Origin: an uncultured Bacteroidota bacterium
GTDB lineage: Bacteria > Bacteroidota > Bacteroidia > NS11-12g > UBA9320
NCBI GenBank assembly: GCA_937124965.1
Contig: CAKZLB010000017.1
Coordinates: 124,001 to 188,000, forward strand
Length of the DNA: 64,000 nucleotides
Direction of reading: 5' to 3'
Shown here: positions 1 through 64,000 of the stretch, one piece after another
How the letters are laid out: the number at the start of each line of letters is the position of its first letter
Position numbering within the stretch: position 1 is the stretch's first letter
Made by a program: the position numbers and the translations under genes
Notes under the pieces: model-generated
Database searches by the model: none
Told to the model about the DNA's origin: nothing
The model's input: only the letters and a program-made list of their open reading frames with translations

Positions 1-357
1 ATTTTAATCGAATTTTGGGCAAGCTGGTGTCAACCTTGTCGAAAGATTAATGGCGAAATTTCGGAATTACATAATGAGTATAGAAATCAGTCAATGACCA
101 TTGGTAATGGAATGAAAGTGATTTTTGTAGGGCTAGATACTGACTCGATTCGATGGTCAAAAGCAATTAGAAATGATCGAATCCAATGGGCTGAACATTT
201 TAGAGATACTGCCAAATTTAATAGCTCTTTTCTAATGAAAAATAGAATCTCATACCTGCCAATGAACGTCTTGTTAGACTCGTCAGGGCAAGTGGTTTCA
301 CAAGGACTTTATGGTAAGGCACTTCGCGACAAATTGGACGGATTTAAAACAAAATAA
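1..357 (+). CDS. Thioredoxin-like protein, C-terminal part (5' end outside window)
   Basis: The reading frame is open from base 1 and ends with TAA at 355-357, so only the last 118 residues are present. An FWASWCQPC stretch near the start gives the redox CxxC motif (codons 28-39) and LPMN about 70 residues later fits the cis-proline loop, so this is a thioredoxin fold of the TlpA/DsbE kind. Such proteins usually act as thiol-disulfide reductases in the periplasm of Bacteroidota, but the signal sequence and any N-terminal domain lie outside the window, so location and substrate are unknown. An internal ATG at 94 would lose the CxxC motif and is not the start. Confidence 0.8.
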   Translation: MLIEFWASWCQPCRKINGEISELHNEYRNQSMTIGNGMKVIFVGLDTDSIRWSKAIRNDRIQWAEHFRDTAKFNSSFLMKNRISYLPMNVLLDSSGQVVSQGLYGKALRDKLDGFKTK

Positions 358-526
358 ATCATTTTATTAATTGAACAGTTCAGTAGGAATTTTTCGATAA
401 TACTCTTTACAGCAAACCAGTTAAATGCTGAACAGTCCGTGTTTTGATTGATTAATTTGTCGAATGTAGATTTATTCCAACAATAGAGGATATGGTTTGC
501 ATTAGGTCATGAAAGAGACCTCAAGT

Positions 527-543
527 ACACGTGAAACACGTGT
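527..543. promoter_or_regulatory. Inverted repeat in the grpE upstream region
   Basis: ACACGTG-AAA-CACGTGT is a perfect 7-bp inverted repeat with a 3-nt centre, about 95 nt before the grpE ATG. TTGACA at 548-553 lies 17 nt before TATGCG at 571-576, and TTTG occurs at 547-550 and 577-580, so a promoter may start just downstream of the repeat. An operator for the heat-shock operon is possible. It does not match the CIRCE element. Function is inferred from position only. Confidence 0.35.
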
Positions 544-638
544 CATTTTGACACAAAAATAATCAATCACTATGCGTTTGTCAGTTAACAGGCTTTGGCA
601 GACTTCTTGCGCTGACACGCTTGATTAATCATTTTCTG

Positions 639-1193
639 ATGAGTAAGAAGAAAGAACAAAAAAAAGTAAAGAATGAGGAAGTTGTAGATCAAACAAATGA
701 ATCAACAAATTCTCAAGAGAATGAAGAAACCGGAGGTAGTCAAAACAAGGAGATTAGCTGGGAAGAAAAAGCAGCTGAATTAAACGACAAATATTTGCGG
801 TTGTATTCTGAATTTGATAATTACAGACGAAGAACAACAAAAGAACGTGCCGAATTAATCAAGTCAGCTGGAAAGGATATCATAAGTGACTTGCTGGCAG
901 TTGTTGACGATTTCGACCGAACTCTTGATGCCATGGAAAAGACTGACGATGTAAAGGGATTTACAGAAGGAGTGAAGTTAGTTCAACATAAATTCATGAG
1001 CATTTTAGGTAAGCAAGGACTCGAACATTTTGAAACAAAAGGTCAAGAGTTCGATCCAGAAGTGCATGAGGCAATTACTAAAATTCCTGCGCCTTCAGAA
1101 GATTTAAAAGGAAAGGTCGTAGACGTAATAGAAAAAGGGTATACACTAAATGACAAAGTGCTGAGGTACGCAAAAGTTGTTGTTGGAGAATAA
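639..1193 (+). CDS. grpE: GrpE, nucleotide exchange factor for DnaK
   Basis: GrpE opens the nucleotide site of DnaK so that ADP leaves and the chaperone cycle continues; it works in the cytoplasm with DnaJ and DnaK. The protein has a charged, low-complexity N-terminus (Lys/Glu/Asn rich, about residues 1-45), a long helical dimerisation region, and the typical C-terminal stretch with NYRRRTTKE, DDFDRTLDAM and GQEFDPEVHEAI followed by a beta-wing ending KVLRYAKVVVGE. I chose the ATG at 639; an in-frame TTG at 621 would add six residues that do not look like family sequence. dnaJ follows after 6 nt, so the two are co-transcribed. dnaK is not in the window. Confidence 0.95.
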   Translation: MSKKKEQKKVKNEEVVDQTNESTNSQENEETGGSQNKEISWEEKAAELNDKYLRLYSEFDNYRRRTTKERAELIKSAGKDIISDLLAVVDDFDRTLDAMEKTDDVKGFTEGVKLVQHKFMSILGKQGLEHFETKGQEFDPEVHEAITKIPAPSEDLKGKVVDVIEKGYTLNDKVLRYAKVVVGE

Positions 1194-1199
1194 TTAAGC

Positions 1200-2333
1200 A
1201 TGGCAAAAAGAGATTTTTACGAAATATTAGGGGTATCTAAATCAGCTACAGACGCTGAACTTAAAAAGGCGTATCGCAAGTTAGCGATTAAATATCACCC
1301 TGATAAGAATCCTGACAACAAGGAAGCTGAAGAGAAGTTTAAGGAAGCAGCCGAAGCTTATGAGGTACTAACAAACCCTGACAAGCGTGCTAGATACGAC
1401 CGTTTTGGGCATCAAGGAGTTGGTGGTGCAGGCGGCGGCCAAGGTGGTTTTGGAGGAGGAATGTCTATGGACGATATCTTCAGCCAATTCGGTGACATCT
1501 TCGGTGGCGGCGGAGGTGGCGGAAGCCCTTTTGAAAGTTTCTTTGGTGGAGGGAGAAGTAGAAGTCGACAAGCTATCGGGTCAAACATCCGAATCAAGCT
1601 GAAATTAACGCTGGAAGAAATCACAAATGGTGTAGAGAAGAAAATCAAATACACTAAAAAAGTGGTAGCTCCTGGAGTTAAGTTCAACAACTGTGGGACG
1701 TGCAATGGCCGTGGACAAGTAACTCAAGTTACGAATACTTTTTTAGGTCAAATGCAAAGCACTACAACATGTCCAGCATGTGGTGGTAGTGGGAAAACAA
1801 TTGGCTCAAAACCAGCTGGTGCAGACAATCAAGGACTAATATCTGAAGAGGTTACAACTACCTTGAACATCCCTGCAGGTGTTGAAGATGGAATGCAACT
1901 TTCAGTTAACGGAAAAGGAAACGAGATACCAGGCGGTATTCCTGGTGACTTAATAGTTTTAATTGAAGAAAAGACTCACGACGACTTAAAACGTGAGGGT
2001 AACAATATTATCTACAACTTATATGTGAGTTTCCCAATGGCGGCTCTAGGTGGAGATGTTGAGGTTCCAACGGTGACTGGTCGAGTGCGCATCAAAATTG
2101 AACCTGGAACACAAGCAGGTAAAATCCTGAGACTACGTAATAAAGGAGTACCAGATATTAACGGTAGAGGAAGAGGAGATCAATTGATTCAAATAAATGT
2201 TTGGACTCCAGCGAAATTAAGTTCTGAAGAGAAATCTATATTGAAAAAATTAGACGAGTCTCCTAACTTTAAACCAGATCCGTCAAAATCAGAGAAAGGA
2301 TTTTTCGATCGCATGAGGGAGTATTTCCGATAG
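1200..2333 (+). CDS. dnaJ: DnaJ (Hsp40) co-chaperone with half-size zinc finger
   Basis: DnaJ delivers unfolded substrates to DnaK and triggers its ATPase. Order of domains: J domain (about residues 1-68, with the essential H33-P34-D35), a very Gly/Phe-rich linker (about 72-125), a cysteine-rich region, and two beta-sandwich substrate-binding domains. The cysteine region has only two CxxCxGxG motifs (C165/C168 and C191/C194); the E. coli protein has four, binding two zincs. This shortened form is, to my knowledge, usual in Flavobacteriia, so it is a lineage trait and not a truncation. Length 377 is normal. It sits in an operon after grpE; tlpA begins at the next base after its stop codon. Confidence 0.95.
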
Positions 2334-2891
2334 ATGAAATTCTTCAAACGATATTGGTCGAGTATTCTAATGGCAGTCTTTTTGGTGCTGCTATTAAATC
2401 CGTCAACAGGCAAACCTATAAAGGTCTGGATTCATAAGCAGATTGCTTTTAGTCCCAAAATTGAGAAGGTTGAAAGTAGGCAAAGATTAACGCAGTTTGA
2501 TTGGAAGTTAGTCAACGCATCTGGTGACGTTGTAAATTTTAGTGACTTTAAAGGAAAGAAAATTGTTGTCAATTTTTGGGCAACGTGGTGTCCGCCATGT
2601 ATCGCAGAAATGCCTAGTTTGCAATTACTTTACGATGAGTTTTCCGAAGATGTTGTGTTTTTATTCATTACAAGCGATGACCAAGCCACAGTTAATGCAT
2701 TTATGAAAGAACACTCATACGAACTACCTGTATTTCACTCAATATCAAATCCTCCTTCAACGTTAAAAAGCAACAGTTTACCAACAACATACGTCATTGA
2801 TGAAGATGGTTACATTATGATTGATAAAGTTGGAGCAGCCGATTGGCATACTAGTCAGATCAGGGTGCTTCTTGGTGATGACAAAGATTAA
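2334..2891 (+). CDS. TlpA-family membrane-anchored thiol-disulfide oxidoreductase
   Basis: A hydrophobic segment at residues 8-24 (an uncleaved anchor or signal peptide) is followed by a thioredoxin-fold domain of the AhpC-TSA/Redoxin type: VNFWATWCPPC with redox cysteines C86 and C89, then the cis-Pro loop LPTTYVID. Proteins of this type keep periplasmic cysteines reduced, for example during cytochrome c maturation or envelope protein repair; the substrate here is unknown. The gene starts at the base directly after the dnaJ stop, so it is probably translated from the grpE-dnaJ transcript. It overlaps the end of the convergent yeiH-like gene by 4 nt. Confidence 0.85.
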   Translation: MKFFKRYWSSILMAVFLVLLLNPSTGKPIKVWIHKQIAFSPKIEKVESRQRLTQFDWKLVNASGDVVNFSDFKGKKIVVNFWATWCPPCIAEMPSLQLLYDEFSEDVVFLFITSDDQATVNAFMKEHSYELPVFHSISNPPSTLKSNSLPTTYVIDEDGYIMIDKVGAADWHTSQIRVLLGDDKD

Positions 2892-3859
2892 AAGAAAATT
2901 TTAATCAAAATAAAGGCAAACGCAACCAGAAGAATAAACAAAATTCCTCCAAAAATTAAACCTTTTCTTCCTGCAGAAAATAGAGATTTAAAACCAATTT
3001 TTAATCCAATTGCAGCCATAGCAATGGAAAGTAAAAAAGAACTTATGTCTTTGAAAATACTCAATAATTCTTTTGGTAATTCGATTATCGAAAATACCGT
3101 GGATATAATTAGGAAGGCAACAAGGTACCAAGGGATGTTAATGCGTCTTGTGGATTGATGTTCGTTTTTAAACGTTGCGCTAAATAGCAAAAGTGCAGGA
3201 GTTAAAAGTGCAATACGACCAAGTTTGATGGTCACGGCTAATTGTCCAACGGTATCGTTAATTGCAAAACCAGCACCCGCAACATTTCCCACCGCATGTA
3301 ACGTTGAACCCAACAAAACACTGGTTTGTACATCCGTCAAAAAGAAACTTGCAAATACAGGTAAAAACAACATGCCAAGTAGTCCGTAAAGGTTTACAAC
3401 GGCCAAGGCTATACCAATATCATTCTGGTTTTTCGCAAGTCTGGGGGCTAATGCTGCAATAGCGGAGGATCCACAAATAGCAGTTCCGAAGCCAACTAAC
3501 CAACCTGTACTTCCTGGGCATTTAAGCTTTCTCGCAAGAACTTTAGTTAGTATTAAGGTGATAGTAATTGTTACTACTATTAGTAAAATAGACTCTAATC
3601 CAAGTTTTATAAAACTCCTATAATTAATGCCAAAAGCCATGAAGACAATCGACAGTTCCAAAATAAAACTACTTGAGAATTTTATTCCGGATGTTGTTGA
3701 TTGTGGTAATTTTATTATGTTTCCTACACCAATTCCAAAAATCAATGCAAGCAATACTACATTGAAATCAACTTTGGATGAAATCAGGGTTGCTAGTAAC
3801 GCGATACCTACTGATATTGCGGTGCCACGCAGTACATTTTTTGGGAATGTGACCGTCAA
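2888..3859 (-). CDS. YeiH/UPF0324-family membrane protein (putative sulfate exporter family)
   Basis: A polytopic inner-membrane protein of about 10 segments. Family signatures of UPF0324 (Cons_hypoth698) are clear: FGTAICGSSAIAALAP around residues 122-137 and HAVGNVAGAGFAI followed by IKLGRIALL near 190-220. Members are annotated as putative sulfate exporters, but transport has seldom been shown. No ATG occurs before residue 74, and the codon before the TTG at 3857-3859 is the TAA stop of the rhodanese gene in the same frame, so TTG is the only sensible start. Translation is therefore probably coupled to, or reinitiates after, the upstream gene. A sulfur-related job fits the rhodanese partner but is inferred. 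Confidence 0.85.
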   Translation of the reverse strand: MTVTFPKNVLRGTAISVGIALLATLISSKVDFNVVLLALIFGIGVGNIIKLPQSTTSGIKFSSSFILELSIVFMAFGINYRSFIKLGLESILLIVVTITITLILTKVLARKLKCPGSTGWLVGFGTAICGSSAIAALAPRLAKNQNDIGIALAVVNLYGLLGMLFLPVFASFFLTDVQTSVLLGSTLHAVGNVAGAGFAINDTVGQLAVTIKLGRIALLTPALLLFSATFKNEHQSTRRINIPWYLVAFLIISTVFSIIELPKELLSIFKDISSFLLSIAMAAIGLKIGFKSLFSAGRKGLIFGGILFILLVAFAFILIKIFF

Positions 3860-4288
3860 TTATTTAGCTAAAACGCCTGTGTAACTTGAAATACCACCTT
3901 CCAAATTGTAGACCGTAGAAAATCCATTGTCGACCATAAATTTGGCAGCTTTGCCACTTCGTCCACCACTTCTGCAGTACATAACATATGTTTTTGATTT
4001 ATCTAATTCTTTAACTTTTTGCTGAAAGTCGTCAGAATAAAAATCAATAAATACTGAAGCACCTTCTATATGTCCCTCTGAAACCTCTCCTGGTGTTCTT
4101 ACGTCTACCAAAATCACATTAGATTCAGACAGTTTTGCAGTTAAGTTAGCTTGTGATAAATTTTGAACAACGGGTTTTGAATCTTGAGTAACAGTTTCTG
4201 TTGAGTCACTTGCCTCGTTGCTATTTGTTTTTGATTCACATGCGCTAAAAGCGACTAACATTACTAAGGTTACAATTGAAAATTTCAT
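3860..4288 (-). CDS. Rhodanese-domain lipoprotein
   Basis: The N-terminus is a lipoprotein signal with lipobox VAFSAC, so the mature protein should be tethered to a membrane facing the periplasm. A Ser/Thr/Glu-rich linker (about residues 20-45) leads into one rhodanese domain with the active-site loop YCRSGGRSGKAA; the cysteine carries persulfide in active members. Rhodaneses move sulfane sulfur between carriers, and periplasmic ones often serve thiosulfate, sulfide or cyanide handling. The stop codon touches the TTG start of the YeiH-type gene in the same frame, so the two form a tight unit. No clear promoter was seen upstream. Confidence 0.88.
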   Translation of the reverse strand: MKFSIVTLVMLVAFSACESKTNSNEASDSTETVTQDSKPVVQNLSQANLTAKLSESNVILVDVRTPGEVSEGHIEGASVFIDFYSDDFQQKVKELDKSKTYVMYCRSGGRSGKAAKFMVDNGFSTVYNLEGGISSYTGVLAK

Positions 4289-4384
4289 ATTCTTTATATT
4301 TTGTCAAACGAAGGTAAAGACAAAACGATGAATAAAATCATTGAAACGAATGATATACATATTGACCAGACGAATAATGATTAC

Positions 4385-5296
4385 TTAAGATTTAAAGATT
4401 CCTTTTTCGTATTGACTCCTATTTGAAGGATCCATTTTACTTAAAAGTTCTACAGCTTTATTTTTGATTGTCGGGGTTGCTTGACTAAAAACTTGAATCA
4501 ATTCTTCGGTTTTAGAGTTGAAAAACAACTTAAGTAAATAAGCATTGGGAAGAGCATCAAACACTTTCTTCAATTCTTTAACACTTTGATAGATAGACTC
4601 CCGACCAGCTTCCAAATCTGTAGACATTACGTCTAGACCTTTAATATGATAGGTGTATAGCGCAGAGCGCAATGGTTTGAATCGAGGGTCTAAAATATTG
4701 TCAATCAGGAAATATTTATTTCTACTTCCGTTTCCTGCCGACGATTCCCAACCTCCAGCTTGTTGAGTTCCAACGTTCGCATTGTCTCGTATGCTCAGTG
4801 CTTTCGCAAAGTATGGATCACCTCCATATAATTGATATGTATCAAAATCTAAACCTACAATGATGTTAGCATAAAAAGCTAACAAGCTTGTTAAATTTGA
4901 GGTGTATGAATTGTCTTGAAAGTCTAATGCTTGAAATTGAGCATATTTAAACGATACCGCATTATCTAAATAACTAAAAACCTTTGTGTTGTACGACGAA
5001 TTGTAAACTGTGCGTGTACTTTGAATGTTCACATTAGCTTGAAACTGATCAATTTCGAATTTGGTAATTTCAAAAACGATGTTGCAATTTATTCTTTCGT
5101 TAGTTGCTACCTGACCGGTAACCCACTTCTTGTTGTTCATGAATTGAACAATAGAATTTTTTAGATCATCGAATATTTGCTTATTCGTAACTTGAACCTG
5201 ATTGGTAATTACGTCAATCGTGCAATTCAAATCTTGTGCAACGATTGGTGTTGATGTAACCATAAGGGTCATGAATGCAAATAGTAATTTCTTCAT
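4385..5296 (-). CDS. DUF4835 family exported protein
   Basis: A cleavable signal peptide (about 20 residues, ending IVAQ) is followed by an all-soluble protein of about 280 residues that begins with a characteristic DLNCTIDV...TNKQIFDDLKNSI stretch. I recognise this as the Bacteroidota DUF4835 family, which normally sits directly after coaBC. No molecular function is established; some relatives lie near T9SS or gliding loci. It is the last gene of the bamD-rpoZ-coaBC unit, 3 nt after coaBC. recN, which often follows in relatives, is not here. Confidence 0.8.
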   Translation of the reverse strand: MKKLLFAFMTLMVTSTPIVAQDLNCTIDVITNQVQVTNKQIFDDLKNSIVQFMNNKKWVTGQVATNERINCNIVFEITKFEIDQFQANVNIQSTRTVYNSSYNTKVFSYLDNAVSFKYAQFQALDFQDNSYTSNLTSLLAFYANIIVGLDFDTYQLYGGDPYFAKALSIRDNANVGTQQAGGWESSAGNGSRNKYFLIDNILDPRFKPLRSALYTYHIKGLDVMSTDLEAGRESIYQSVKELKKVFDALPNAYLLKLFFNSKTEELIQVFSQATPTIKNKAVELLSKMDPSNRSQYEKGIFKS

Positions 5297-5299
5297 TAA

Positions 5300-6502
5300 T
5301 TATTGAATGATTTCTTTGAGTTGATTTACTATGTCAGTTGCTACAGCTGTTTTACTCTTTAAGTCAAATGTACGAATATCACCATTAATATGAATACACG
5401 TGACTTTGTTAGTATCGTGTCCAAATCCAGCACCTTTGTCAGCTAGAGAGTTTAGAACTACCATGTCTAAGTTTTTCTTTTTGAGCTTTTTCGTAGCATT
5501 TTCTAATTCATTGTTTGTCTCCAAAGCAAACCCTACTAATGTCTGTTTACTTGTTTTGATTTTTCCTAATGCTGCTAGAGTATCTGGTGTTTTAACGAGG
5601 TCTATGGTTAAGGTATTGGCTGCCTTCTTAATCTTTGTGTCAGATTTAATAGATGGAGTATAATCGGCAACCGCAGCAGATAAAATTGCCGCATCACAAG
5701 AAGTAAATATTTTGCTACAAGCGTCAAACATTTCCTGGGCGGATTGTATGTGGACAACCTGAATTGAAGAGTGAAAGTTGAAATTCTCGGAAGTTGGACC
5801 TAATACAAGGTGAACTAGAGCACCTCGACTTGCTAGCTCATTAGCAATAGCCACTCCCATTTTTCCTGTGCTACGATTTCCGATATAACGAACCGGGTCG
5901 ATTGCCTCTTGTGTTGGGCCAGCATTAACTAAAATCGTTTTGTTGCTGAAATCAGTGATTATTTTTAAGGAATTCGAAACATGTTTGACAATTGTCATTG
6001 GTTCAGCCATTCTGCCATCACCAGTTAAACCACTTGCTAATTCACCGTGCTCAAAAGGTATGATCGACACATTGTCGTCTTGCAATTGTGTCAAATTTCG
6101 TTTTAAGCTTGGATGGTCTGACATGTCCAAATCCATTGCCGGAGCAACAATTACGGAAGATTTTGCTGAGAAATACGTTGCAAGCAAAAGGTTATCACAA
6201 ATGCCATTGGCCATCTTCCCAATAATGTTTGAAGTTGCAGGGGCAATTAAAAAAACATCAGCCCAAAGAGCTAATTCAACATGATTTGACCAAACACCTG
6301 TTTCCGAATCAAAAAAATCCGAGTACACTTCATTTTTCGAAAGTGTAGATAGTGTCAAAGGACCGATAAAGGCTTTGGCAGACTCGGTCATGATTACCTT
6401 TACCTGCGCGCCTTCTTTGATCAATAGTCGTACAACATACGCTAATTTGTATGCTGCAATTCCACCACAAACACCAATAAGAATTTTCTTCTTATTCAAC
6501 AT
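5300..6502 (-). CDS. coaBC: CoaBC, bifunctional phosphopantothenoylcysteine synthetase/decarboxylase
   Basis: Carries out two successive steps of coenzyme A synthesis: CTP-dependent coupling of cysteine to 4'-phosphopantothenate (CoaB, C-terminal half) and FMN-dependent decarboxylation to 4'-phosphopantetheine (CoaC, N-terminal half). CoaC signatures: GVCGGIAAYK, the catalytic-His region NHVELALWAD, PATSNIIGKMANGICDNLL, and an APAMDLDM loop where E. coli Dfp has PxMNxxM. CoaB signatures: NAGPTQEAIDPVRYIGNRS, TGKMG, KKAANTLTIDLVKTPD and VGFALET. Length of 400 is normal. It overlaps the end of rpoZ by 11 nt, so translation is likely coupled. Confidence 0.95.
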   Translation of the reverse strand: MLNKKKILIGVCGGIAAYKLAYVVRLLIKEGAQVKVIMTESAKAFIGPLTLSTLSKNEVYSDFFDSETGVWSNHVELALWADVFLIAPATSNIIGKMANGICDNLLLATYFSAKSSVIVAPAMDLDMSDHPSLKRNLTQLQDDNVSIIPFEHGELASGLTGDGRMAEPMTIVKHVSNSLKIITDFSNKTILVNAGPTQEAIDPVRYIGNRSTGKMGVAIANELASRGALVHLVLGPTSENFNFHSSIQVVHIQSAQEMFDACSKIFTSCDAAILSAAVADYTPSIKSDTKIKKAANTLTIDLVKTPDTLAALGKIKTSKQTLVGFALETNNELENATKKLKKKNLDMVVLNSLADKGAGFGHDTNKVTCIHINGDIRTFDLKSKTAVATDIVNQLKEIIQ

Positions 6503-6815
6503 CTTTTGAAGGGTTTCTGAAATATACTTGACCTTTCAGAAATTCTTCGGTCGCCATTAAAGTTGGCTTTGGTAATGATTCGTAATACTTTGAAATTTCA
6601 ATTTGCTCTCTGTTTTCAAAGATTTCTTCCAAGTTATCAGTGTCTGATGCAAATTCATCCAATTTTGCATTTAACTCTTCCTTTAACTGACCAGAAAGTT
6701 GATTGGCACGTTTAGAAATAATAACAACTGATTCGTACAAGTTACCAGTTGGTGTGTCTAATTCTCTTGTGTCTCTTGAAATCGTTGAACTTGGGGCATC
6801 GATATGCTTATTCAT
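6492..6815 (-). CDS. rpoZ: RNA polymerase omega subunit, Bacteroidota type
   Basis: A 107-residue soluble protein with the omega-like stretch TGNLYESVVIISKRANQLSGQLKEEL (around residues 23-48): the helix with Arg/Ala-rich core that latches onto the beta' C-terminus. The C-terminal part (TMATEEFLKGQVYF-type ending) is typical of the divergent Bacteroidota omega. The position between bamD and coaBC is the same as in other Flavobacteriia and supports the call. Omega helps assemble and stabilise RNA polymerase. It starts 10 nt after bamD and overlaps coaBC. Confidence 0.85.
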   Translation of the reverse strand: MNKHIDAPSSTISRDTRELDTPTGNLYESVVIISKRANQLSGQLKEELNAKLDEFASDTDNLEEIFENREQIEISKYYESLPKPTLMATEEFLKGQVYFRNPSKDVE

Positions 6816-6825
6816 AACTCAATAA

Positions 6826-7638
6826 TTATTGTGCGGTTTGTGTTTCTTTTAACTTCTGAATTCGGTCGTTGCATTCTTTCTTAATTTGACCAATTTCATT
6901 CGTAAATTTATTCTTTGTATAGGAAGCAGTGTATTCATCTGCATCCTCTAGCGCTTGTGAAAAGCGTTCTTCTTGATATTTGCTAACACTCTGTTTCGCG
7001 TATAAAAACGCAGATTTAACAACGTAAAATTCAACTTCTTCCTTGTTTGGAATGTCTGGATACTCAATAATTGCCGTTTTGAATGATGTGTAAGCCGACA
7101 AATAAGATTCCATGTTGTAATACAACATTGCTGTTCGAAACGCTTTGTCATGCAATCGAGCCCTCAGTTGATCAATCATTTCATTTCCAGTTTGAATCGA
7201 CGAACTTTTTGGGTATCGATTAATGAAAAGCTGTATAGCCTCCATTGCTTTTTTTGTGTTTGTTTGATCCAACTCACTTACTAATGAGCTTTCAAATTCA
7301 CATCGAGCAACCATAAATGCAGCTTGCTCATGGTAAGTGCTTAATGGATACCGTTCAACAAAGTTTTGAAAATGGTAACTAGCCAAAGCATAATCGTTCA
7401 TCCCAAAATGACAATATGAATAAAGAAAATAAACCTCCTCTGCGTTGGAACCTCGACCGAACTTTCCAATTAATTGCTCTAAGAGGATTTGAGCCCGTGG
7501 GTAGTCTCCTTTATTGTAGTACTTCCGAGCGACGTCTAATTTTTCCGTTAACGTCCCTTTTTTTAACACCTTCTGGTATTCGCAACCTGTTGTAAAACTC
7601 AGGCCAATTAGCAAAATAAATATTATCGGTGTTCTCAT
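6826..7638 (-). CDS. bamD: BamD, outer-membrane protein assembly lipoprotein
   Basis: BamD is the essential TPR lipoprotein of the BAM complex that inserts beta-barrels into the outer membrane. The signal peptide ends in a lipobox (SFTTGC, Cys at about residue 19). TPR-type repeats follow: LDVARKYYNKGDYPRAQILLEQLIGKFG, then YFLYSYCHFGMNDYALASYHFQNFVERYP and a third around NTKKAMEAIQLFINRYP. Length of 270 matches the family. It is the first gene of the bamD-rpoZ-coaBC-DUF4835 unit and has a very good promoter 14 nt upstream. Confidence 0.92.
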   Translation of the reverse strand: MRTPIIFILLIGLSFTTGCEYQKVLKKGTLTEKLDVARKYYNKGDYPRAQILLEQLIGKFGRGSNAEEVYFLYSYCHFGMNDYALASYHFQNFVERYPLSTYHEQAAFMVARCEFESSLVSELDQTNTKKAMEAIQLFINRYPKSSSIQTGNEMIDQLRARLHDKAFRTAMLYYNMESYLSAYTSFKTAIIEYPDIPNKEEVEFYVVKSAFLYAKQSVSKYQEERFSQALEDADEYTASYTKNKFTNEIGQIKKECNDRIQKLKETQTAQ

Positions 7639-7651
7639 TTTAGAAAGGCTG

Positions 7652-7681
7652 CAAAAGTACGGATTTATCTATGTAATACAA
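7652..7681 (-). promoter_or_regulatory. Bacteroidota-type promoter of bamD
   Basis: On the minus strand TTG (7679-7681) is followed after exactly 19 nt by TACTTTTG (7652-7659), an exact match to TAnnTTTG. The expected RNA start is about 8 nt before the bamD ATG at 7638, a short leader. An inverted repeat ACTACC-7 nt-GGTAGT (7681-7699) touches the -33 element and could be an operator. Confidence 0.6.
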
Positions 7682-7818
7682 CTACCTAAACGTGGTAGTA
7701 GTTAAATTGTTACATTTGATTTCGCATCTAGTTAAACGCGTAAATTTTACCGACCAACGGGATTTTAAGAACACTGAAAAATACGTCAAAAAGAAAAGTG
7801 AAGATACTTGTTCAAACC

Positions 7819-7848
7819 TTTATTATTAGTACCGTTTTCTTACCTTTG
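7819..7848 (+). promoter_or_regulatory. Promoter of the alpha-oxoamine synthase gene
   Basis: TACCTTTG at 7841-7848 matches TAnnTTTG exactly. The matching -33 element is weak (TTTA at 7819-7822, 18 nt upstream). The expected RNA start is about 17 nt before the ATG at 7872. Confidence 0.5.
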
Positions 7849-7871
7849 TCGAAATTTTTACTGATTATTAA

Positions 7872-9122
7872 ATGGATCTTTTTGAAAAATTAACATCGAA
7901 CATGGGGCCTTTAGCGTTGCATGCAGATGAGGCAAAAGGGTATTATACATTCCCTAAACTTGAAGGAGAAATCGCTCCACGCATGATGTTTAACGGTAAG
8001 GAACGCTTAACATGGAGTTTGAATAACTACTTAGGACTAGCGAATCATCCGGAAGTTCGTAAAGCGGATGCAGATGCAGCAGCAGAGTTCGGTCTTGCCT
8101 ATCCAATGGGTGCCAGAATGATGTCTGGAAACTCAAGCAATCATGAGATGCTTGAAGATGAATTAAGCAAATTTGTTCAAAAAGAGGACACAATGTTGCT
8201 CAATTTCGGGTACCAGGGAGTTTTGTCAATAATCGATGCAGTTGTAGATCGTCATGATGTGATCGTTTACGATGCAGAGTCACATGCTTGCATCATCGAT
8301 GGTGTTCGTTTACACCAAGGCAAGCGATTTGTGTATGCGCACAATGACATGGAAAACTTAGAGAAACAACTTGTTAGAGCTACTAAGTTGGCCGAGAAGA
8401 CTGGTGGGGCAATTCTTGTAATCACAGAAGGTGTATTTGGCATGTCTGGAAATCAAGGAGATTTAAAAGGCGTTGTAGAACTTAAGAAAAAATATAATTT
8501 CAGAGTTTTAGTGGATGATGCACATGGTTTTGGAACATTGGGGAAAACTGGCGCTGGTGCTGGCGAAGAACAAGGTGTTCAAGATGAAATAGATTTATAC
8601 TTCTCAACGTTTGCGAAATCGATGGCAAGCATTGGAGCATTTGTAAGCGGTGATAAAAAAATCATTGATTATTTGCGCTACAATACACGGTCTCAAATAT
8701 TTGCTAAATCGTTACCAATGCCTTTAGTAATTGGAGCACTTAAGCGTTTAGAGTTGTTGCGAACGAAACCAGAAATTAAAGACAATCTTTGGAAAGTTGT
8801 AAATGCTCTTCAAGGTGGTTTGCGAAAAGAAGGATTTAACATTGGTACAACTAAGTCATGCGTAACTCCAGTAATTTTAAACGGTACAGTGGAGGAAGCA
8901 CTTCATTTAATTCATGATTTAAGAGAGAATTTTGCAATTTTCTGTTCTATTGTCGTATACCCAGTAGTTCCTAAAGGGATTATTATGTTGCGTTTAATTC
9001 CAACGGCTGCTCATTCAATTTCGGATGTTGAAGAAACAATCACAGCGTTTGGTGCGATTAAAGAAAAGTTAGCCAACGGAGAATATCAAAAACATGAAGT
9101 AGCAGATTTGTCGTTAGGATAG
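7872..9122 (+). CDS. Alpha-oxoamine synthase family PLP enzyme, probably serine palmitoyltransferase
   Basis: Fold-type I PLP enzyme. The PLP-binding aspartate lies in VDDAHGFGTLG (D215/D216) and the Schiff-base lysine is K249 in STFAKSMASIGAF; HACIIDGVRL and HNDMENLEKQL are typical of the alpha-oxoamine synthases that condense an amino acid with an acyl-CoA and release CO2. The HNDMENLEKQL stretch and the overall sequence recall Bacteroides serine palmitoyltransferase, which makes 3-ketosphinganine, first step of the sphingolipids common in this phylum. 2-amino-3-ketobutyrate ligase (kbl) and 8-amino-7-oxononanoate synthase (bioF) are alternatives; no biotin or threonine genes lie nearby. 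A single gene with its own promoter and a strong terminator. Confidence 0.82.
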   Translation: MDLFEKLTSNMGPLALHADEAKGYYTFPKLEGEIAPRMMFNGKERLTWSLNNYLGLANHPEVRKADADAAAEFGLAYPMGARMMSGNSSNHEMLEDELSKFVQKEDTMLLNFGYQGVLSIIDAVVDRHDVIVYDAESHACIIDGVRLHQGKRFVYAHNDMENLEKQLVRATKLAEKTGGAILVITEGVFGMSGNQGDLKGVVELKKKYNFRVLVDDAHGFGTLGKTGAGAGEEQGVQDEIDLYFSTFAKSMASIGAFVSGDKKIIDYLRYNTRSQIFAKSLPMPLVIGALKRLELLRTKPEIKDNLWKVVNALQGGLRKEGFNIGTTKSCVTPVILNGTVEEALHLIHDLRENFAIFCSIVVYPVVPKGIIMLRLIPTAAHSISDVEETITAFGAIKEKLANGEYQKHEVADLSLG

Positions 9123-9145
9123 ACAATCGTTACGGATAAAGATAT

Positions 9146-9179
9146 AAGCCTCAAATCGTACGATTTGAGGCTTTTTTTT
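9146..9179 (+). terminator. Rho-independent terminator after the oxoamine synthase gene
   Basis: Perfect palindrome AAGCCTCAAATCG-TA-CGATTTGAGGCTT (9146-9173) that runs into eight Ts. The HhH protein gene starts 6 nt after it. Confidence 0.92.
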
Positions 9180-9184
9180 GCTTC

Positions 9185-10033
9185 ATGCTTCGTAATTTCT
9201 TTCGATTTTCAATATCTGAACATAAAGGTGTTTTGCTTCTTACTATCGTTCTAAGCATTACTATGATTGTTAGGTTTATTCCTTTTTCTAAAAGATCTGC
9301 AACCGTTGAACTTGACTATATAAAACTCACGAAACCGACAGTAGTTCAGAGCAAAAAGCAACGTATTAAATCGAAAGCAAATCAAAAGTTAGTGTTAACG
9401 AAGTTTGACCCAAACTATGTCAAAGCTGCAGATTTTTATAAAATGGGTTTCAATAAATCATTTGTTTCAAGCTGGTTTAGGTCCAAGCAATCGGTAGGGT
9501 TTATAACGAGTTTTGAGAGCTTCGAACAAATGAACCTGCCCAACGTCCAAAAAGAATTGATTCGACCGTATATCGATTTATCGCGATACAATACCATTGA
9601 AAAAAGGGAAAACAAAAAGATTTTAAGACCCCAAAAAGTAGTTGTAAACATCAATGAAGCGGACTCTGTATCCTTAAAAGAATTAGTCGGTATTGGTAAT
9701 AAATTGTCAAAACGAATTGTAAAATATCGTGAGAGACTTGGAGGGTTTCATAGCTTAGATCAGTTACTCGAAGTTTACGGAATAACCGATGAGGTATTGC
9801 TCAAGAACGAAGGGTTTGTAAGTTGTGAAGGAGATGTTGAATTATTTAATGTCAATACAATCCATCTGAACGATTTAAAAAATCATCCATATATCGATTA
9901 TAATTTTGCAAAGAAAGTAATCGCCTATCGAGACCAGCATGGATCATATCATTCCATTGATGATTTCAAAAAGATCTACGGAATAGATACTGCAACCATT
10001 ATGCGAATTAAGCCATACTTGCGTTTTGATTAG
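9185..10033 (+). CDS. Helix-hairpin-helix (ComEA-like) protein with N-terminal membrane segment
   Basis: A basic N-terminus and one hydrophobic segment (about residues 14-33) are followed by a Lys-rich linker and two or three helix-hairpin-helix units. One unit is NINEADSVSLKELVGIGNKLSKRIVKYRERLGGFHSLDQLLEVYGI, shown here as a description of residues about 155-200; another is FNVNTIHLNDLKNHPYIDYNFAKKVIAYRDQHG near 222-255. ComEA-type domains bind DNA, and membrane-anchored forms are linked to DNA uptake, but Bacteroidota proteins of this size are uncharacterised. The stop codon overlaps the end of convergent gldB by 4 nt. Confidence 0.8.
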   Translation: MLRNFFRFSISEHKGVLLLTIVLSITMIVRFIPFSKRSATVELDYIKLTKPTVVQSKKQRIKSKANQKLVLTKFDPNYVKAADFYKMGFNKSFVSSWFRSKQSVGFITSFESFEQMNLPNVQKELIRPYIDLSRYNTIEKRENKKILRPQKVVVNINEADSVSLKELVGIGNKLSKRIVKYRERLGGFHSLDQLLEVYGITDEVLLKNEGFVSCEGDVELFNVNTIHLNDLKNHPYIDYNFAKKVIAYRDQHGSYHSIDDFKKIYGIDTATIMRIKPYLRFD

Positions 10034-11070
10034 GGTTTGTAGCCCGACTTCCTCAACAATTCATCAGGTGATATGTTATCGAACAATTCTTGTAATTCTG
10101 TTTCTGGATGCTTATCCATGTACTCACGTACAATTTGCCATCCAGCCCACACACCGATTTTTGGTGGCGATTCTTGAGGAACATTCATTCCTTTCGAAAA
10201 AGGACCATCAGAAATCATTCCTGTGTATTTTCGGTATTCGGTGCTGTACAACAGATCTGCTTCAATTAAATGACTCCAAATTTGTTTTTCATTTTCATAA
10301 CACCATTCAATTTTTCCTTGAGCATAACCAATTTTTAATGAGTCTGGCGTGTCAGGTAACAAAGCATCAAGGGCATAAAGCACTTTGCCTTGAAAAATCA
10401 TTTCATCAAGTAATCTATTCTTTTCAGAACCAGTGTACTCACTTTCTAACCAACCTCTCATTACGTTTGGTACAATGTAATCTTTGCGAAATCGGTTTAT
10501 TAAATATTGAGGAAATTCTAAACCCGGTGACTGATAAGGTCCGAATTGTGCCCCTAAATACATATCTAAACCAATACCGATAGCGTTTTCTGTCGTAATT
10601 ACTTGACTTCTAAAAGGTGTCACAACTGTATATATAGAAGGGATAATCTTCTCAGGAAAATGATAGTGGTAGTAGGAGAATGCTTCACTTAGCTCCTCTT
10701 CAAGCCAATCTATTTCTGGATATGTAGAATCGGCAGTTTTGTACAAATGCATCATTTCATCATTTGTAACAAACTTGATTAGACCATCAGCACTTGCCTC
10801 GACTGGAATAAAACCATCACGCGTTTCTGTACCCATAATGCCGCGTTTAAACACATGAATAAAATTACTGTCTAATTTGTCTAGGTTTTTATAATCCTCA
10901 ACGTTTCGAACCGAAAAAATATCATCCTCCAAACGATTGATGCGAACTTCTACTTCACTATTGGTCAAATCTACATGGTGCTTACTGGTATCAGAGCAAC
11001 CTGCGACAACAATTATCGATAATAAAGATGCAATAAGGTTTAACCGTTTTATTCTCATTTTTTTTATCAT
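10030..11070 (-). CDS. gldB: GldB, gliding motility lipoprotein
   Basis: GldB is needed for gliding in Flavobacterium johnsoniae and its homologues are widespread in Bacteroidota. The protein begins with a basic, hydrophobic leader ending in lipobox VVAGC, so it is a lipoprotein. Conserved stretches include FIHVFKRGIMG, FPEKIIPSIYTVVTPF, IGIGLDMYLG, FPQYLINRFR and the C-terminal KIGVWAGWQIVREYM. I chose the ATG at 11068-11070; ATG 11056-11058 is possible, but a start at 11238 would add 56 residues lying across the divergent gene and before the signal peptide. The -7 box at 11093-11100 supports this start. Confidence 0.88.
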   Translation of the reverse strand: MIKKMRIKRLNLIASLLSIIVVAGCSDTSKHHVDLTNSEVEVRINRLEDDIFSVRNVEDYKNLDKLDSNFIHVFKRGIMGTETRDGFIPVEASADGLIKFVTNDEMMHLYKTADSTYPEIDWLEEELSEAFSYYHYHFPEKIIPSIYTVVTPFRSQVITTENAIGIGLDMYLGAQFGPYQSPGLEFPQYLINRFRKDYIVPNVMRGWLESEYTGSEKNRLLDEMIFQGKVLYALDALLPDTPDSLKIGYAQGKIEWCYENEKQIWSHLIEADLLYSTEYRKYTGMISDGPFSKGMNVPQESPPKIGVWAGWQIVREYMDKHPETELQELFDNISPDELLRKSGYKP

Positions 11071-11092
11071 TTTTGCCTGTACATTTAAAATG

Positions 11093-11100
11093 CAAAAGTA
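11093..11100 (-). promoter_or_regulatory. -7 box of the gldB promoter
   Basis: On the minus strand TACTTTTG matches TAnnTTTG exactly. A TTTA about 20 nt upstream is a weak -33 element. The RNA would start about 16 nt before the gldB ATG. The box overlaps the start codon of the divergent barrel gene, so the two genes share control DNA. Confidence 0.45.
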
Positions 11101-11837
11101 TGAAGTTGAAATCAATAGCCTATAAAGGTTTTTTCGCACTGCTAATAATAACTTCACTAGAGGCAAACGCTCAAGACCAACGATTTCGTGTAGGGATGAA
11201 GTTTTCTGGTAACTTGTCTTGGTTTTCTCCAGTTTCAAAAAATATTGATCGAGTTGGGACGACCTTAGGATATAGTTATGGTCTTATGGGTGATTACAAT
11301 TTTCAAAAGTATTATGCCTTAAGTGCAGAGTTATTGTTTACTGAAATAGGCGGAAGTATGCAACACAGAGATCTTTTAATGTCGAAGAATGATTCATCAA
11401 CTGTTAAAAATCACTCAGATGTGCGTTATGATTACCGATTAAAGTATGTTCAGCTTCCAATATCAATTAAGTTTAAAACGAAAGAATTTGGGTATTGGAC
11501 GTATTGGGCGCAATTTGGAACATCACCTTCTTTCTTGACAACGGCAATTGCCGATATTTCAGGAAAGACAGTTGAGTCTGCGTTCGACGACCCAACCAAT
11601 ATTCGGGTTAACAAAAAAGAAAATGACGATTACCATTTTACCAATTTCGAAGACAAAGTCTTTTTGCTCAGAATGCCATTAATGATTGGAGCAGGTGTTG
11701 AATACAAGTTAGCGGGAAACACTTCCTTGTATGGAGGTATTCGAGTTGACAATGATTTTATTAATACTTTTAATGCGGATGATGCGACCAATGCAAAGTC
11801 TCGTTTTGTCAGTTTAAACGTCGGAGTATTCTTCTAA
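11100..11837 (+). CDS. PorT-family outer-membrane beta-barrel protein
   Basis: A signal peptide (about residues 1-24, ending LEANAQ) precedes a protein made of alternating aromatic/polar beta strands and ending in SRFVSLNVGVFF, a typical outer-membrane C-terminus with terminal Phe. FRVGMKFSGNLSWFSP at the mature N-terminus and YVQLPISIKFKT in the middle fit the PorT/OMP_b-brl_2 family. PorT itself belongs to the type IX secretion system; the proximity to gldB is suggestive, but the family is large and I cannot tell. I chose ATG 11100; an in-frame ATG at 11073 would put nine extra residues before the signal peptide. nadE follows after 14 nt. Confidence 0.78.
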   Translation: MKLKSIAYKGFFALLIITSLEANAQDQRFRVGMKFSGNLSWFSPVSKNIDRVGTTLGYSYGLMGDYNFQKYYALSAELLFTEIGGSMQHRDLLMSKNDSSTVKNHSDVRYDYRLKYVQLPISIKFKTKEFGYWTYWAQFGTSPSFLTTAIADISGKTVESAFDDPTNIRVNKKENDDYHFTNFEDKVFLLRMPLMIGAGVEYKLAGNTSLYGGIRVDNDFINTFNADDATNAKSRFVSLNVGVFF

Positions 11838-11851
11838 TCGATAAATACTAG

Positions 11852-13489
11852 ATGAAAATTGTTCTTTCTCAACTAAACTATGTCATTGGTGACTTGGATG
11901 GAAACGTCCAAAAAATGATAAAACAGATTTCTCGTGCAAAGGAAGATCAGGCAGATTTAGTTGTCTTTTCGGAACTTAGTCTTTGTGGTTACATCCCTAA
12001 AGACATGCTCAATTATAACAGCTTTATTAACAGATGCTACGCAGCACTTGATACCTTGGTACAAGCAACTGAAGGCATTGGTGTTTTAGTAGGAATGCCA
12101 ACCAAATCTGGTCTAAAAAAAGGTAAAGACCTTTATAATTCTGCAGTTTTAATAGAAAATGGAGAAGTACAGGATACGGTAAACAAAACCTTACTTCCAA
12201 CGTACGACGTTTTTGATGAATATCGCTACTTTGAGTCTAATAAATCCTTTAAGCTAATTGAATTCAGAGGTTTTAAGCTTGCCGTTACAATTTGCGAAGA
12301 TTTGTGGAATTTGGATGAACCCATATTGTACGAAACCACACCAATGGATGAGTTAGTAAAGCTTAATCCTGATATCATGATTAATTTGTCTGGTTCTCCC
12401 TATAGTTATAACCATGTGGAGGAGCGCAAAAATCGAATGATTGATAATGCAAAGGAGTACAAACTTCCGATGGTTTATGTAAATCAAGTTGGAGCTAACA
12501 CCGATATTTTGTTCGACGGTGGATCAATGTTCATCAACAAAACCGGTGAGATTGCCGAAGAATTGAAGTATTTCGAAGAAGATTATCGCTGTGTAGAGTG
12601 GACAAAAGAAGAAACCTATCCCGACAATAGCCTGGATTATAAGGATGAAGATATTGAACTTATTCATGATGCATTAGTTATGGGAATAAGAGATTACTTT
12701 GGAAAAATGGGCTTCAAAAAGGCGTTGTTAGGCTCTTCTGGTGGAATAGACTCAGCAGTAATAAATGCTCTTGCCGTTGAGGCATTGGGAGCCGAAAATG
12801 TCCGAGCGATTTTGATGCCATCAAAATATTCATCGGAAGGCTCTGTTCTTCATGCAAAAGAGCTTGCTGAAAACTTGAATTGTCCCTATGATGTTATATC
12901 CATTAAGGATATGGTTGATTCAATCGAAACAACCTTAGCTCCTACTTTTGGTAATTTGCCGGCAGATGTAACTGAGGAAAACATCCAAGCAAGAAGTCGT
13001 GGTGTTTTACTAATGGCGCTGAGTAATAAATTCGGAGCAATGGTTTTAAATACAAGCAATAAGAGCGAAACTGCTGTTGGTTATGCAACGCTTTATGGTG
13101 ATATGTGTGGCGGACTTTCAGCGATTGGAGATTTGTATAAAATGCAGGTGTATGAAATGGCTCGGTATATTAATCGTAATACAGAAATTATCCCAACTGA
13201 AATAATCACAAAACCTCCATCAGCCGAGCTTCGGTTTGATCAAAAGGATAGTGATTCGCTCCCTCCTTATGAGTTATTAGATGCCATTTTGTTAAACTAT
13301 ATCGAGAAACAATTGGGTTTGGAAGAAATCGTTGGATTAGGGTTTGATGAAGAAACAGTACGAAGCGTAATTAAGCTAGTGGATAGAAACGAATATAAAC
13401 GGTTTCAAGCAGCACCAATCTTACGAATTTCAAATCTCGCATTTGGCATAGGCAGACAAATGCCCCTGGTTGGAAAGTTTAATAATTGA
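11852..13489 (+). CDS. nadE: NadE, glutamine-dependent NAD+ synthetase
   Basis: Last step of NAD synthesis: amidation of deamido-NAD with ammonia taken from glutamine. The N-terminal half is a nitrilase-type glutaminase with the Glu-Lys-Cys triad in VFSELSLCGY, VNKTLLPTYDVFDEYRYF and VTICEDLWN. The C-terminal half is the ATP-pyrophosphatase synthetase with the PP-loop GSSGGIDSA (around residues 293-301) and NTSNKSETAVGYATLYGD. Length of 545 is right for the two-domain form. In Flavobacterium nadE also lies near gldB/gldC, so the context is conserved. Confidence 0.96.
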   Translation: MKIVLSQLNYVIGDLDGNVQKMIKQISRAKEDQADLVVFSELSLCGYIPKDMLNYNSFINRCYAALDTLVQATEGIGVLVGMPTKSGLKKGKDLYNSAVLIENGEVQDTVNKTLLPTYDVFDEYRYFESNKSFKLIEFRGFKLAVTICEDLWNLDEPILYETTPMDELVKLNPDIMINLSGSPYSYNHVEERKNRMIDNAKEYKLPMVYVNQVGANTDILFDGGSMFINKTGEIAEELKYFEEDYRCVEWTKEETYPDNSLDYKDEDIELIHDALVMGIRDYFGKMGFKKALLGSSGGIDSAVINALAVEALGAENVRAILMPSKYSSEGSVLHAKELAENLNCPYDVISIKDMVDSIETTLAPTFGNLPADVTEENIQARSRGVLLMALSNKFGAMVLNTSNKSETAVGYATLYGDMCGGLSAIGDLYKMQVYEMARYINRNTEIIPTEIITKPPSAELRFDQKDSDSLPPYELLDAILLNYIEKQLGLEEIVGLGFDEETVRSVIKLVDRNEYKRFQAAPILRISNLAFGIGRQMPLVGKFNN

Positions 13490-13629
13490 GAATTGATAAT
13501 TGTCAATTAAAAGTTACCATTGAAATAATTTACAACTATCGATTTTCAATTCTCAATGTCAATTACCTTTGTCACGTATAAGTTGGTTGAAAAGTTTACA
13601 ATTTTCAATTCTCAATTGACAATTAAAAA
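13485..13629. repeat. AT-rich intergenic repeat cluster between nadE and the mutarotase gene
   Basis: Three related copies of an AATTCTCAATTGACAATTA-like word fill this gap: one inverted at 13485-13507 (TTGAGAATTGATAATTGTCAATT, overlapping the nadE stop), one at 13541-13564 and one at 13601-13625. The outer copies can pair to form a long hairpin. TACCTTTG at 13564-13571 matches the -7 consensus and may be the promoter of the next gene. Similar imperfect AT repeats are common between genes in this phylum. Confidence 0.6.
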
Positions 13630-14478
13630 GTGCAATTAAAAAACGATAAAATAGCTATTGAAGTAGCGACATTAGGAGCAGAGCTGCAGAGTTTAAAGAA
13701 TGTAGAAACGGGACAAGAGTTTTTATGGCAAGCTGATCCTGAGGTTTGGCCACGATATGCACCGAATTTGTTTCCGTTGGTAGGTCGATTGCGTGATGAC
13801 GAATACATAATAGGTGAGGAAACGTATTCACTCGGGCAGCATGGTTTTGCACGAGAGAAAGAGTTTGATGTGATAAAATGGAATCCATCAGAAGTAACCT
13901 TTTCATTAAAAAGTTCACTTGAAACATATCCGTCGTATCCGTTTGATTTTGAGTTACGCATTGGGTATCAGCTCAAAGGAAACAAAGTGCTTCAATCGTT
14001 TGAAGTTATCAATACCGGTGATGAGGATTTACCATTTAGCTTTGGGGCTCACCCGGCATTTATCGCAGATCCAATCGAGGAATATCGCTTAGAATTTAGT
14101 GATGAGGAAACGGAAGAGTCAGATACTGTAATCAATGGCATTCGTTCTGGTTTTATGAGAAGCTGTTTTGATGGTAATTCTATCCACTTGTCAAAGTCAA
14201 TATTTGATAAAGACGCTTTGATTTTTAAAGGGTTAAAATCACAAACTATTACGCTTAAACACAATGATGGTCGAGAAGTATTGTCGATGACACTCAATGG
14301 GTTTCCGTACTTAGGAATATGGGCTAAACCCCAGGCAAATTATGTGTGTATCGAACCATGGTGTGGGATTGCCGACAAACATAATCACGATAAAAATCTG
14401 TTCACAAAAGAAGGTATTGTGGTTCTGCCTGAGGGTGAAAACTATCGTCGAGAAATAGAACTAACGCTAAAAAGTTAG
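13630..14478 (+). CDS. Aldose 1-epimerase family protein (LacX/mutarotase-like)
   Basis: A galactose-mutarotase-like beta-sandwich protein of 282 residues. GAELQSLKN near the N-terminus, PNLFPLVGRLRDD, LGQHGFAREKEF (with the conserved His), SFGAHPAF (second conserved His) and CIEPWCGIADKHN are family landmarks; the latter three hold the usual substrate-binding residues. Members interconvert sugar anomers; the LacX branch has no proven substrate. The start is GTG at 13630: an in-frame TAA lies two codons upstream, and no ATG is found before the conserved N-terminus. It ends 7 nt from convergent fahA; a weak hairpin CTAAC-8 nt-GTTAG covers the stop. Confidence 0.85.
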   Translation: MQLKNDKIAIEVATLGAELQSLKNVETGQEFLWQADPEVWPRYAPNLFPLVGRLRDDEYIIGEETYSLGQHGFAREKEFDVIKWNPSEVTFSLKSSLETYPSYPFDFELRIGYQLKGNKVLQSFEVINTGDEDLPFSFGAHPAFIADPIEEYRLEFSDEETEESDTVINGIRSGFMRSCFDGNSIHLSKSIFDKDALIFKGLKSQTITLKHNDGREVLSMTLNGFPYLGIWAKPQANYVCIEPWCGIADKHNHDKNLFTKEGIVVLPEGENYRREIELTLKS

Positions 14479-14485
14479 TTGCAAT

Positions 14486-15715
14486 TTAGCCAACAATCTT
14501 TCCGATACTTTCACCAAAGCCAATACGTTTTGAGTCATTTTCGCAATAGGCTCTCATCGTGATTGTGTCGCCATCAAGAATAAACTTTCTAGTTTCACCA
14601 CCGTTTAGTTGAATATCCTTTTTTCCTCCCCAACACAACTCTAACATACTGCCGTAGCTGTTTTCATCTTTTCCACTAATTGTACCACTAGCCATAACGT
14701 CACCCACATTTACATTACACCCGTTTACGGTATGATGAGCAAGTTGTTGTGCCATATTCCAATACATGTATTTGAAATTACTCTTACAAATCGTAGTGGC
14801 TTCTTGATTTTCTGGAGCCAAGTCAACTTCTAAATTGATATTGAAATTTTTATTTCCAGAATACTGTAAGTACGATAAAACTTCTGGTTCTTGTTTTACA
14901 CTTTCACATCTAAATGGCTCCAAGGCTTCCATCGTCACAATCCAAGGTGACATAGTCGATGCAAAGTTTTTTGCTAAAAATGGGCCCAATGGAACGTATT
15001 CCCATTTTTGAATATCTCTGGCGCTCCAATCATTGAAAACACTCATTCCAAAGATATGATTTTCAGCATCTTCCGTTGGAATTGTTGAGCCTAATTCAGT
15101 GGTTTTTCCTACTATGAAAGCCATTTCAAGTTCAAAATCAACTCGCTTACTTGGCCCAAATACGGGCTGGGTTGCCTCAGGTGGTAAGGTTTGTCCGTTT
15201 GGTCTTTTTATGTCCGTGCCGGAAACTACAATAGAACTGGCTCGTCCATGATAACCAACTGGAATATGTCGCCAGTTTGGTAACAACGCGTTAGCAGGGT
15301 CTCTGAACATTTTACCAACGTTTGTAGCGTGTTCAATGCTACTGTAGAAATCAGTATAGTCACCAATATGCAAGGGTAAAACCATAGTTGCAGTCTGACG
15401 ATCAACCAATATTGAGCCTTGATTCAAGTATAAGGCTGATGATTCATCGGTTAGCGCATCTTGCAATGTTTTTCGAACGGCTGACCAATTTGCCTTACCA
15501 GTTTCAATAAAGTCGTTTAAAACACCAGAACTAAATACAGATTTGTTAAATGATAGATGGTCAAATAATCCATGATCTGCCGCCAGGCGCATGTCAATTA
15601 TTTTGTCGCCGATAGCTACGCAAGGAGTTTTTCCATTGCTTGAAACATATACTCCAAATGGAAGATTGTGAATTGAGAAATCGTGAAAATCAGAAACGTT
15701 TAACCAGTTTTGCAT
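14486..15715 (-). CDS. fahA: Fumarylacetoacetase (tyrosine/homogentisate breakdown)
   Basis: Hydrolyses fumarylacetoacetate to fumarate and acetoacetate, last step of tyrosine degradation through homogentisate. The residues known from mammalian FAH are visible: YTDFYSS (metal Asp), FELEMAF (two metal Glu), NDWSARDIQKWEY (metal Asp), LGPFLAKNF (Lys) and MASGTISG (Thr). An N-terminal SH3-like domain (about 1-115) precedes the catalytic domain. Length of 409 matches the family. No other homogentisate pathway gene (hmgA, hpd) is in the window, so the pathway is dispersed. Confidence 0.95.
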   Translation of the reverse strand: MQNWLNVSDFHDFSIHNLPFGVYVSSNGKTPCVAIGDKIIDMRLAADHGLFDHLSFNKSVFSSGVLNDFIETGKANWSAVRKTLQDALTDESSALYLNQGSILVDRQTATMVLPLHIGDYTDFYSSIEHATNVGKMFRDPANALLPNWRHIPVGYHGRASSIVVSGTDIKRPNGQTLPPEATQPVFGPSKRVDFELEMAFIVGKTTELGSTIPTEDAENHIFGMSVFNDWSARDIQKWEYVPLGPFLAKNFASTMSPWIVTMEALEPFRCESVKQEPEVLSYLQYSGNKNFNINLEVDLAPENQEATTICKSNFKYMYWNMAQQLAHHTVNGCNVNVGDVMASGTISGKDENSYGSMLELCWGGKKDIQLNGGETRKFILDGDTITMRAYCENDSKRIGFGESIGKIVG

Positions 15716-15780
15716 ACGTATTATTTTGAAGCCTCGAAATTAATCATAATCCATCATCCAAGCCTATATTCGCCCCCTAA

Positions 15781-16827
15781 ATGTATTCTCTACTCAAGAA
15801 ATTCCTGTTTACGTTAGATGCGGAAAAGGCTCATCATCTAACCACAAAAACCTTAAAAATATTGGGCAATTTAGGTCTTTTAAGCATCGTGAGAAGGTTG
15901 ATGGTTGGCAAAGTGCATAATAATCCGGCTACACTGTTTGGAGTGCAATTCAAGAATAAGCTTGGGCTGGCAGCAGGGTTTGATAAGAACGCGGAGTATT
16001 TGGTAGAAATGGACACACTTGGTTTTGGCTTTGTGGAGATTGGAACCGTAACACCAAAGCCTCAAGAAGGTAATCCTAAACCACGTTTGTTTCGATTGCC
16101 TCTAGATACGGCGTTAATCAATCGAATGGGGTTTAATAATGGGGGAGTTGATGCCGCAGCAAAACGAATTAAGACTTTTAGAAAAAATCATTCATCTTCT
16201 GAATTAATTATCGGTGGAAACATAGGTAAGAATAAGGTTACACCAAATGCGGATGCACATATTGATTATAAAATTTGTTTTGAAAAACTATACAATCTGG
16301 TTGACTACTTTGTTGTCAATGTAAGTTCACCAAACACCCCAAATCTTCGGGAACTTCAGGATAAAGATGCGTTACGCGTTATTTTTCAAACCTTAAGAGA
16401 CACAGAAAAGGACTTGATGAAAGATGGTAAGCAAATACCACTTTTTGTTAAGATATCGCCAGACAATTCTTTTGAACAAATCGACGATATTTTATCGTTG
16501 GTAGAGGAGTTTGAGTTGACAGGTATTGTTGCTACGAATACAACCATTAGTCGTGAGAACTTAACGACAGATTCAACTATCGTAACTGAAATGGGAGCAG
16601 GAGGAGTAAGCGGAAAGCCTGTTCAAAATCGATCGGATGAAGTTGTGAACTACATTCGCTCAAAAAATAAAGATATCAGTTTGATTGGAGTTGGTGGTAT
16701 ACAAACAGGTGAAGATGCGATTAGAAAAATGAGTGCTGGAGCGGATTTAGTGCAGGTGTATTCGTGTTTTGTTTATGAAGGACCTCGGATGATTTCTCGG
16801 ATTACGAAAGCTATAAGCCTTAACTAA
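15781..16827 (+). CDS. pyrD: PyrD, class 2 (quinone-dependent) dihydroorotate dehydrogenase
   Basis: Oxidises dihydroorotate to orotate in pyrimidine synthesis and passes the electrons to quinone at the inner membrane. The N-terminal helices (about residues 1-40) are the membrane-associating extension typical of class 2. The FMN barrel contains GLAAGFDKNAE, FGFVEIGTVTPKPQ, NRMGFNNGG and NVSSPNTPNLRELQ, where the serine after the Asn is the class 2 catalytic base. Length of 348 fits. Its last 8 nt overlap the end of the convergent response regulator gene. Confidence 0.95.
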   Translation: MYSLLKKFLFTLDAEKAHHLTTKTLKILGNLGLLSIVRRLMVGKVHNNPATLFGVQFKNKLGLAAGFDKNAEYLVEMDTLGFGFVEIGTVTPKPQEGNPKPRLFRLPLDTALINRMGFNNGGVDAAAKRIKTFRKNHSSSELIIGGNIGKNKVTPNADAHIDYKICFEKLYNLVDYFVVNVSSPNTPNLRELQDKDALRVIFQTLRDTEKDLMKDGKQIPLFVKISPDNSFEQIDDILSLVEEFELTGIVATNTTISRENLTTDSTIVTEMGAGGVSGKPVQNRSDEVVNYIRSKNKDISLIGVGGIQTGEDAIRKMSAGADLVQVYSCFVYEGPRMISRITKAISLN

Positions 16828-17473
16828 ACCATCGATTAGTTTGGGCAATGTTATTGGCCTCCATTTTTGAGTGAACTTCTAATTTTCTATAGAGATTTTC
16901 AACATGACTGCGAACGGTTTTTTCAGAAATGAATAAGTCTGTTGCAATTAATTTATACGGTTTCCCTTGTGTCAACAGTTCTAAAATTTCAATTTCTCTT
17001 TTGGTCAAGTTGTAGTCGTCTGTTGATTTAGTGTTTTTATTGTCAACAGTAGATCGAAAAAAATCTAAGGTTGCTTGTGCTGCAACTGGCGACATACTCA
17101 ACTTTCCTTCCACGGTTTCCTTGACTGCCTCCAAAATTCTTAAGGGTGGCTCACCTTTTAATAGATATCCATCAGCTCCAGCCCTCAACGCTGAAAGAAT
17201 TTTTTCTTTTTGTTCAAAGACTGTCAATATAATAATTTTTAAATTTGGTTGAAGTTCTTTTAACGTTCTAGTAGCTTCAATGCCATTCATTACAGGCATT
17301 TCAATGTCCATCAATATCACATCAGGTTTGGAAACGCTATTGTTATATTGTTCAATTGCATCGCTACCATTTTGGGCACTAAAACACATTTTTAACTCAG
17401 ACAATAACTGAATTACCTGAATTAGGTTGTTCCGCAACGCTTGTTTGTCTTCAACGACGGCTACTTTTATCAT
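16820..17473 (-). CDS. NarL/LuxR-type response regulator
   Basis: A receiver domain (residues 1 to about 120; phosphoacceptor D56 in VILMDIEMPVMNG, acidic pair E8-D9, Lys in GYLLKGE) is followed by a LuxR-type helix-turn-helix (LTKREIEILELLTQGKPYKLIATDLFISEKTVRSHVENLY). It is a DNA-binding transcription regulator. The gene lies 40 nt after the large sensor kinase on the same strand, so the two almost certainly form a two-component pair; the kinase belongs to the HisKA_3 class that works with NarL regulators. Target genes are unknown. Confidence 0.92.
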   Translation of the reverse strand: MIKVAVVEDKQALRNNLIQVIQLLSELKMCFSAQNGSDAIEQYNNSVSKPDVILMDIEMPVMNGIEATRTLKELQPNLKIIILTVFEQKEKILSALRAGADGYLLKGEPPLRILEAVKETVEGKLSMSPVAAQATLDFFRSTVDNKNTKSTDDYNLTKREIEILELLTQGKPYKLIATDLFISEKTVRSHVENLYRKLEVHSKMEANNIAQTNRWFS

Positions 17474-17513
17474 GTCATTTTTGTTGTAAAATTAAACGTT
17501 TGAAGATTACAGG

Positions 17514-20480
17514 TCAATCGGGAATATTGCCCATATTATTTGTATTAAGTTTAATTGTGATAACTGTCCCTTGTCCATCGTTTCCACTTGATATTTCTAA
17601 ATTAGCATTAATTTCTGATGCGCGATGTCGAAGGTTGTTAAGCCCGTACCCTTGCGATTTTTGCTGATCTGATATTCCAATGCCGTTATCAGAACACGTT
17701 ATGATTAAACTGTCATTAATGGTTTCAAATTCAAGAATAAATTGCTTCGCAAAACTGTGTTTTAATACGTTTTGCGCAATTTCTTGGAGAATACGAAACA
17801 AATGTAGAACGTGGCTAGGTTGAATTTCCATTTTGGAGGACTTTGCATCAAAGCGATGTTTGAATGAAATCGGTTGATTCTTGAAATATTTTTCAAAGTG
17901 AAGCTTACAGGTGTTTTGAAACTCCTCTATGGTTTTAGTGCCATTATCCATTGCCCAGATAGTTTCTCGTAAAACGTCAATTGTTTGCTTTGTAAAACCT
18001 CGTGTATCAGCAAGCCTTTCCTGAAGTTTGTCTGAACGTTGGGGTGAAACCGTAAGCGACATAATATCTAAATCGCTAATGATTTTCGTCAAGTTTGCTC
18101 CCAAATTGTCATGTAAGTCTTTTGAAATACGCTCACGCTCTTCTTGCATAAGCTGTTTGGTCTTCATCGCGTTGATAGTTTTGATATGTTTTTTTCTTTG
18201 AATCTGAGTTACAATAAATACCAAAAGGCCAATTAGAGATAAAACACTTACAATTTTAAACCATGTTGTTTCGTAAAATGCTGGATGTATAATTATAGGA
18301 AGCTGTCGCAATGTAGATTCTTCCCATGCTTCATTTTTTTTCCGCGCTTTTACTTGAAATGAATAATGCCCATGAGGCAATGACGTGTATCGAGCGAAGG
18401 AGTTTGTAGACTTTGAATATTTCCAATCGACATCATATCCCTGTAAACGATATGCGTATTCGACTTGATGGGGTTTGATGAAGTTTGGTGAAACAAAATC
18501 AAAGGATAAAGTTCGTTCGTCTGGAGAGAGTGATATTTGGCGTTGAATTGAAATACTCTTTACATCGTTAACAATAACTTGTTTTAATACAACTTCATTC
18601 AGATTACTTGAACCAGTTATTCTCTGTGGATCAAAAGCTGTTATTCCTTTTGGGTTGCCAAAAAGAATTAAACCACTTTTCAACTGACAATGCGCATTCA
18701 TTGAAAAGTCATTAAAGTTTAAGCCGTCTATAAAACCATAATTAGTTATTTGTTTTTCGAGAGTAATTCGAGAAATACCATTGTCGGTACTTACCCAAAT
18801 TGAGGAGTCTCGACCAAGGTAAAGTGACCAAACATTATCATTAATTAATCCGGAGTTTTCATTGATTGTTTGATAACTCTGACTTGTAGGATCGAAAATT
18901 GAAATACCTCCACCGAATGTGCTAATCCAATAGGAGTTGCCAATTTTTAAACTTCCAGTCACCATATGGTGGCTAATGCAATTGGTACAATTAGAGGTTT
19001 TTTTTATGTGATCTATTTTTTTTGATGCAGGATCAAGAATGAAAATTTGATCGGAATGACTTACCCATATTTTATTTTCAATTTTAGTTAATTGTACGGT
19101 ATAGTCAATAGCTTGCATCCACTTTGGTCGCGTTATTTTTGATATACTTTGATCAAAAACATATAAGCCATCCGATCCTGCAATGTACAATTCATGACGG
19201 TCTTCCAAGTAAAGCATGTCTCGAATGCCTTGGATAGTTGTTTCAGTGTCTACTGGCTTCCATTGATTGTTTACATATTGATAAACTTGGCCACTTTTGA
19301 GTCCAACGGTAATTACATCATTGGACAAAACGTATATAAAAGCAATGCTTTTTGATTCAAAGTGGGCCTTCGGTTGAACATTATTACCGTCAAACAAAAA
19401 TGTTGGTTCGACTTCGAATAATCCAGCTTCTGTGCCAATCCAAACAGCATCCTTGCTTTCTGCGATGGAATTTATTTCGTAGTTAGACAAACTGACAAAA
19501 TTGTTGGAATACACATCGATTCGATTGAACTGATTGATCCTTGGATTAAATGTATTTACTCCTTGTCCGGTACCAATCCATAGTTGACCGTCATTTGCTA
19601 TTAATGAGCTTAAACATAGATTATTACTTAAACTGTTCGGATTGTTAGAATTGTTTTTTATCCAAAATGATTTTTTGCCTTGAGGTAGAACAAAAATACC
19701 TACAGTAGTTCCAACCCAAAAAGAACCATCAAACTGCACGATGAAAAGACAAAAAACATCTTGAAGTTTTTGGTCAAGTAAGCGGCCTGATTGCGCATAG
19801 AACACTCCATGTTGTGTGCCGCAAAGAACGTCGTTACCAACAGGCAATAGAGTGGTTATTGACTGTGATAATGAGGATTGTTGTTTGAAGGATTTGGATT
19901 CGAATAAATACAAAGTGTTGCCCTTTGAGACAATCAGTTCGTTTTTCTCATTTTTTACAAGCACGATGGTTTCTCGTCTAGTGGAGTTACCAATTACATG
20001 CTTATCGACAATTAAACTTTCTGGATGTATAGAGAATACATGATGTTTGTTACTAAACCAGATTAAACCATCATCTGTTTCTATTATTGTTTTATCCAGA
20101 AAATTTGGACCAGCGTATAACGTTGAATCAACATAAAACCGGGTGAATTTTTCAGTTGAAGGGTCATATTTGTTTAGACCGTTTCGTGTTGTAACCCAAA
20201 TATAGCCATGGCTGTCTTGGATTAACCCTTCTATTACATTGTTTGAAATCGAGTTTGGCTGTTTGGACTGTTTAAATACTTTTACTGAAATTCCGTCATA
20301 CCGCGCTAGTCCATTTTGTGTTCCAATCCAGATAAATCCACTGCTGTCTTGAAGCAAGGCTTCACCTGTGTTTTCAGGCAACCCATTTGACGTAAAAAGA
20401 TGTTGAAAACGCGCATTAAAACCGAAAGACGTTAGTGACCAAAATACTAAGGCACAGACTAGTGTCCAACTCTTTTTCAT
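17514..20480 (-). CDS. Propeller-type sensor histidine kinase (Reg_prop / Y_Y_Y / HisKA_3)
   Basis: After a signal peptide the sensor part is a periplasmic two-bladed propeller built of about a dozen repeats with the pattern GLWIGT-NG (for example SGFIWIGTQNGLARYDG and DSSIWVSTDNGISRI), then a Y_Y_Y domain (FSFDFVSPNF, YAYRLQGYDVDWKYS), one membrane segment (about residues 730-752), a HisKA_3 dimerisation domain with H790 in RISKDLHDNLGANLT, and a GHKL ATPase domain (ITCSDNGIGI, GYGLNNLRHRA). It resembles the sensor half of the hybrid systems that sense glycans in Bacteroidota, but lacks the AraC output and acts through the adjacent NarL regulator. ATG 20480 was chosen over an upstream TTG (20495) because the signal peptide starts there. 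Confidence 0.92.
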   Translation of the reverse strand: MKKSWTLVCALVFWSLTSFGFNARFQHLFTSNGLPENTGEALLQDSSGFIWIGTQNGLARYDGISVKVFKQSKQPNSISNNVIEGLIQDSHGYIWVTTRNGLNKYDPSTEKFTRFYVDSTLYAGPNFLDKTIIETDDGLIWFSNKHHVFSIHPESLIVDKHVIGNSTRRETIVLVKNEKNELIVSKGNTLYLFESKSFKQQSSLSQSITTLLPVGNDVLCGTQHGVFYAQSGRLLDQKLQDVFCLFIVQFDGSFWVGTTVGIFVLPQGKKSFWIKNNSNNPNSLSNNLCLSSLIANDGQLWIGTGQGVNTFNPRINQFNRIDVYSNNFVSLSNYEINSIAESKDAVWIGTEAGLFEVEPTFLFDGNNVQPKAHFESKSIAFIYVLSNDVITVGLKSGQVYQYVNNQWKPVDTETTIQGIRDMLYLEDRHELYIAGSDGLYVFDQSISKITRPKWMQAIDYTVQLTKIENKIWVSHSDQIFILDPASKKIDHIKKTSNCTNCISHHMVTGSLKIGNSYWISTFGGGISIFDPTSQSYQTINENSGLINDNVWSLYLGRDSSIWVSTDNGISRITLEKQITNYGFIDGLNFNDFSMNAHCQLKSGLILFGNPKGITAFDPQRITGSSNLNEVVLKQVIVNDVKSISIQRQISLSPDERTLSFDFVSPNFIKPHQVEYAYRLQGYDVDWKYSKSTNSFARYTSLPHGHYSFQVKARKKNEAWEESTLRQLPIIIHPAFYETTWFKIVSVLSLIGLLVFIVTQIQRKKHIKTINAMKTKQLMQEERERISKDLHDNLGANLTKIISDLDIMSLTVSPQRSDKLQERLADTRGFTKQTIDVLRETIWAMDNGTKTIEEFQNTCKLHFEKYFKNQPISFKHRFDAKSSKMEIQPSHVLHLFRILQEIAQNVLKHSFAKQFILEFETINDSLIITCSDNGIGISDQQKSQGYGLNNLRHRASEINANLEISSGNDGQGTVITIKLNTNNMGNIPD

Positions 20481-20500
20481 CTCGTTTATAGGCAACTGGT

Positions 20501-20508
20501 CAAAAATA
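20501..20508 (-). promoter_or_regulatory. -7 box before the propeller sensor kinase
   Basis: On the minus strand TATTTTTG matches TAnnTTTG exactly, about 21 nt before the ATG at 20480. No convincing -33 element was seen, so this is tentative. Confidence 0.4.
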
Positions 20509-20608
20509 GGGAAAAAGCCTTAGTACATCTTTTTAGAAATTGTAAATTCAGTATTTCCACCGATATTTTTCAAGGTCTGTAATTGTCACTTTTGTTAAAA
20601 AAAAAGTA

Positions 20609-21535
20609 ATGAAAGTGACAAAGATTTTAAGTAGAATATCAATTTTAGCAATTGCATTCGTGTTGTCTGCAACTTGCGTGTTCGGACAGTCAGTTACTTA
20701 TAATGTGATTGATAATACACCATATACAAGCAGTCTTACCTTTGTTATTTCACCCTTTGATTTTATTCTTTTGGCAGGAGATCCAATGGGTGGCCCTGAT
20801 CTTAAGGTGAAATATCGACCAATGCCGCGGTTAAAGCTTGAGGCAAATATAGGAAGTGCGATGTACATGAAGTCTCTTGAGACAGATACGTTGGGTGCTA
20901 TTAAAAACCTAGGAGGCTTGTTTGTTGAAGTTGGCGGTGAGTTTATTTGGAAACGCAAAGGAGTCAACTTCACAAAAGAAAAAGGAGATACCACGCCAAT
21001 AAAAACTCCTTTTCAATTGGATGGAAGTTATTCCAATGGTGTTTCTACAAGTAGGTTCATACGGTTTCCATTTAACAGGATGGTTGAACGAGGAATTCGT
21101 GGCGGGATAATGTATAGAAACATTGCATGGGAAGCAAGTCCAAGTACAATTACTGGCGGTTATGTAGGTATTTCGAAGCGTGGAATTGTTGCGGCAACTT
21201 TAGACATTGAAGGCTTTGGAGAGCGAAGTAGGCACAATATACTTGGTTATCATTTTGATATAATGTTTGGTTCTTCTACACTTGGGCCGATGCCAACGGG
21301 TGAAGAAAAAACGAGTGGTTCTGGATATCGCTTTGGGATCGATTACCTCAATAAAGGTGGGTTAGCCCCAATTGCAATGACTTTTGAGTTTGGTAAACTT
21401 CCAACCGTTGATGGCGGGTTTATGCGATTAAAGTTTGCAACTGAATTGAACTTCGGTAAGGATTTTTATAAAGGTGGTTACAAATATCGTAGAAGAGCGA
21501 AAAAGACTATTCCAATTTTAATCCAAAATTTATAA
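20609..21535 (+). CDS. Unknown exported protein, probably outer-membrane or cell-surface (tandem pair, first)
   Basis: I do not recognise the family. A signal peptide of about 26 residues (ending CVFGQ) is followed by 280 residues rich in Gly and aromatic residues with many alternating strands (for example FELNFG-like and GGYVGISKRG stretches), which suits a beta-barrel or surface beta protein; no cysteine follows the cleavage site, so it is not a lipoprotein. The C-terminus (YKYRRRAKKTIPILIQNL) is basic and not a type IX secretion signal. The gene is followed after 10 nt by another exported protein of similar size and lies opposite the sensor kinase gene, with 128 nt between their starts. 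Confidence 0.7.
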   Translation: MKVTKILSRISILAIAFVLSATCVFGQSVTYNVIDNTPYTSSLTFVISPFDFILLAGDPMGGPDLKVKYRPMPRLKLEANIGSAMYMKSLETDTLGAIKNLGGLFVEVGGEFIWKRKGVNFTKEKGDTTPIKTPFQLDGSYSNGVSTSRFIRFPFNRMVERGIRGGIMYRNIAWEASPSTITGGYVGISKRGIVAATLDIEGFGERSRHNILGYHFDIMFGSSTLGPMPTGEEKTSGSGYRFGIDYLNKGGLAPIAMTFEFGKLPTVDGGFMRLKFATELNFGKDFYKGGYKYRRRAKKTIPILIQNL

Positions 21536-21545
21536 TGTTTATAGA

Positions 21546-22427
21546 ATGAGCAAATTATTTCTTTCAATCCTGCTACTATCATTCTCCATTGGTTTTAGTC
21601 AAAATGTCAACAAATCAAAATACCCTCATGTCGAGCAGGATTTAATATCAACGAGTCCATTATGGCTTACAGCCAATTTACCAATAACTATTGATGGTGT
21701 TTGGGCAATTAGCATGTCTGCACAATACCTAAAACCTAATTATTTTTACGGAAATGCGGAGGTGGGGTATGGTTTTGTTGCTGCAAAGAAGTCTGAAATT
21801 GACGGCATTCGAAACCCATCAGCGCGGATGTTGGTAGATGCAGAGTTTGGATTTGCGTTTGATATTTTTCAACGAGGAAGTAAAAGTAAATACGTCACAT
21901 CTCAAGTTAGTCATGGTAAAACAATGACAGAACAATTTTACAAAATTCGAACTCCAACACATTATTTTTTGACACCAATTGTTGGTTTCTCATTAGATCC
22001 TTACCCAGTTAAAGTAATTAATCGAGGTAACAAATATGCTCTGTTAGGATACAATGCCGTTCTTCCAAGTTATAAAATAGGTGTAAAGCTAATTTCTGCT
22101 TCACGTTCAAATGTTCGAATTGTAGATAGTAAAAGTGGCAAAGTGACAGAGGGAAGCACAGCAAGACTAGGTGGGATTTATTTTGGGTATTCATTCCCAC
22201 TTAAAAAAGAAATCGAATTAGCACCAGAATTATCAACGATTGAATCTATTGGTAAACCATCTTGGGAGCTGTATTTCACCATACCATCTTTTCACAATGC
22301 CGCAGCAAATTTTAGTTTCGGACTTAAAAGTGTTCAATACGTCAAACAGAATAATTTATCGGTTGTTCAAGGGCAAGATAAAGCTAGTTTTCAGTTTTTT
22401 ATTGGTGCTCAGATGTACATCAATTAA
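21546..22427 (+). CDS. Unknown exported protein, probably beta-barrel (tandem pair, second)
   Basis: Not recognised. Signal peptide of about 19 residues (ending GFSQ), then 274 residues with strand-like alternation (WAISMSAQYL, NAEVGYGFVAAKK, GGIYFGYSFPL) and a C-terminal FQFFIGAQMYIN that could be a last barrel strand. It shares size, signal peptide and general composition with the gene 10 nt upstream, and the two are clearly one transcription unit, but I could not align them convincingly by eye. Both may be regulated by, or connected with, the divergent two-component system. Confidence 0.7.
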   Translation: MSKLFLSILLLSFSIGFSQNVNKSKYPHVEQDLISTSPLWLTANLPITIDGVWAISMSAQYLKPNYFYGNAEVGYGFVAAKKSEIDGIRNPSARMLVDAEFGFAFDIFQRGSKSKYVTSQVSHGKTMTEQFYKIRTPTHYFLTPIVGFSLDPYPVKVINRGNKYALLGYNAVLPSYKIGVKLISASRSNVRIVDSKSGKVTEGSTARLGGIYFGYSFPLKKEIELAPELSTIESIGKPSWELYFTIPSFHNAAANFSFGLKSVQYVKQNNLSVVQGQDKASFQFFIGAQMYIN

Positions 22428-22449
22428 GATGGTGATTTTGCCCTAAACG

Positions 22450-22468
22450 TTGGAAATAATATTTCCAA
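22450..22468. repeat. Hairpin after the exported-protein pair
   Basis: TTGGAAAT-AAT-ATTTCCAA is a perfect 8-bp inverted repeat with a 3-nt centre, 22 nt after the stop codon. It lacks a T-run, so it may stabilise the 3' end of the mRNA instead of being a classic terminator. The rest of the gap to 22718 (about 250 nt) shows no gene and no RNA I recognise. Confidence 0.5.
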
Positions 22469-22718
22469 AATAAGAAACGTTTAAGTCGTATTGGGCTACT
22501 AGTCAATACGTTGCATTCTTGTGACATGATCGTGTTCTTAAGAATAGATGATTAACCTGAGCTCGAGTCCTCTTTAGGGTTTGAAATTTTGGCTCCATAA
22601 CCTGTGTATATTTTGCCCTGAACTGAGTAAATACGCAACAAGTAAATAATATTCTAATGTTTAATGGGTTGTTTTTCAATGTGTTGTGTATTGGTGCGAC
22701 TGTTGAAATAAAAAGGTT

Positions 22719-23126
22719 ATGAAAAAAACTATAATTATCACTTGCATCGCGGCACTAGGTTTTGCTGGGTGTAAATACGAAGAAGGACCATCAATTAGCT
22801 TAACGCCCAAAAAAGAACGTATGGAAAACACGTGGGATATAGTTAGTGCTTCAGATGAGGGAGAAGACGTTTCTGATAGTTACGACAACTACACGTTGGT
22901 GTTGGCTAAAGACGGAGACGCAACACTAACAGCAAAGTATTCGTATGGGCCGTTTAGTTACACAGGAACAACCAACGGAACTTGGGAGTTTAAGAACAAT
23001 AAAGAAGATGTCTCTTTCGATTTTGAAGACGACGATGCAGACCAGGATTATCAAATATTAAAGCTAACCACAGATGAATTATGGTTGCGTGAAAAAGGCG
23101 GAGACTTAGAATTGAAATTAAACTAA
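22719..23126 (+). CDS. Small lipocalin-like lipoprotein
   Basis: The signal peptide ends in lipobox GFAGC, so the protein is a lipoprotein of about 117 mature residues. The mature part fits the small Bacteroidota lipocalin-like families: RMENTWDIVSASDEGEDV, then YTLVLAKDGDATLTAKY and NGTWEFKNNKEDVSFDFED, followed by LKLTTDELWLREK, i.e. a short beta-barrel that compares a model with an error term. No function is known. It ends at a good terminator and stands alone. Confidence 0.75.
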   Translation: MKKTIIITCIAALGFAGCKYEEGPSISLTPKKERMENTWDIVSASDEGEDVSDSYDNYTLVLAKDGDATLTAKYSYGPFSYTGTTNGTWEFKNNKEDVSFDFEDDDADQDYQILKLTTDELWLREKGGDLELKLN

Positions 23127-23143
23127 AGTACAAACGAATTAAG

Positions 23144-23174
23144 AAGGCGGCTGGTTTTATCAGCCGCCTTTTTT
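23144..23174 (+). terminator. Rho-independent terminator after the small lipoprotein
   Basis: AAGGCGGCTG (23144-23153) pairs with CAGCCGCCTT (23161-23170) around a 7-nt loop and ends in a T-run. Confidence 0.92.
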
Positions 23175-23244
23175 GTGGACTGAAATCACACGTTTGAGGA
23201 AGTGCCTGCACACCATTTTAATGAAAACGTGCCAGAACTGAGCG

Positions 23245-23276
23245 TTTGTGCTGCAGAGAACCTTGGCTTCGTTTTG
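23245..23276 (+). promoter_or_regulatory. Promoter of the DUF2383/PA2169-family gene
   Basis: TTTG at 23245-23248, then 20 nt, then TCGTTTTG at 23269-23276 (one mismatch to TAnnTTTG). The RNA would start a few bases before the ATG at 23291, which argues for that start and against a GTG at 23246 inside the promoter. Confidence 0.55.
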
Positions 23277-23290
23277 GTAGCATATTGAAT

Positions 23291-23734
23291 ATGGAAAAGA
23301 TAATAGTAAACAAAATAAATGAGATCGTTGATATTGCTCAAGATGGAGCTAATGGCTATAAAACATTAGCCGATTCTGTAGAGAATAAAGATATAGCAAC
23401 AGTATTCTTGCGACTTTCTCAACAACGAAAAATGTTTGTAGAAGAATTGAAGTATGAGTGCTTGGTTCAAGGAAACGAATTAGACATTACAGGAACAGTA
23501 AAAGGTTTCTTTCATAGGGTGTTTATGGAAATTCAAAGCATTGTTAAGTCAGATGACAAGCTTATTGACTTTGCGGTTCAGGGTGAACGGAAGGCAATTG
23601 AGGTATATGAGTCGATGATAACTCTCGAAGTACCCAGATATTTAAGAGAAAAGTTAAAGACTCAGTTGGGTCTAATTAAAGGGGCAGTAAAGCAACTTCA
23701 ACACTTTAAGTCGTTAGAAAAACAAAATGCGTAA
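23291..23734 (+). CDS. PA2169-type four-helix-bundle protein (DUF2383)
   Basis: A 147-residue, all-helical ferritin-like protein; EIVDIAQDGANGYKTLADSVENKD, FLRLSQQRKMFVEELKYE and GERKAIEVYESMI are the usual signatures of the DUF2383/PA2169 family. Metal-type carboxylates (E, H, E positions of the bundle) are partly present, but iron binding has not been shown. Such genes are often found with stress genes such as YtxH, CsbD and Dps. It is followed by a terminator, so it is a separate transcript from the YtxH operon. Confidence 0.85.
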   Translation: MEKIIVNKINEIVDIAQDGANGYKTLADSVENKDIATVFLRLSQQRKMFVEELKYECLVQGNELDITGTVKGFFHRVFMEIQSIVKSDDKLIDFAVQGERKAIEVYESMITLEVPRYLREKLKTQLGLIKGAVKQLQHFKSLEKQNA

Positions 23735-23765
23735 TGTAAGAGTGGAGGTTTGCATACAATAGGAC

Positions 23766-23796
23766 AAAGTGGGGCGAATTTTCCCCACTTTTTTTA
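23766..23796 (+). terminator. Rho-independent terminator after the DUF2383 gene
   Basis: AAAGTGGGG (23766-23774) pairs with CCCCACTTT (23783-23791) around an 8-nt loop and ends in a T-run to 23796. Confidence 0.92.
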
Positions 23797-23872
23797 TTCA
23801 AAATTCGTAAGGATCAGGTATTGAGCGGTTTGTGTTTTGGTTCGGAAATTTCACTAGTGAGGTTAAAAAGAT

Positions 23873-24151
23873 ATGAGTAATACACAAAACACCGTAACTG
23901 GATTATTAATTGGATTATTGGTTGGAGGAGCAGCTGGAGTGTTATTGGCACCAAAGTCTGGTAAAGAAACACGACAAGACATTTCTAAACGTCTAACAGA
24001 CTTATTAAATAAGGCAAATGACATGAAGAAAGAACTGCAAAACAGCCTTGTTGATGCAACAGAAGAAGAGAAAGAGAAAATTCAAGGGTATTTGAATCAA
24101 CTGGATGATTATTTAAACAATGTATTATCCAACGCTAAAGCCAGTAAATAG
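23873..24151 (+). CDS. YtxH-domain general-stress protein
   Basis: Residues 8-27 form a Gly-rich membrane helix (GLLIGLLVGGAAGVLLAP) directly followed by KSGKETRQDISKRL, the YtxH hallmark; the rest is an amphipathic, coiled-coil-like helix. YtxH proteins are induced by general stress in Bacillus and are thought to sit at the inner face of the membrane; no activity is known. The stop codon overlaps the GTG start of the next gene by 1 nt, so it is the first gene of a five-gene unit ending in the response regulators. Confidence 0.88.
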   Translation: MSNTQNTVTGLLIGLLVGGAAGVLLAPKSGKETRQDISKRLTDLLNKANDMKKELQNSLVDATEEEKEKIQGYLNQLDDYLNNVLSNAKASK

Positions 24152-24483
24152 TGAGTTCATTAAACGAGATATACGAGCTAACATTAACAAAGCTTGAACT
24201 AGCTAAGTTAAAGGCAATCGATCGCGTAACTGGATCTTTTGCTAAGATTATTGGTTTAGGGATTGTGGTGTTAGTTGCCGTATTTCTCCTTTTATCAATA
24301 CTTGTATTAAGCGCTGCAATTGTCGGATTATACTATGAAAGCATTGTAGCTGGATTAACCACATTTACACTGCTCTTAGCTTTACTAATGATTGTAATTG
24401 TTGGCTGGCAAAGGAAAATCATCGTTCAGCCTTTAAAGAATTTTTTAGTATTAACACTTTATGAAAACAGCGAAAATGATTAA
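24151..24483 (+). CDS. Holin-superfamily III-like membrane protein (Phage_holin_3_6)
   Basis: A 110-residue protein with an N-terminal amphipathic helix (EIYELTLTKLELAKLKAIDR) and two closely spaced membrane helices (about residues 35-58 and 66-85). This is the Phage_holin_3_6 layout; such chromosomal proteins are normally not holins but stress-linked membrane proteins found beside YtxH. The start is GTG at 24151, overlapping the ytxH stop by 1 nt. Its end overlaps the next small gene by 23 nt. Confidence 0.75.
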   Translation: MSSLNEIYELTLTKLELAKLKAIDRVTGSFAKIIGLGIVVLVAVFLLLSILVLSAAIVGLYYESIVAGLTTFTLLLALLMIVIVGWQRKIIVQPLKNFLVLTLYENSEND

Positions 24484-24652
24484 AAATTACAAGGACTTAA
24501 AGAACCGAATCGCTGTGCTCGAAAGTAGAGTGTTACTGCGAAAAGAATCACACAAAAAAACCGAAAAAAGTACAAGTCGTAGTTTAGGATTTCAGATTGG
24601 GATTTTACTGATAAAAGGACTAGTTGTTAACATATTAACTAAAAAGAAATGA
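24461..24652 (+). CDS. Small basic protein of unknown function
   Basis: 63 residues: a basic, coiled-coil-like first half (KNYKDLKNRIAVLESRVLLRKE) and a short hydrophobic C-terminal helix (LGFQIGILLIKGLVVNILT). I do not recognise it. It is placed between the holin-like gene (23-nt overlap) and the transporter gene (4-nt overlap), which makes it very likely to be translated; it may be a membrane-peripheral partner of YtxH. An alternative ATG lies 15 nt inside. Confidence 0.65.
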   Translation: MKTAKMIKNYKDLKNRIAVLESRVLLRKESHKKTEKSTSRSLGFQIGILLIKGLVVNILTKKK

Positions 24653-25680
24653 TGCGATCCGTGTTCTATACTATTGCTAGTCTTGCAATAATGTTGGCAA
24701 TATTAATTGTTGGAAAACCCGTTTTTGCACCGTTAATAATTGCATTTATCTTAGCCAATGTGCTGAGTAAACCAGTCCAAATGCTAAATGAAAAAGGGAT
24801 GAGCAATCAACTTGCAACAGGTTTAGTAGTATTGTTTGCTTTCGCTATTGTTGGGTTGATTCTGGCCGTTGTTACGACTCAATACTATGGTTTACTGGAA
24901 GACTCTCCATCGTTCACAGATAATCTAAACCATTACAAAGCCACTGCAGTGGATTATCTGGTTACACAATTTAACCTTAGTCCAAGATTTATGAATGATA
25001 TTGAGCAAAACATACGACGCGAAATAGGCTCAACGGCCAAGCTGACTATTGGAACCGTTTTCGAGTCGATGGTGAACTTTTTAAGTTTTATACTCATCCT
25101 TCCAATTTTTACCTTTTTACTTTTATTGAATAGGAAATCTGTAAAAACGTTTATTGTTAAACTTTCAAGAACTAATGACAACGTGACTTATCAAAAGTGG
25201 ATAACGTCACTGAATGAAATCCAAACAATTGTACGAAAGTATATTTCAGGGTTAATTATCGTAACGTTTATCCTGGCAACTTTAAACACCATTGGATTAT
25301 TAATTCTTGGCGTGCCATATGCAATTATTTTAGGAGTCAGCGCAGCTTTTTTATCAATTGTGCCGTACATCGGCAACATTGTTGGAGGTGGAGTAACGAT
25401 TTTAGTGACGCTTGCTTCAACGGGTAATCATAAGCTAGCATTATACATTATTATCTTATTTGGTGTAGTTCAATTAGTAGAGGGGAATTTAATAACGCCG
25501 AAAATTATGAATAATCAGATTGGGGTAAATCCCTTGGTAATCATTTTATCTTTAATGATTGGTGGGTACATTTGGGGTATTATCGGTATGGTTATTTCAA
25601 TTCCGTTAATCGCAATTATTATTTTACTCTTTAAGAAGAGAGAAGGGCTAAAACCCTTTGTAACATTACTAGAAAGTTGA
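24649..25680 (+). CDS. AI-2E/PerM-family (UPF0118) transporter
   Basis: A 343-residue protein with about eight membrane segments: one block at residues 6-75, a soluble insert (about 75-140), then helices around 145-165, 205-270 and 275-330. The pattern GVPYAIILGVSAAFLSIVPYIGNIVGGG and the following NLITPKIMNNQIGVNPLVIILSLMIGGYIWGIIGM are signatures of the AI-2E transporter (PerM/YdgG) family. Members export autoinducer-2 or act as Na+/H+ antiporters; substrate cannot be read from sequence. ATG 24649 and ATG 24652 are both possible. It overlaps the small gene before it and a TTG of the next gene. Confidence 0.88.
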   Translation: MMRSVFYTIASLAIMLAILIVGKPVFAPLIIAFILANVLSKPVQMLNEKGMSNQLATGLVVLFAFAIVGLILAVVTTQYYGLLEDSPSFTDNLNHYKATAVDYLVTQFNLSPRFMNDIEQNIRREIGSTAKLTIGTVFESMVNFLSFILILPIFTFLLLLNRKSVKTFIVKLSRTNDNVTYQKWITSLNEIQTIVRKYISGLIIVTFILATLNTIGLLILGVPYAIILGVSAAFLSIVPYIGNIVGGGVTILVTLASTGNHKLALYIIILFGVVQLVEGNLITPKIMNNQIGVNPLVIILSLMIGGYIWGIIGMVISIPLIAIIILLFKKREGLKPFVTLLES

Positions 25681-25685
25681 AAAAT

Positions 25686-26075
25686 ATGGATACTGAGGGT
25701 ACTTTAAAAGCACTAGTATTGGATGATGAGGCGGATGCGCGTTTCATCATATCAAACATTCTAAATAAGAATGGATACGATATCGTTCAAGTTGATACAA
25801 TTCAAAGTGCTTCAAATGAATTAGCTAAAAATAGTTTTGATTTGTTGTTTCTTGACTATAATCTGCCTGACGGTAATTCGTATGATTTGTTAAGTGACGA
25901 TTTGGTTAAAAAATCACCGACTATTATTTGTAGTGCATATCTTAATTCAGAACAAATCAGTAAATTTATGGAATTAGGGGTTAAAGTGTGTCTGCACAAA
26001 CCCCTTAACCAAAACCGAATAGTCGATGAAATAACAAAAATTAAAAACAAAACTGATGAAAATACTGGTAATTGA
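25686..26075 (+). CDS. Single-domain response regulator (receiver only)
   Basis: A lone receiver domain: acidic pair D13-D14, phosphoacceptor D57 in LLFLDYNLPDGNS, Thr/Ser region IICSAYL and Lys in CLHKPLNQ. There is no output domain, so it probably passes phosphoryl groups between the kinases and regulators encoded next to it or acts by protein contact. I chose ATG 25686 over a TTG at 25677 that would lie in the end of the transporter gene. The 3' end overlaps the sigma-54 activator gene by 20 nt. Confidence 0.85.
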   Translation: MDTEGTLKALVLDDEADARFIISNILNKNGYDIVQVDTIQSASNELAKNSFDLLFLDYNLPDGNSYDLLSDDLVKKSPTIICSAYLNSEQISKFMELGVKVCLHKPLNQNRIVDEITKIKNKTDENTGN

Positions 26076-27441
26076 TGATGACTTAGACCTCCTTCAAATT
26101 CTTGAAGCATTTTTAGGATCCAATGGGTGTGAAGTGACTACTGCCCAGAATGGCCGTAAAGGAATAAAAGCGCTCGATCAAAGCTTTGGTTTAGTCTTGT
26201 GCGATATAAAGCTTCCAGACTTTAGTGGTTTGGAAATTCTCTCAAAAATCAAAAAACTTCAACCGCATATACCGGTAATCATGATTACAGGATATTCGGA
26301 TGTAAAAACCGCTGTTGAAGCCCTTCGTCGAGGTGCTAAAGACTATGTGACAAAACCACTTTTTCCCGATGAAATATTATTGCAAATTCAAGAAATTCAA
26401 ACGGATGCAGAGTCCGTCCAAAACATAAAACAAAATTCCAAAGGTTCAAAATCCACCCAAACTCAAACTAAAAAGGTGGAAAAGCAAAATGCTAAAGTCT
26501 ATGTTCAAGGAGAGTCTAAAACCATGAATTCCTTAAACGAAAATTTAAAACTTGTAGCTCCAACAGACTTGAGTGTAGTAATACTTGGTGAAACAGGAAC
26601 GGGGAAGGAGTTTGTTGCTAAAAGACTTCACGAGTTAAGTGCACGATCATCAAAACCATTTGTGGCTTTAGACTGCGGAGCTCTCCCAACAGAGCTTGCA
26701 GGTAGTGAATTGTTCGGTCATAAGAAAGGGGCGTTTACAGGGGCAACTGTCGACAAAATGGGATTGTTTGAGACGGTAAAAGGTGGAACACTCTTTTTGG
26801 ATGAGATCGGAAATCTAAAGTACGAGAACCAAGTTAAATTGCTTCGAGTACTGCAAGAAAAAAAGGTGATGAGATTGGGAGATACTAAAGAAATTGACGT
26901 TGACTTTAGGCTCATCGTAGCAACAAATGATAGTCTTATTAATGCCGTTTCTAATGGTAAGTTTAGGGAAGACTTATACTACCGACTAAATGAGTTTAGT
27001 CTTCACCTACCTCCACTTAGTAATCGTGGAGGGGATATCATGCTTTTTGCACAACACTTTCTAAAATTAGCAAATGAGCAATTGAATAAAAATGTTACTG
27101 GGTTTGAAGATGAAATAATTGAGAAATTTCAACAATATAAATGGCCTGGTAACTTACGAGAAATGAGAAATTTGATAAAACGCTCTGTGCTTGTGGCTGG
27201 CTCAAATCGGATATCTAAAAAAGATGTGCCGGCTGAAATCATGATGAATGAAACAATATCAAATTCTCGCGAACTTCCTGAGAACTATACACTTAAGATG
27301 GTAGTCGAAGCCGCTGAGAAAGATGCCATTATACAAACCCTTCAAAAACATCAATTTAATAAAAGTAAAGTGGCAAAGGCACTAGATGTTGATCGCAAGA
27401 CTCTTTACAACAAAATTAATGCGTACAAAATTGAATTATGA
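26056..27441 (+). CDS. NtrC-type sigma-54-dependent response regulator
   Basis: Domains in order: receiver (residues 1 to about 118, D50 in LCDIKLPDFSG), a charged Gln/Lys/Thr linker (about 120-145), AAA+ sigma-54 activator domain with Walker A GETGTGKE (178-185), the sigma-54 contact loop GAFTGA (225-230) and LFLDEIGN, and a C-terminal Fis-type helix-turn-helix (HQFNKSKVAKALDVDRKTLYNKI). Active forms open promoters of sigma-54 RNA polymerase. The overlaps on both sides (20 nt and 4 nt) couple it to the lone receiver and the PAS kinase. Confidence 0.95.
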   Translation: MKILVIDDDLDLLQILEAFLGSNGCEVTTAQNGRKGIKALDQSFGLVLCDIKLPDFSGLEILSKIKKLQPHIPVIMITGYSDVKTAVEALRRGAKDYVTKPLFPDEILLQIQEIQTDAESVQNIKQNSKGSKSTQTQTKKVEKQNAKVYVQGESKTMNSLNENLKLVAPTDLSVVILGETGTGKEFVAKRLHELSARSSKPFVALDCGALPTELAGSELFGHKKGAFTGATVDKMGLFETVKGGTLFLDEIGNLKYENQVKLLRVLQEKKVMRLGDTKEIDVDFRLIVATNDSLINAVSNGKFREDLYYRLNEFSLHLPPLSNRGGDIMLFAQHFLKLANEQLNKNVTGFEDEIIEKFQQYKWPGNLREMRNLIKRSVLVAGSNRISKKDVPAEIMMNETISNSRELPENYTLKMVVEAAEKDAIIQTLQKHQFNKSKVAKALDVDRKTLYNKINAYKIEL

Positions 27442-28622
27442 TCCCAGCTATAACGGATACGAAATTACTTAAAGAGTTTGTTGCCGATTTTGTTAACAAT
27501 ATTTCAGTACCTGCAGCTTGGTTCGAGGCAGATAGTATTCATCTAAATTCTCAAGCCGAGACTCTTACAGGATATACAAACGATGAGGTAACATCGTTGC
27601 CAGATTGGTTTCAACGTATTTCTGGTGAAAATTGGGAGGAGTTTTGCCAAGATGTTTTCACCAAAATCAAGCAATATCGCTCATTCACATTGAACGATAT
27701 TGAGGTAGCCCATAAAGATGGAAGTACACGATTTATTAGAATATCGGTGTATTCGGTAAAAGCGATTCATTTATTTGTTATTAACGACATCACGATTGAA
27801 AAAGAGATTATTTCGTCTTCCGAAATTGAGGTAAGAAACTTAAGTACAGCACTTTTGGAGATTAAAAGACTGCAGAAAAGGTTGGTGCGAGAGAATAAAA
27901 AATTAGTAAAATCAAACAGTGAACTTGAAAATTTCGCTTACGTCGCTTCACACGATTTAAAGGAACCTTTAAGAAAAATTGTTGCATTTGGTGATAGACT
28001 CCAAGAGAAGTATGGACAATCTCTAGATGAAAAAGGAGCGTACTATATTGAAAGAATGTCTAACTCTAGTCGTCGGATGAACGCTCTTATTGATGATTTG
28101 CTGAAATACTCTAGAGTGTCACGAAATAACATCGTACTCGAACCAATTGATATGCAATCTCTCCTTGACGAAATAAAAGATCGTCTCGAAAATGCAATTG
28201 AACAAAGTAATGCTCAAGTTGTTTTTGGTGATTGTTTGCCAATTGTTGGAAGCAAGTCATTGGTGTCAAGCTTGTTTCAAAACTTAATTCATAATGGGAT
28301 TAAATTCAAAAAAGAAGGAGAAGATTCCAAAGTCCATATTACTTCCAAAAGAATAAAACTGAAGAGTCGCAAATACATTCAATATGAAGTTACAGATAAC
28401 GGAATTGGTATTGAGACTGAATATCACAAAAAAGTATTTGAAATTTTTGAAAAACTACATTCACGCGAAAAGTATGCAGGAACTGGAATAGGGTTATCCA
28501 TTTGTAAACGAATTATGGAGAAACATAATGGTAAAATAATTATTAAAAGCGAGGTTGGAACTGGGACAACGTTTGTTCTGCAGTTTCCAGACATAGATAA
28601 AGAGAAATGGAAAAAGAAATAG
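27438..28622 (+). CDS. PAS-domain histidine kinase
   Basis: A PAS domain (about residues 12-130, with LTGYTNDEV and HKDGSTRFIRIS), a coiled-coil stretch, a HisKA domain with H172 in YVASHDLKEPLRKI and a HATPase_c domain (N box NLIHNGIKF, G1 DNGIGI, G2 GTGIGLSICKRIM). No membrane segment is seen, so it is cytoplasmic. The SHDLKEPLR variant of the H box is the one found in phytochrome-type kinases that pair with Rcp1-like receivers, as encoded by the next gene. It overlaps the regulator upstream by 4 nt and the Rcp1-like gene by 16 nt. Confidence 0.93.
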   Translation: MIPAITDTKLLKEFVADFVNNISVPAAWFEADSIHLNSQAETLTGYTNDEVTSLPDWFQRISGENWEEFCQDVFTKIKQYRSFTLNDIEVAHKDGSTRFIRISVYSVKAIHLFVINDITIEKEIISSSEIEVRNLSTALLEIKRLQKRLVRENKKLVKSNSELENFAYVASHDLKEPLRKIVAFGDRLQEKYGQSLDEKGAYYIERMSNSSRRMNALIDDLLKYSRVSRNNIVLEPIDMQSLLDEIKDRLENAIEQSNAQVVFGDCLPIVGSKSLVSSLFQNLIHNGIKFKKEGEDSKVHITSKRIKLKSRKYIQYEVTDNGIGIETEYHKKVFEIFEKLHSREKYAGTGIGLSICKRIMEKHNGKIIIKSEVGTGTTFVLQFPDIDKEKWKKK

Positions 28623-29041
28623 TTGTATTAATGGCCGACGATGATGCCGACGATAAATTAATGGCTCAGGAGGCATTTGCAGAGAATAAGTTAGCGAATG
28701 ATTTGCAGTTTGTGTCTGATGGTAAAGAATTACTTGACTACTTAACGTTTCGAAATGGTTATAGTCCAGAAAATGCACCAAAACCAGACATAATTTTGCT
28801 AGATATTAATATGCCTAAGATGAGTGGCATTCAAGTTCTTGAAAAAATTAAGCAGGATCCTGAGCTGAAAAAAATACCAGTAATAATGCTCACCACAAGT
28901 GACGCCGACGAAGACATTGTTGCAACGTATGATTTAGGGGTTAATTCATTTATAACCAAGCCTGTTACCTTTGAAAAGCTGGTTGAGGTTATCGCCAACT
29001 TTAGTCAATATTGGTTCAAAATTGTAAGACTGCCAAAGTAA
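28607..29041 (+). CDS. Rcp1-like single-domain response regulator
   Basis: A lone receiver of 144 residues with acidic pair D11-D12-D13, phosphoacceptor D66 in IILLDINMPKMSG, LTTSDAD and the Lys loop FITKPVTF. The long insertion GYSPENAPKPD before the phosphorylation site is typical of Rcp1-type receivers, which are phosphorylated by cytoplasmic kinases like the one just upstream. It overlaps the preceding kinase gene by 16 nt and shares its last base with the start of the following kinase. Confidence 0.92.
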   Translation: MEKEIVVLMADDDADDKLMAQEAFAENKLANDLQFVSDGKELLDYLTFRNGYSPENAPKPDIILLDINMPKMSGIQVLEKIKQDPELKKIPVIMLTTSDADEDIVATYDLGVNSFITKPVTFEKLVEVIANFSQYWFKIVRLPK

Positions 29042-30507
29042 TGTTAACAGGATCAACCATACACGCATTATATGTCGACGATGACAAAGATGAGTACTAT
29101 CTGTTGAAAGACTTAGTTGACGAATTTTATTTTATTGATTTTGAAATAACCTGGGTAAAGTCATATGATGAGGCAATAGAGGCAGCTAAAGAATTAAAAC
29201 ATCAGTTTTATTTAATTGATTATAGACTAAGTGGTCGTTCTGGGTTAGACTTGGTCAAGGAGTTGACAAAAATTGATACGCGCATATCTAGCTGTTATAT
29301 GCTCCTAACTGGTATCAATAATCCAGAAATTGAAGATGAAGCCTTATCCTCTGGCATCGATAATTTTATTAGTAAAGCTGATTTAAATGCCCAACTCCTT
29401 GAGCGTACGGTAAGATATACGCTAGAAGCCAAAAAGAACTACATAGAGCTTGAGAAAAGTAGAAACCAGTACAAACAGATTTATCTTAATACAAATACTC
29501 CAGTAATTGAAGTCGGATTAGATTATAAAGTGTTGAAGGTAAATACTGCTTTTAACAAAACATTTAAATACCCAACAGACTACGTAATACATCCAAAGGA
29601 AACGAATTTGCTAATTTGGGAACTACTTGATTGCAACGACATAAAGGATCGAGTAATAGAGCACATTCAAAACAAGCGAAGCAAAACAGCGGAGATCTTT
29701 GAGTGCAATAATCAACAAAAAGAGGTTCTTTTGGTTCAAATGAACGTTTACGAACTTGTCGACTCTGATGAGAATCACACGTTTCAAATTGTTTTAAATG
29801 ACCTCACAGAAAAAGTAAAACGGGATAGACAAATTGAGGAAAGAAAACGAATTGATCTTATGGAAAAAATGGCTCGAATTGTAGCGCACGAGGTGCGTAA
29901 CCCATTGTCTAACATTGTTTTGTCAAATGAGCAGCTATCAACATATACTTCAGATTCAGGAAGCCTTTATGTGGATATAATAAAGCGAAACTCTATTCGA
30001 ATTGAGGCATTAATAAAACGTTTTTTAAATACTTTTAAGCAAGCAGAAGTAGAAAAAAAGCTGGGATGTGTTTCAGAACTTGTTTTAAAATGTGTGGAAA
30101 ATTTCGAGGATAAAGCTAGGCTTACAAACGTTAAAATTGAGGTTGATATAGAGAAAGACTTACCGCTAATTTGGCTTGACGAAGACAAAGTGTTCTTGGT
30201 GCTAAATAATCTTGTGAGTAATGCGATTCAAGCTTCAGAAACTTTTGATGACGCAACAATAAAAATGATTGTAAGGAAATCGGAGGACGAGGTTGAAATA
30301 ATTGTATGTGATAATGGTGTAGGAATTTCAGATGAAGATATGAATAGTCTATTTGAGCCATTTTTTACAAAAAAAACAGAAGGTTTAGGGCTCGGTTTGA
30401 CCACATCATTGAATATAATTAGAAGTCATGATGGAAATTTGGTTGCCAGCCAAAATGAAGGAAGAGGCGCAAGTTTTATTCTGTCTTTACCAATCATAAC
30501 CACGTAG
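29041..30507 (+). CDS. Receiver-PAS-histidine kinase (N-terminal receiver hybrid)
   Basis: Domain order is receiver (residues 1 to about 125, D60 in FYLIDYRLSGRSG, SKAD Lys), PAS-like (about 145-260), HisKA with H283 in IVAHEVRNPLSN, and HATPase_c (NLVSNAIQA, DNGVGISDED, GLGLGLTTSLNII). The receiver lies at the N-terminus, as in response-regulator-driven kinases: phosphorylation of D60 would tune kinase activity. I chose ATG 29041 (TAATG overlap with the previous stop) over TTG 29011. The gene product has no membrane segment. Confidence 0.93.
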   Translation: MLTGSTIHALYVDDDKDEYYLLKDLVDEFYFIDFEITWVKSYDEAIEAAKELKHQFYLIDYRLSGRSGLDLVKELTKIDTRISSCYMLLTGINNPEIEDEALSSGIDNFISKADLNAQLLERTVRYTLEAKKNYIELEKSRNQYKQIYLNTNTPVIEVGLDYKVLKVNTAFNKTFKYPTDYVIHPKETNLLIWELLDCNDIKDRVIEHIQNKRSKTAEIFECNNQQKEVLLVQMNVYELVDSDENHTFQIVLNDLTEKVKRDRQIEERKRIDLMEKMARIVAHEVRNPLSNIVLSNEQLSTYTSDSGSLYVDIIKRNSIRIEALIKRFLNTFKQAEVEKKLGCVSELVLKCVENFEDKARLTNVKIEVDIEKDLPLIWLDEDKVFLVLNNLVSNAIQASETFDDATIKMIVRKSEDEVEIIVCDNGVGISDEDMNSLFEPFFTKKTEGLGLGLTTSLNIIRSHDGNLVASQNEGRGASFILSLPIITT

Positions 30508-30509
30508 CT

Positions 30510-31889
30510 ATGCGATTTCGATGGTTCCTTACTATTTGTATTTGTGGTCTATTCTATAGTTGTTCTACAAACAATGACGGGTCAACCTCAGAAAGTGAAT
30601 TCAATCGAGATTTTGATGATATAAAATCCTCTAATTTCTGTCTTCCAATAAGGCTTTCATTTAATGATTTAGAGGCTAAGCTTAATGGTGAGTTAAAAAA
30701 TGTTCTAGTCTCAAAACGCAAAGTTGATAAAAACACTAAAATAACGATTGTTAGAAATGGAAAAGTCCGTCTCTCTGGAGTTAGTGACAAGGTCCAAACA
30801 ACTATTCCTCTCAAAGTTGAAATTCGAAAAAAAAAGATTATCGATTTACCGGTCATAAGTTTCCAAATTGACGTATCGGTACTAAGTGAATTAAAGGTAA
30901 ACTCAGATTGGTCTGTTTCCTCAAGTTCATACGTGTCCGAATACTCTTGGAAAGAAGAACCAACCATGACTTTTTTGGGATTGGATATAAATTTAAAAGA
31001 TCAAGTAGAGAAGGTGTTAAACGAAGAAAAACGTGCTATTTCTAAGTCGTTTGATGCCTTAGTATCAAAGAAAATAAGTCTTGAAAAAGTAGCAACGAAG
31101 ACTTGGAATTCGATCCAACGTGATCATAACCTACTTAAGGGGAGCGGAGATACTTTAATTCTTAAAGTTCTTCCATTGTCAGTTGGGTATCTTAGTCATT
31201 CGACAAGCTCTGATGCCGTGACAATAAATGTGAAGGTAGAAGCAGATTTGAAAATATGTAGCTTTCATGCAATTCCTATAACTGAACTAAGAGCATTGCC
31301 AAAGCTATTATTAGAAAAAGATACGTGTGATGGAATAAAAGTCAATCTCCCTTCCATTATAACATTTAAGGATTTAAACGCCAGCTTAAATAAACACCTT
31401 TCAAATAGTGAAAAGCCGATTGAGCTACTTGGTTACTCAGTGAAATCGGTGCGATTAAGTCAGCAAGACCGAAGTGCATATATTACGCTAAATGTTGAAG
31501 GAGTCGATGATGCTATATTAGGTGCAGAAATGCGGTTGGAAATTGATTCGATTAACGGACGGCTGATGCCAGAAATCTCTGAAATCGAAGTGTTGTCAGG
31601 CAACCTACAAACATCTATTGCGATTGAGATTCTAAATTTATACGTTTCCGATATTTTGCTAAAATATCAAGGGTTTGATTATAGCGGGTATTTACAGCAA
31701 TTACCTCAAATTGTAGAACAAGCGATCGAAAACGGTAAGTCTGGAGATATGTGGCACCCTGAATTCCAATATATGAATACCATAATCGATGGTTTTATGA
31801 TTGATCAATCCAGCATTCAGATGAAATTTAAATGTAAAGGAAGCGCAGTGGTCGTGGTTGACTCAATTAAACCAAAATTGAAAGAGTAG
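30510..31889 (+). CDS. DUF4403 family lipoprotein
   Basis: A lipobox FYSC at the end of the signal peptide marks a lipoprotein. The rest (about 440 residues) is made of two similar beta-rich halves: NFCLPIRLSFNDLEAKLNGEL near residue 45 and GIKVNLPSIITFKDLNASLNKHL near 285 open each half. This is the Bacteroidota DUF4403 layout. The two-lobed, strand-rich form recalls lipid-binding tubular folds, but nothing is established. It starts 2 nt after the last kinase gene, so it is likely co-transcribed and may be a target or part of the stress response. Confidence 0.8.
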   Translation: MRFRWFLTICICGLFYSCSTNNDGSTSESEFNRDFDDIKSSNFCLPIRLSFNDLEAKLNGELKNVLVSKRKVDKNTKITIVRNGKVRLSGVSDKVQTTIPLKVEIRKKKIIDLPVISFQIDVSVLSELKVNSDWSVSSSSYVSEYSWKEEPTMTFLGLDINLKDQVEKVLNEEKRAISKSFDALVSKKISLEKVATKTWNSIQRDHNLLKGSGDTLILKVLPLSVGYLSHSTSSDAVTINVKVEADLKICSFHAIPITELRALPKLLLEKDTCDGIKVNLPSIITFKDLNASLNKHLSNSEKPIELLGYSVKSVRLSQQDRSAYITLNVEGVDDAILGAEMRLEIDSINGRLMPEISEIEVLSGNLQTSIAIEILNLYVSDILLKYQGFDYSGYLQQLPQIVEQAIENGKSGDMWHPEFQYMNTIIDGFMIDQSSIQMKFKCKGSAVVVVDSIKPKLKE

Positions 31890-32023
31890 AGATTCTTTCA
31901 CGGTGTGTGGAATATATACTCAAATTTCACCTATGTTTTTATTTCTAATTGCGCAGAGTGTTGATTCTTAGCATTTTGTATCGGCGGCACGAATCATGAA
32001 TATTACTGTTAAAAAATAATACA

Positions 32024-32635
32024 ATGACTAAAATAAAATCAATATCAGGGTTTTTATTAACCATCTTACTCATTTTTTCATCGTGTCAGAAAGCTGAAAC
32101 AGAAGCTGAAAAGGCAGAAAAAGAACTTCGAGAATTTGTTAAAATGGTTGAAGTTAAAGCAGAAGAGAATTCTGAGGAGCTAGCTGAGGAATGGGCAGAT
32201 TTTGAAGAAGAGTTTAAGGAGAAATCCAAGGAAGTGAAAGAAGAGTCCATGAATGAAATCAATGAAACATGGATGAAAATAAAAGAGAAGGTAGACGAGG
32301 TGATGGACAATGAACCTTCAACTCCTATTTTGGCTTTGTACACAGCGTTAGGTTTGGAAAGCCAAAATGCTCCAATGGGATATATTGACCAAGGTAATAT
32401 TGTACGTAAATACAAAGGGTTTGTTAATCACATCGTAGAAAACAAAAGTAAGTATACAACCAAGGATTGGGAAGATGTTGATGAAATCTGGACGTCCTTA
32501 AACAACCGAAAAAACGAGTTAGAACCACTTCATGTGGATAGTACAGCAGAGATTGTTAAACTCAAAGCGAAGTACCTTCAGACACGAGTAGTTAACAAAA
32601 CCGAATCTGCCATTGAAGAAACGTTAGAAAAATAA
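32024..32635 (+). CDS. Helical, acidic lipoprotein of unknown function
   Basis: The signal peptide ends in lipobox IFSSC. Residues 22-95 are highly charged (Glu/Lys) and should form long helices or a coiled coil; the second half (ILALYTALGLESQNAPMGYIDQGNIVRKYKGFVNHI) is less biased and ends with another charged helix. I do not recognise a named family, though similar lipoproteins occur beside Dps and stress genes in Bacteroidota. The 14 bases TGTTAAAAAATAAT lie just before its ATG, and again before dps. Confidence 0.7.
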   Translation: MTKIKSISGFLLTILLIFSSCQKAETEAEKAEKELREFVKMVEVKAEENSEELAEEWADFEEEFKEKSKEVKEESMNEINETWMKIKEKVDEVMDNEPSTPILALYTALGLESQNAPMGYIDQGNIVRKYKGFVNHIVENKSKYTTKDWEDVDEIWTSLNNRKNELEPLHVDSTAEIVKLKAKYLQTRVVNKTESAIEETLEK

Positions 32636-32653
32636 TCACGGATAAAATAAAAC

Positions 32654-32678
32654 AAGCTTGGAGACATACTCCAAGCTT
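32654..32678 (+). terminator. Hairpin between the lipoprotein and dps
   Basis: AAGCTTGGAG (32654-32663) pairs perfectly with CTCCAAGCTT (32669-32678) around a 5-nt loop. The T-run after it is poor (TCATTGTT), so it may be a weak terminator or a mRNA-stabilising hairpin, letting some transcription through into dps. Confidence 0.6.
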
Positions 32679-32697
32679 TCATTGTTAAAAAATAATT

Positions 32698-33177
32698 ATG
32701 AGTACAGCATACAAAAAACTGGGATTTTCCCAAGACGAAAAAAATCAGATAGTTGACGATTTAAACATCTTGTTGGCTAACTATCAAATTCATTATCAAA
32801 AACTTAGAAACTTTCATTGGAATGTAAAAGGGCCAGACTTTTTTGACATACACGAACAATTTGAGATGGAATATAATCATGTAAAGTTGTGTATTGACGA
32901 GTTTGCCGAGCGAATAAGGACTTTTGGGGCTACCCCGTATTCGACACTTGAAAAGTATCTTGATGTCGCTGAAATTGAGGAGTCGGAATCTGATATTTCA
33001 GGATCTGAAATGGTATCAAGAGTCTTGAATGATTTTACCATTCTAATGGGACTTTTAATAACGGCATCCGAAACGTCACACAACATTGGAGACTTAGGTA
33101 CAACTGATATGTTGGTGAAAGAATTGAAACGCATGGAAAAAAGACACTGGATGTTCACTTCATTTAATTCTAAATAA
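32698..33177 (+). CDS. dps: Dps, DNA-protection/ferritin-like protein
   Basis: Dps forms a 12-subunit shell that oxidises and stores iron with H2O2 and protects DNA. The inter-subunit ferroxidase residues fit the family spacing: H40 (NFHWNVKG), H52 (FDIHEQFE), E56 in place of the usual Asp, D67 and E71 (CIDEFAERI). Length of 159 is typical. A short Lys-bearing N-terminus (STAYKKLGF) might touch DNA. mscS-like follows after 5 nt, so the two are likely co-transcribed. Confidence 0.95.
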   Translation: MSTAYKKLGFSQDEKNQIVDDLNILLANYQIHYQKLRNFHWNVKGPDFFDIHEQFEMEYNHVKLCIDEFAERIRTFGATPYSTLEKYLDVAEIEESESDISGSEMVSRVLNDFTILMGLLITASETSHNIGDLGTTDMLVKELKRMEKRHWMFTSFNSK

Positions 33178-33182
33178 ATAAC

Positions 33183-34070
33183 ATGCCACAACAAGATCCT
33201 TCAATAAAAGTTGAACTGAAAGAGCAATTAACAGAATCGTACGATCACGTTAAAAACAAATTAGAAGGTTGGTTAGATGCAATAATCGTTAACCTGCCAA
33301 ACTTATTGGTTGCGGTCGTCGTTTTTGCGCTCTCATATTTTTTATCGGGATTTATTCGAAAGCAGCTTGAGAAGTTACTGAAAAAACATATTGAACAAGC
33401 GTCACTTAGGTCATTAATTTCAACAGCAACATCTATTGTAATCATTAGTGCGGGCTTATTTATTGCACTTGGTGTACTGAACTTAGACACAGTTTTAAAA
33501 TCGATGTTAGCTGGTGCCGGAGTTGCTGGTTTGGCTATCGGTCTTGCACTGCAAAGTTCATTGTCTAATACGTTTAGTGGTGTTTATCTTTCTGTTCAGG
33601 ATATAATTAATATCGGAGATTGGATAGAATCGAACGGTTATTCAGGAACGGTAGAAGAAGTTAATTTGCGAAATACGGTAGTGCGAGAACCCGACAATAA
33701 CCTTGTTATGATCCCGAACAAAATGGTCGTTGAAAACCCATTTAAAAACTTTGGTTTAACGAAACAGATACGTGTAATCGTGACATGTGGAGTTGGGTAC
33801 GATAGTGATTTAAATGAAGTAGAAGAAATGGTTAAAGCAGCTATCAAAGAAAACTTTAATGATGACGAGTCGAAAGATATCGAGTTTCATTATCTAGAAT
33901 TTGGCGATAGTTCAATAAATTTTCAAACGCGATTTTGGATAGATGCTAGTGTGAAGATTTCTATCCTAGAAGCTCGAAGCCAAGCGATAAAAGTGATAAA
34001 AGAGACATTCGACAAAAATGGAATCGAGATTCCATTCCCAATACGAACTGTTTATATGAATAAAGAATAA
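33183..34070 (+). CDS. MscS-family small-conductance mechanosensitive channel
   Basis: About three membrane helices (residues around 32-58, 75-100, 106-130) with the pore helix MLAGAGVAGLAIGLALQSSLSN, Gly/Ala packed as in MscS TM3, followed by the beta domain FSGVYLSVQDIINIGDWIE...GYSGTVEEVNLRNTVVREPDNNLVMIPN and a C-terminal alpha/beta domain. It opens on membrane tension to release solutes during hypo-osmotic shock. 295 residues is the classic small MscS size. It ends at a terminator and, with dps, closes the stress stretch. Confidence 0.93.
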   Translation: MPQQDPSIKVELKEQLTESYDHVKNKLEGWLDAIIVNLPNLLVAVVVFALSYFLSGFIRKQLEKLLKKHIEQASLRSLISTATSIVIISAGLFIALGVLNLDTVLKSMLAGAGVAGLAIGLALQSSLSNTFSGVYLSVQDIINIGDWIESNGYSGTVEEVNLRNTVVREPDNNLVMIPNKMVVENPFKNFGLTKQIRVIVTCGVGYDSDLNEVEEMVKAAIKENFNDDESKDIEFHYLEFGDSSINFQTRFWIDASVKISILEARSQAIKVIKETFDKNGIEIPFPIRTVYMNKE

Positions 34071-34096
34071 ATCAGAAACCCTGTAAATAAATTGCG

Positions 34097-34121
34097 AAGC
34101 GGCCTTTGGTCGCTTTTTTTT
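34097..34121 (+). terminator. Rho-independent terminator after the MscS gene
   Basis: AAGCGGCC (34097-34104) pairs with GGTCGCTT (34108-34115; one G-T pair) around a 3-nt loop and ends in a T-run. Confidence 0.88.
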
Positions 34122-34464
34122 ATGCCATTTGGCAAAACATTTAATAAAAATCACAAAGTCAATGTTTTGATAGTAAGTGGTTATGTTTTTGATGAGTTTT
34201 TTGACAAATGAAAATTTTTATAAGTGTCACGTCTGCTGGGTGCTGATAGGTTTGGGGTTACAACAACCATAGATATTGAGTTTGCACTATGAGTAGAATT
34301 GTAGGTTAATTTACCCAATGTGTAGAAATAGGTCAATGATGTTAATTTGCTAATCTACAAATTTAGAATAGTGTATTGGTAATGAGTTAGTTGGGTGTAG
34401 TTGGATTGTGCAAAGAAACGTGAATTCATGGCTCAAGTCTTGTGTTTAGATTATTAAAAATCGT
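34122..34464 (+). other. Gene-free region upstream of the GH3 gene
   Basis: 343 nt without a credible open frame. TAGGTTTG at 34247-34254 matches TAnnTTTG, with no good -33 element, and would give a leader of about 200 nt. No tRNA, riboswitch or terminator structure was recognised. Confidence 0.5.
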
Positions 34465-35988
34465 ATGGCAATTTTAGGAAACATAGTAAAAAAAGTTGTA
34501 GAGCTATCCATTACTTTGGATAGTGAAAACAAAGAGCCACTTACAAAACAAATGGACGTACTTCGTGAACTTATCAATACCGCAAAGTCAACTTCTTTTG
34601 GACAATACTTTGGATATTCAGAGATGTTTCAACTTTCCGATAGCGAAATGTACGAACAGTTTCAGAATAGTATTCCAATACTTACATACAATCAGATTAA
34701 CCGTAAATGGTGGAAACAACACCAAAAGTTCGGTAATATAACATGGCCAGGCAAACAGTCGTTTTATGCACTAAGCAGCGGAACAACTGGTAAATCAAGC
34801 AAAAGAATACCCGTTTCGGAAGAGATGATGGACTACACGCGTAAAGTAAGTTTTCAACTCGTTAAGAGCTTAGGTAGCTTCAATCTAAATCCAACTTCTT
34901 ATGAAAAAGAGGTGTTTATGTTAGGCAGCTCAAACGATTTAATAGAAAACAAGTATGGCTTTTTAGAAGGTGAAATTAGTGGCATAAATACGTACAACCT
35001 ACCCGGATGGTTTGATATTTTTTATAGGCCAGGAAAAGACATTGCAAGTATTAACGAATGGGATGAACGAGTTGCGGCAATTGTTAAAGAGTCGGTAAAC
35101 TGGGACATTTCAGTAATTGCTGGAATACCAAGTTGGGTGCAAGTAGTTTTAAAACGAATCATTACAGAGCATAATTTGAATTCTATTCATGACATCTGGC
35201 CAAACTTAGAATTATATATCACAGGAGGTGTGCCTTTTCAACCATTTGCCAACAGTTTTAATGAATTAACGAATGAACCCCTAAAAATAATTGACACCTA
35301 TTTGGCTTCTGAAGGATTTTTTGGGTTCACCGATCACCCGGACCGAAGCGATATGAAGCTCTCTATTGATACAGGTGTTTTTTACGAATTTATACCTTTT
35401 ACAAATGAAAATTTTAAGAACGGGAAGTTGGTTAAAAATCCTCAAACATTGACTGTACACGAGGTTGAGGTAAACATAGACTACGCCATGATTATTACAA
35501 CGGCAAGTGGATTGTGGCGCTACCAAATCGGCGATACACTAAAATTTACAGACGTTAAAAACTTGCGTTTTGAAATAACTGGAAGAACGAAACATTTTTT
35601 GAATGTTGTCGGATCACAGTTGTCTGAAGAGAAACTAGATATAGTTGTCAAAAAATTAAGTAAAACTAAAGGCGTTGGTATAGATCATTATAGTGTGGCT
35701 TGTGTTGAAAAAAAGTCTGGCCGTTTCGTGCATCAATGGCTTATTGTGACCGATGATACATTGGATACAGCAAACACAAAATCATTCATTGATCAACATT
35801 TAAAAGTTGCAAATAAGAACTACCAAGTAGCCAGAAATAAGGCTCTGAGTGGGGTAGAGGTGGTAGTTGTTAAAACGAATAAGTGGTATGATTTATTAAA
35901 GGAGAAAGGAAAAATTGGTGGCCAAGCCAAAATTCCTAAAGTGATGAGTCAAGAAATGATCGAAGATTACTTGTCTGAATCTATTTAA
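34465..35988 (+). CDS. GH3-family acyl-adenylate/amido synthetase-like protein
   Basis: A 507-residue member of the ANL (acyl-adenylating) superfamily, GH3 branch. ATP-binding motif SSGTTGKSSKRIPVS is around residues 107-121 and YLASEGFFG (second GH3 motif) around 277-285; GLWRYQIGDTLKF (third motif) follows. Plant GH3 enzymes join hormones such as indole-3-acetate or jasmonate to amino acids through an acyl-adenylate. Bacteroidota homologues are common but the acyl and amine substrates are unknown, so activity is only inferred. A single gene on its strand, with a long leader. Confidence 0.85.
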   Translation: MAILGNIVKKVVELSITLDSENKEPLTKQMDVLRELINTAKSTSFGQYFGYSEMFQLSDSEMYEQFQNSIPILTYNQINRKWWKQHQKFGNITWPGKQSFYALSSGTTGKSSKRIPVSEEMMDYTRKVSFQLVKSLGSFNLNPTSYEKEVFMLGSSNDLIENKYGFLEGEISGINTYNLPGWFDIFYRPGKDIASINEWDERVAAIVKESVNWDISVIAGIPSWVQVVLKRIITEHNLNSIHDIWPNLELYITGGVPFQPFANSFNELTNEPLKIIDTYLASEGFFGFTDHPDRSDMKLSIDTGVFYEFIPFTNENFKNGKLVKNPQTLTVHEVEVNIDYAMIITTASGLWRYQIGDTLKFTDVKNLRFEITGRTKHFLNVVGSQLSEEKLDIVVKKLSKTKGVGIDHYSVACVEKKSGRFVHQWLIVTDDTLDTANTKSFIDQHLKVANKNYQVARNKALSGVEVVVVKTNKWYDLLKEKGKIGGQAKIPKVMSQEMIEDYLSESI

Positions 35989-36003
35989 ATCGCTGCTGTG
36001 ATG

Positions 36004-36606
36004 TTATTCTCTGGCTCTTTTTTCAACGATTATGTCTTCAATATCTTCTATAGAATAGTAGTACTTTTCCAATCTTCGTTTATACAGTGGGTTTAAATCC
36101 GAGTGGTTTAAAATGTACTTTTTAGCCTCTAGTATTTGTTCACTAAAACCATTTTGAATTGCTAAAATATCGGCTTTGCGTTCTACTTTTTGTTTGAATG
36201 TGTCACTAATTAAATACTTTATTCCAAACACAACCATTTCGGCCGACGAACGTGAGTGGTAGTCTAATACATGACCCAACTCATGAGCAAACCAACCTAC
36301 AAGTACGTCAAAAGGTAGGTCTGAAGTGGGAGTCTTATTATCAATCTTGGAGACGAAACTTATTTCTATTTTGTATCCCCTCTTAATATTGAACCCTTCC
36401 TCAACAAACAGCGTTGGTTGTGCTCGCATCGTTGAGTTGGAAATATTTTTTTGAATCAAAGAAACCGGTGCTTTTCGTAAACCTTTAAACTGCGACTTCG
36501 CTTTTAGGAATGCAGCTTCTATTACACTCGAATTGGTTACAACTTTATTGTTCATGCTTAAGTAGTCACAAATTCTAATCCAATAAGAAATGCACGGAAG
36601 CCACAT
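36004..36606 (-). CDS. HELGH-motif metallopeptidase-like protein
   Basis: The zinc motif HELGHVLDYH (HExxH) follows FDVLVGWFA; a conserved Glu-type residue further on (KVERKADILAIQNGF) fits the third zinc ligand region of gluzincin-like peptidases. No signal peptide is visible, so it is cytoplasmic or exported by another way. The substrate is unknown. The start is uncertain: I give ATG 36606; TTG 36612 and ATG 36555 (shorter, more soluble N-terminus) are possible. It is convergent with the GH3 gene (15 nt between stops). Confidence 0.7.
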   Translation of the reverse strand: MWLPCISYWIRICDYLSMNNKVVTNSSVIEAAFLKAKSQFKGLRKAPVSLIQKNISNSTMRAQPTLFVEEGFNIKRGYKIEISFVSKIDNKTPTSDLPFDVLVGWFAHELGHVLDYHSRSSAEMVVFGIKYLISDTFKQKVERKADILAIQNGFSEQILEAKKYILNHSDLNPLYKRRLEKYYYSIEDIEDIIVEKRARE

Positions 36607-36757
36607 GCCCAATATGAGATATTTTGCCCCAATTGGTTAATCAACCAAACAGAAATGTTAGTTTTTAATTCGCTAGTAAACAGTTTCTTAAAGGTAGGAT
36701 GCCTATTTTATAATCTGCTGGTACATTGTATGCATCTTCTACAATAAAAAACAAATT

Positions 36758-36928
36758 ATGTTACGATTAATTATTTCATTATTGATATTGGCGGTAATCG
36801 CCGGAGTGTTAGGGTTTACTGGAATCGCTGCAGCAGCGGCTGGCATAGCAAAGGTCGTTTTTTGGTTGGCGTTAGTGTCGTTTCTAATTTCGATTATTTT
36901 TAGTCTACTCCGTAGAGCTAAACTGTAA
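36758..36928 (+). CDS. DUF1328 family small membrane protein (YtjA-like)
   Basis: 56 residues beginning MLRLIISLLILAVIAGVLGF and continuing with a Gly/Ala-rich helix (TGIAAAAAGIAK) and a second hydrophobic helix ending SLLRRAKL. This matches the DUF1328/YtjA family of two-helix membrane proteins that are often stress-linked. It is too short for most gene calls but the family match and the terminator directly after it make it convincing. Confidence 0.85.
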   Translation: MLRLIISLLILAVIAGVLGFTGIAAAAAGIAKVVFWLALVSFLISIIFSLLRRAKL

Positions 36929-36958
36929 AACTTAGTATGAAACGGTAATAAAGTGATT

Positions 36959-36979
36959 GGGGCATTTGCCCCTTTTTTT
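36959..36979 (+). terminator. Rho-independent terminator after the DUF1328 gene
   Basis: GGGGCA (36959-36964) pairs with TGCCCC (36967-36972) across a 2-nt gap (effective loop four bases), followed by seven Ts. Confidence 0.85.
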
Positions 36980-37108
36980 GTGGAATTTTTTCTACTCTAT
37001 TTTTTTTTGATATTGACTCCAGTTCTACGTAATTGATTCACGATAAGGGTTTAAGAGGTAGGAAGTCAAGTACATTCTGAAAGGAATGATTGCTGCACCA
37101 TATAAGCC

Positions 37109-37723
37109 ATGAAGAAGCTATACACAACATTACTAATAATTGGAGCGGCAATTTCAAGTTCAGCACAAATAGAAACGTCAATGGGATTTAAAGGTGGAAT
37201 GATTGTAAATCAATTTCACGGAGATAACCTTAAACAACAAGCATGGAAAACAGGGCCACAGGTTGGTGGTTATATGAACCTAAGTTTAGCAAACATATCT
37301 CAATTTCAATTTGAACTTCTATACCAAAGGCAGCGAGGAAGCTTTGTGTCGGATTTAGGGGAATTTGATTTGAGGACTGGGTACATCGAAATTCCATTAC
37401 TCTACAAATTGAGATACCCTAGTAAAAAAGGAATATATCCGTATTTGAGTATTGGTCAAAGTGTTGGGTATAAAATATCTGAAAGCAGCAGAATACACAC
37501 TACAGAGTCGGAAGGAACCTTTAAAGAGGCGGCTAATCAAGTAAAATCAATTAATGTAAATACCTTGGTTGGAGCTGGGGTCGACTTTGAATCAGACAAT
37601 GTTAATCTTTTTGTTGATGCACGATATGTAAATGGGAACATCAACATTTCTAAACAAGACTATGCGGTAAAATCAAGAAGCTTTGCTTTGACCATTGGCT
37701 TAGGCTTTAAACTAAATAAATAA
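37109..37723 (+). CDS. PorT-family outer-membrane beta-barrel protein
   Basis: Signal peptide of about 20 residues (ending SSSAQ), then strand-rich sequence of the OMP_b-brl_2 type: SMGFKGGMIVNQFHG, FQFELLYQRQRGSF, YIEIPLLYKLRYP, YLSIGQSVGYKI and SFALTIGLGFKLNK. Probably an eight-stranded barrel of the outer membrane with unknown role. It resembles the gene at 11100 in family but not in detail. A tiny basic open frame follows after 9 nt. Confidence 0.78.
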   Translation: MKKLYTTLLIIGAAISSSAQIETSMGFKGGMIVNQFHGDNLKQQAWKTGPQVGGYMNLSLANISQFQFELLYQRQRGSFVSDLGEFDLRTGYIEIPLLYKLRYPSKKGIYPYLSIGQSVGYKISESSRIHTTESEGTFKEAANQVKSINVNTLVGAGVDFESDNVNLFVDARYVNGNINISKQDYAVKSRSFALTIGLGFKLNK

Positions 37724-37732
37724 ACGGGCTAC

Positions 37733-37846
37733 ATGAAAAATAAAATAGTAAGAATAATAGAGAAAATTAAAAATATGTATCGAAACTACAATCGTAGAAA
37801 TCGCTCCAAAGAAATCAATTACCAAAAGGAAATGTTATTTATTTAA
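37733..37846 (+). CDS. Possible small basic protein (37 residues)
   Basis: An open frame with ATG at 37733 and TAA at 37844-37846, ending in the first base of the terminator stem. The product is strongly basic (Lys/Arg/Asn rich, KNKIVRIIEKIKNMYRNYNRR). It lies 9 nt after the barrel gene and just before the terminator, which suggests that it belongs to the same transcript. No family recognised, and it could be chance. Confidence 0.35.
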   Translation: MKNKIVRIIEKIKNMYRNYNRRNRSKEINYQKEMLFI

Positions 37847-37867
37847 GGTGCTTCGGCACCTTTTTTT
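37845..37867 (+). terminator. Rho-independent terminator with a UUCG tetraloop
   Basis: AAGGTGC (37845-37851) and GCACCTT (37856-37862) enclose TTCG, so the hairpin has the extra-stable C(UUCG)G loop, followed by a T-run to 37867. Confidence 0.9.
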
Positions 37868-37924
37868 GTGGATTATTTAGAGCATCGAAATCAATGTGTA
37901 CTAATAAGCTCGGGAAGAATGCAA

Positions 37925-38917
37925 TTACTTGGTTTCATTAGGAAGATCGATGCCTTCATTAAACTCTTTTTGAGCATCTCCTTTTTTTCGTTGCTTTTCG
38001 GTAAATCCAGTATAACGCCTTGGATAAAGTTTGATGTCTTTGACTAATGAATCTAAATCGCTAGTTGCTTTGTTCAGATTTATCCAAAGAGCATCATCGG
38101 TAGCAAGTTTACCTAACGTTCCTTGTCCATCTTGAATTGAACTCAACGTGGCTTTTATTTCATCTATAGTTTTGCCAAGGCTTTCGGATAAGCTCTTAAA
38201 GTCTAGCGAAGCTATTTCACTTGAGGTTGTTTCTAAATCGTCAATAATCTTTTTGATTTTTGGCGTTCCAGATTTTAAGTCAGAAGTAATGCCATCTACA
38301 TTATCTAAGATGCTTGTTAGTTGCTCATCCTTACCATCTAGCAACGTGTTCATTTTTTGTGCAGTTGTTTTAAAGGATGCTAATGCTTCGCTTAAATCAG
38401 ACAACGTTGAATTTAAACTAACATCTGAAATTGCCGTATCAATATTGCCTAAAACATTATTGATGCTTTCGGATAGTGGCGACAAAACGCTTGTAAGTGC
38501 TTGAGCCATTCCCGCATCTTTAGCTGAGATTAGTGTATCACCTGTAGCCGCAAGTACCTTAGAAGCTAAAGTGTCGTGAGGAATTATTATTTCGATAGCC
38601 TTACTTCCTAATAAATCGTTATTTGTGATTTTTAAGGTAGAGTTGTTTGGAATTTCTAACTCTTTTGGAACCGTTACAGAAACAATCACCTTTCTGGTGC
38701 CATAGTCCATGTCAACGGTAGTAACTGAGCCTACAGAAACTCCGTGAAAAACTACAGGGTTTGATCGGAAGAGACCATCTACCTTATCGTAAACGGCGTA
38801 ATATGTGTTGCTTTTGGAAAATAAGGATTCACCTTTTAAAAAATTAAACCCGAGGACTAAAGCTGTAAGAGCAAAAGCGGCTATTAAACCTACTTTGGTT
38901 TCGTTTGAAACTTTCAT
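37925..38917 (-). CDS. MCE/MlaD-family lipid-transport protein
   Basis: An N-terminal membrane helix (residues 9-26) is followed by one MCE domain (about 35-115; TYYAVYDKVDGLFRSNPVVFHGVSVGSVT, and LLGSKAIEI) and a long helical C-terminal region (about 135-310) with coiled-coil features. MlaD-type proteins are periplasmic lipid-binding parts of ABC transporters that move phospholipids between membranes. The permease and ATPase genes usually found with it are not here. It has a TATCTTTG box 29 nt upstream, and the amidase gene lies 89 nt before it on the same strand. Confidence 0.88.
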   Translation of the reverse strand: MKVSNETKVGLIAAFALTALVLGFNFLKGESLFSKSNTYYAVYDKVDGLFRSNPVVFHGVSVGSVTTVDMDYGTRKVIVSVTVPKELEIPNNSTLKITNNDLLGSKAIEIIIPHDTLASKVLAATGDTLISAKDAGMAQALTSVLSPLSESINNVLGNIDTAISDVSLNSTLSDLSEALASFKTTAQKMNTLLDGKDEQLTSILDNVDGITSDLKSGTPKIKKIIDDLETTSSEIASLDFKSLSESLGKTIDEIKATLSSIQDGQGTLGKLATDDALWINLNKATSDLDSLVKDIKLYPRRYTGFTEKQRKKGDAQKEFNEGIDLPNETK

Positions 38918-38945
38918 GAATTCTGTTTTCTATCTTCTAAACGTC

Positions 38946-38953
38946 CAAAGATA
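38946..38953 (-). promoter_or_regulatory. -7 box before the MCE gene
   Basis: On the minus strand TATCTTTG matches TAnnTTTG exactly, 28 nt before the ATG at 38917. No clear -33 element was seen. Confidence 0.4.
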
Positions 38954-39006
38954 GGGATTCAGAATGTTCTGTTTTGGCTTTGAAGATAAATCTGTCGAAT
39001 TGTGGG

Positions 39007-39798
39007 TTACTTTTCGAGCTTTGATTTGTATTCAACGACAGATTCGTAAATCGATTGCGCGATTTTGTTTTGTCCAGTGGGAGAAATCAAATATGCCTTT
39101 TCGGCTGGATTGGTCAAAAAACCAGTTTCAACCAAGATGCTCGGCATTGCAGTCTTCCATAACACAACAAACCCAGCTTCTTTAACGCCAAGGTTTTTAC
39201 GTATTCGCTTCTTCTCAACAGTTTTTTGAAACGTTGAGGCCAAGGTTAAGCTTTGCGATCTGTATGCGTTCTGATACAAGCTTAGGATAATATGGCCTTC
39301 TTCAGAATCAGGGTCAAAACCATTATATTCTTCGTTTTCTTTGTAATCTTCTTCTAAAACAATAGCGTTATTTTCTCGCTTACTCACTTCTAAATTTCCC
39401 TGGCTCATGTTCAAGCCCATAACATAGGTCTCTGTGCCATGAAGGGCAGATTCTTTATGAGCGTTGCAATGAACAGATATAAACAAGTCAGCATTGTTTG
39501 TATTGGCAATAGCAGCCCTTTGCCATAATGGTACAAAGCGATCCGTTGTTCGAGTGTAAATAACCTTTATGCCAGGCATGCTGTCCTTTAGTTTAGCTCC
39601 TAACTTTTTGGCAATTTTCAAACAAATGTCTTTTTCATAAACGTCTTTGCCATGCGAAATGCAACCTGGGTCGTGTCCACCATGACCAGCGTCTATAACA
39701 ATGGTGTTTAACGATAATTTTTGAAGATTAAGCGGATGTGAATTTCCGCCGACCATCAATATCATTAAAGAAGCCGATAATGCGATGCGTTTAAACAT
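39007..39798 (-). CDS. N-acetylmuramoyl-L-alanine amidase (Amidase_3)
   Basis: Cuts the amide bond between muramic acid and the stem peptide of peptidoglycan, usually for cell separation. A signal peptide (about residues 1-22) precedes the zinc domain with VIDAGHGGHDPG (first His), a Glu in DVYEKDICLKIAK, ISVHCNAH (second His) and ILVETGFLTNPAE (catalytic Glu). The insertion between the second His and the end (LEVSKRENNAIVLEEDY and SEEGHIILSLYQNAY) is the regulatory segment of AmiC-like enzymes. It starts divergent from lptD. Confidence 0.92.
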   Translation of the reverse strand: MFKRIALSASLMILMVGGNSHPLNLQKLSLNTIVIDAGHGGHDPGCISHGKDVYEKDICLKIAKKLGAKLKDSMPGIKVIYTRTTDRFVPLWQRAAIANTNNADLFISVHCNAHKESALHGTETYVMGLNMSQGNLEVSKRENNAIVLEEDYKENEEYNGFDPDSEEGHIILSLYQNAYRSQSLTLASTFQKTVEKKRIRKNLGVKEAGFVVLWKTAMPSILVETGFLTNPAEKAYLISPTGQNKIAQSIYESVVEYKSKLEK

Positions 39799-39856
39799 GA
39801 TAGTAATTAAAAGTATTTCTCAAGTTATTAACTCTTTTTCCACAAAAAGTATTGTG

Positions 39857-39886
39857 TTTGTTCAATCATGGATTTATGTAGTTTTG
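39857..39886 (+). promoter_or_regulatory. Bacteroidota-type promoter of lptD
   Basis: TTTG (39857-39860), 18 nt, then TAGTTTTG (39879-39886) matching TAnnTTTG exactly. The RNA would start near 39893. This shows that the upstream in-frame ATGs (39785, 39797) cannot be used. Confidence 0.6.
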
Positions 39887-39925
39887 AACCCTCAATTGAC
39901 AATGATCAAAAATAGTAGTAGACAT

Positions 39926-42478
39926 ATGATTATCAGAAAGATAGCTCGTGGAGTTATCCCTTTACTATTTTCGTTTGTACTGTTTAGCACACAATCGTTT
40001 GCTCAAATTGAAGATTCCACAAGCCAAAAGGATTCAATTTCAATATCCTTGCCCATCAGTGAAAATGCTATAACCTCTGTAGTTAATTGCGATGCCGTGG
40101 ATACAATAATCTTCTCCGTAAAAGAGAAGAAAATGTTCTTATACAATACGGCGGTTGTTACCTATGAAGACATGAAATTGGAAGCTGATTTTATTGAAGT
40201 TGATTTTGATAAAAATGAGATTCATGCAACTGGACTTCCCGATAGTAATGGTGTTGTGCAAGGAAAACCAATATTTACTACAGACGGAAATCCGTTTAAT
40301 GCGGATGAAATGTGGTATAATTTTAAGACTAAGAAAGGTGTTTCTACAGGTGTAGTTACAACGCAAGATGGCGGTCTGATTCGAGGAGATAAAATCCTGA
40401 AAGATTCTAATGATAACATGTACATTCGGCATGCTACCTACACCACCTGTAATGCGGAACATCCGCACTTTTGGATTGCAGCAAATAAGTTTAAAGTAAT
40501 TCCGGAAAAGCGAGTCATAAGTGGTCCAGCAAATCTTGTGATCGCAGGAATTAATACTCCAATCATTCTTCCATTTGGTCTTTTTCCAATACAGAAACAA
40601 CGGACAAAAGGTTTAGTGGTAGGAAGTTTTGATCAACAAGATCGATGGGGCTATGGGTTAAGAGACTTTGGTTTTTACACGCCTGTAAATGACAAAATGG
40701 ACTTACTGTTATCGGCAGACTTTTATTTACGTGGTAGTTATGGTTTTGCTGTAAAATCTAATTACAAAAAGAGATATCGATATAGTGGTCATGTCCTTTT
40801 CAAATACAATAAATTTTTAGAAGGAGAGAAGGAAACTCCCGAATTTACAACTGAAAACAACTATCGTTTGGAATGGTTGTACAGGCAAGATCAACGTGCA
40901 AAACCAGGTAGAACGTTTTCTGCGGATGTGCGCTACATCACTCAAAATCAACAAAAGTTTACCTCTACGGATCCAAATGCAATTATTCAAAACACAGCAA
41001 CATCAAGTGTTGCGTATTCAAGAAGCTTTGCAAATCGAAAAGTGTTCTTAACCACAAATGCTAGAATTACTCAGGATTTGGATGAAAATGAGTTGGACAT
41101 GCAATTACCCGAAATGAATATAAATGTTCAACGGTTACAACCGTTCAAGAACATGAAAGGTGGTAAAGACAAGTATAAAGTATTACGAAACTTTGGTTTT
41201 ACCTATAGTACCGCATTTAAGAATAACGTAGTTGTAAATCAAGATTCAATAATCCGTCGAAGAGAGCAAACTCTTGAATTAAACCCAACATTTTTGTCAA
41301 GTATTCGAAACGGAGTAAAACACACTGCTTCTGTAAATACAAGCTTTAATGTGTTTAAATATTTCAATATTTCACCCAATGCATCCTTAACAGATTTTTG
41401 GTACTTTAAGACCATTGATAAGACATGGGATACTGACTCCGTTTTAGAAACTGACGTAAAAGGATTTGAGCGAGCAGCAGCGTATAATGTGGGATTTGAC
41501 ATTAACACAATTGTTTACGGAAATAAAAGTTTTGCAAAGGGTAAAGTGAAAGCAATTCGCCACATCATTAGACCTCGAGTTGGTATGAGTTGGTCTCCTG
41601 ATTTTCAGAATGCTGATAACGGTGTTTTTCGACAGTATCAATCTGATTCAGCAGGAACGATTAGTCCATATTCAATTTTTGAAAATGGGATTTATGGAGG
41701 GCCGAGTGGAACTGGAAATGGTTCAATCGACTTTTCAATTAATAACAACCTAGAAATGAAGATTCGGACTCCTCGTGATACCAGTAACGGTGGAGAGAAA
41801 AAGGTGAAATTAATAGAGAGTTTTGGTATTAGTAGTGGTTACAATATGTTAGCGGATTCACTCAAATTAAGAAGCTTTAGCATTAGTGGATTTACCACAA
41901 TCTTTCAAAAAGTACGAGTAAACTTTTCTACGCGATTGGATCCTTATCAATTTGCATATGATTCTGCTTCAAACCGAAACGTGTCAATTGATAAGTTAGC
42001 AATAGCAGAGGGTAGTTTAGGACAATTTACCTCGCGTTCGTTACAGCTTTCTACAAGTTTAAATCCTGATGCATTGAAGAGGAGACCAAATAATGCTGAT
42101 GGGGAATTTGTTTCAGGAATGGACTATTTCATGGATTTTAGTATTCCGTGGGATCTTAGCTTAAATTTTAGTAGCACATATACTAAATCAATAACCGCTG
42201 AAGAAGCTACAAGAGATCAAACCTTGATGTTTAACGGTAATGTAAAGTTGACAGAGTATTGGAAAATTGGGTTTCGATCAGGTTACAATTTTACCCAAAA
42301 CGAAGTTGGAATAACAAGCATTGATTTTGCCAGAGATTTACATTGTTGGGTGTTCAACTTTCATTGGATACCAACGGGCATTTATCGACAGTTTAATTTT
42401 GAACTTAAGGTAAAAGCAGCAATGCTAAAAGACCTAAAAATTAAACGAAGAGAGCAATGGCAGAATCTAGATAATTAA
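39926..42478 (+). CDS. lptD: LptD-like outer-membrane LPS assembly protein
   Basis: The final transporter of lipopolysaccharide in the outer membrane. The signal peptide (MIIRKIARGVIPLLFSFVLF, ending SFAQ) leads into an OstA-like N-terminal domain (about residues 60-170; FLYNTAVVTYEDMKLEADFIEVDFDKNEIHATG) and a large C-terminal barrel with many Tyr/Phe-rich strands and paired cysteines (YTTCNAEHPHFWI). This is the shorter Bacteroidota form of LptD. ATG 39926 follows the promoter by about 33 nt; ATG 39902 would only extend the signal peptide. The 3' end is 3 nt from convergent PBP1A. Confidence 0.9.
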   Translation: MIIRKIARGVIPLLFSFVLFSTQSFAQIEDSTSQKDSISISLPISENAITSVVNCDAVDTIIFSVKEKKMFLYNTAVVTYEDMKLEADFIEVDFDKNEIHATGLPDSNGVVQGKPIFTTDGNPFNADEMWYNFKTKKGVSTGVVTTQDGGLIRGDKILKDSNDNMYIRHATYTTCNAEHPHFWIAANKFKVIPEKRVISGPANLVIAGINTPIILPFGLFPIQKQRTKGLVVGSFDQQDRWGYGLRDFGFYTPVNDKMDLLLSADFYLRGSYGFAVKSNYKKRYRYSGHVLFKYNKFLEGEKETPEFTTENNYRLEWLYRQDQRAKPGRTFSADVRYITQNQQKFTSTDPNAIIQNTATSSVAYSRSFANRKVFLTTNARITQDLDENELDMQLPEMNINVQRLQPFKNMKGGKDKYKVLRNFGFTYSTAFKNNVVVNQDSIIRRREQTLELNPTFLSSIRNGVKHTASVNTSFNVFKYFNISPNASLTDFWYFKTIDKTWDTDSVLETDVKGFERAAAYNVGFDINTIVYGNKSFAKGKVKAIRHIIRPRVGMSWSPDFQNADNGVFRQYQSDSAGTISPYSIFENGIYGGPSGTGNGSIDFSINNNLEMKIRTPRDTSNGGEKKVKLIESFGISSGYNMLADSLKLRSFSISGFTTIFQKVRVNFSTRLDPYQFAYDSASNRNVSIDKLAIAEGSLGQFTSRSLQLSTSLNPDALKRRPNNADGEFVSGMDYFMDFSIPWDLSLNFSSTYTKSITAEEATRDQTLMFNGNVKLTEYWKIGFRSGYNFTQNEVGITSIDFARDLHCWVFNFHWIPTGIYRQFNFELKVKAAMLKDLKIKRREQWQNLDN

Positions 42479-42481
42479 TCA

Positions 42482-44737
42482 TTACCGAAGCATCGGATCA
42501 AAGTCGTCCAGATTTCGATTTGAATTATTTGTAGGCTGTTTGTATTTGTCACAATCGACTTCTATCGTGAACTCAATTTCTGGTTTGGTAAAGTCTTTCA
42601 TCGAAAACTTCAGTTTCGGATCTTTGGTAACCTTCTGCATAAACAGTCCAAAAATTGGTAGAGCCATATTGGCACCTTGTCCAAGGGCAGTGCTTCTAAA
42701 GTGCACTTGTCTATCTTCTGCTCCAACCCAGCATCCACCTACTAATTGCGGAGATATTCCCATAAACCAACCGTCGGAATTGTTTTGGGTCGTACCCGTT
42801 TTCCCTCCTACTGGAAACCCAATACCATATCTTGATCGCAATCTTGTGGCTGTTCCACCTTCTGGAATTTTTTGCAACATTTTACACATAATGTACGCAG
42901 TTTGAATGTTCATTGCTTCTTCAGAACGCGGAATAAATTCTTCTAAGACGTTACCATGTTTATCTTCAATACGTGTGATTAACATTGGTTCTGTCCATAC
43001 TCCGTTATTGGCAAATGCTCCATATGCTCCAACCATTTCGTACACTGAGATGTCCATTGTTCCTAAGCAAATAGAAGGGTAAGGCATGAATTTCTTCGTG
43101 TCTATTCCTAGTTTATCACTAAAGTCTTTTACTTTTAATGGAGAGTTTGGCTCCATCCTTTTCATAACCCTAGCGGTCATGGTATTATGAGAATGTTTTA
43201 ATCCTTCATAAATCGGAAGTGGGTCTGATTTAGGTTTTCCTGAATTCTGCGGTGTCCAAGTTGAGCCATCTTCAGACTCAAACGTTACTGGGCCACTTGA
43301 TATTAACTCACACGGCTGAATGATTTGATCTTCAATCGCACGAGCGTAAACAATAGGTTTAAACGTTGAACCAACTTGACGCGTTGAGTTCTTATTCACA
43401 TGGTCGTATTGAAAGTTTGTAAAATCAATGCCTCCAACCCATGCTTTAATATGCCCATCTCGCGGATCCATTGCCATGAAACCAGCATGTAAAATTTGTT
43501 TGTAATGACGCAATGAATCAATAGGGCTCATCATTGTATCGATGGTTCCGTCCCACGTAAAAATGCGCATCGGGACAGGAGTTTTCATAATTGCGTCAAT
43601 CTCGGAAGCACTTTTACCTGCTCGCTTTGCTATCTTATATTGCTGTGTGCGTTTAACGTTTTTTGGAATATAGTTTTTATCCTCTTTCCAAGCATGTTCT
43701 TCGTCACGCCACGGCGGTGTTTTAGATCGTTTGATTTCTCCATACAACTGACCTTGAAGCGTTTTCATGTGTGAGGTTACTGCGTTTTCAGCATACGTCT
43801 GCATTCGGCTATCAATTGTTGTATAAACTTTTAACCCATCTTCATAAACATTAAAACCTTTTTCACGACACCATTTTTTCATAAACTGATGAACCTGCTC
43901 TCTAAAATACGTTGCCGTTCCTTTATTATGTGACGAGAAATTATAATCTAAAACTAAATCAAGTTGTTTTAAGCTGTCACATTCATTTTCAGAGATGTAT
44001 TCATATTTCTCTAGCTGATTCAGGACAACGTTTCTAACAGTCGTCGCGTTGTTGGGGTTGCGATAAGGGTCAAATCGACTAGGAGCACGTAGCATTCCAA
44101 CCAAAACTGCAGCTTCTTCTTTTTTTAGTTCAATAACGGGTTTATTGAAAAAAGTCTTGGATGCTGATTTAATCCCAGAACTGTTTCCCCATTGAACCGT
44201 ATTAAAGTACATGGTGATTATTTCATGCTTTGAATATTGTCTTTCAAGTTTAACTGCGATTATCCACTCTTTGAACTTTTGAATGATTCTAGTTGCTTTG
44301 CTTCTTTCATCCAATCCATTAAACAAATTTTTAGCAAGTTGTTGGCTCAATGTACTAGCACCACCATCTCTACCTAAACGGACAACCGCACGAATCAACG
44401 CTTTAATGTCGATTCCACTATGTTTATAAAAGCGCACATCTTCGGTTGCAACTAGTGCATTAACCATGTGCTCAGGAATGTCGCTGTATTCAATGTTGGT
44501 TCGATTTTGAAGTCTGTAAAGTTTGCCTAATAATTCTTCGTCTTCAGAATATATCTCTGTTGCTAGGGTAGTGTTTGGGTTTGCAACGGCATTTACGTCC
44601 GGCATATATCCCCACCAGCCCCAAGAGACGGTAAACATGAAAAGTACAAATAGCCCTAATCCAATGAAGTACCATTTCCAAAGAAGACGCGAAAGATTTC
44701 TTTTAGGTGTTGCTTTTGCTTTTTTTTTCTGAGCCAT
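42482..44737 (-). CDS. Class A penicillin-binding protein 1A
   Basis: Bifunctional peptidoglycan polymerase and cross-linker. A short cytoplasmic tail and one membrane helix (about 19-42) precede the glycosyltransferase domain with the conserved TEDVRFYKHSGID (catalytic Glu), GGASTLSQQLAKNLF and the YxNxVQWG region, and the transpeptidase domain with S457-x-x-K460 (GSTFKP), SHNT and KTGTT. The linker (about 240-400) has extra Lys/Arg-rich insertions. 751 residues is normal. It begins 1 nt after the stop of sprE on the same strand, so the two are translated from one mRNA. Confidence 0.94.
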   Translation of the reverse strand: MAQKKKAKATPKRNLSRLLWKWYFIGLGLFVLFMFTVSWGWWGYMPDVNAVANPNTTLATEIYSEDEELLGKLYRLQNRTNIEYSDIPEHMVNALVATEDVRFYKHSGIDIKALIRAVVRLGRDGGASTLSQQLAKNLFNGLDERSKATRIIQKFKEWIIAVKLERQYSKHEIITMYFNTVQWGNSSGIKSASKTFFNKPVIELKKEEAAVLVGMLRAPSRFDPYRNPNNATTVRNVVLNQLEKYEYISENECDSLKQLDLVLDYNFSSHNKGTATYFREQVHQFMKKWCREKGFNVYEDGLKVYTTIDSRMQTYAENAVTSHMKTLQGQLYGEIKRSKTPPWRDEEHAWKEDKNYIPKNVKRTQQYKIAKRAGKSASEIDAIMKTPVPMRIFTWDGTIDTMMSPIDSLRHYKQILHAGFMAMDPRDGHIKAWVGGIDFTNFQYDHVNKNSTRQVGSTFKPIVYARAIEDQIIQPCELISSGPVTFESEDGSTWTPQNSGKPKSDPLPIYEGLKHSHNTMTARVMKRMEPNSPLKVKDFSDKLGIDTKKFMPYPSICLGTMDISVYEMVGAYGAFANNGVWTEPMLITRIEDKHGNVLEEFIPRSEEAMNIQTAYIMCKMLQKIPEGGTATRLRSRYGIGFPVGGKTGTTQNNSDGWFMGISPQLVGGCWVGAEDRQVHFRSTALGQGANMALPIFGLFMQKVTKDPKLKFSMKDFTKPEIEFTIEVDCDKYKQPTNNSNRNLDDFDPMLR

Positions 44738-44738
44738 G

Positions 44739-47348
44739 TTATTGAATGTAGTTTCTTACAAAGAATAAGGAGTACGCATCCGAATTCTTATCTCCCAGCA
44801 AAATACGGAAATTACTTTGAGAGATTATAAACAAGTCGTATGCTTGGACTCCTAAATCCTTGAAAAACTTGTCTTTTTTAAGAAATTCTACATAATATTT
44901 CTCAGCCAAATCTTTATCGGCAAAGCTTTGAACAGCAATTGTATTTTTTTCTCCAACCAGATAACTATTGGTTCTCAAGTTGCTCGATTCATACATTTTT
45001 CGATTGAAATCACTAAATCCAGCCAAAACACTAGATTTTTTACCACCATCAAATACCACGATGAAATAATGTTCTTCGCTTGGTTTGAAGTTGTATTTTT
45101 CAGATTCAGCCTCGTTTGGATCTTCCATTCCTTGCTCAAGGAGAAGTTGAAGTGTATAGTCTGCATGGTCACCGATTTCAGTACCTGGATATAAATCGAT
45201 AATTCGCTGCAAATCTTTAATAAACGCGTCTTTGCCTTCAGTTCGACCAATAATTAAGGTCTGTAAGAAATCAAACTTGGCTTGCAGACTGTTTCCAGCA
45301 TACTTTTCTGTTGCTTCTTTTTTGATTGCCAACGCCTTGTCAAAGTCATCGTTTAGATACGCGTTGTAGGCTTCCTCATAAAGTTTAGATAGCTCGCTAT
45401 TTCCACTTAATTCTTGCGCAAGTTCACGGTTGTTCAATACAAGGTTAAACGGACTTTTTGGATGTTTTTCGTCTAATAACTTCGAATATTTTTCAGCACC
45501 TGACTCATTGCCAAGTTCCTTCTCGATTTTATGTAAGATGAAAAATGCTTCGGCCTCATTCGTTCCATCGGGATACTTTGATAAAAAGTCAACTAGGTAA
45601 CCTTTAGACTTTTCATATTCTTTTAAATCTTCATAGTAAATTTTTCCAGTGGCAAACAGGGCTTTTTCGATTCGTGCGTTGGATGCAAGCTTAGCTTCTT
45701 TAGAAAATGGAATGTTTTTGTAGTATTTCTTTTTGTCTTCTTCAACGTTGCTAATGATTTCCTTAGCTTCTTCGTCTTGGTTAACATCATAAGATATGTC
45801 AGCTCTTGGTTTTGTTTCTGTAGAATCGTCAATTTCGTCGGGCTCGTTATTAACCAAGCTTTGTTGAAGGCTCACATACCGCCATAAATCTGTTTTCGGT
45901 CGAGTTCCCCACTTTCTTTTAAAGTCATTTGATCCTCGTGCAATGGCCGATTGATTGTAAAAATACCAGGAACCACCTATTTGAGTATTTGTTTGTACTT
46001 TATTTGGGCTGCCAAATGGATCAAAATCATCTACCATGCCTTTGTTTTGTTCCTCGCGTTCTTTCTCGAGTTCTGCTTTTTTTAAATCACGTTGGTATTG
46101 CTGTTCAATACGTTTTGCTAATTCTTCTTTTGATAATAGCGCAAGATCTAGTAAACTGTCTTCGGTTTCAATGGTGATTAAGTTTTCAATTAAGTCAGTG
46201 AGTACAAGTTGCTTCGCTTTTATGTATTCATAATCTGGTCGATTTTTCGAAACAAACATTGCAGTACTGTCAAAGTACTTTTGCGATAACTCAAAATCTT
46301 TTTTATCAAAAAAGATTGTTGCTAGAGCAAGGTAACTATTTGCTTTTTGATCCTGATTTTTTACACTTGTTTGTGCACTTAGCTGATAATATCGAATTGC
46401 TTCAGATTCATTTTTTGCTAACATTTCCAAATTTGCTAGTTCAAAATAAATTTGGTCGTAATAGTCTATGTTTTTATCATCAGCCAACATCTTTTTCAAG
46501 TACTTACGTGGAGTCTTAAGAGACTTCTCACTACTTAAGCTGATGGTTTTAATCAACCCTAAATTTGACTGAAAAGCCAATTCATAAGGTGGGTTTAGTT
46601 TAATAGTTTTTATGTAATTGATTTTTGACTTTTCGATATTCTGAGTCGCCAAATACAATTGACCCAAAATGAAATGATATCGAGATCGTTCATCACGCAC
46701 TTTCGTTAAACGCAATGCTTTTTCTAATTCCTCAATTGCCTGGCTATATTTTTCTTCTTGAATATAAATTTCCGCCGAAATTGCCGCTACATCTTTGTTT
46801 AGTCGCTCAGGAAACTTGCCTTCCTTTTTGATAACACTCATGATAGCTTCCGCATCATAAAACTTATCTTGGGCAATATACGCCATCAGGATTCCAAGCT
46901 TAGCATCGTATTTTTTTTCTCCGTCTGGAAACTGTTGAACGACATATTGATACGTCTCAATGGCTGTGAATAATTCATTTTGATACAGGTACGATTGCCC
47001 GATTAAAAACCACGCATCATCCACCCAACGACTTTTAGGGTGTTTCTTGATAACCTGAGAACATTTTTTATAGACCTCCTCTAAGGTAGGTTTTTGAGCT
47101 GTTCGTTGACTTTCAGTTCCAACTGGGAAAACTCTCAATATCTGTGAGAAGTCGTCTACATGTTGTTCCTTCAACGTTGTTTTTGTTTCAGCTAATTTTG
47201 CCTTTGCGTGATACAGCCCATTATACCTTGCATTCATGTTATGCCACGTCTTTTTTAGCCAACTTTCTTTTTGTTGACCAAAAGCGCTAACTTGAAGGAG
47301 TATCAAAACTGCAAGCGTAAGAACTTTTTTAGGTGTAAATACCTTCAC
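44739..47348 (-). CDS. sprE: SprE/PorW, gliding motility and type IX secretion TPR protein
   Basis: Needed for type IX secretion and gliding in F. johnsoniae and P. gingivalis. A signal peptide (ending SAFGQ) is followed by the family mark WHNMNARYNGLYHAKAKL, many TPR repeats (for example AWFLIGQSYLYQNELFTAIETYQYVVQQFP, and YHFILGQLYLATQNIEKSKINYIKTI), and a middle segment GGSWYFYNQSAIARGSNDFKRKWGTRP. 869 residues is close to the known protein (about 870). The characterised proteins are described as lipoproteins, but no cysteine is found in the first 30 residues here, so this one may be soluble in the periplasm. It forms an operon with PBP1A. Confidence 0.9.
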   Translation of the reverse strand: MKVFTPKKVLTLAVLILLQVSAFGQQKESWLKKTWHNMNARYNGLYHAKAKLAETKTTLKEQHVDDFSQILRVFPVGTESQRTAQKPTLEEVYKKCSQVIKKHPKSRWVDDAWFLIGQSYLYQNELFTAIETYQYVVQQFPDGEKKYDAKLGILMAYIAQDKFYDAEAIMSVIKKEGKFPERLNKDVAAISAEIYIQEEKYSQAIEELEKALRLTKVRDERSRYHFILGQLYLATQNIEKSKINYIKTIKLNPPYELAFQSNLGLIKTISLSSEKSLKTPRKYLKKMLADDKNIDYYDQIYFELANLEMLAKNESEAIRYYQLSAQTSVKNQDQKANSYLALATIFFDKKDFELSQKYFDSTAMFVSKNRPDYEYIKAKQLVLTDLIENLITIETEDSLLDLALLSKEELAKRIEQQYQRDLKKAELEKEREEQNKGMVDDFDPFGSPNKVQTNTQIGGSWYFYNQSAIARGSNDFKRKWGTRPKTDLWRYVSLQQSLVNNEPDEIDDSTETKPRADISYDVNQDEEAKEIISNVEEDKKKYYKNIPFSKEAKLASNARIEKALFATGKIYYEDLKEYEKSKGYLVDFLSKYPDGTNEAEAFFILHKIEKELGNESGAEKYSKLLDEKHPKSPFNLVLNNRELAQELSGNSELSKLYEEAYNAYLNDDFDKALAIKKEATEKYAGNSLQAKFDFLQTLIIGRTEGKDAFIKDLQRIIDLYPGTEIGDHADYTLQLLLEQGMEDPNEAESEKYNFKPSEEHYFIVVFDGGKKSSVLAGFSDFNRKMYESSNLRTNSYLVGEKNTIAVQSFADKDLAEKYYVEFLKKDKFFKDLGVQAYDLFIISQSNFRILLGDKNSDAYSLFFVRNYIQ

Positions 47349-47440
47349 GATTCAATTAATATTGGTATTAGTTATAACTTTGAAAGTGCAATAATATTTT
47401 ATAACTGGGTATTTTTACGCAATCACTTCCCACAATTGAA

Positions 47441-48292
47441 ATGAAACTATCTCAAATTAAGGATTTTTTAACGAAAAAACTTCGAAATCGTTATCGGCTA
47501 ATCATCCGTAATGACCTTAACTTAGAGGAAAGAATATCGATTGTTTTAACCCCATTAAATGTGGTTTTATTGTTAAGTGGTCTGTTGGTCATATTTACAG
47601 CCATTGCCATTTTTCTACTGCCAATGACGCCGTTGCGCTATATTATGCCCGGAGGTGGAGAAATTAACCCCAGAGACTTTAAAAATCTTAAGATGCGGTT
47701 AGATTCAATCGAAAGAATCATGGAGATGCAAGAACAACGGGATTCAAATTTGAGAAGAATTTTGCTGGGTGATACATCCGAAGTGTCGCTTGTTCCAATG
47801 AAACCGAAATCGATGCTGTATGAAAGCGGTTTTAGTTTTTTTGCAAGTGCTTCAGCAAGTGATCAAATTCCTACGGAGCAAAAAGAATTAAAAAAGGTTC
47901 TAGAAGAACCCAAGAGGCCATTTGCATATTCATTTTACACACCAATAAAAGGGATTATTACAGATACGTTCGATTTAAAAACAAAACATTTGGCCGTAGA
48001 TATTTCGTCGTATACCAATGCCGCCATAAAGGCGACGTTAGATGGTACAGTTGTTTTAAGTTCGTGGACGCCAGAAACGGGCCATGTAATGTTACTTCAA
48101 CATAACGACAATTTCATTTCTGTATATAAACATAACTCAGTGTTATTAAAAAAGTCTGGAACACGCGTTAGAGCGGGTGAAGTTATAGCTCTAATGGGAA
48201 ATTCAGGAGAACTGACAACTGGGCCACATTTACATTTTGAATTGTGGTATAAAGGAGAACCTGTTAACCCAATGGAATATATTAAATTTTAG
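47441..48292 (+). CDS. M23-family (LytM) peptidase with membrane anchor
   Basis: A basic cytoplasmic N-terminus, one membrane helix (about residues 38-60), a helical linker (about 78-100) and a C-terminal M23 domain. The zinc residues look intact: KHLAVDI supplies HxxxD and PHLHFELW the HxH motif. The enzyme probably cuts peptidoglycan cross-links or activates another hydrolase. The partner gene is bactofilin, a common pair in bacteria where the filament recruits the peptidase. A TAACTTTG box (47375-47382) about 60 nt upstream could be its promoter. Confidence 0.88.
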   Translation: MKLSQIKDFLTKKLRNRYRLIIRNDLNLEERISIVLTPLNVVLLLSGLLVIFTAIAIFLLPMTPLRYIMPGGGEINPRDFKNLKMRLDSIERIMEMQEQRDSNLRRILLGDTSEVSLVPMKPKSMLYESGFSFFASASASDQIPTEQKELKKVLEEPKRPFAYSFYTPIKGIITDTFDLKTKHLAVDISSYTNAAIKATLDGTVVLSSWTPETGHVMLLQHNDNFISVYKHNSVLLKKSGTRVRAGEVIALMGNSGELTTGPHLHFELWYKGEPVNPMEYIKF

Positions 48293-48309
48293 AATTACAT
48301 ATTTGTACT

Positions 48310-48717
48310 ATGCTATCAAGTAAGAAGAAAGAAAACGCTGCAAGTCCTAACGGATCAATTAATGTAATTGGGGCTGATACGAAAATTGAAGGTAATATAA
48401 TTTCTCAAGGAGATGTACGTATAGATGGTACGTTGGTTGGGTCGATTCAAACAACAAGCAAGCTTGTATTAGGGACCTCTGGCAAAATTGAAGGTAATGT
48501 AAATGCAAAGTCTGCAGACATAAGCGGTAAAATCCTTGGAGATGCTAATGTTTCTGAGACTCTATTTTTAAAATCTTCTTCAAGAATCGTTGGTGATATT
48601 CGTACCAATAAGTTAGTTGTAGAATCTGGAGGTGAGTTTAACGGTAAGTGTGAGATGGGTAAAGTTGCCATTCCAATTGATTCTGTCAATAAAACTAAAG
48701 GAGCACTTGGCCAATAG
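48310..48717 (+). CDS. Bactofilin
   Basis: A polymerising cytoskeletal protein: a disordered N-terminus (about residues 1-18) and a right-handed beta-helix built of repeats with the pattern G-x-I-x-G-x (KIEGNIISQGDVRIDGTLVGSI, GKIEGNVNAKSADISGKILGDANV). It most probably scaffolds the M23 peptidase of the preceding gene at the envelope. The short C-terminus is polar. The next gene starts inside its last codons. Confidence 0.92.
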   Translation: MLSSKKKENAASPNGSINVIGADTKIEGNIISQGDVRIDGTLVGSIQTTSKLVLGTSGKIEGNVNAKSADISGKILGDANVSETLFLKSSSRIVGDIRTNKLVVESGGEFNGKCEMGKVAIPIDSVNKTKGALGQ

Positions 48718-48919
48718 TCCCAAAGGTAAAAACTATCTAAAATACTCTGGACTTGCGTTTCAGTTTATTATTACGATTCTTTTGCTCGTATACGCTGGCA
48801 ATTGGCTAGATGATGAGACGGCAAACAAAACTCCGTGGTTTACCTTGTTGGGATCAGTATTAGGGGTAATAGGGTCTATGATATACTTGATTGTCAAAGT
48901 AGGTAATGATAAATCATAA
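48707..48919 (+). CDS. AtpZ/AtpI-like ATP synthase assembly protein
   Basis: Two membrane helices (about residues 13-32 and 44-65) with the family sequence KYSGLAFQFIITILLLVYAGNWLDD and TPWFTLLGSVLGVIGSMIYLIVKV; this is the small AtpZ/ATPase_gene1 type found in front of F-type ATP synthase genes. The start is inferred as TTG at 48707, 11 nt inside the bactofilin gene; a longer version starting at GTG 48632 would add 25 residues that do not belong to the family. It probably helps assemble the c ring or conduct Mg2+/Ca2+. Confidence 0.8.
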   Translation: MANSPKGKNYLKYSGLAFQFIITILLLVYAGNWLDDETANKTPWFTLLGSVLGVIGSMIYLIVKVGNDKS

Positions 48920-48989
48920 GTGACCAAAAAATTATAAGTAAAGAATCATTGCCTAAAATAAAGAGAAAGTTCACCTTTGCACTCGAATA

Positions 48990-49370
48990 GTGCAAATCAT
49001 AAAAACATATTTAGGTCGGCTGGTATTAATTGCCTTGGCAGCATCGATGGTTCTCATTCTGGTTCATACGATGATGAATCAGCCAATATCAGTTTGGAGT
49101 TGGTTTGCAATCGGCTTTTTCTTTCTCATAAATGTGTTAACTCACTTTTTATCCAAGACTGCTTTAAAAGGAAGTCAAAAGTCTTTTGTAACATTTGTTT
49201 ACGGAACAACAGGAATTCGGTTTATTTTTAGTATTTTTTTTATAGCTATATACGTGATAATCAATGAGGTAATTGATAAATATGTGATTGGGGTATTCTT
49301 ATTTTCGTATTTATTATTCACAACATTTGAATTATATCATTTAGTGACTAAATTGCGAGCCGAAAAATAG
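48990..49370 (+). CDS. Four-TM membrane protein, AtpI-like position
   Basis: 126 residues with four hydrophobic segments (about 8-27, 33-52, 68-95, 97-117). I do not recognise a named family from sequence alone, but its position between atpZ and atpB, where most ATP synthase operons have atpI, and its size suggest that it is the Bacteroidota counterpart of AtpI, which assists assembly of the c ring. The start is GTG at 48990; TTG-20 nt-CACCTTTG just upstream (48949-48979) might be a promoter, which would leave almost no leader. Confidence 0.65.
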   Translation: MQIIKTYLGRLVLIALAASMVLILVHTMMNQPISVWSWFAIGFFFLINVLTHFLSKTALKGSQKSFVTFVYGTTGIRFIFSIFFIAIYVIINEVIDKYVIGVFLFSYLLFTTFELYHLVTKLRAEK

Positions 49371-49380
49371 GGAGTTATTG

Positions 49381-50589
49381 ATGTTTCAAACCTTTGAAAA
49401 TAAGCGACTTACAAAAGTGAATGGGATGACAAAAATTATGTTTTCTGTCTTGATTTTGGCTATTACGTCACTTCAAGCTCTTGCAGATCACCCTGTAGCA
49501 ACTGAAAATCATGGCGAAGTTCATGAGGCAGAAGCTGACCATCATGGAGATAATTCACATGATGAAAAGTTTAACGCTGGTGAAATGATTATGCATCACA
49601 TTGCTGATGCGCATCAAATTCATTGGATGACGTTTAACGAAGGCGAAGAAGGGGAGTGGCATCTAGCTGCAAATCTTCCAATCATCCTTTGGGGAGACAA
49701 TGGCCTTGAGATTTTTGGTTCAGGAAAATTCTACCACGGAGAAGAAATTCATTTAGAAAAAGGTCACGGTTATGCTTATGAAGATAAGTATATCATGGTG
49801 GATGAAGTAATATATAACGCTGAAGGCGGATTAAAGTACGATGAAGCTGGAGCGATAATGAATTCGGCACCAATAGACTTTTCGATTACTAAAACGGTTG
49901 TTGGTTTACTATTAACAACTCTGATAGTTTTATTAATTTTAATAAGTGTTGGAAAAGCGTACAAAAAACGAGGTCACAAAGTTGCACCATCTGGGTTGCA
50001 GTCTTTAATGGAGCCGTTAATTGTTTTTGTTGAAGAGCAAATCATTGTACCATCAATTGGAAGTAGAGCAAAAGCTGCGAAGTTTACACCGTTTTTGTTA
50101 ACCGTGTTTTTCTTTATATGGGTTGCAAACCTATTAGGCTTGATGAGTTTCTTGGGTGGTTACAACGTTATGGGATCTATTAGTGTAACGTTGGTGTTGG
50201 CATTGGCTGTAATGATTATTACAAATGTTAATGGAAACAAAAACTACTGGAAGCATATTTTATGGCCAGATGGAGTTCCTGCAGTAATTAAGATTTTAAT
50301 TTTAGTGCCGATAGAGGTAATACAAATAGTGTTAAAGCCAGCAGTATTGATGATTCGTTTAACTGCGAACATCACAGCTGGACACATTATTATCTTAGCC
50401 TTTACAGCATTGATTTTTATATTTGGTGAAACAAGTGCCGTTGCAGGTTGGGGAGTCGGAATTGGCTCTGTAGTCTTTATGGTATTTATGTTCTTCATTG
50501 AATTACTAGTTGCATTTTTACAAGCGTATGTGTTTACGTTATTGGCATCCCTATATTTTGGGTCGGCAGTAGAAGAAGCACACCATTAA
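49381..50589 (+). CDS. atpB: AtpB, F0 subunit a, with long His-rich N-terminus
   Basis: Subunit a forms the two proton half-channels of the F0 motor. Five or six C-terminal helices hold the essential Arg in MIRLTANITAGH. The N-terminus is unusual compared with E. coli: a signal peptide (about residues 1-33) and about 100 residues on the outer side, rich in His and acidic residues (HPVATENHGEVHEAEADHHGD, and MIMHHIADAHQIHW). Such an extension occurs in other Bacteroidota. I chose ATG 49381; an overlapping TTG lies one codon earlier. Confidence 0.94.
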   Translation: MFQTFENKRLTKVNGMTKIMFSVLILAITSLQALADHPVATENHGEVHEAEADHHGDNSHDEKFNAGEMIMHHIADAHQIHWMTFNEGEEGEWHLAANLPIILWGDNGLEIFGSGKFYHGEEIHLEKGHGYAYEDKYIMVDEVIYNAEGGLKYDEAGAIMNSAPIDFSITKTVVGLLLTTLIVLLILISVGKAYKKRGHKVAPSGLQSLMEPLIVFVEEQIIVPSIGSRAKAAKFTPFLLTVFFFIWVANLLGLMSFLGGYNVMGSISVTLVLALAVMIITNVNGNKNYWKHILWPDGVPAVIKILILVPIEVIQIVLKPAVLMIRLTANITAGHIIILAFTALIFIFGETSAVAGWGVGIGSVVFMVFMFFIELLVAFLQAYVFTLLASLYFGSAVEEAHH

Positions 50590-50631
50590 TTTGTGTATTT
50601 TTATTAAAACAGTATAAATATTTATTTCAAA

Positions 50632-50880
50632 ATGGAATTACTTACAATTTTGTTAGAAGCGGTTGCCGCTCACGGTTATGCAGGTATTGGTGCAGGTATT
50701 GCTGCAGTTGGTGCTGGTATTGGTATTGGTAGAATCGGTGGATCGGCTTTAGAGTCAATCGCACGTCAACCAGAAGCATCAGGAGACATTAGAGCTAACA
50801 TGATTTTGGCTGCTGCACTTATTGAAGGTGCTGCGTTATTTGCCGTTATCGTGTGCTTACTTGTTGTATTGAACCAATAA
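50632..50880 (+). CDS. atpE: AtpE, F0 subunit c
   Basis: Two helices joined by the polar loop ARQPEASGDIRANM, the rotor-ring subunit. E65 in LIEGAALFA is the ion-binding residue; the neighbours are Gly and Ala and not the Ser/Thr of Na+-type subunits, so coupling to protons is predicted. The 82 residues contain many GxGxG stretches typical of tight ring packing. A strong terminator-like hairpin follows in the gap to atpF. Confidence 0.95.
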   Translation: MELLTILLEAVAAHGYAGIGAGIAAVGAGIGIGRIGGSALESIARQPEASGDIRANMILAAALIEGAALFAVIVCLLVVLNQ

Positions 50881-50894
50881 GAAAATTTTATATA

Positions 50895-50926
50895 CTCGGG
50901 ATTGAAAGTCAGTCCCGAGGTTTTTT
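50895..50926 (+). terminator. Terminator-like hairpin between atpE and atpF
   Basis: CTCGGGATTG (50895-50904) pairs with CAGTCCCGAG (50910-50919; one T-G pair) around a 5-nt loop, followed by TTTTTT (50921-50926). It lies inside the operon, so it is probably partial, giving more mRNA for the c subunit than for the genes behind. Confidence 0.75.
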
Positions 50927-50955
50927 CTTATTTTAAACATTAACAATTAGCATTT

Positions 50956-51459
50956 ATGATTCTTCTAAATTTATTAGCAGCGCCTGTAGGTCTAATGTTT
51001 TGGACCTCATTAGCGTTTATTATCGTTTTGGTATTGCTAAAGAAGTTGGCTTGGAAGCCAATTTTGAATACGCTTGCTGAGCGAAATGAGTTCATCGATA
51101 AATCGTTGAAATCGGCTGAAGAAGCTACAGCCCAAATGAGTCAGTTAAAGTCAGACAATGAAAAGTTGTTGGCTGAAGCTAGAGTTGAGCGCGAGAAAAT
51201 GCTCAAAGAAGCTCGTGAAACAAAAGAAAGCATCATCGCTGAAGCAAAGAAAACTGCTTCTGCTGAAGGTGAAAGACTTGTTAGTAATGCACGTGCAGAA
51301 ATTGAAAAGGAGAAAGCGAAAGCAATGTCCGACATTAAGTCTCAAGTAGCAGCACTTTCGATTGATATAGCGGAAAAAGTACTTCGTTCAGAATTGTCTA
51401 ACAAAGACAAGCAAGCTGAAATAGTCGAAGAACACATGAAACAATCTCAATTATCGTAA
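50956..51459 (+). CDS. atpF: AtpF, F0 subunit b
   Basis: Peripheral stalk subunit: an N-terminal membrane helix (about residues 9-28) and a long charged coiled coil (about 35-150) with Lys/Glu/Ala repeats, ending in the part that binds subunit delta. 167 residues is the usual length. atpH follows after 1 nt. Confidence 0.93.
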   Translation: MILLNLLAAPVGLMFWTSLAFIIVLVLLKKLAWKPILNTLAERNEFIDKSLKSAEEATAQMSQLKSDNEKLLAEARVEREKMLKEARETKESIIAEAKKTASAEGERLVSNARAEIEKEKAKAMSDIKSQVAALSIDIAEKVLRSELSNKDKQAEIVEEHMKQSQLS

Positions 51460-51460
51460 T

Positions 51461-51997
51461 ATGTCGAGCAGAGTAGCAACGCGATACGCAAAATCACTCT
51501 TAGACTTAGCGCAAGCCCAGTCGACAGATAGCAAAGTATATGAGGAAATGTTGTCTTTTAGCCAACTGTCTTCTTCAAGTGCTGAGTTAAAGTCGTTATT
51601 GGGAAATCCGGTAGTTTCTGGAAACGATAAACTAAAGGTGTTAAACATCATTTTTGATGGTTCTAGTAGCCTGACAAAAGATTTTGTGTCGTTAGTGGTA
51701 AGTCGCAAGAGAGAATCGGAATTGACGAATATAGCGAATGATTACATCAAGCGTTATGACGACTTAAAAGGAGTAACAAAGGTGACTGTAAAGTCTGCTA
51801 TTGCTCTTAATGAGAAGTCATTAGGGGATGTAAAAAGATACCTTGCAGGTATTATTAATCAAGACGAGTTGCAAATTGAAAACGTCATCGATCCAGAAGT
51901 AATTGGAGGGATGGTAATCCAGTTTGAAGACAAGTTGCTTGATTTAAGCATCGCAAAAGAATTAAAAGAAATTAGAAAGCAATTAATTTATAATTAA
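51461..51997 (+). CDS. atpH: AtpH, F1 subunit delta
   Basis: Connects the F1 head to the peripheral stalk. VATRYAKSLLDLAQ at the start is the family signature; the N-terminal helical domain (about 1-105) is followed by the C-terminal domain that ends with DPEVIGGMVIQFEDKLLDLSI, also conserved. 178 residues is normal. Next to atpF and atpA. Confidence 0.93.
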   Translation: MSSRVATRYAKSLLDLAQAQSTDSKVYEEMLSFSQLSSSSAELKSLLGNPVVSGNDKLKVLNIIFDGSSSLTKDFVSLVVSRKRESELTNIANDYIKRYDDLKGVTKVTVKSAIALNEKSLGDVKRYLAGIINQDELQIENVIDPEVIGGMVIQFEDKLLDLSIAKELKEIRKQLIYN

Positions 51998-52003
51998 TAG
52001 GTT

Positions 52004-53584
52004 ATGGCTCAGATCAGACCAGATGAAGTTTCATCGATCATTAAAGAACAGTTATCAAATGTTCAAACAGCTGCACAATTAGAAGAAATTGGCACTGTAT
52101 TACAAGTTGGTGATGGTATCGCCCGTATCCACGGTTTAACGAACGTTAAATCAGGAGAGTTAATCGAATTCGAAAACGGTACAAATGCAATTGTACTGAA
52201 TTTGGAAGAGGATAACGTTGGTGCTGTATTGTTAGGTTCATCAGCAGAAATTAAAGAAGGAGATACGGTTAAAAGAACAAACCGAATCGCATCTATTGAT
52301 GTTGGAGAAGGAATGCTAGGGCGTGTTGTTGACACACTTGGTAAACCTCTTGACGGAAAAGGTGATATCACTGGAACGACGTATGAAATGCCATTGGAGC
52401 GAAAAGCACCAGGGGTAATCTACAGAGAGCCAGTTACCGAGCCACTTCAAACTGGATTGAAAGCGATTGACGCGATGATTCCAATTGGAAGAGGACAACG
52501 TGAGTTGATTATTGGTGATAGACAAACAGGTAAAACTGCGGTAGCTATCGACACAATTATCAACCAAAAAGAATTTTACGACAAAGGAGAACCAGTTTAC
52601 TGTATCTACGTTGCTTGTGGTCAAAAGTCATCTACGGTAAAACAAGTGGTTAAAGCCCTTGAAGAAAAAGGTGCAATGGCATACACAACTGTAGTACTTG
52701 CAAGTGCTGCAGATCCAGCTCCTATGCAGTTTTATGCGCCAATGGCGGGTGCTGCAATCGGGGAATACTTTAGAGATACAGGCCGACCAGCTTTGATTAT
52801 CTATGATGATTTGTCAAAACAAGCGGTTGCATATCGTGAGGTTTCGCTTCTTCTAAAACGTCCTCCAGGTCGTGAAGCATACCCAGGTGACGTATTCTAC
52901 TTGCACTCAAGATTACTTGAAAGAGCTGCAAAAGTGAACAGTTCAGACGAAATTGCTTCTCAAATGAACGATTTGCCAGACAACTTAAAGCCAATCGTAA
53001 AAGGTGGTGGATCGTTAACTGCGCTTCCAATCATTGAGACTCAAGCGGGTGACGTTTCTGCATATATTCCAACAAACGTAATTTCGATTACAGATGGACA
53101 GATTTTCTTGGAAAGTGATTTGTTTAACTCTGGTGTTCGTCCAGCAATTAACGTAGGTATCTCGGTATCGCGTGTTGGGGGGTCGGCTCAGGTTAAGTCA
53201 ATGAAAAAGACTTCTGGTACATTGAAACTCGATCAAGCACAATACAGAGAGCTTGAGGCTTTCGCGAAATTTGGATCCGATCTTGATGCTGCAACAAAAG
53301 CGGTTCTTGATAAAGGTTCTAGAAACGTGGAAGTATTGAAACAAGGTCAATATTCGCCATTATCTGTTGGACAACAAGTGGCGATTATTTACTTAGGAAC
53401 AAAAGGATTGTTGAAAGATGTGCCTGTAGAAAAAGTAAGAGATTTCGAAAGAGATTATCTTGAAACATTGGCACAGAAAAGTCCTGAAACATTAGCACAA
53501 TTGAGTGCTGGTAAATTAAGCGACGAGATTACTGGAACATTAGAAACTATTGGTGCTGAAGTAGCTAAAAACTTCGCAGGATAA
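52004..53584 (+). CDS. atpA: AtpA, F1 subunit alpha
   Basis: The regulatory/nucleotide-binding subunit of the hexameric head. P-loop GDRQTGKT at residues 171-178, the sequence [24 protein letters not shown], and the conserved [12 protein letters not shown] near residue 390 identify it. The DELSEED-like region is absent, as is typical of alpha. 526 residues is normal. The catalytic beta (atpD) and epsilon (atpC) genes are not next to it, as in most Bacteroidota, where they form a second locus. Confidence 0.96.
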
Positions 53585-53600
53585 TTAATAATAAAGCATT

Positions 53601-54485
53601 ATGCCTAACTTAAAAGAGGTACGGAATAGAATTAGTTCAACGCAGTCTACGCAGCAGATTACCAAAGCCATGAAGTTGGTTTCGGCAACTAAGTTACGTA
53701 AAGCTCAAGGTGCCATCACTAAGATGAGACCTTATGCTGAGAAGTTGAACGAAATTTTAGTAAACCTAGGAGATAGTGCGAAGGATGATGACAACTTGAA
53801 AGCGTACTTTCAATACCGTGAGCCTAAAAAGGCGTTGGTTGTAGTTGTATCATCAGACAGAGGTCTCTGTGGAGCGTTCAACTCTAATATTATCAAAGCA
53901 ACTAAGCGATTGGTTGAAGATAATTACCAAAAAGAAGGAATTGATTTTGAGTTGATGTTTATCGGTAAAAAAGCGTACGATCCTTTCAAACGAGGTGAAT
54001 ACACAATGAACACCGATCACATGTCGCACTTGTTAACAATCAATGCTGAAAATACGTTTGAGATTGCAGAAGGTATCATCGAACGATATAAGGCTGGAGA
54101 ATTTGATGAGGTTCGAGTAATTTACAATCAATTCAAAAACGCGGCTACTCAGATTGTTAAAGCAGAAAAGTTGTTACCCGTTGAGATGGAGAAATTCGAA
54201 ACAACAGGTGCTTCTGAAACTGCAAATGAGTACATCTTCGAACCAGGTAAAGCAGAGATTTTATACGACTTGGTTCCAAGAGCGGTCAAAACACAATTGT
54301 TTAAAGCGTGTTTAGATTCACAAGCTTCAGAACACGGTGCACGAATGGTATCGATGGATAAAGCGACAGAAAACGCAGGAGAACTAATCGAAAAGTTGAA
54401 GTTGAAATACAACCAGGCACGTCAAGCTGCAATTACAGGAGAAATCTTGGAGATTGTTGGTGGAGCAGCTGCCTTGGAAGCATAA
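53601..54485 (+). CDS. atpG: AtpG, F1 subunit gamma
   Basis: The central rotor shaft. LKEVRNRISSTQSTQQITKAMKLVSATKLRKAQ at the start and the C-terminal NQARQAAITGEILEIVGGAAAL end are the two conserved coiled-coil parts, with a Rossmann-like middle domain (VVVVSSDRGLCGAFNSNI). 294 residues is normal. It is the last gene of the operon and is followed by a terminator. Confidence 0.95.
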   Translation: MPNLKEVRNRISSTQSTQQITKAMKLVSATKLRKAQGAITKMRPYAEKLNEILVNLGDSAKDDDNLKAYFQYREPKKALVVVVSSDRGLCGAFNSNIIKATKRLVEDNYQKEGIDFELMFIGKKAYDPFKRGEYTMNTDHMSHLLTINAENTFEIAEGIIERYKAGEFDEVRVIYNQFKNAATQIVKAEKLLPVEMEKFETTGASETANEYIFEPGKAEILYDLVPRAVKTQLFKACLDSQASEHGARMVSMDKATENAGELIEKLKLKYNQARQAAITGEILEIVGGAAALEA

Positions 54486-54512
54486 TCAATACGATTCAAA
54501 GATTAATATCAG

Positions 54513-54546
54513 TCCCTTTGGAAGCAATTCTAAAGGGATTTTTTTT
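54513..54546 (+). terminator. Rho-independent terminator after atpG
   Basis: TCCCTTTGGAA (54513-54523) and TTCTAAAGGGA (54528-54538; one G-T pair) enclose GCAA, a GNRA-type tetraloop, followed by eight Ts. It ends the ATP synthase operon. Confidence 0.9.
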
Positions 54547-54551
54547 GTTTT

Positions 54552-54680
54552 ACTATCAGTAGTCTCTGTCTACTGATAGTCAAATAGTCTCTGTCTACTG
54601 ATAGTCTCATAGCCTCTGTCTACTGATAGTTTAATAGTCTCTGACTACTGATAGTTTATCTCCGACTACAGAAAGTTTTA
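54552..54680. repeat. 25-bp tandem repeats, four copies and a degenerate fifth
   Basis: Units start at 54560, 54585, 54610 and 54635, exactly 25 nt apart, each TAGTCTCTGTCTACTGATAGT (20 or 21 of 21 bases the same) plus a 4-nt variable tail (CAAA, CTCA, TTAA, TTAT). A shifted, degenerate copy follows at about 54659-54680. The first unit is preceded by ACTATCAGTAG (54552-54562), which is the perfect inverse of CTACTGATAGT (54570-54580), so a hairpin with a 7-nt loop can form. Copies are head to tail with no unique spacers of CRISPR size. The array marks the start of the accessory region. Confidence 0.9.
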
Positions 54681-55065
54681 GACCCACACAGAACACAATA
54701 GAAACAAATCTCACTACCTCTAGTGGTTGTCTGTAACTTACTATTTCTTATTTTGCAGAAGAAATAATGAACCATCATTCAAATCCCAACAACAAAATAA
54801 AATATTCGGATATTGGTCTATTACCATGGGGATATGGGTGAATTTGTTTCTGATAAAAGAAGTTGGGCAACATACAAAGAAAGCCAGCCGCACAAACAGC
54901 ACATTTGGTTTTTGCCGACACAAAAGCCAACGCTGAAATGCGAAGCATTCACGAACACCGATAAAAATTAAAGTGACGTGAGTAAAAACCAAAAGAGCTG
55001 TTTTTTGCTAATGCTCGGACAGAATGAACGAAATTTGAAAACGATAAAAAAGAAATAAAACATAA
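54681..55065. other. Gene-free left flank of the restriction-modification operon
   Basis: About 385 nt with no credible gene. It contains an element CACATTTG-19 nt-AGCCAACGCT-like (54900-54934) that resembles one found right of the operon (63362-63390), and the small hairpin ATGC-GAA-GCAT (54938-54948) just after it. No clear promoter for hsdM was found; a candidate TTTG/AAATTTG pair lies near 55010-55040. Confidence 0.5.
54900..54934. repeat. Left flanking element of the restriction island
   Basis: Starts CACATTTG and ends AGCCAACGCT with 17 nt between. The right-hand element (63362-63390) has the same two ends with 11 nt between, and a CACA in both middles. Direct orientation. Confidence 0.5.
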
Positions 55066-56634
55066 ATGGCCAAACAGAAAGTAAAAGAAAAAGCGATTGA
55101 AGAAACCTTGTGGCAATCCTGCGACAAGTTGAGGGGTTCGGTAGAGCCTGCCGAATACAAACACGTAGTACTCGGACTGATTTTCCTGAAATTCGCCAGC
55201 GACAAATTTGAGCAACGCAGAAAAGAACTGATTGCCGAAGGCAAAGAAAAATATGTGGAAATGAAAGATTTCTACGCTATGAAAAATGTGTTCTACTTGG
55301 AAGAAATTTCTCGGTGGAGCTACATCATCAAAAATGCAAAGCAAAACGACATTTCCCTAAAAATTGACACAGCTCTCAACACCATTGAGAAAAATAACCC
55401 TGCACTAAAAGGTGCTTTGCCCGACAATTATTTTTCTCGTTTGGCATTGGACAAAACCAAACTCGCTTCCCTACTCGACACCATCAACGATATTGACACG
55501 CTCAAAGACAACGGACAAGATGTAATTGGACGTGTGTATGAATATTTCTTGGGCAAATTTGCTCTGAAGGAAAGCAGTGGAAAAGGCAAAGGAGAATTCT
55601 ATACGCCCAAAACCATTGTGAACCTGATGGCGGAATTGATAGAACCCTACAAAGGCATCATTTATGACCCTTGCTGTGGAACAGGCGGAATGTTTGTGCA
55701 GTCTATCAAATTTATTGAAGCCCACCAGGGAAGCAAAAAGGAAGTTTCCATTTATGGACAGGAAAACACGCCTACCACTTACAAATTGGCGAAAATGAAT
55801 TTGGCAATTCGTGGTATTGCTGCCAACCTTGGAGACAAACACGCAGATACCTTTTCTAACGACCAACACAAAGACCTGAAAGCTGATTACATTATGGCGA
55901 ATCCGCCATTTAACCTAAAAGATTGGCGAGGCGAAAACGAACTTTTGGACGACCCACGTTGGATGGGCTATGAAGTGCCACCCAAAAGCAACGCCAACTA
56001 TGGTTGGATTTTAAATATGGTGAGCAAACTTTCTGAAAATGGCGTGGCAGGTTTTATTCTTGCTAATGGTGCACTTTCGGGCGGTGGCGAAGAATACAAA
56101 ATCCGTAGAAAACTGATTGAAAATGATTTGGTGGAAGCCATTATCATCATTCCAAGAAACACCTTTTACACCACAGACATTAGCGTTACGCTTTGGATTT
56201 TGAACAAAAACAAAAAGCAACGCACGGATAACACCAAAGAGAAACCCAAAAACTATCGTGACCGCAAGGGCGAAATCCTGTTTATGGATTTAAGACGTTG
56301 GGGCAGCGAATACGAGAAAAAATACATTGAACTCGCCGAAGATGATATAAATGAAGTAGCGCTAAACTACCACAATTGGCAACAAGTGGGCTACGAAAAT
56401 AGCTACAAAGACGTAGCTGAGTATTGCAAATCTGCCAGTTTTGAAGATTTGAAAGCCAACGATTTTTCATTGGTGCCGAGCAAATACATTGAGTTTGTGG
56501 ACAAAGACAGCGGCATTGACTTTGACACCGAAATGAAACGCATTCAGCAAGATTTTAAAACCCTGCTACAAGAAGAAAAAGAATCACAAGCTCAATTGAT
56601 TAATGCTTTTAAAACATTGGGTTATGAGTTATAA
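55066..56634 (+). CDS. hsdM: HsdM, type I restriction-modification methyltransferase subunit
   Basis: Adenine-N6 methyltransferase of a type I system: an N-terminal helical HsdM_N domain (LWQSCDKLRGSVEPAEYKHVVLGLIFLKF) and the methylase domain with SAM motif D201-P-C-C-G-T-G-G and catalytic NPPF (N279-F282). With HsdS it forms the modification enzyme; with HsdR it also cleaves. 522 residues is normal. The gene starts a four-gene operon; hsdS begins 11 nt before its end. One sampled line (55921-55980) has 32 of 60 G+C, higher than nearby core genes. Confidence 0.95.
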   Translation: MAKQKVKEKAIEETLWQSCDKLRGSVEPAEYKHVVLGLIFLKFASDKFEQRRKELIAEGKEKYVEMKDFYAMKNVFYLEEISRWSYIIKNAKQNDISLKIDTALNTIEKNNPALKGALPDNYFSRLALDKTKLASLLDTINDIDTLKDNGQDVIGRVYEYFLGKFALKESSGKGKGEFYTPKTIVNLMAELIEPYKGIIYDPCCGTGGMFVQSIKFIEAHQGSKKEVSIYGQENTPTTYKLAKMNLAIRGIAANLGDKHADTFSNDQHKDLKADYIMANPPFNLKDWRGENELLDDPRWMGYEVPPKSNANYGWILNMVSKLSENGVAGFILANGALSGGGEEYKIRRKLIENDLVEAIIIIPRNTFYTTDISVTLWILNKNKKQRTDNTKEKPKNYRDRKGEILFMDLRRWGSEYEKKYIELAEDDINEVALNYHNWQQVGYENSYKDVAEYCKSASFEDLKANDFSLVPSKYIEFVDKDSGIDFDTEMKRIQQDFKTLLQEEKESQAQLINAFKTLGYEL

Positions 56635-57751
56635 GCGTTTGGGCGATTACATACAATTGGTTGACAACCGCAACAAGGATTTGAAAGTGACAAATCTCTT
56701 GGGCATTAACATTACCAAAAACTTTATGCCTTCGGTTGCCAATGTTTCAGGCACTGACTTGTCCAAATATAAAATCATAAAAAAAGGGCAATTTGCCTAT
56801 TCTGCAATGCAAGTTGGCAGAGATGAAACCATCCGCCTTGCACTTTACACGGATGATGAGCCTGCGATTATCTCACCAGCCTATTTAGTCATTGAAAGCA
56901 AAGATGAAAACGAATTGATTCCTGAATATATGATGATGTGGTTTCAACGCCCTGAATCTGATAGATACGGTTGGTTTATTAGTGATAGCAGCGTAAGAGC
57001 CAGTTTGGATTGGGAACGATTTTGTGAAATAGAAATCCCCATTCCAGCCATTGACGCACAACGCAAATATGTAGCCCTGTACAAAGGCTTGCTCACCAAC
57101 CAAAAAACCTACGAAAACAGTTTGGAAGATTTGCAGCTGATTTGCGATACCTACATTGAGGATTTGATTAAGAAAGAGCCACTCAAAAGATTGGGAGAAT
57201 ATATTCAGCAATCGGATGAAAGGAATACAGATTTGGAAACTGATAATCTGTTAGGAATTAGCGTAAACAAGATTTTCATCCCGACTAAGTCAAATAAAAG
57301 CAGACTTGATTTATCTAAATATAAAATTGTAAGACCAAGGCAGTTTGGTTATGTGTCGGTAACATCAAGAAATGGTGAGAAGATTTCAATTGCCATATTG
57401 GACGGAGAAGCAGGACTAGTTTCAAGCACTTATACAGTTTTTGAAGTCAAAGACTTTGACGAGCTACTTCCCGAATATTTGTATCTGTATTTCCAAAGAA
57501 CGGAATTTGACCGATATGCTCGTTTCAACTCTTGGGGTAGTGCCAGAGAAACCTTCGATTGGGCGGATATGTGTGATGTGAAATTGCCCATTCCGTGCAT
57601 AGAAAAACAAGAAGCCATAGTCACCATTTACCACACTTTAGAAACCCGTAAACGCATCAACGATCAGTTAAAAGAAAGCATTAAACCGCTTTGCCCTGTG
57701 TTGATGAAAGGGGTTGTGGAGAGTATGGAAGTTGAAACAGTAGAAAGTTAG
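56624..57751 (+). CDS. hsdS: HsdS, type I specificity subunit with two similar target-recognition domains
   Basis: Sets the DNA sequence recognised. The protein has two halves that are clearly homologous: half 1 begins YKRLGDYIQLVDNRNKDLK and half 2, at about residue 183, LKRLGEYIQQSDERNTDLE; both continue with NLLGI, LSKYKI, a QFxY core, PEYxxxxFQRxExDRY, and end PIPxIxxQ before a conserved helix. This means two TRDs and two spacer helices as in normal HsdS. The strong likeness of the two halves suggests an origin by duplication and perhaps a nearly symmetric target. ATG 56624 was chosen; it overlaps the hsdM stop by 11 nt. Confidence 0.92.
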   Translation: MSYKRLGDYIQLVDNRNKDLKVTNLLGINITKNFMPSVANVSGTDLSKYKIIKKGQFAYSAMQVGRDETIRLALYTDDEPAIISPAYLVIESKDENELIPEYMMMWFQRPESDRYGWFISDSSVRASLDWERFCEIEIPIPAIDAQRKYVALYKGLLTNQKTYENSLEDLQLICDTYIEDLIKKEPLKRLGEYIQQSDERNTDLETDNLLGISVNKIFIPTKSNKSRLDLSKYKIVRPRQFGYVSVTSRNGEKISIAILDGEAGLVSSTYTVFEVKDFDELLPEYLYLYFQRTEFDRYARFNSWGSARETFDWADMCDVKLPIPCIEKQEAIVTIYHTLETRKRINDQLKESIKPLCPVLMKGVVESMEVETVES

Positions 57752-57755
57752 GAAA

Positions 57756-60119
57756 ATGATAAAGCAAATTAACAGTATCAATAATGTGGGTGCATTTCGG
57801 GAATTTCCGAATGGCGGTTCAATTCAATTTGAAAAACTGACATTTATCTATGGGCTTAACACAAAAGGAAAAACAACATTAACCGATATACTTTCTTCAC
57901 TAAAAGAAAATGAACCAACCTTAATTACATCTCGAAAATCGATTCCTGTTGTTAATTCAAATCAAAGTGTAAGAATATCAGTAAGACCAAATAATGCCAC
58001 TAACCAGCTGCCGTGTACATTTTCGAATAATTCTTGGACACAATTGAACTCAAATGATAATCTTCACATTTTCGGTTCTGATTTCATACACAAAAATTTA
58101 TTTACGGGTCTCACTATTGAAAGGCAGAACAAAGAGAATTTCACAAGGTTTGTTCTAGGTCAGCAGGGAGTTCAGTTGGCAACACAAATCGCAGAGGATA
58201 AAAGAATATTAAGACAGAAAAGAGGGGCACTTTCTAGTATCTTGCCAGCATATTTAAGAGAAAAGGTAGAAGCAGAATATTTACCTTTTTTATCTATCGA
58301 CCCGAGTTCAATTAACCTTGAAGTTACAAAACAGCAATTAGCTGCCTTAGAACAAAGGCTCAGACAAGAACAACAAAGGCTTCAAAGACCTACAGAAATT
58401 TTATCAATTGAAGATGTTTCCCAATTCAATGTTACTACCACAAATATTCAAGAGTTAGTAACCCAAACAAACAACTTATTAGAGAGGGAATTTAATGAGA
58501 TTAGTTCTGCTGCAATTGCTAAACTTCAAAAGCATATTCAAAATAATTTTGAAATAACCGAAAATGCAGAACAGTGGATTAAGGAAGGTTTAGACACTAG
58601 AAAAAGCGATTCTGAAAATTGCTCATTCTGTGGTCAATCTTTGGCAACCGCAGCCGATTTACTTAATGCGTACCACTCTTATTTTAATGAAGCATACCGC
58701 AACTATATTTCCGACATTTCAAATACAATTGAAAGCTTAAGAAGGCAATGGAGAGCCTTGAACTACAATTCATTGAATGCGGTCACAGCAAAACAAGCTC
58801 TACTTTTACAATATGCTCAGTTAATAAATACAGATGCTTTCACAGCTTTAGTAACTCGTTTAAATGAGTTTATAGCTTCAACGAACGAAACGAGTCTTGT
58901 TGATTTATCAACTCAAATTTCTCAGCAAGTAAATCAAGCATTCAACACCAAAGAGAGAAAGCCTCACGAAATTGTTCAATTAATTGATTTTTCCAATTTA
59001 TTAGAAAATCACGCCAACTACCAAAGAAATTTATCTTCAATTTCCGAAACTATTGACAGCATTCGGGAGGCGATACAATTATTTAAAGAGCCATATCGTG
59101 ACTTAACCCAGATAAGAACTAGGATTTCTGAATTACAAACTGAAATTGAAACTAAAAAAAGAGCAATTGCAAGAGTTGAGCAAAATGATGCTTGCGTGTC
59201 ATATCAAAGAGAACAACAAGAAATAACAGTAATTGAAGGAAGAATAACTGCAAACGAACAAGCATTATCTGCAAATCAAAACCAATACCTTGATAGGTTC
59301 TATACTCGAATTGATTTTCACTTTAAACAGTTTGGCAGCGAAAACTTCACACTTGAAAGAGGAACAGACAATCGTGGGCATCAACCTGTTTATTATTTAA
59401 AAGTAAAGTTCAAAGATGTCGAGATAAACGACTCTAACATTACCAAAGTATTTAGTGAATCCGATAAACGGGCTTTGGCACTCTCTCTATTTTGGGCGAA
59501 GATGGATTTTTTAACACCTGAACAAAAGCAAAATGCGATAATCGTGTTGGACGACCCAGTTACAAGTTTTGACGACAATCGCATATTGAAATCTATTACC
59601 CGTATTAAAGATACTTTGAGAGAAATGCGGCAAGTTATTGTCTTAACACATTACTCTCATTTCATTCGCAATTTTATGGAAAGAGGAATGAATGATGACT
59701 TTACTATTTCTTTCATTGAAATTTCACAAAATAATACAACTAGCTTTCTTCGAAGAATTGAAAGTAATCTCTTTACAGAGACTACTTATGATAAGATATT
59801 CTCAAGAATTCAATCTTTTATTAATAGAGAAAGTGAAGTGGATATTAGAGCTGACCTGAGACCATTTCTTGAAAGTCTTTATTTACCACACTTTTACATA
59901 AAGGAGTTTAAGGCGTACACAGAAAGCGATACACCATTTGGCACATTAAGCGAAAAGATAGATGCAATTTTTTCAGATGAGACAGTCAAAGCGAAATTCC
60001 ACGAGTTTAGAACAATGCTAAATCCTGATTCGCATTTATTTACAAGCAGCAATGAAGAAGATATTAGAAGTTTCGCACGTGAAATGATGGATTATTTATA
60101 CAACTTCTCACATAATTAG
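57756..60119 (+). CDS. RloC/PrrC-like AAA-ATPase, candidate anticodon nuclease with zinc hook
   Basis: 787 residues of the AAA_13 type. Walker A GLNTKGKTT begins at G33; a coiled-coil region (about 190-530) holds a CSFC motif (C289/C292) like the Rad50-type zinc hook; the ABC signature FSESDKRALAL lies near 566-576, Walker B VLDDP at 597-601 and the switch His at H632. The C-terminal domain has R702-x-x-x-E706 and H760 (NPDSH), recalling the Arg-Glu-His triad of the tRNA anticodon nuclease PrrC (R320-E324-H356), though here R to H is 58 residues and in PrrC 36. The size and hook fit RloC better than PrrC. The position, between hsdS and hsdR, is that of prrC in the E. coli prr locus. It may instead be an ATPase with another effector; tRNA cleavage is inferred. 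Sampled G+C is 18/60 (59221-59280), lower than hsdM. Confidence 0.68.
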   Translation: MIKQINSINNVGAFREFPNGGSIQFEKLTFIYGLNTKGKTTLTDILSSLKENEPTLITSRKSIPVVNSNQSVRISVRPNNATNQLPCTFSNNSWTQLNSNDNLHIFGSDFIHKNLFTGLTIERQNKENFTRFVLGQQGVQLATQIAEDKRILRQKRGALSSILPAYLREKVEAEYLPFLSIDPSSINLEVTKQQLAALEQRLRQEQQRLQRPTEILSIEDVSQFNVTTTNIQELVTQTNNLLEREFNEISSAAIAKLQKHIQNNFEITENAEQWIKEGLDTRKSDSENCSFCGQSLATAADLLNAYHSYFNEAYRNYISDISNTIESLRRQWRALNYNSLNAVTAKQALLLQYAQLINTDAFTALVTRLNEFIASTNETSLVDLSTQISQQVNQAFNTKERKPHEIVQLIDFSNLLENHANYQRNLSSISETIDSIREAIQLFKEPYRDLTQIRTRISELQTEIETKKRAIARVEQNDACVSYQREQQEITVIEGRITANEQALSANQNQYLDRFYTRIDFHFKQFGSENFTLERGTDNRGHQPVYYLKVKFKDVEINDSNITKVFSESDKRALALSLFWAKMDFLTPEQKQNAIIVLDDPVTSFDDNRILKSITRIKDTLREMRQVIVLTHYSHFIRNFMERGMNDDFTISFIEISQNNTTSFLRRIESNLFTETTYDKIFSRIQSFINRESEVDIRADLRPFLESLYLPHFYIKEFKAYTESDTPFGTLSEKIDAIFSDETVKAKFHEFRTMLNPDSHLFTSSNEEDIRSFAREMMDYLYNFSHN

Positions 60120-60122
60120 CCT

Positions 60123-63100
60123 ATGAAATTCACAGAAGCGAAATTAGAGCAAGCATTTATAGAGCTTTTAGGAAATGAAGGCTATCCACATTTTGTGGGC
60201 AGTAGTTTGGTACGTTCAAGCGAAGATGAAGTACTCATTGAGGAAGACCTAAAAACCTACTTGCTCACTCGCTATCAAAATGCTAACCTAACCGAAACAG
60301 AAGCTCAATCCATTATTCTACAACTCAAAACGCTTTCTTCGGCAGACCTTTACGAAAGCAACAAAAAAATTATGCAGTGGTTGTCAGACGGTTTTATTCT
60401 GAAACGAGAAGACCGTAACCAAAAAGACATTCATATTTCGCTCATTGATTATGCAGGTTTAGACCGTCAGCGACAAAGTGAAAATTTAGACATCATTGCT
60501 GCCGAGCCCGAAGAACAATATCCGCCTGACACCAACATTTACAAGTTTGTCAACCAATTGGAAATTGTAGGTACAGAAAGACGTATTCCAGACGGTATTT
60601 TATACGTCAATGGTTTGCCGGTGGTGGTTTTTGAATTTAAAACAGCCATTCAGGAAAATACCACCATTCACAATGCTTTTGTTCAACTGACCACTCGCTA
60701 TAAAAGAGACATTCCCGAACTGTTTAAATACAATGCTTTTTGCATCATCAGTGATGGAGTGAACAACAAGGCAGGTTCATTCTTTGCCCCTTATGAATTT
60801 TACTATGCTTGGCGAAGAATTGCGGGTTTGGCAAAAGACGTGGACGGCATAGACAGTATGTTCACTTTGGTTCAAGGAATGCTGCATAAAAATCGCTTGC
60901 GAGATATTATTCAAAACTTCATTTACATTCCCGATTCATCCAAAAAAGACGAGAAAATAGTTTGTCGCTATCCACAATATTATGCAGCTCGCAGTTTGTA
61001 CGAGAACATCAAAAAAGCGGAGAAGCCAGACGGAGACGGAAAAGGCGGTACTTACTTTGGAGCAACAGGTAGTGGCAAGAGTTTTACAATGCTTTATCTC
61101 ACTCGTTTGTTGATGAAAAGCGAGCATTTTGAAAGTCCGACCGTTGTACTCATTACCGACAGAACCGACTTAGACGACCAACTTTCAGGACAATTTACCA
61201 ACGCCAAGCAATTTATAGGAGACAATGCGGTGGAAAGTGTAGAAAGCAGAGCCGATTTAAGAACCAAAATGCAAGGCAGAAATAGCGGTGGCGTATTTTT
61301 AACCACCATTCACAAGTTTACTGAAGACACTGAACTGCTTACAGAAAGAACCAACGTAATCTGCATTTCGGATGAAGCCCACAGAAGCCAAACTAATCTC
61401 GACCAAAAAGTAAAAGTCACCAAAGATGGTGTGAAGAAAACCTACGGTTTTGCAAAATACCTTCACGACTCTTTACCCAATGCCACATTCGTAGGATTTA
61501 CAGGAACACCCATTGATGCAACTTTGGATGTTTTCGGAAAAGTAGTAGATGCCTACACCATGACCGAATCTGTAAGAGATGAAATCACCGTTCGCATTGT
61601 GTATGAAGGAAGGGCAGCTAAAGTCGCCTTGCACAACAGCGAATTAGAGAAAATTGAAAAATACTACGAAGAAGCAGCCGAAGCGGGAGCCAATGAATAC
61701 CAAATAGAAGAAAGCAAAAAGGCAACGGCAACAATGAACGCCATTTTAGGCGACCCTGACCGATTATTGAAATTGGCGGAAGACTTTGTAAACCATTACG
61801 AAAACAGAGTAAACGAAGGTGCTACTGTAAAAGGCAAAGCAATGTTTGTTTGTAGCAGCCGTGAAATTGGCTACGAGTTTTACAAAAATGTAATCGCCCT
61901 AAAACCTGAATGGGCGGAAATCAGAATTGTCGAAGAAGGAGCTGTTTTAACAGACAAGGACAAAAGGGAAATCAAACCAATGGAGCGTATCAAAATGATA
62001 ATGACCAGAGGCAAAGACGACCCAAAAGAAATGTACGATTTGCTCGGCACAAAAGAATACCGCAAGGAATTGGACAGACAGTTTAAAAATGAAAAATCCA
62101 ATTTCAAGATTGCCATTGTGGTAGATATGTGGCTCACAGGTTTTGACGTGCCATTTTTGGATTCCATCTACATTGATAAGCCAATTCAACAACATAATTT
62201 AATTCAGACCATTTCAAGAGTTAACCGAAAGTTTGAAGGCAAGCACAAAGGTTTGGTAGTGGATTACATTGGCATCAAAAAACAAATGAATTTGGCACTC
62301 GCCAAATACAACAAAGGTGACGAAGACAATTTTGAAGACATTCAAGAATCGCTGATTGTGGTAAGAAATCATTTAGACCTTTTGGCTAAAGTCTTCCATA
62401 AGTTCGACAGCTCAAAATATTTCGGTGGTGCTGCTTTAGAGCAGTTGAACACCTTGAATATGGCTGCTGAATATGTTCAGTTGACCAAAGACTTGGAAAC
62501 CCGATTTATGGGCTTGGTAAAACGTCTGAAAGCCGCTTATGATATTTGTGCAGGAAGTGAGCATTTAACGCAGAAAGAAAGAGATTACACGCATTTCTAC
62601 TTGGCTGTTAGGTCAATCGTTTTCAAACTGACCAAAGGCAGTGCACCCGACACGGCACAGATGAACGCCAGAGTTCGGGAAATGATAAAAGATGCTTTGG
62701 AAAGTGATGGTGTTCAGGAAATCTTCAAACTCGGTGATGAAACTCAAAGCGAACAAGACCTATTTTCAAAAGACTACTTGGCGAAGATTGACAAAATCAA
62801 ATTGCCACACACTAAAATCAAATTGCTTCAACAACTTTTAGCCAAAGCCATTGGAGAGATTAAGAAAGTCAACAAAGTAAAAGGAATTGACTTCTCTAAG
62901 AAAATGCAAACCTTGGTAGAACGCTACAACGAGCGAAAAGAAGATGATGTATTGCGAAGTGAAGTGTACGAAGAAATGGCGGAGCATTTGACCAATTTGA
63001 TTTGGGAAGTACACAAAGAGTTTTCAGCAGGAGACGAATTGGGAATTGACTTTGAAGAAAAAGCCTTCTACGACATTTTGAAAGATTTGTGTATCAAGTA

Positions 63101-63341
63101 TGACTTCAAATATCCAGAAGACAAACTCATTATTTTAGCTCAAGCAGTTAAAGACTTGGTGGACTCTCAAGCCAAATATCCAGATTGGAGCAAACGAGAA
63201 GACATTAAATCCGCTTTAAAAGTTGGACTAATAATTCTCTTAGATGAACACGGATATCCGCCAGTAGAAAGAGACGAAGTATATAAAGACATATTTGAAC
63301 AAGCAGAGAATTTTAAGAAAAACAGAGTAATAACGAAATAA
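60123..63341 (+). CDS. hsdR: HsdR, type I restriction subunit (endonuclease and translocase)
   Basis: Moves DNA with ATP and cuts far from the recognition site. Order: N-terminal endonuclease domain with PD-(D/E)xK (D157, E171, K173 in PDGI...FEFK), two RecA-like helicase domains with Walker A GATGSGKS (313-320), DEAH (417-420) and the motifs FVGFTGTPI and ISRVNRKFEGKHKGLVVDYIG, then a helical C-terminus that binds HsdM/HsdS. 1072 residues, apparently complete and intact. It starts 3 nt after the RloC-like gene, which makes all four genes one transcript. Confidence 0.95.
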   Translation: MKFTEAKLEQAFIELLGNEGYPHFVGSSLVRSSEDEVLIEEDLKTYLLTRYQNANLTETEAQSIILQLKTLSSADLYESNKKIMQWLSDGFILKREDRNQKDIHISLIDYAGLDRQRQSENLDIIAAEPEEQYPPDTNIYKFVNQLEIVGTERRIPDGILYVNGLPVVVFEFKTAIQENTTIHNAFVQLTTRYKRDIPELFKYNAFCIISDGVNNKAGSFFAPYEFYYAWRRIAGLAKDVDGIDSMFTLVQGMLHKNRLRDIIQNFIYIPDSSKKDEKIVCRYPQYYAARSLYENIKKAEKPDGDGKGGTYFGATGSGKSFTMLYLTRLLMKSEHFESPTVVLITDRTDLDDQLSGQFTNAKQFIGDNAVESVESRADLRTKMQGRNSGGVFLTTIHKFTEDTELLTERTNVICISDEAHRSQTNLDQKVKVTKDGVKKTYGFAKYLHDSLPNATFVGFTGTPIDATLDVFGKVVDAYTMTESVRDEITVRIVYEGRAAKVALHNSELEKIEKYYEEAAEAGANEYQIEESKKATATMNAILGDPDRLLKLAEDFVNHYENRVNEGATVKGKAMFVCSSREIGYEFYKNVIALKPEWAEIRIVEEGAVLTDKDKREIKPMERIKMIMTRGKDDPKEMYDLLGTKEYRKELDRQFKNEKSNFKIAIVVDMWLTGFDVPFLDSIYIDKPIQQHNLIQTISRVNRKFEGKHKGLVVDYIGIKKQMNLALAKYNKGDEDNFEDIQESLIVVRNHLDLLAKVFHKFDSSKYFGGAALEQLNTLNMAAEYVQLTKDLETRFMGLVKRLKAAYDICAGSEHLTQKERDYTHFYLAVRSIVFKLTKGSAPDTAQMNARVREMIKDALESDGVQEIFKLGDETQSEQDLFSKDYLAKIDKIKLPHTKIKLLQQLLAKAIGEIKKVNKVKGIDFSKKMQTLVERYNERKEDDVLRSEVYEEMAEHLTNLIWEVHKEFSAGDELGIDFEEKAFYDILKDLCIKYDFKYPEDKLIILAQAVKDLVDSQAKYPDWSKREDIKSALKVGLIILLDEHGYPPVERDEVYKDIFEQAENFKKNRVITK

Positions 63342-63609
63342 TGCCAACGCTAAAAGCCATACACATTTGCAATTCGCACAAGCCAACGCTACAACCAAAA
63401 CTTGTCAAAGAGTATGGCTGCCCCAACGCACGGACGAAAAGAATGCACGGGCATACAACATATAAGTTTAATGTGGGCTGAAATGCTCAAATTGAGTATT
63501 TTGCATCTATCGAAGTTTAGTGCGGGCGGACAGAGAATTCATCTGAAACCCCGCACTACGCATATACGTTACCGTCACCCTAAATACCCTAAGTAAATAA
63601 CATGATTAA
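63342..63609. other. Right flank of the restriction island, cassette-like non-coding DNA
   Basis: No credible gene. ATGCCAACGCT (63341-63351), CACATTTG...CACAAGCCAACGCT (63362-63390), CCCCAACGCACGG (63421-63433) and a small hairpin ATGC-ACGG-GCAT (63443-63454) occur here. Similar words (GCCAACGC, CACATTTG, CGCACAA) are also found in the left flank. This kind of DNA between genes is common in accessory regions of Bacteroidota, by my recollection; it may derive from recombination sites. Confidence 0.45.
63362..63390. repeat. Right flanking element of the restriction island
   Basis: CACATTTG, 11 nt, then AGCCAACGCT; counterpart of the left element at 54900-54934, in the same orientation. Confidence 0.5.
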
Positions 63610-64000
63610 ATGAAGATATTTGATAATTCACCAACCCGAAAAATCACTAAAGGAACGATTCTTTTATATAAAGGAGATTCTTGTAGATCTGTATATAAAG
63701 TAATTGGAGGATGCTTGAAAAGTTATGTAATCGACAAGTTTGGAAAGGAACATATCTTGCATTTTGCACCTGAAAACTGGTTAATTACAGATATGGATAG
63801 TTTCCTAAACCAAAAACCTGCGCGCATATTTATTGATGCAATTGAGGATAGTGAAGTCTCTGTAATTTCTAATTTAGATTATAGCGACATCAATCAATTA
63901 AGTCATGATGATTTGGTAGAACAAAATAAAAAACTAATAAACAATTTAATCACTAGCAATAAGCGTCTAGAAAATTTATTAAGTGCAACTGCCGAAGAGC
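63610..64000 (+). CDS. Crp/Fnr-family regulator, N-terminal part (3' end outside window)
   Basis: Open from ATG 63610 to the window end, 130 codons. The sequence has the cyclic-nucleotide-binding (cNMP) fold: KITKGTILLYKGD, VYKVIGGCLKSYVID, FGKEHILHFAPENWLITD and a helical stretch (about 95-128) that leads to the HTH, which lies beyond the window. The usual residues of the cAMP pocket (phosphate-binding R-S/T) are not obvious, so ligand binding is uncertain, as in many Bacteroidota members. The gene is not part of the restriction operon; 268 nt separate it. Confidence 0.85.
   Translation, partial: MKIFDNSPTRKITKGTILLYKGDSCRSVYKVIGGCLKSYVIDKFGKEHILHFAPENWLITDMDSFLNQKPARIFIDAIEDSEVSVISNLDYSDINQLSHDDLVEQNKKLINNLITSNKRLENLLSATAEE

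Follow-up and report, generated by a model that had tools for sequence, protein, structure and literature searches.

A window of 64,000 nucleotides (the whole stretch of DNA analysed here) from an uncultured Bacteroidota bacterium contains what is probably a sigma-54-controlled stress locus, built around an envelope stress operon of the YqjDE type. With a tight run of genes, a sigma-54 system and promoter-like sites found together, it has the look of a bacterial stress response that has received little study. To our knowledge the organisation of the general or envelope stress response in these bacteria is not well known, and a locus that joins sigma-54 and two soluble kinases to a membrane cassette present class-wide offers a concrete entry point, with sites that can be tested individually.

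Ten genes with gaps of no more than 2 nt (ORF coordinates) occupy positions 23873-31889; like all window features given here with coordinates they lie on the + strand and are numbered from the start of the window. They specify YtxH, a holin-like protein, a 63-amino acid protein, an AI-2E/PerM transporter, two kinases, two free receivers, a sigma-54 activator and a DUF4403 protein. Every ORF named in an earlier note on this DNA is present in the ORF list at its given place, and the overlaps claimed there between YtxH and holin-like (1 nt, the latter beginning with GTG), holin-like and 63-amino acid (23 nt), and 63-amino acid and AI-2E ORFs (4 nt) were confirmed. The AI-2E ORF overlaps the first response regulator gene by a further 4 nt if the latter starts at TTG 25677, and is separated from it by a small gap if it starts at ATG 25686. 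The DUF2383 gene had been counted among the packed genes; it is not, since 138 nt and a strong terminator-like hairpin (23766..23791; -16 kcal/mol, z -4.3) separate it from YtxH, and it is a separate unit outside the ten-gene run. Among the downstream genes that had been appended to the series, DUF4403 does lie within the tight run; those for a lipoprotein, Dps and MscS follow a 134-nt gap and probably belong to another transcript. YtxH through DUF4403 would be cotranscribed as one operon. A search of Rfam at gathering thresholds gave no match.

YtxH, the first gene of the run (23873..24151), scores 70.4 bits against a PF12732 cut-off of 37.5. The adjoining holin-like membrane protein (24151..24483) has hydrophobic windows from residue 25 onward by hydropathy and matches profile A1, which includes its own sequence, with an E value of 2.1e-25. 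The label Phage_holin_3_6 had been given to this protein; it has no PF07332 match itself, and the label suits several of its relatives. Matches were obtained for nine of 14 aligned holin-like proteins, that of the window included in the 14 (E up to 0.1, best 5.3e-7), and with respect to the cut-off of 28.4 bits those of loci L143 (33.2) and L126 (39.0) are over and that of L156 (25.1) is under. The third place, X, is taken by the 63-amino acid protein (24461..24652; A2 alignment), which has one hydrophobic segment and no Pfam match, and does not reach the length of the X proteins, of which 12 were aligned (122-152 amino acids); its homology to these is argued mainly from position. The AI-2E/PerM family transporter (24649..25680) passes PF01594 with 170.6 bits against a cut-off of 34.3, and may export AI-2 or another solute. 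The DUF4403 protein (30510..31889; Pfam 162 bits) ends the run 2 nt after the preceding kinase gene. The separately placed DUF2383 protein (23291..23734; Pfam 80 bits) is a four-helix-bundle member of the PA2169 family, passing TIGR02284 of NCBIfam with 54.4 against 44.8 bits.

The products of the first three genes of the run are comparable, in gene order and to some extent in family, to YqjD, YqjE and YqjK of E. coli, where yqjCDEK specifies proteins of the DUF1090, DUF883, Phage_holin_3_6 and YqjK types. Common to both are a glycine-zipper membrane protein, a Phage_holin_3_6 protein (YqjE there, several holin-like relatives here), a small third protein and tight spacing, and a small lipoprotein-like gene is nearby in 18/80 loci of the class. 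YtxH can be aligned with YqjD over 20 columns, in a glycine-rich membrane helix (E 5e-5). According to one report, YqjD binds ribosomes at the membrane, growth stops on overexpression of YqjD or YqjE, and RpoS upregulates yqjC, yqjD and yqjE (PMC10746276). The cassette could on these grounds be a growth-arrest or ribosome-tethering device like yqjCDEK and not an envelope-stress response, with sigma-54 as a starvation or stationary-phase switch; we consider this quite unlikely, for YqjD matches DUF883 and the YtxH of the window does not, no resemblance of X to YqjK could be detected, and the neighbouring MscS, AI-2E, outer-membrane and lipoprotein genes resemble those for envelope proteins. The window also differs from yqjCDEK in the added AI-2E gene and in sigma-54 rather than RpoS control, and its holin-like protein differs from YqjE in falling below the Phage_holin_3_6 cut-off. 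Profile A1 gave no match when searched against YqjE by itself. An arrangement with DUF883 first and a YqjK-like third gene was not found in the window.

The stress locus proposed here includes five regulators. RR1 (25677..26075 from TTG 25677, or from ATG 25686; Response_reg 63.8 bits) is a single-domain response regulator with a counterpart (E 4e-24) in G001, a genome from another genus of the same family. The sigma-54 activator (26056..27441; Sigma54_activat 223.5, Response_reg 100, HTH_8 47.3 bits) consists of a receiver, an AAA+ domain with GAFTGA and a Fis-type HTH, the domains of the NtrC class; it is 62-63% identical to its homolog in G001 and 44-49% to those in loci L135, L143 and L144, and none of the 25 NCBIfam models listed for it reaches its own cut-off. 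HK1 (27438..28622; HisKA, HATPase_c, weak PAS) is a soluble PAS histidine kinase with no hydrophobic segment by hydropathy. It is followed by a second single-domain response regulator, RR2 (28607..29041; Response_reg 80.1 bits), and by a soluble receiver-PAS-histidine kinase, RRHK (29011..30507; Pfam, hydropathy). The genome contains one rpoN match (C13, E 3.1e-52). This cluster had been called a phosphorelay, which is unproven because no Hpt domain was found among the Pfam matches of the five regulators; one may be encoded elsewhere. As in the NtrC, ZraR and AtoC systems, a receiver-AAA+-Fis activator is accompanied by an AtoS/ZraS-like kinase and has its supposed targets adjacent; unlike those systems, this one has two soluble kinases, four receivers and a target set of YtxH, holin-like and AI-2E genes.

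The phage-shock (Psp) response, with PspF and sigma-54, is a known membrane-stress operon driven by sigma-54, and the operon proposed here would be alike in this respect. No match to PspA, PspB or PspC was found among the 19 window proteins scanned, and the activator carries a receiver, unlike PspF, which has none.

Sigma-54-like sites were sought 5-75 nt upstream of starts, at least 9/12 consensus bases being demanded. Four sites, each with 9/12, are associated with the module. The first, TGGTGCGACTGTTGAA (22692..22707), is 27 nt before the start of a lipocalin-like small protein gene (22719..23126; Pfam Lipocalin_4; 61% identity to L050:6159-6563 of G001, where the ortholog adjoins RR1), and has a P value of 0.0093 under a random 70-nt null. 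The second, TGGTTCGGAAATTTCA (23838..23853), lies beyond the terminator-like hairpin, 35 nt upstream of YtxH. The third, CGGCACGAATCATGAA (31985..32000), is 39 nt before the gene for the lipoprotein-like, probably coiled-coil protein (32024..32635; both descriptions by eye), which matches DUF6565 only below the cut-off and has a counterpart in G001 (L050:11580-12263, E 1e-27). The fourth, TGGTACATTGTATGCA (36719..36734), is 39 nt before the gene for a DUF1328 small membrane protein (36758..36928; Pfam 46.6 bits), and DUF1328 of G001 likewise has a 9/12 site, 37 nt upstream. In both genomes DUF1328 is paired with an outer-membrane beta-barrel protein gene (37109..37723; 48% identity to L050:14109-14732, OMP_b-brl_2). 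Three of the four sites have no GC in the -12 half (YtxH TTTCA, lipocalin TTGAA, lipoprotein ATGAA). The best upstream sites are weak for DUF2383 (7/12) and for the Dps-like ferritin (5/12; gene at 32698..33177; Pfam Ferritin 66 bits; G001 ortholog E 8e-68), which precedes an MscS-type mechanosensitive channel (33183..34070; MS_channel_2nd 70.7 bits; G001 ortholog E 2e-134). For the whole window, five of 37 starts are preceded by a site, 0.34 being expected; the fifth is that of grpE, a gene described as sigma-54-dependent in two Bacteroidota (PMC12316311).

The signal was also evaluated over sets of loci. Eight sigma-54-linked loci have sites before 21/148 starts, against 14/1286 elsewhere (P 3.3e-13, genome kinship ignored), and 20 permuted consensuses give 0-3 sites in the linked loci. 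It is confined to the surroundings of starts in these loci: a -24/-12 scan of the whole window with three mismatches gave 246 matches against 249 expected, the chance level, and the motif is not enriched across 80 YtxH-holin loci taken whole. Family f42 has sites before only 1/145 starts despite an adjacent sigma-54 activator; the eight linked loci were separated from it after its shortage of sites had been seen, and pooling the two gives 22/293 against 13/1141 (P 3.7e-8, genome kinship ignored). A motif derived by eye, GGCAYGAWW, occurs upstream of 10/130 against 4/1120 starts; the general consensus was preferred because GGCAYGAWW came from the same loci. A strict motif search of the window's own genome yielded seven matches against one for the reversed pattern, too few for use, and a de novo dyad search gave AT-rich words only. 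Palindromes of the TCCC-ATTT-GGGGA type, candidate upstream sites for NtrC-type activator binding, precede YtxH in L135 and L143; the scanned pattern is absent from the window.

Conservation of the neighbourhood, the absence of which the earlier note would have taken as refutation, was observed. G001 keeps most of the locus, in the order lipocalin-RR1-NtrC-HK1-RR2-RRHK-lipoprotein-Dps-MscS-DUF1328-OMP-YtxH-holin-AI-2E, so that the YtxH block is at the opposite end. It provided the one close relative (contig JAAEYY010000001.1, 'Bacterium isolate P03SST1bin.8') in a scan of named genomes, the seven other loci of the scan being distant partial matches, and the window's holin-like sequence, used as query, found matches in 2/108 genomes of the order, its own and G001. 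At least 93 YtxH-holin pairs occur among the 150 YtxH matches listed, from 85 genomes of the class. Relatives of the activator (E<1e-126) were detected by phmmer in 13/80 class stretches around such pairs and 0/29 controls (P 0.013, computed, as were the other P values, without regard to genome relatedness); a count by regular expression, 3/80, was too strict. Nine of the 13 come from one family, in which the three loci inspected have the order NtrC-AI-2E-cassette, and four from other families. Among these four, L135 and L143 also contain a receiver, a kinase, RR2, RRHK and DUF2383, and L144 a receiver, RRHK and DUF2383; some tallies of 'NtrC' and kinases over loci took in other receivers and kinases. 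Relatives of rpoN are present in 4/80 cassette stretches against 1/29 controls, and L126 (whose rpoN product has Sigma54 domains) and L136 have YtxH-holin-X-rpoN on one strand. Full-length relatives of RRHK (E<1e-100) were found in 17/281 class genomes, that of the window included; by distances taken by eye, at least three of the 13 outside the profile are within 10 kb of YtxH, against 0.09 expected (P 8.5e-5).

The two-component genes might nevertheless stand beside the cassette by chance, with another regulator or a constitutive promoter driving it. The gene order of G001 would then be inherited or co-transferred synteny and the weak sites of the window fortuitous, as the window-wide count and the single site among the 145 starts of f42 would suggest; RRHK relatives are, moreover, rare, and 8/17 lie on a contig different from that of every YtxH match listed. 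We regard this as unlikely, given that the association recurs in several families, that RRHK relatives outside the profile lie close to YtxH, and that sites are enriched near starts in the linked loci and not with permuted consensuses. Conserved neighbourhood and sigma-54-like sites together suggest coordinated control by the adjacent activator. The idea of coordinated genes is thereby supported, except for the separate DUF2383; the supposed extent of the response, the whole phylum, is not, the sigma-54 link being found in a minority of genomes.

The observed gene order, family matches, conservation and promoter-site enrichment are consistent with the following scheme, in which we infer from the sequence that the genes are cotranscribed and that this activator switches them on, as well as the signal and all physiological roles. 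HK1 and RRHK, both soluble, would pass a cytosolic signal via the receivers to the NtrC-type activator, which would open sigma-54 promoters before the lipocalin, YtxH, lipoprotein and DUF1328 genes. Transcription from the YtxH promoter would extend to the regulator genes, and positive feedback is therefore proposed. The products of the first three genes of the run may be membrane proteins that shield the cell or damp its activity under stress or in stationary phase, and the AI-2E/PerM protein, lipoprotein, Dps, MscS and outer-membrane barrel may act together with them. Searches of a literature collection that lacks most subscription papers showed one paper with both YtxH and Bacteroidetes, but none joining YtxH with rpoN, with stress and Flavobacterium, or with 'phage holin family' and Bacteroidetes, nor the AraC family with CsbD and Flavobacterium.

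A different conserved motif, TGTGAATnATGTAA, a fixed-spacing direct repeat, precedes the same kind of cassette in some other genomes. It is present in 29/296 class genomes, in many cases some 100 nt upstream of genes for CsbD, YtxH, OMP and lipoproteins, and is possibly read by a small AraC-type regulator found in 12/80 cassette loci. That such a regulator and motif also control the window, in a degenerate or unrecognised version, is very improbable and already disfavoured: neither the window nor its genome has a match to the motif, even a loose one in the latter, and no such regulator was found in the genome at E values up to 1e-20. For the class we put forward, tentatively and with somewhat less than even confidence, a YqjDE-like cassette under two interchangeable controls, one by sigma-54 (in some cases with rpoN inside) and one of the AraC-type/direct repeat kind. 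If so, the sigma-54 version of the window would be self-amplifying, since its regulator genes would be in the same transcript. TGTGAATnATGTAA gives a second, separate way into a comparable set of genes.

Ten genes lie on one strand of the window, from YtxH (23873) to DUF4403 (31889), with successive spacings of -1, -23, -4, -4, -20, -4, -16, -31 and +2 nt. Reading frames were opened at the first ATG, GTG or TTG, and some true starts may be further in, e.g. ATG 25686 for the single-domain response regulator RR1. The gene grouping described in the earlier note is real, with the exception of DUF2383. YtxH to AI-2E/PerM and the regulators are tightly packed, but the 138 nt between the upstream DUF2383 and YtxH hold a hairpin resembling a terminator (-16 kcal/mol, z -4.3), and DUF2383 is predicted to be a separate unit. 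Downstream of the run, a gap of 134 nt leads to a lipoprotein-like gene; Dps starts 62 nt after that gene and MscS 5 nt after Dps. A terminator-like site (34096-34116) comes next. Between MscS and DUF1328 there is also a GH3-family protein (34465-35988) with a sigma-54-like site matching 8 of 12 positions. The function of the locus, read from its genes, is putative, and the label "phosphorelay" is unproven.

The gene names are backed by Pfam, except for the holin-like protein, which gave no Phage_holin_3_6 match in the window. Of the 14 aligned holin-like proteins, a set that includes the window protein, 9 match this profile at E up to 0.1, and a weak common pattern runs through all 14. The window copy is divergent, since its sequence as query matched only its own genome and G001, another genus of the same family, among 108 genomes. 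The third gene, X, looks shortened or replaced in the window, as its product has 63 amino acids versus 122–152 in 12 aligned relatives.

YtxH was matched at E up to 0.001 in 16 of 107 genomes of the order, with 15 over the cut-off. By reading of the 19 annotated YtxH stretches, a holin-like gene adjoins YtxH in 13, and the order YtxH-holin-X-AI-2E occurs in seven; L033, L041, L042, L043 and L045 carry YtxH without the holin, and L031 stops at YtxH. Across the class, a holin-profile match lies directly downstream on the same strand for 93 of 150 YtxH rows (85 genomes) among the matches listed. Eighty of these pairs, one per genome (80 of the 84 genomes besides the window's own), were compared with 29 control stretches from the same contigs, 60 kb away. 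Genes of the AI-2E cluster occur in 38/80 cassette stretches versus 1/29 controls. None of the 29 controls contained CsbD (18/80), DUF5670 (22/80) or an OMP family (16/80), all named by Pfam on L094, nor a small lipoprotein-like family (18/80), an MlaD-like family named by eye (17/80) or Dps (11/80). These enrichments place the cassette in what appears to be a wider stress neighbourhood. Where a holin ORF was picked, X adjoins it in 53/72 loci and AI-2E lies within four genes downstream in 19/72; AI-2E is therefore a common immediate partner, not the rule. In the 80 loci, genes resembling MlaE-ATPase-MlaD, so named by eye, are frequently found after AI-2E or next to the cassette.

The earlier note had proposed one transcript or a set of coupled genes, with conservation of the neighbourhood and mutants of the sigma-54 activator among the checks. 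Such conservation was found, both in the YtxH-holin pairs and in G001, where the locus recurs but its YtxH block comes after MscS, DUF1328 and OMP; in the window this block precedes RR1. The DUF1328-OMP pair is also present in the window (36758-37723); DUF4403, DUF2383 and X were not found in the G001 stretch annotated. Relatives of the activator (E<1e-126) occur in 13/80 class stretches versus 0/29 controls (P 0.013). Nine of the 13 belong to one family, f42. The three f42 stretches inspected read NtrC-AI-2E-(YtxH)-holin-X along a single strand, the YtxH ORF not being picked in L137. The others represent four further families: L135 and L143 have receivers, a kinase, the response regulator RR2, the receiver-PAS-histidine kinase RRHK and DUF2383 beside the activator, L144 a receiver, RRHK and DUF2383; in L148 the activator (NtrC) is accompanied by Dps and an RRHK-like kinase. 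Of 281 class genomes, 17 contain full-length RRHK relatives (E<1e-100), and YtxH is among the matches listed for all 17 (base 148/296, P 9.4e-6). Again among the matches listed, seven lie within 10 kb of YtxH, two on its contig 27–38 kb away, and eight on other contigs; with the four profile genomes left out, 3/13 are within 10 kb versus 0.09 expected (P 8.5e-5). Relatives of rpoN occur in four of 80 cassette stretches versus one of 29 controls, and rpoN comes immediately after YtxH-holin-X, on their strand, in L126 (rpoN 10915-12369) and L136 (rpoN 7432-8886). Both these rpoN genes are divergent from that of the window genome. The cassette recurs class-wide, but only a minority of genomes show it in the sigma-54 version, which is narrower than the response of the phylum first envisaged.

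Starts were scanned 5–75 nt upstream for TGGCACG-N4-TTGCA (GG fixed, ≥9 of 12). Sites precede 21/148 starts in the eight sigma-54-linked loci, versus 7/800 in other loci, 1/145 in f42 and 6/341 in controls (P 3.3e-13); f42 was separated after the fact, and pooling it with the linked loci gives P 3.7e-8. Twenty permuted consensuses gave 0–3 sites in the linked loci, and without the window and G001 14/95 starts retain a site (P 3.7e-10). In the window five of 37 starts (grpE, lipocalin, YtxH, lipoprotein, DUF1328) have sites versus 0.34 expected, the chance that a random 70-nt window stretch scores 9 being 0.0093. The site of grpE (621-1193) is 25 nt before its first start codon, and grpE is described as sigma-54-dependent in two Bacteroidota (PMC12316311). 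DUF1328 of G001, taken as the first gene of the unit holding YtxH, is likewise preceded by a site. Three observations speak against sigma-54 control: a scan of the whole window gave a motif count at chance level, the -12 GC is absent in three of four module sites, and good sites are lacking upstream of DUF2383 and Dps. Overall, the evidence for coordination by the sigma-54 activator, a candidate control, outweighs the evidence against it. TCCC-AATTT-GGGGA-type palindromes occur at L135:10151-10165 and 10241-10253, between divergent YtxH and DUF2383, and at L143:9642-9655; these are possible activator sites.

The window's kinases are soluble, without hydrophobic segments by hydropathy, which suggests a cytosolic signal. 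Phosphate would then reach the sigma-54 activator, which would drive promoters of lipocalin, the YtxH operon, the lipoprotein and DUF1328. In E. coli, yqjD-yqjE-yqjK is similar to the YtxH-holin-X block: YqjE belongs to the Phage_holin_3_6 family, and YtxH and YqjD have a glycine-rich helix in common, but X does not match YqjK. YqjD is described as a membrane protein binding ribosomes, and excess YqjD or YqjE as arresting growth (PMC10746276). We infer that the cassette most likely serves membrane-centred protection or quiescence.

A second motif, TGTGAATnATGTAA-N15-17-TGTAA, lies upstream of CsbD, YtxH, OMP, lipoprotein, response-regulator and, as named by eye, ice-binding-like genes in some class genomes. 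Its distance from the start is often about 100 nt, and a CACCTTTG-like box follows it. Strict matches number 77 in 29/296 genomes (reversed pattern, 1), and looser ones 26 in 14/80 cassette loci, with none in 29 controls; examples among class loci L090-L158 and L205-L234 are L094:14362, L101:12202, L211 and L231. The window's own genome has neither a loose match nor, on searching, the small AraC-type regulator (about 185–205 aa, short N-terminal part) sometimes found directly after the motif. This regulator occurs in 17/107 order genomes, including nine of the 16 that have YtxH (P 4.5e-5). That it binds the motif is a guess, since over the 80 loci the overlap is modest (motif in 14, regulator in 12, 4 shared by our own count versus about 2 expected). 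The motif precedes genes for such regulators in L211 and L231, and in L035 it lies between one (11139-11699) and YtxH.
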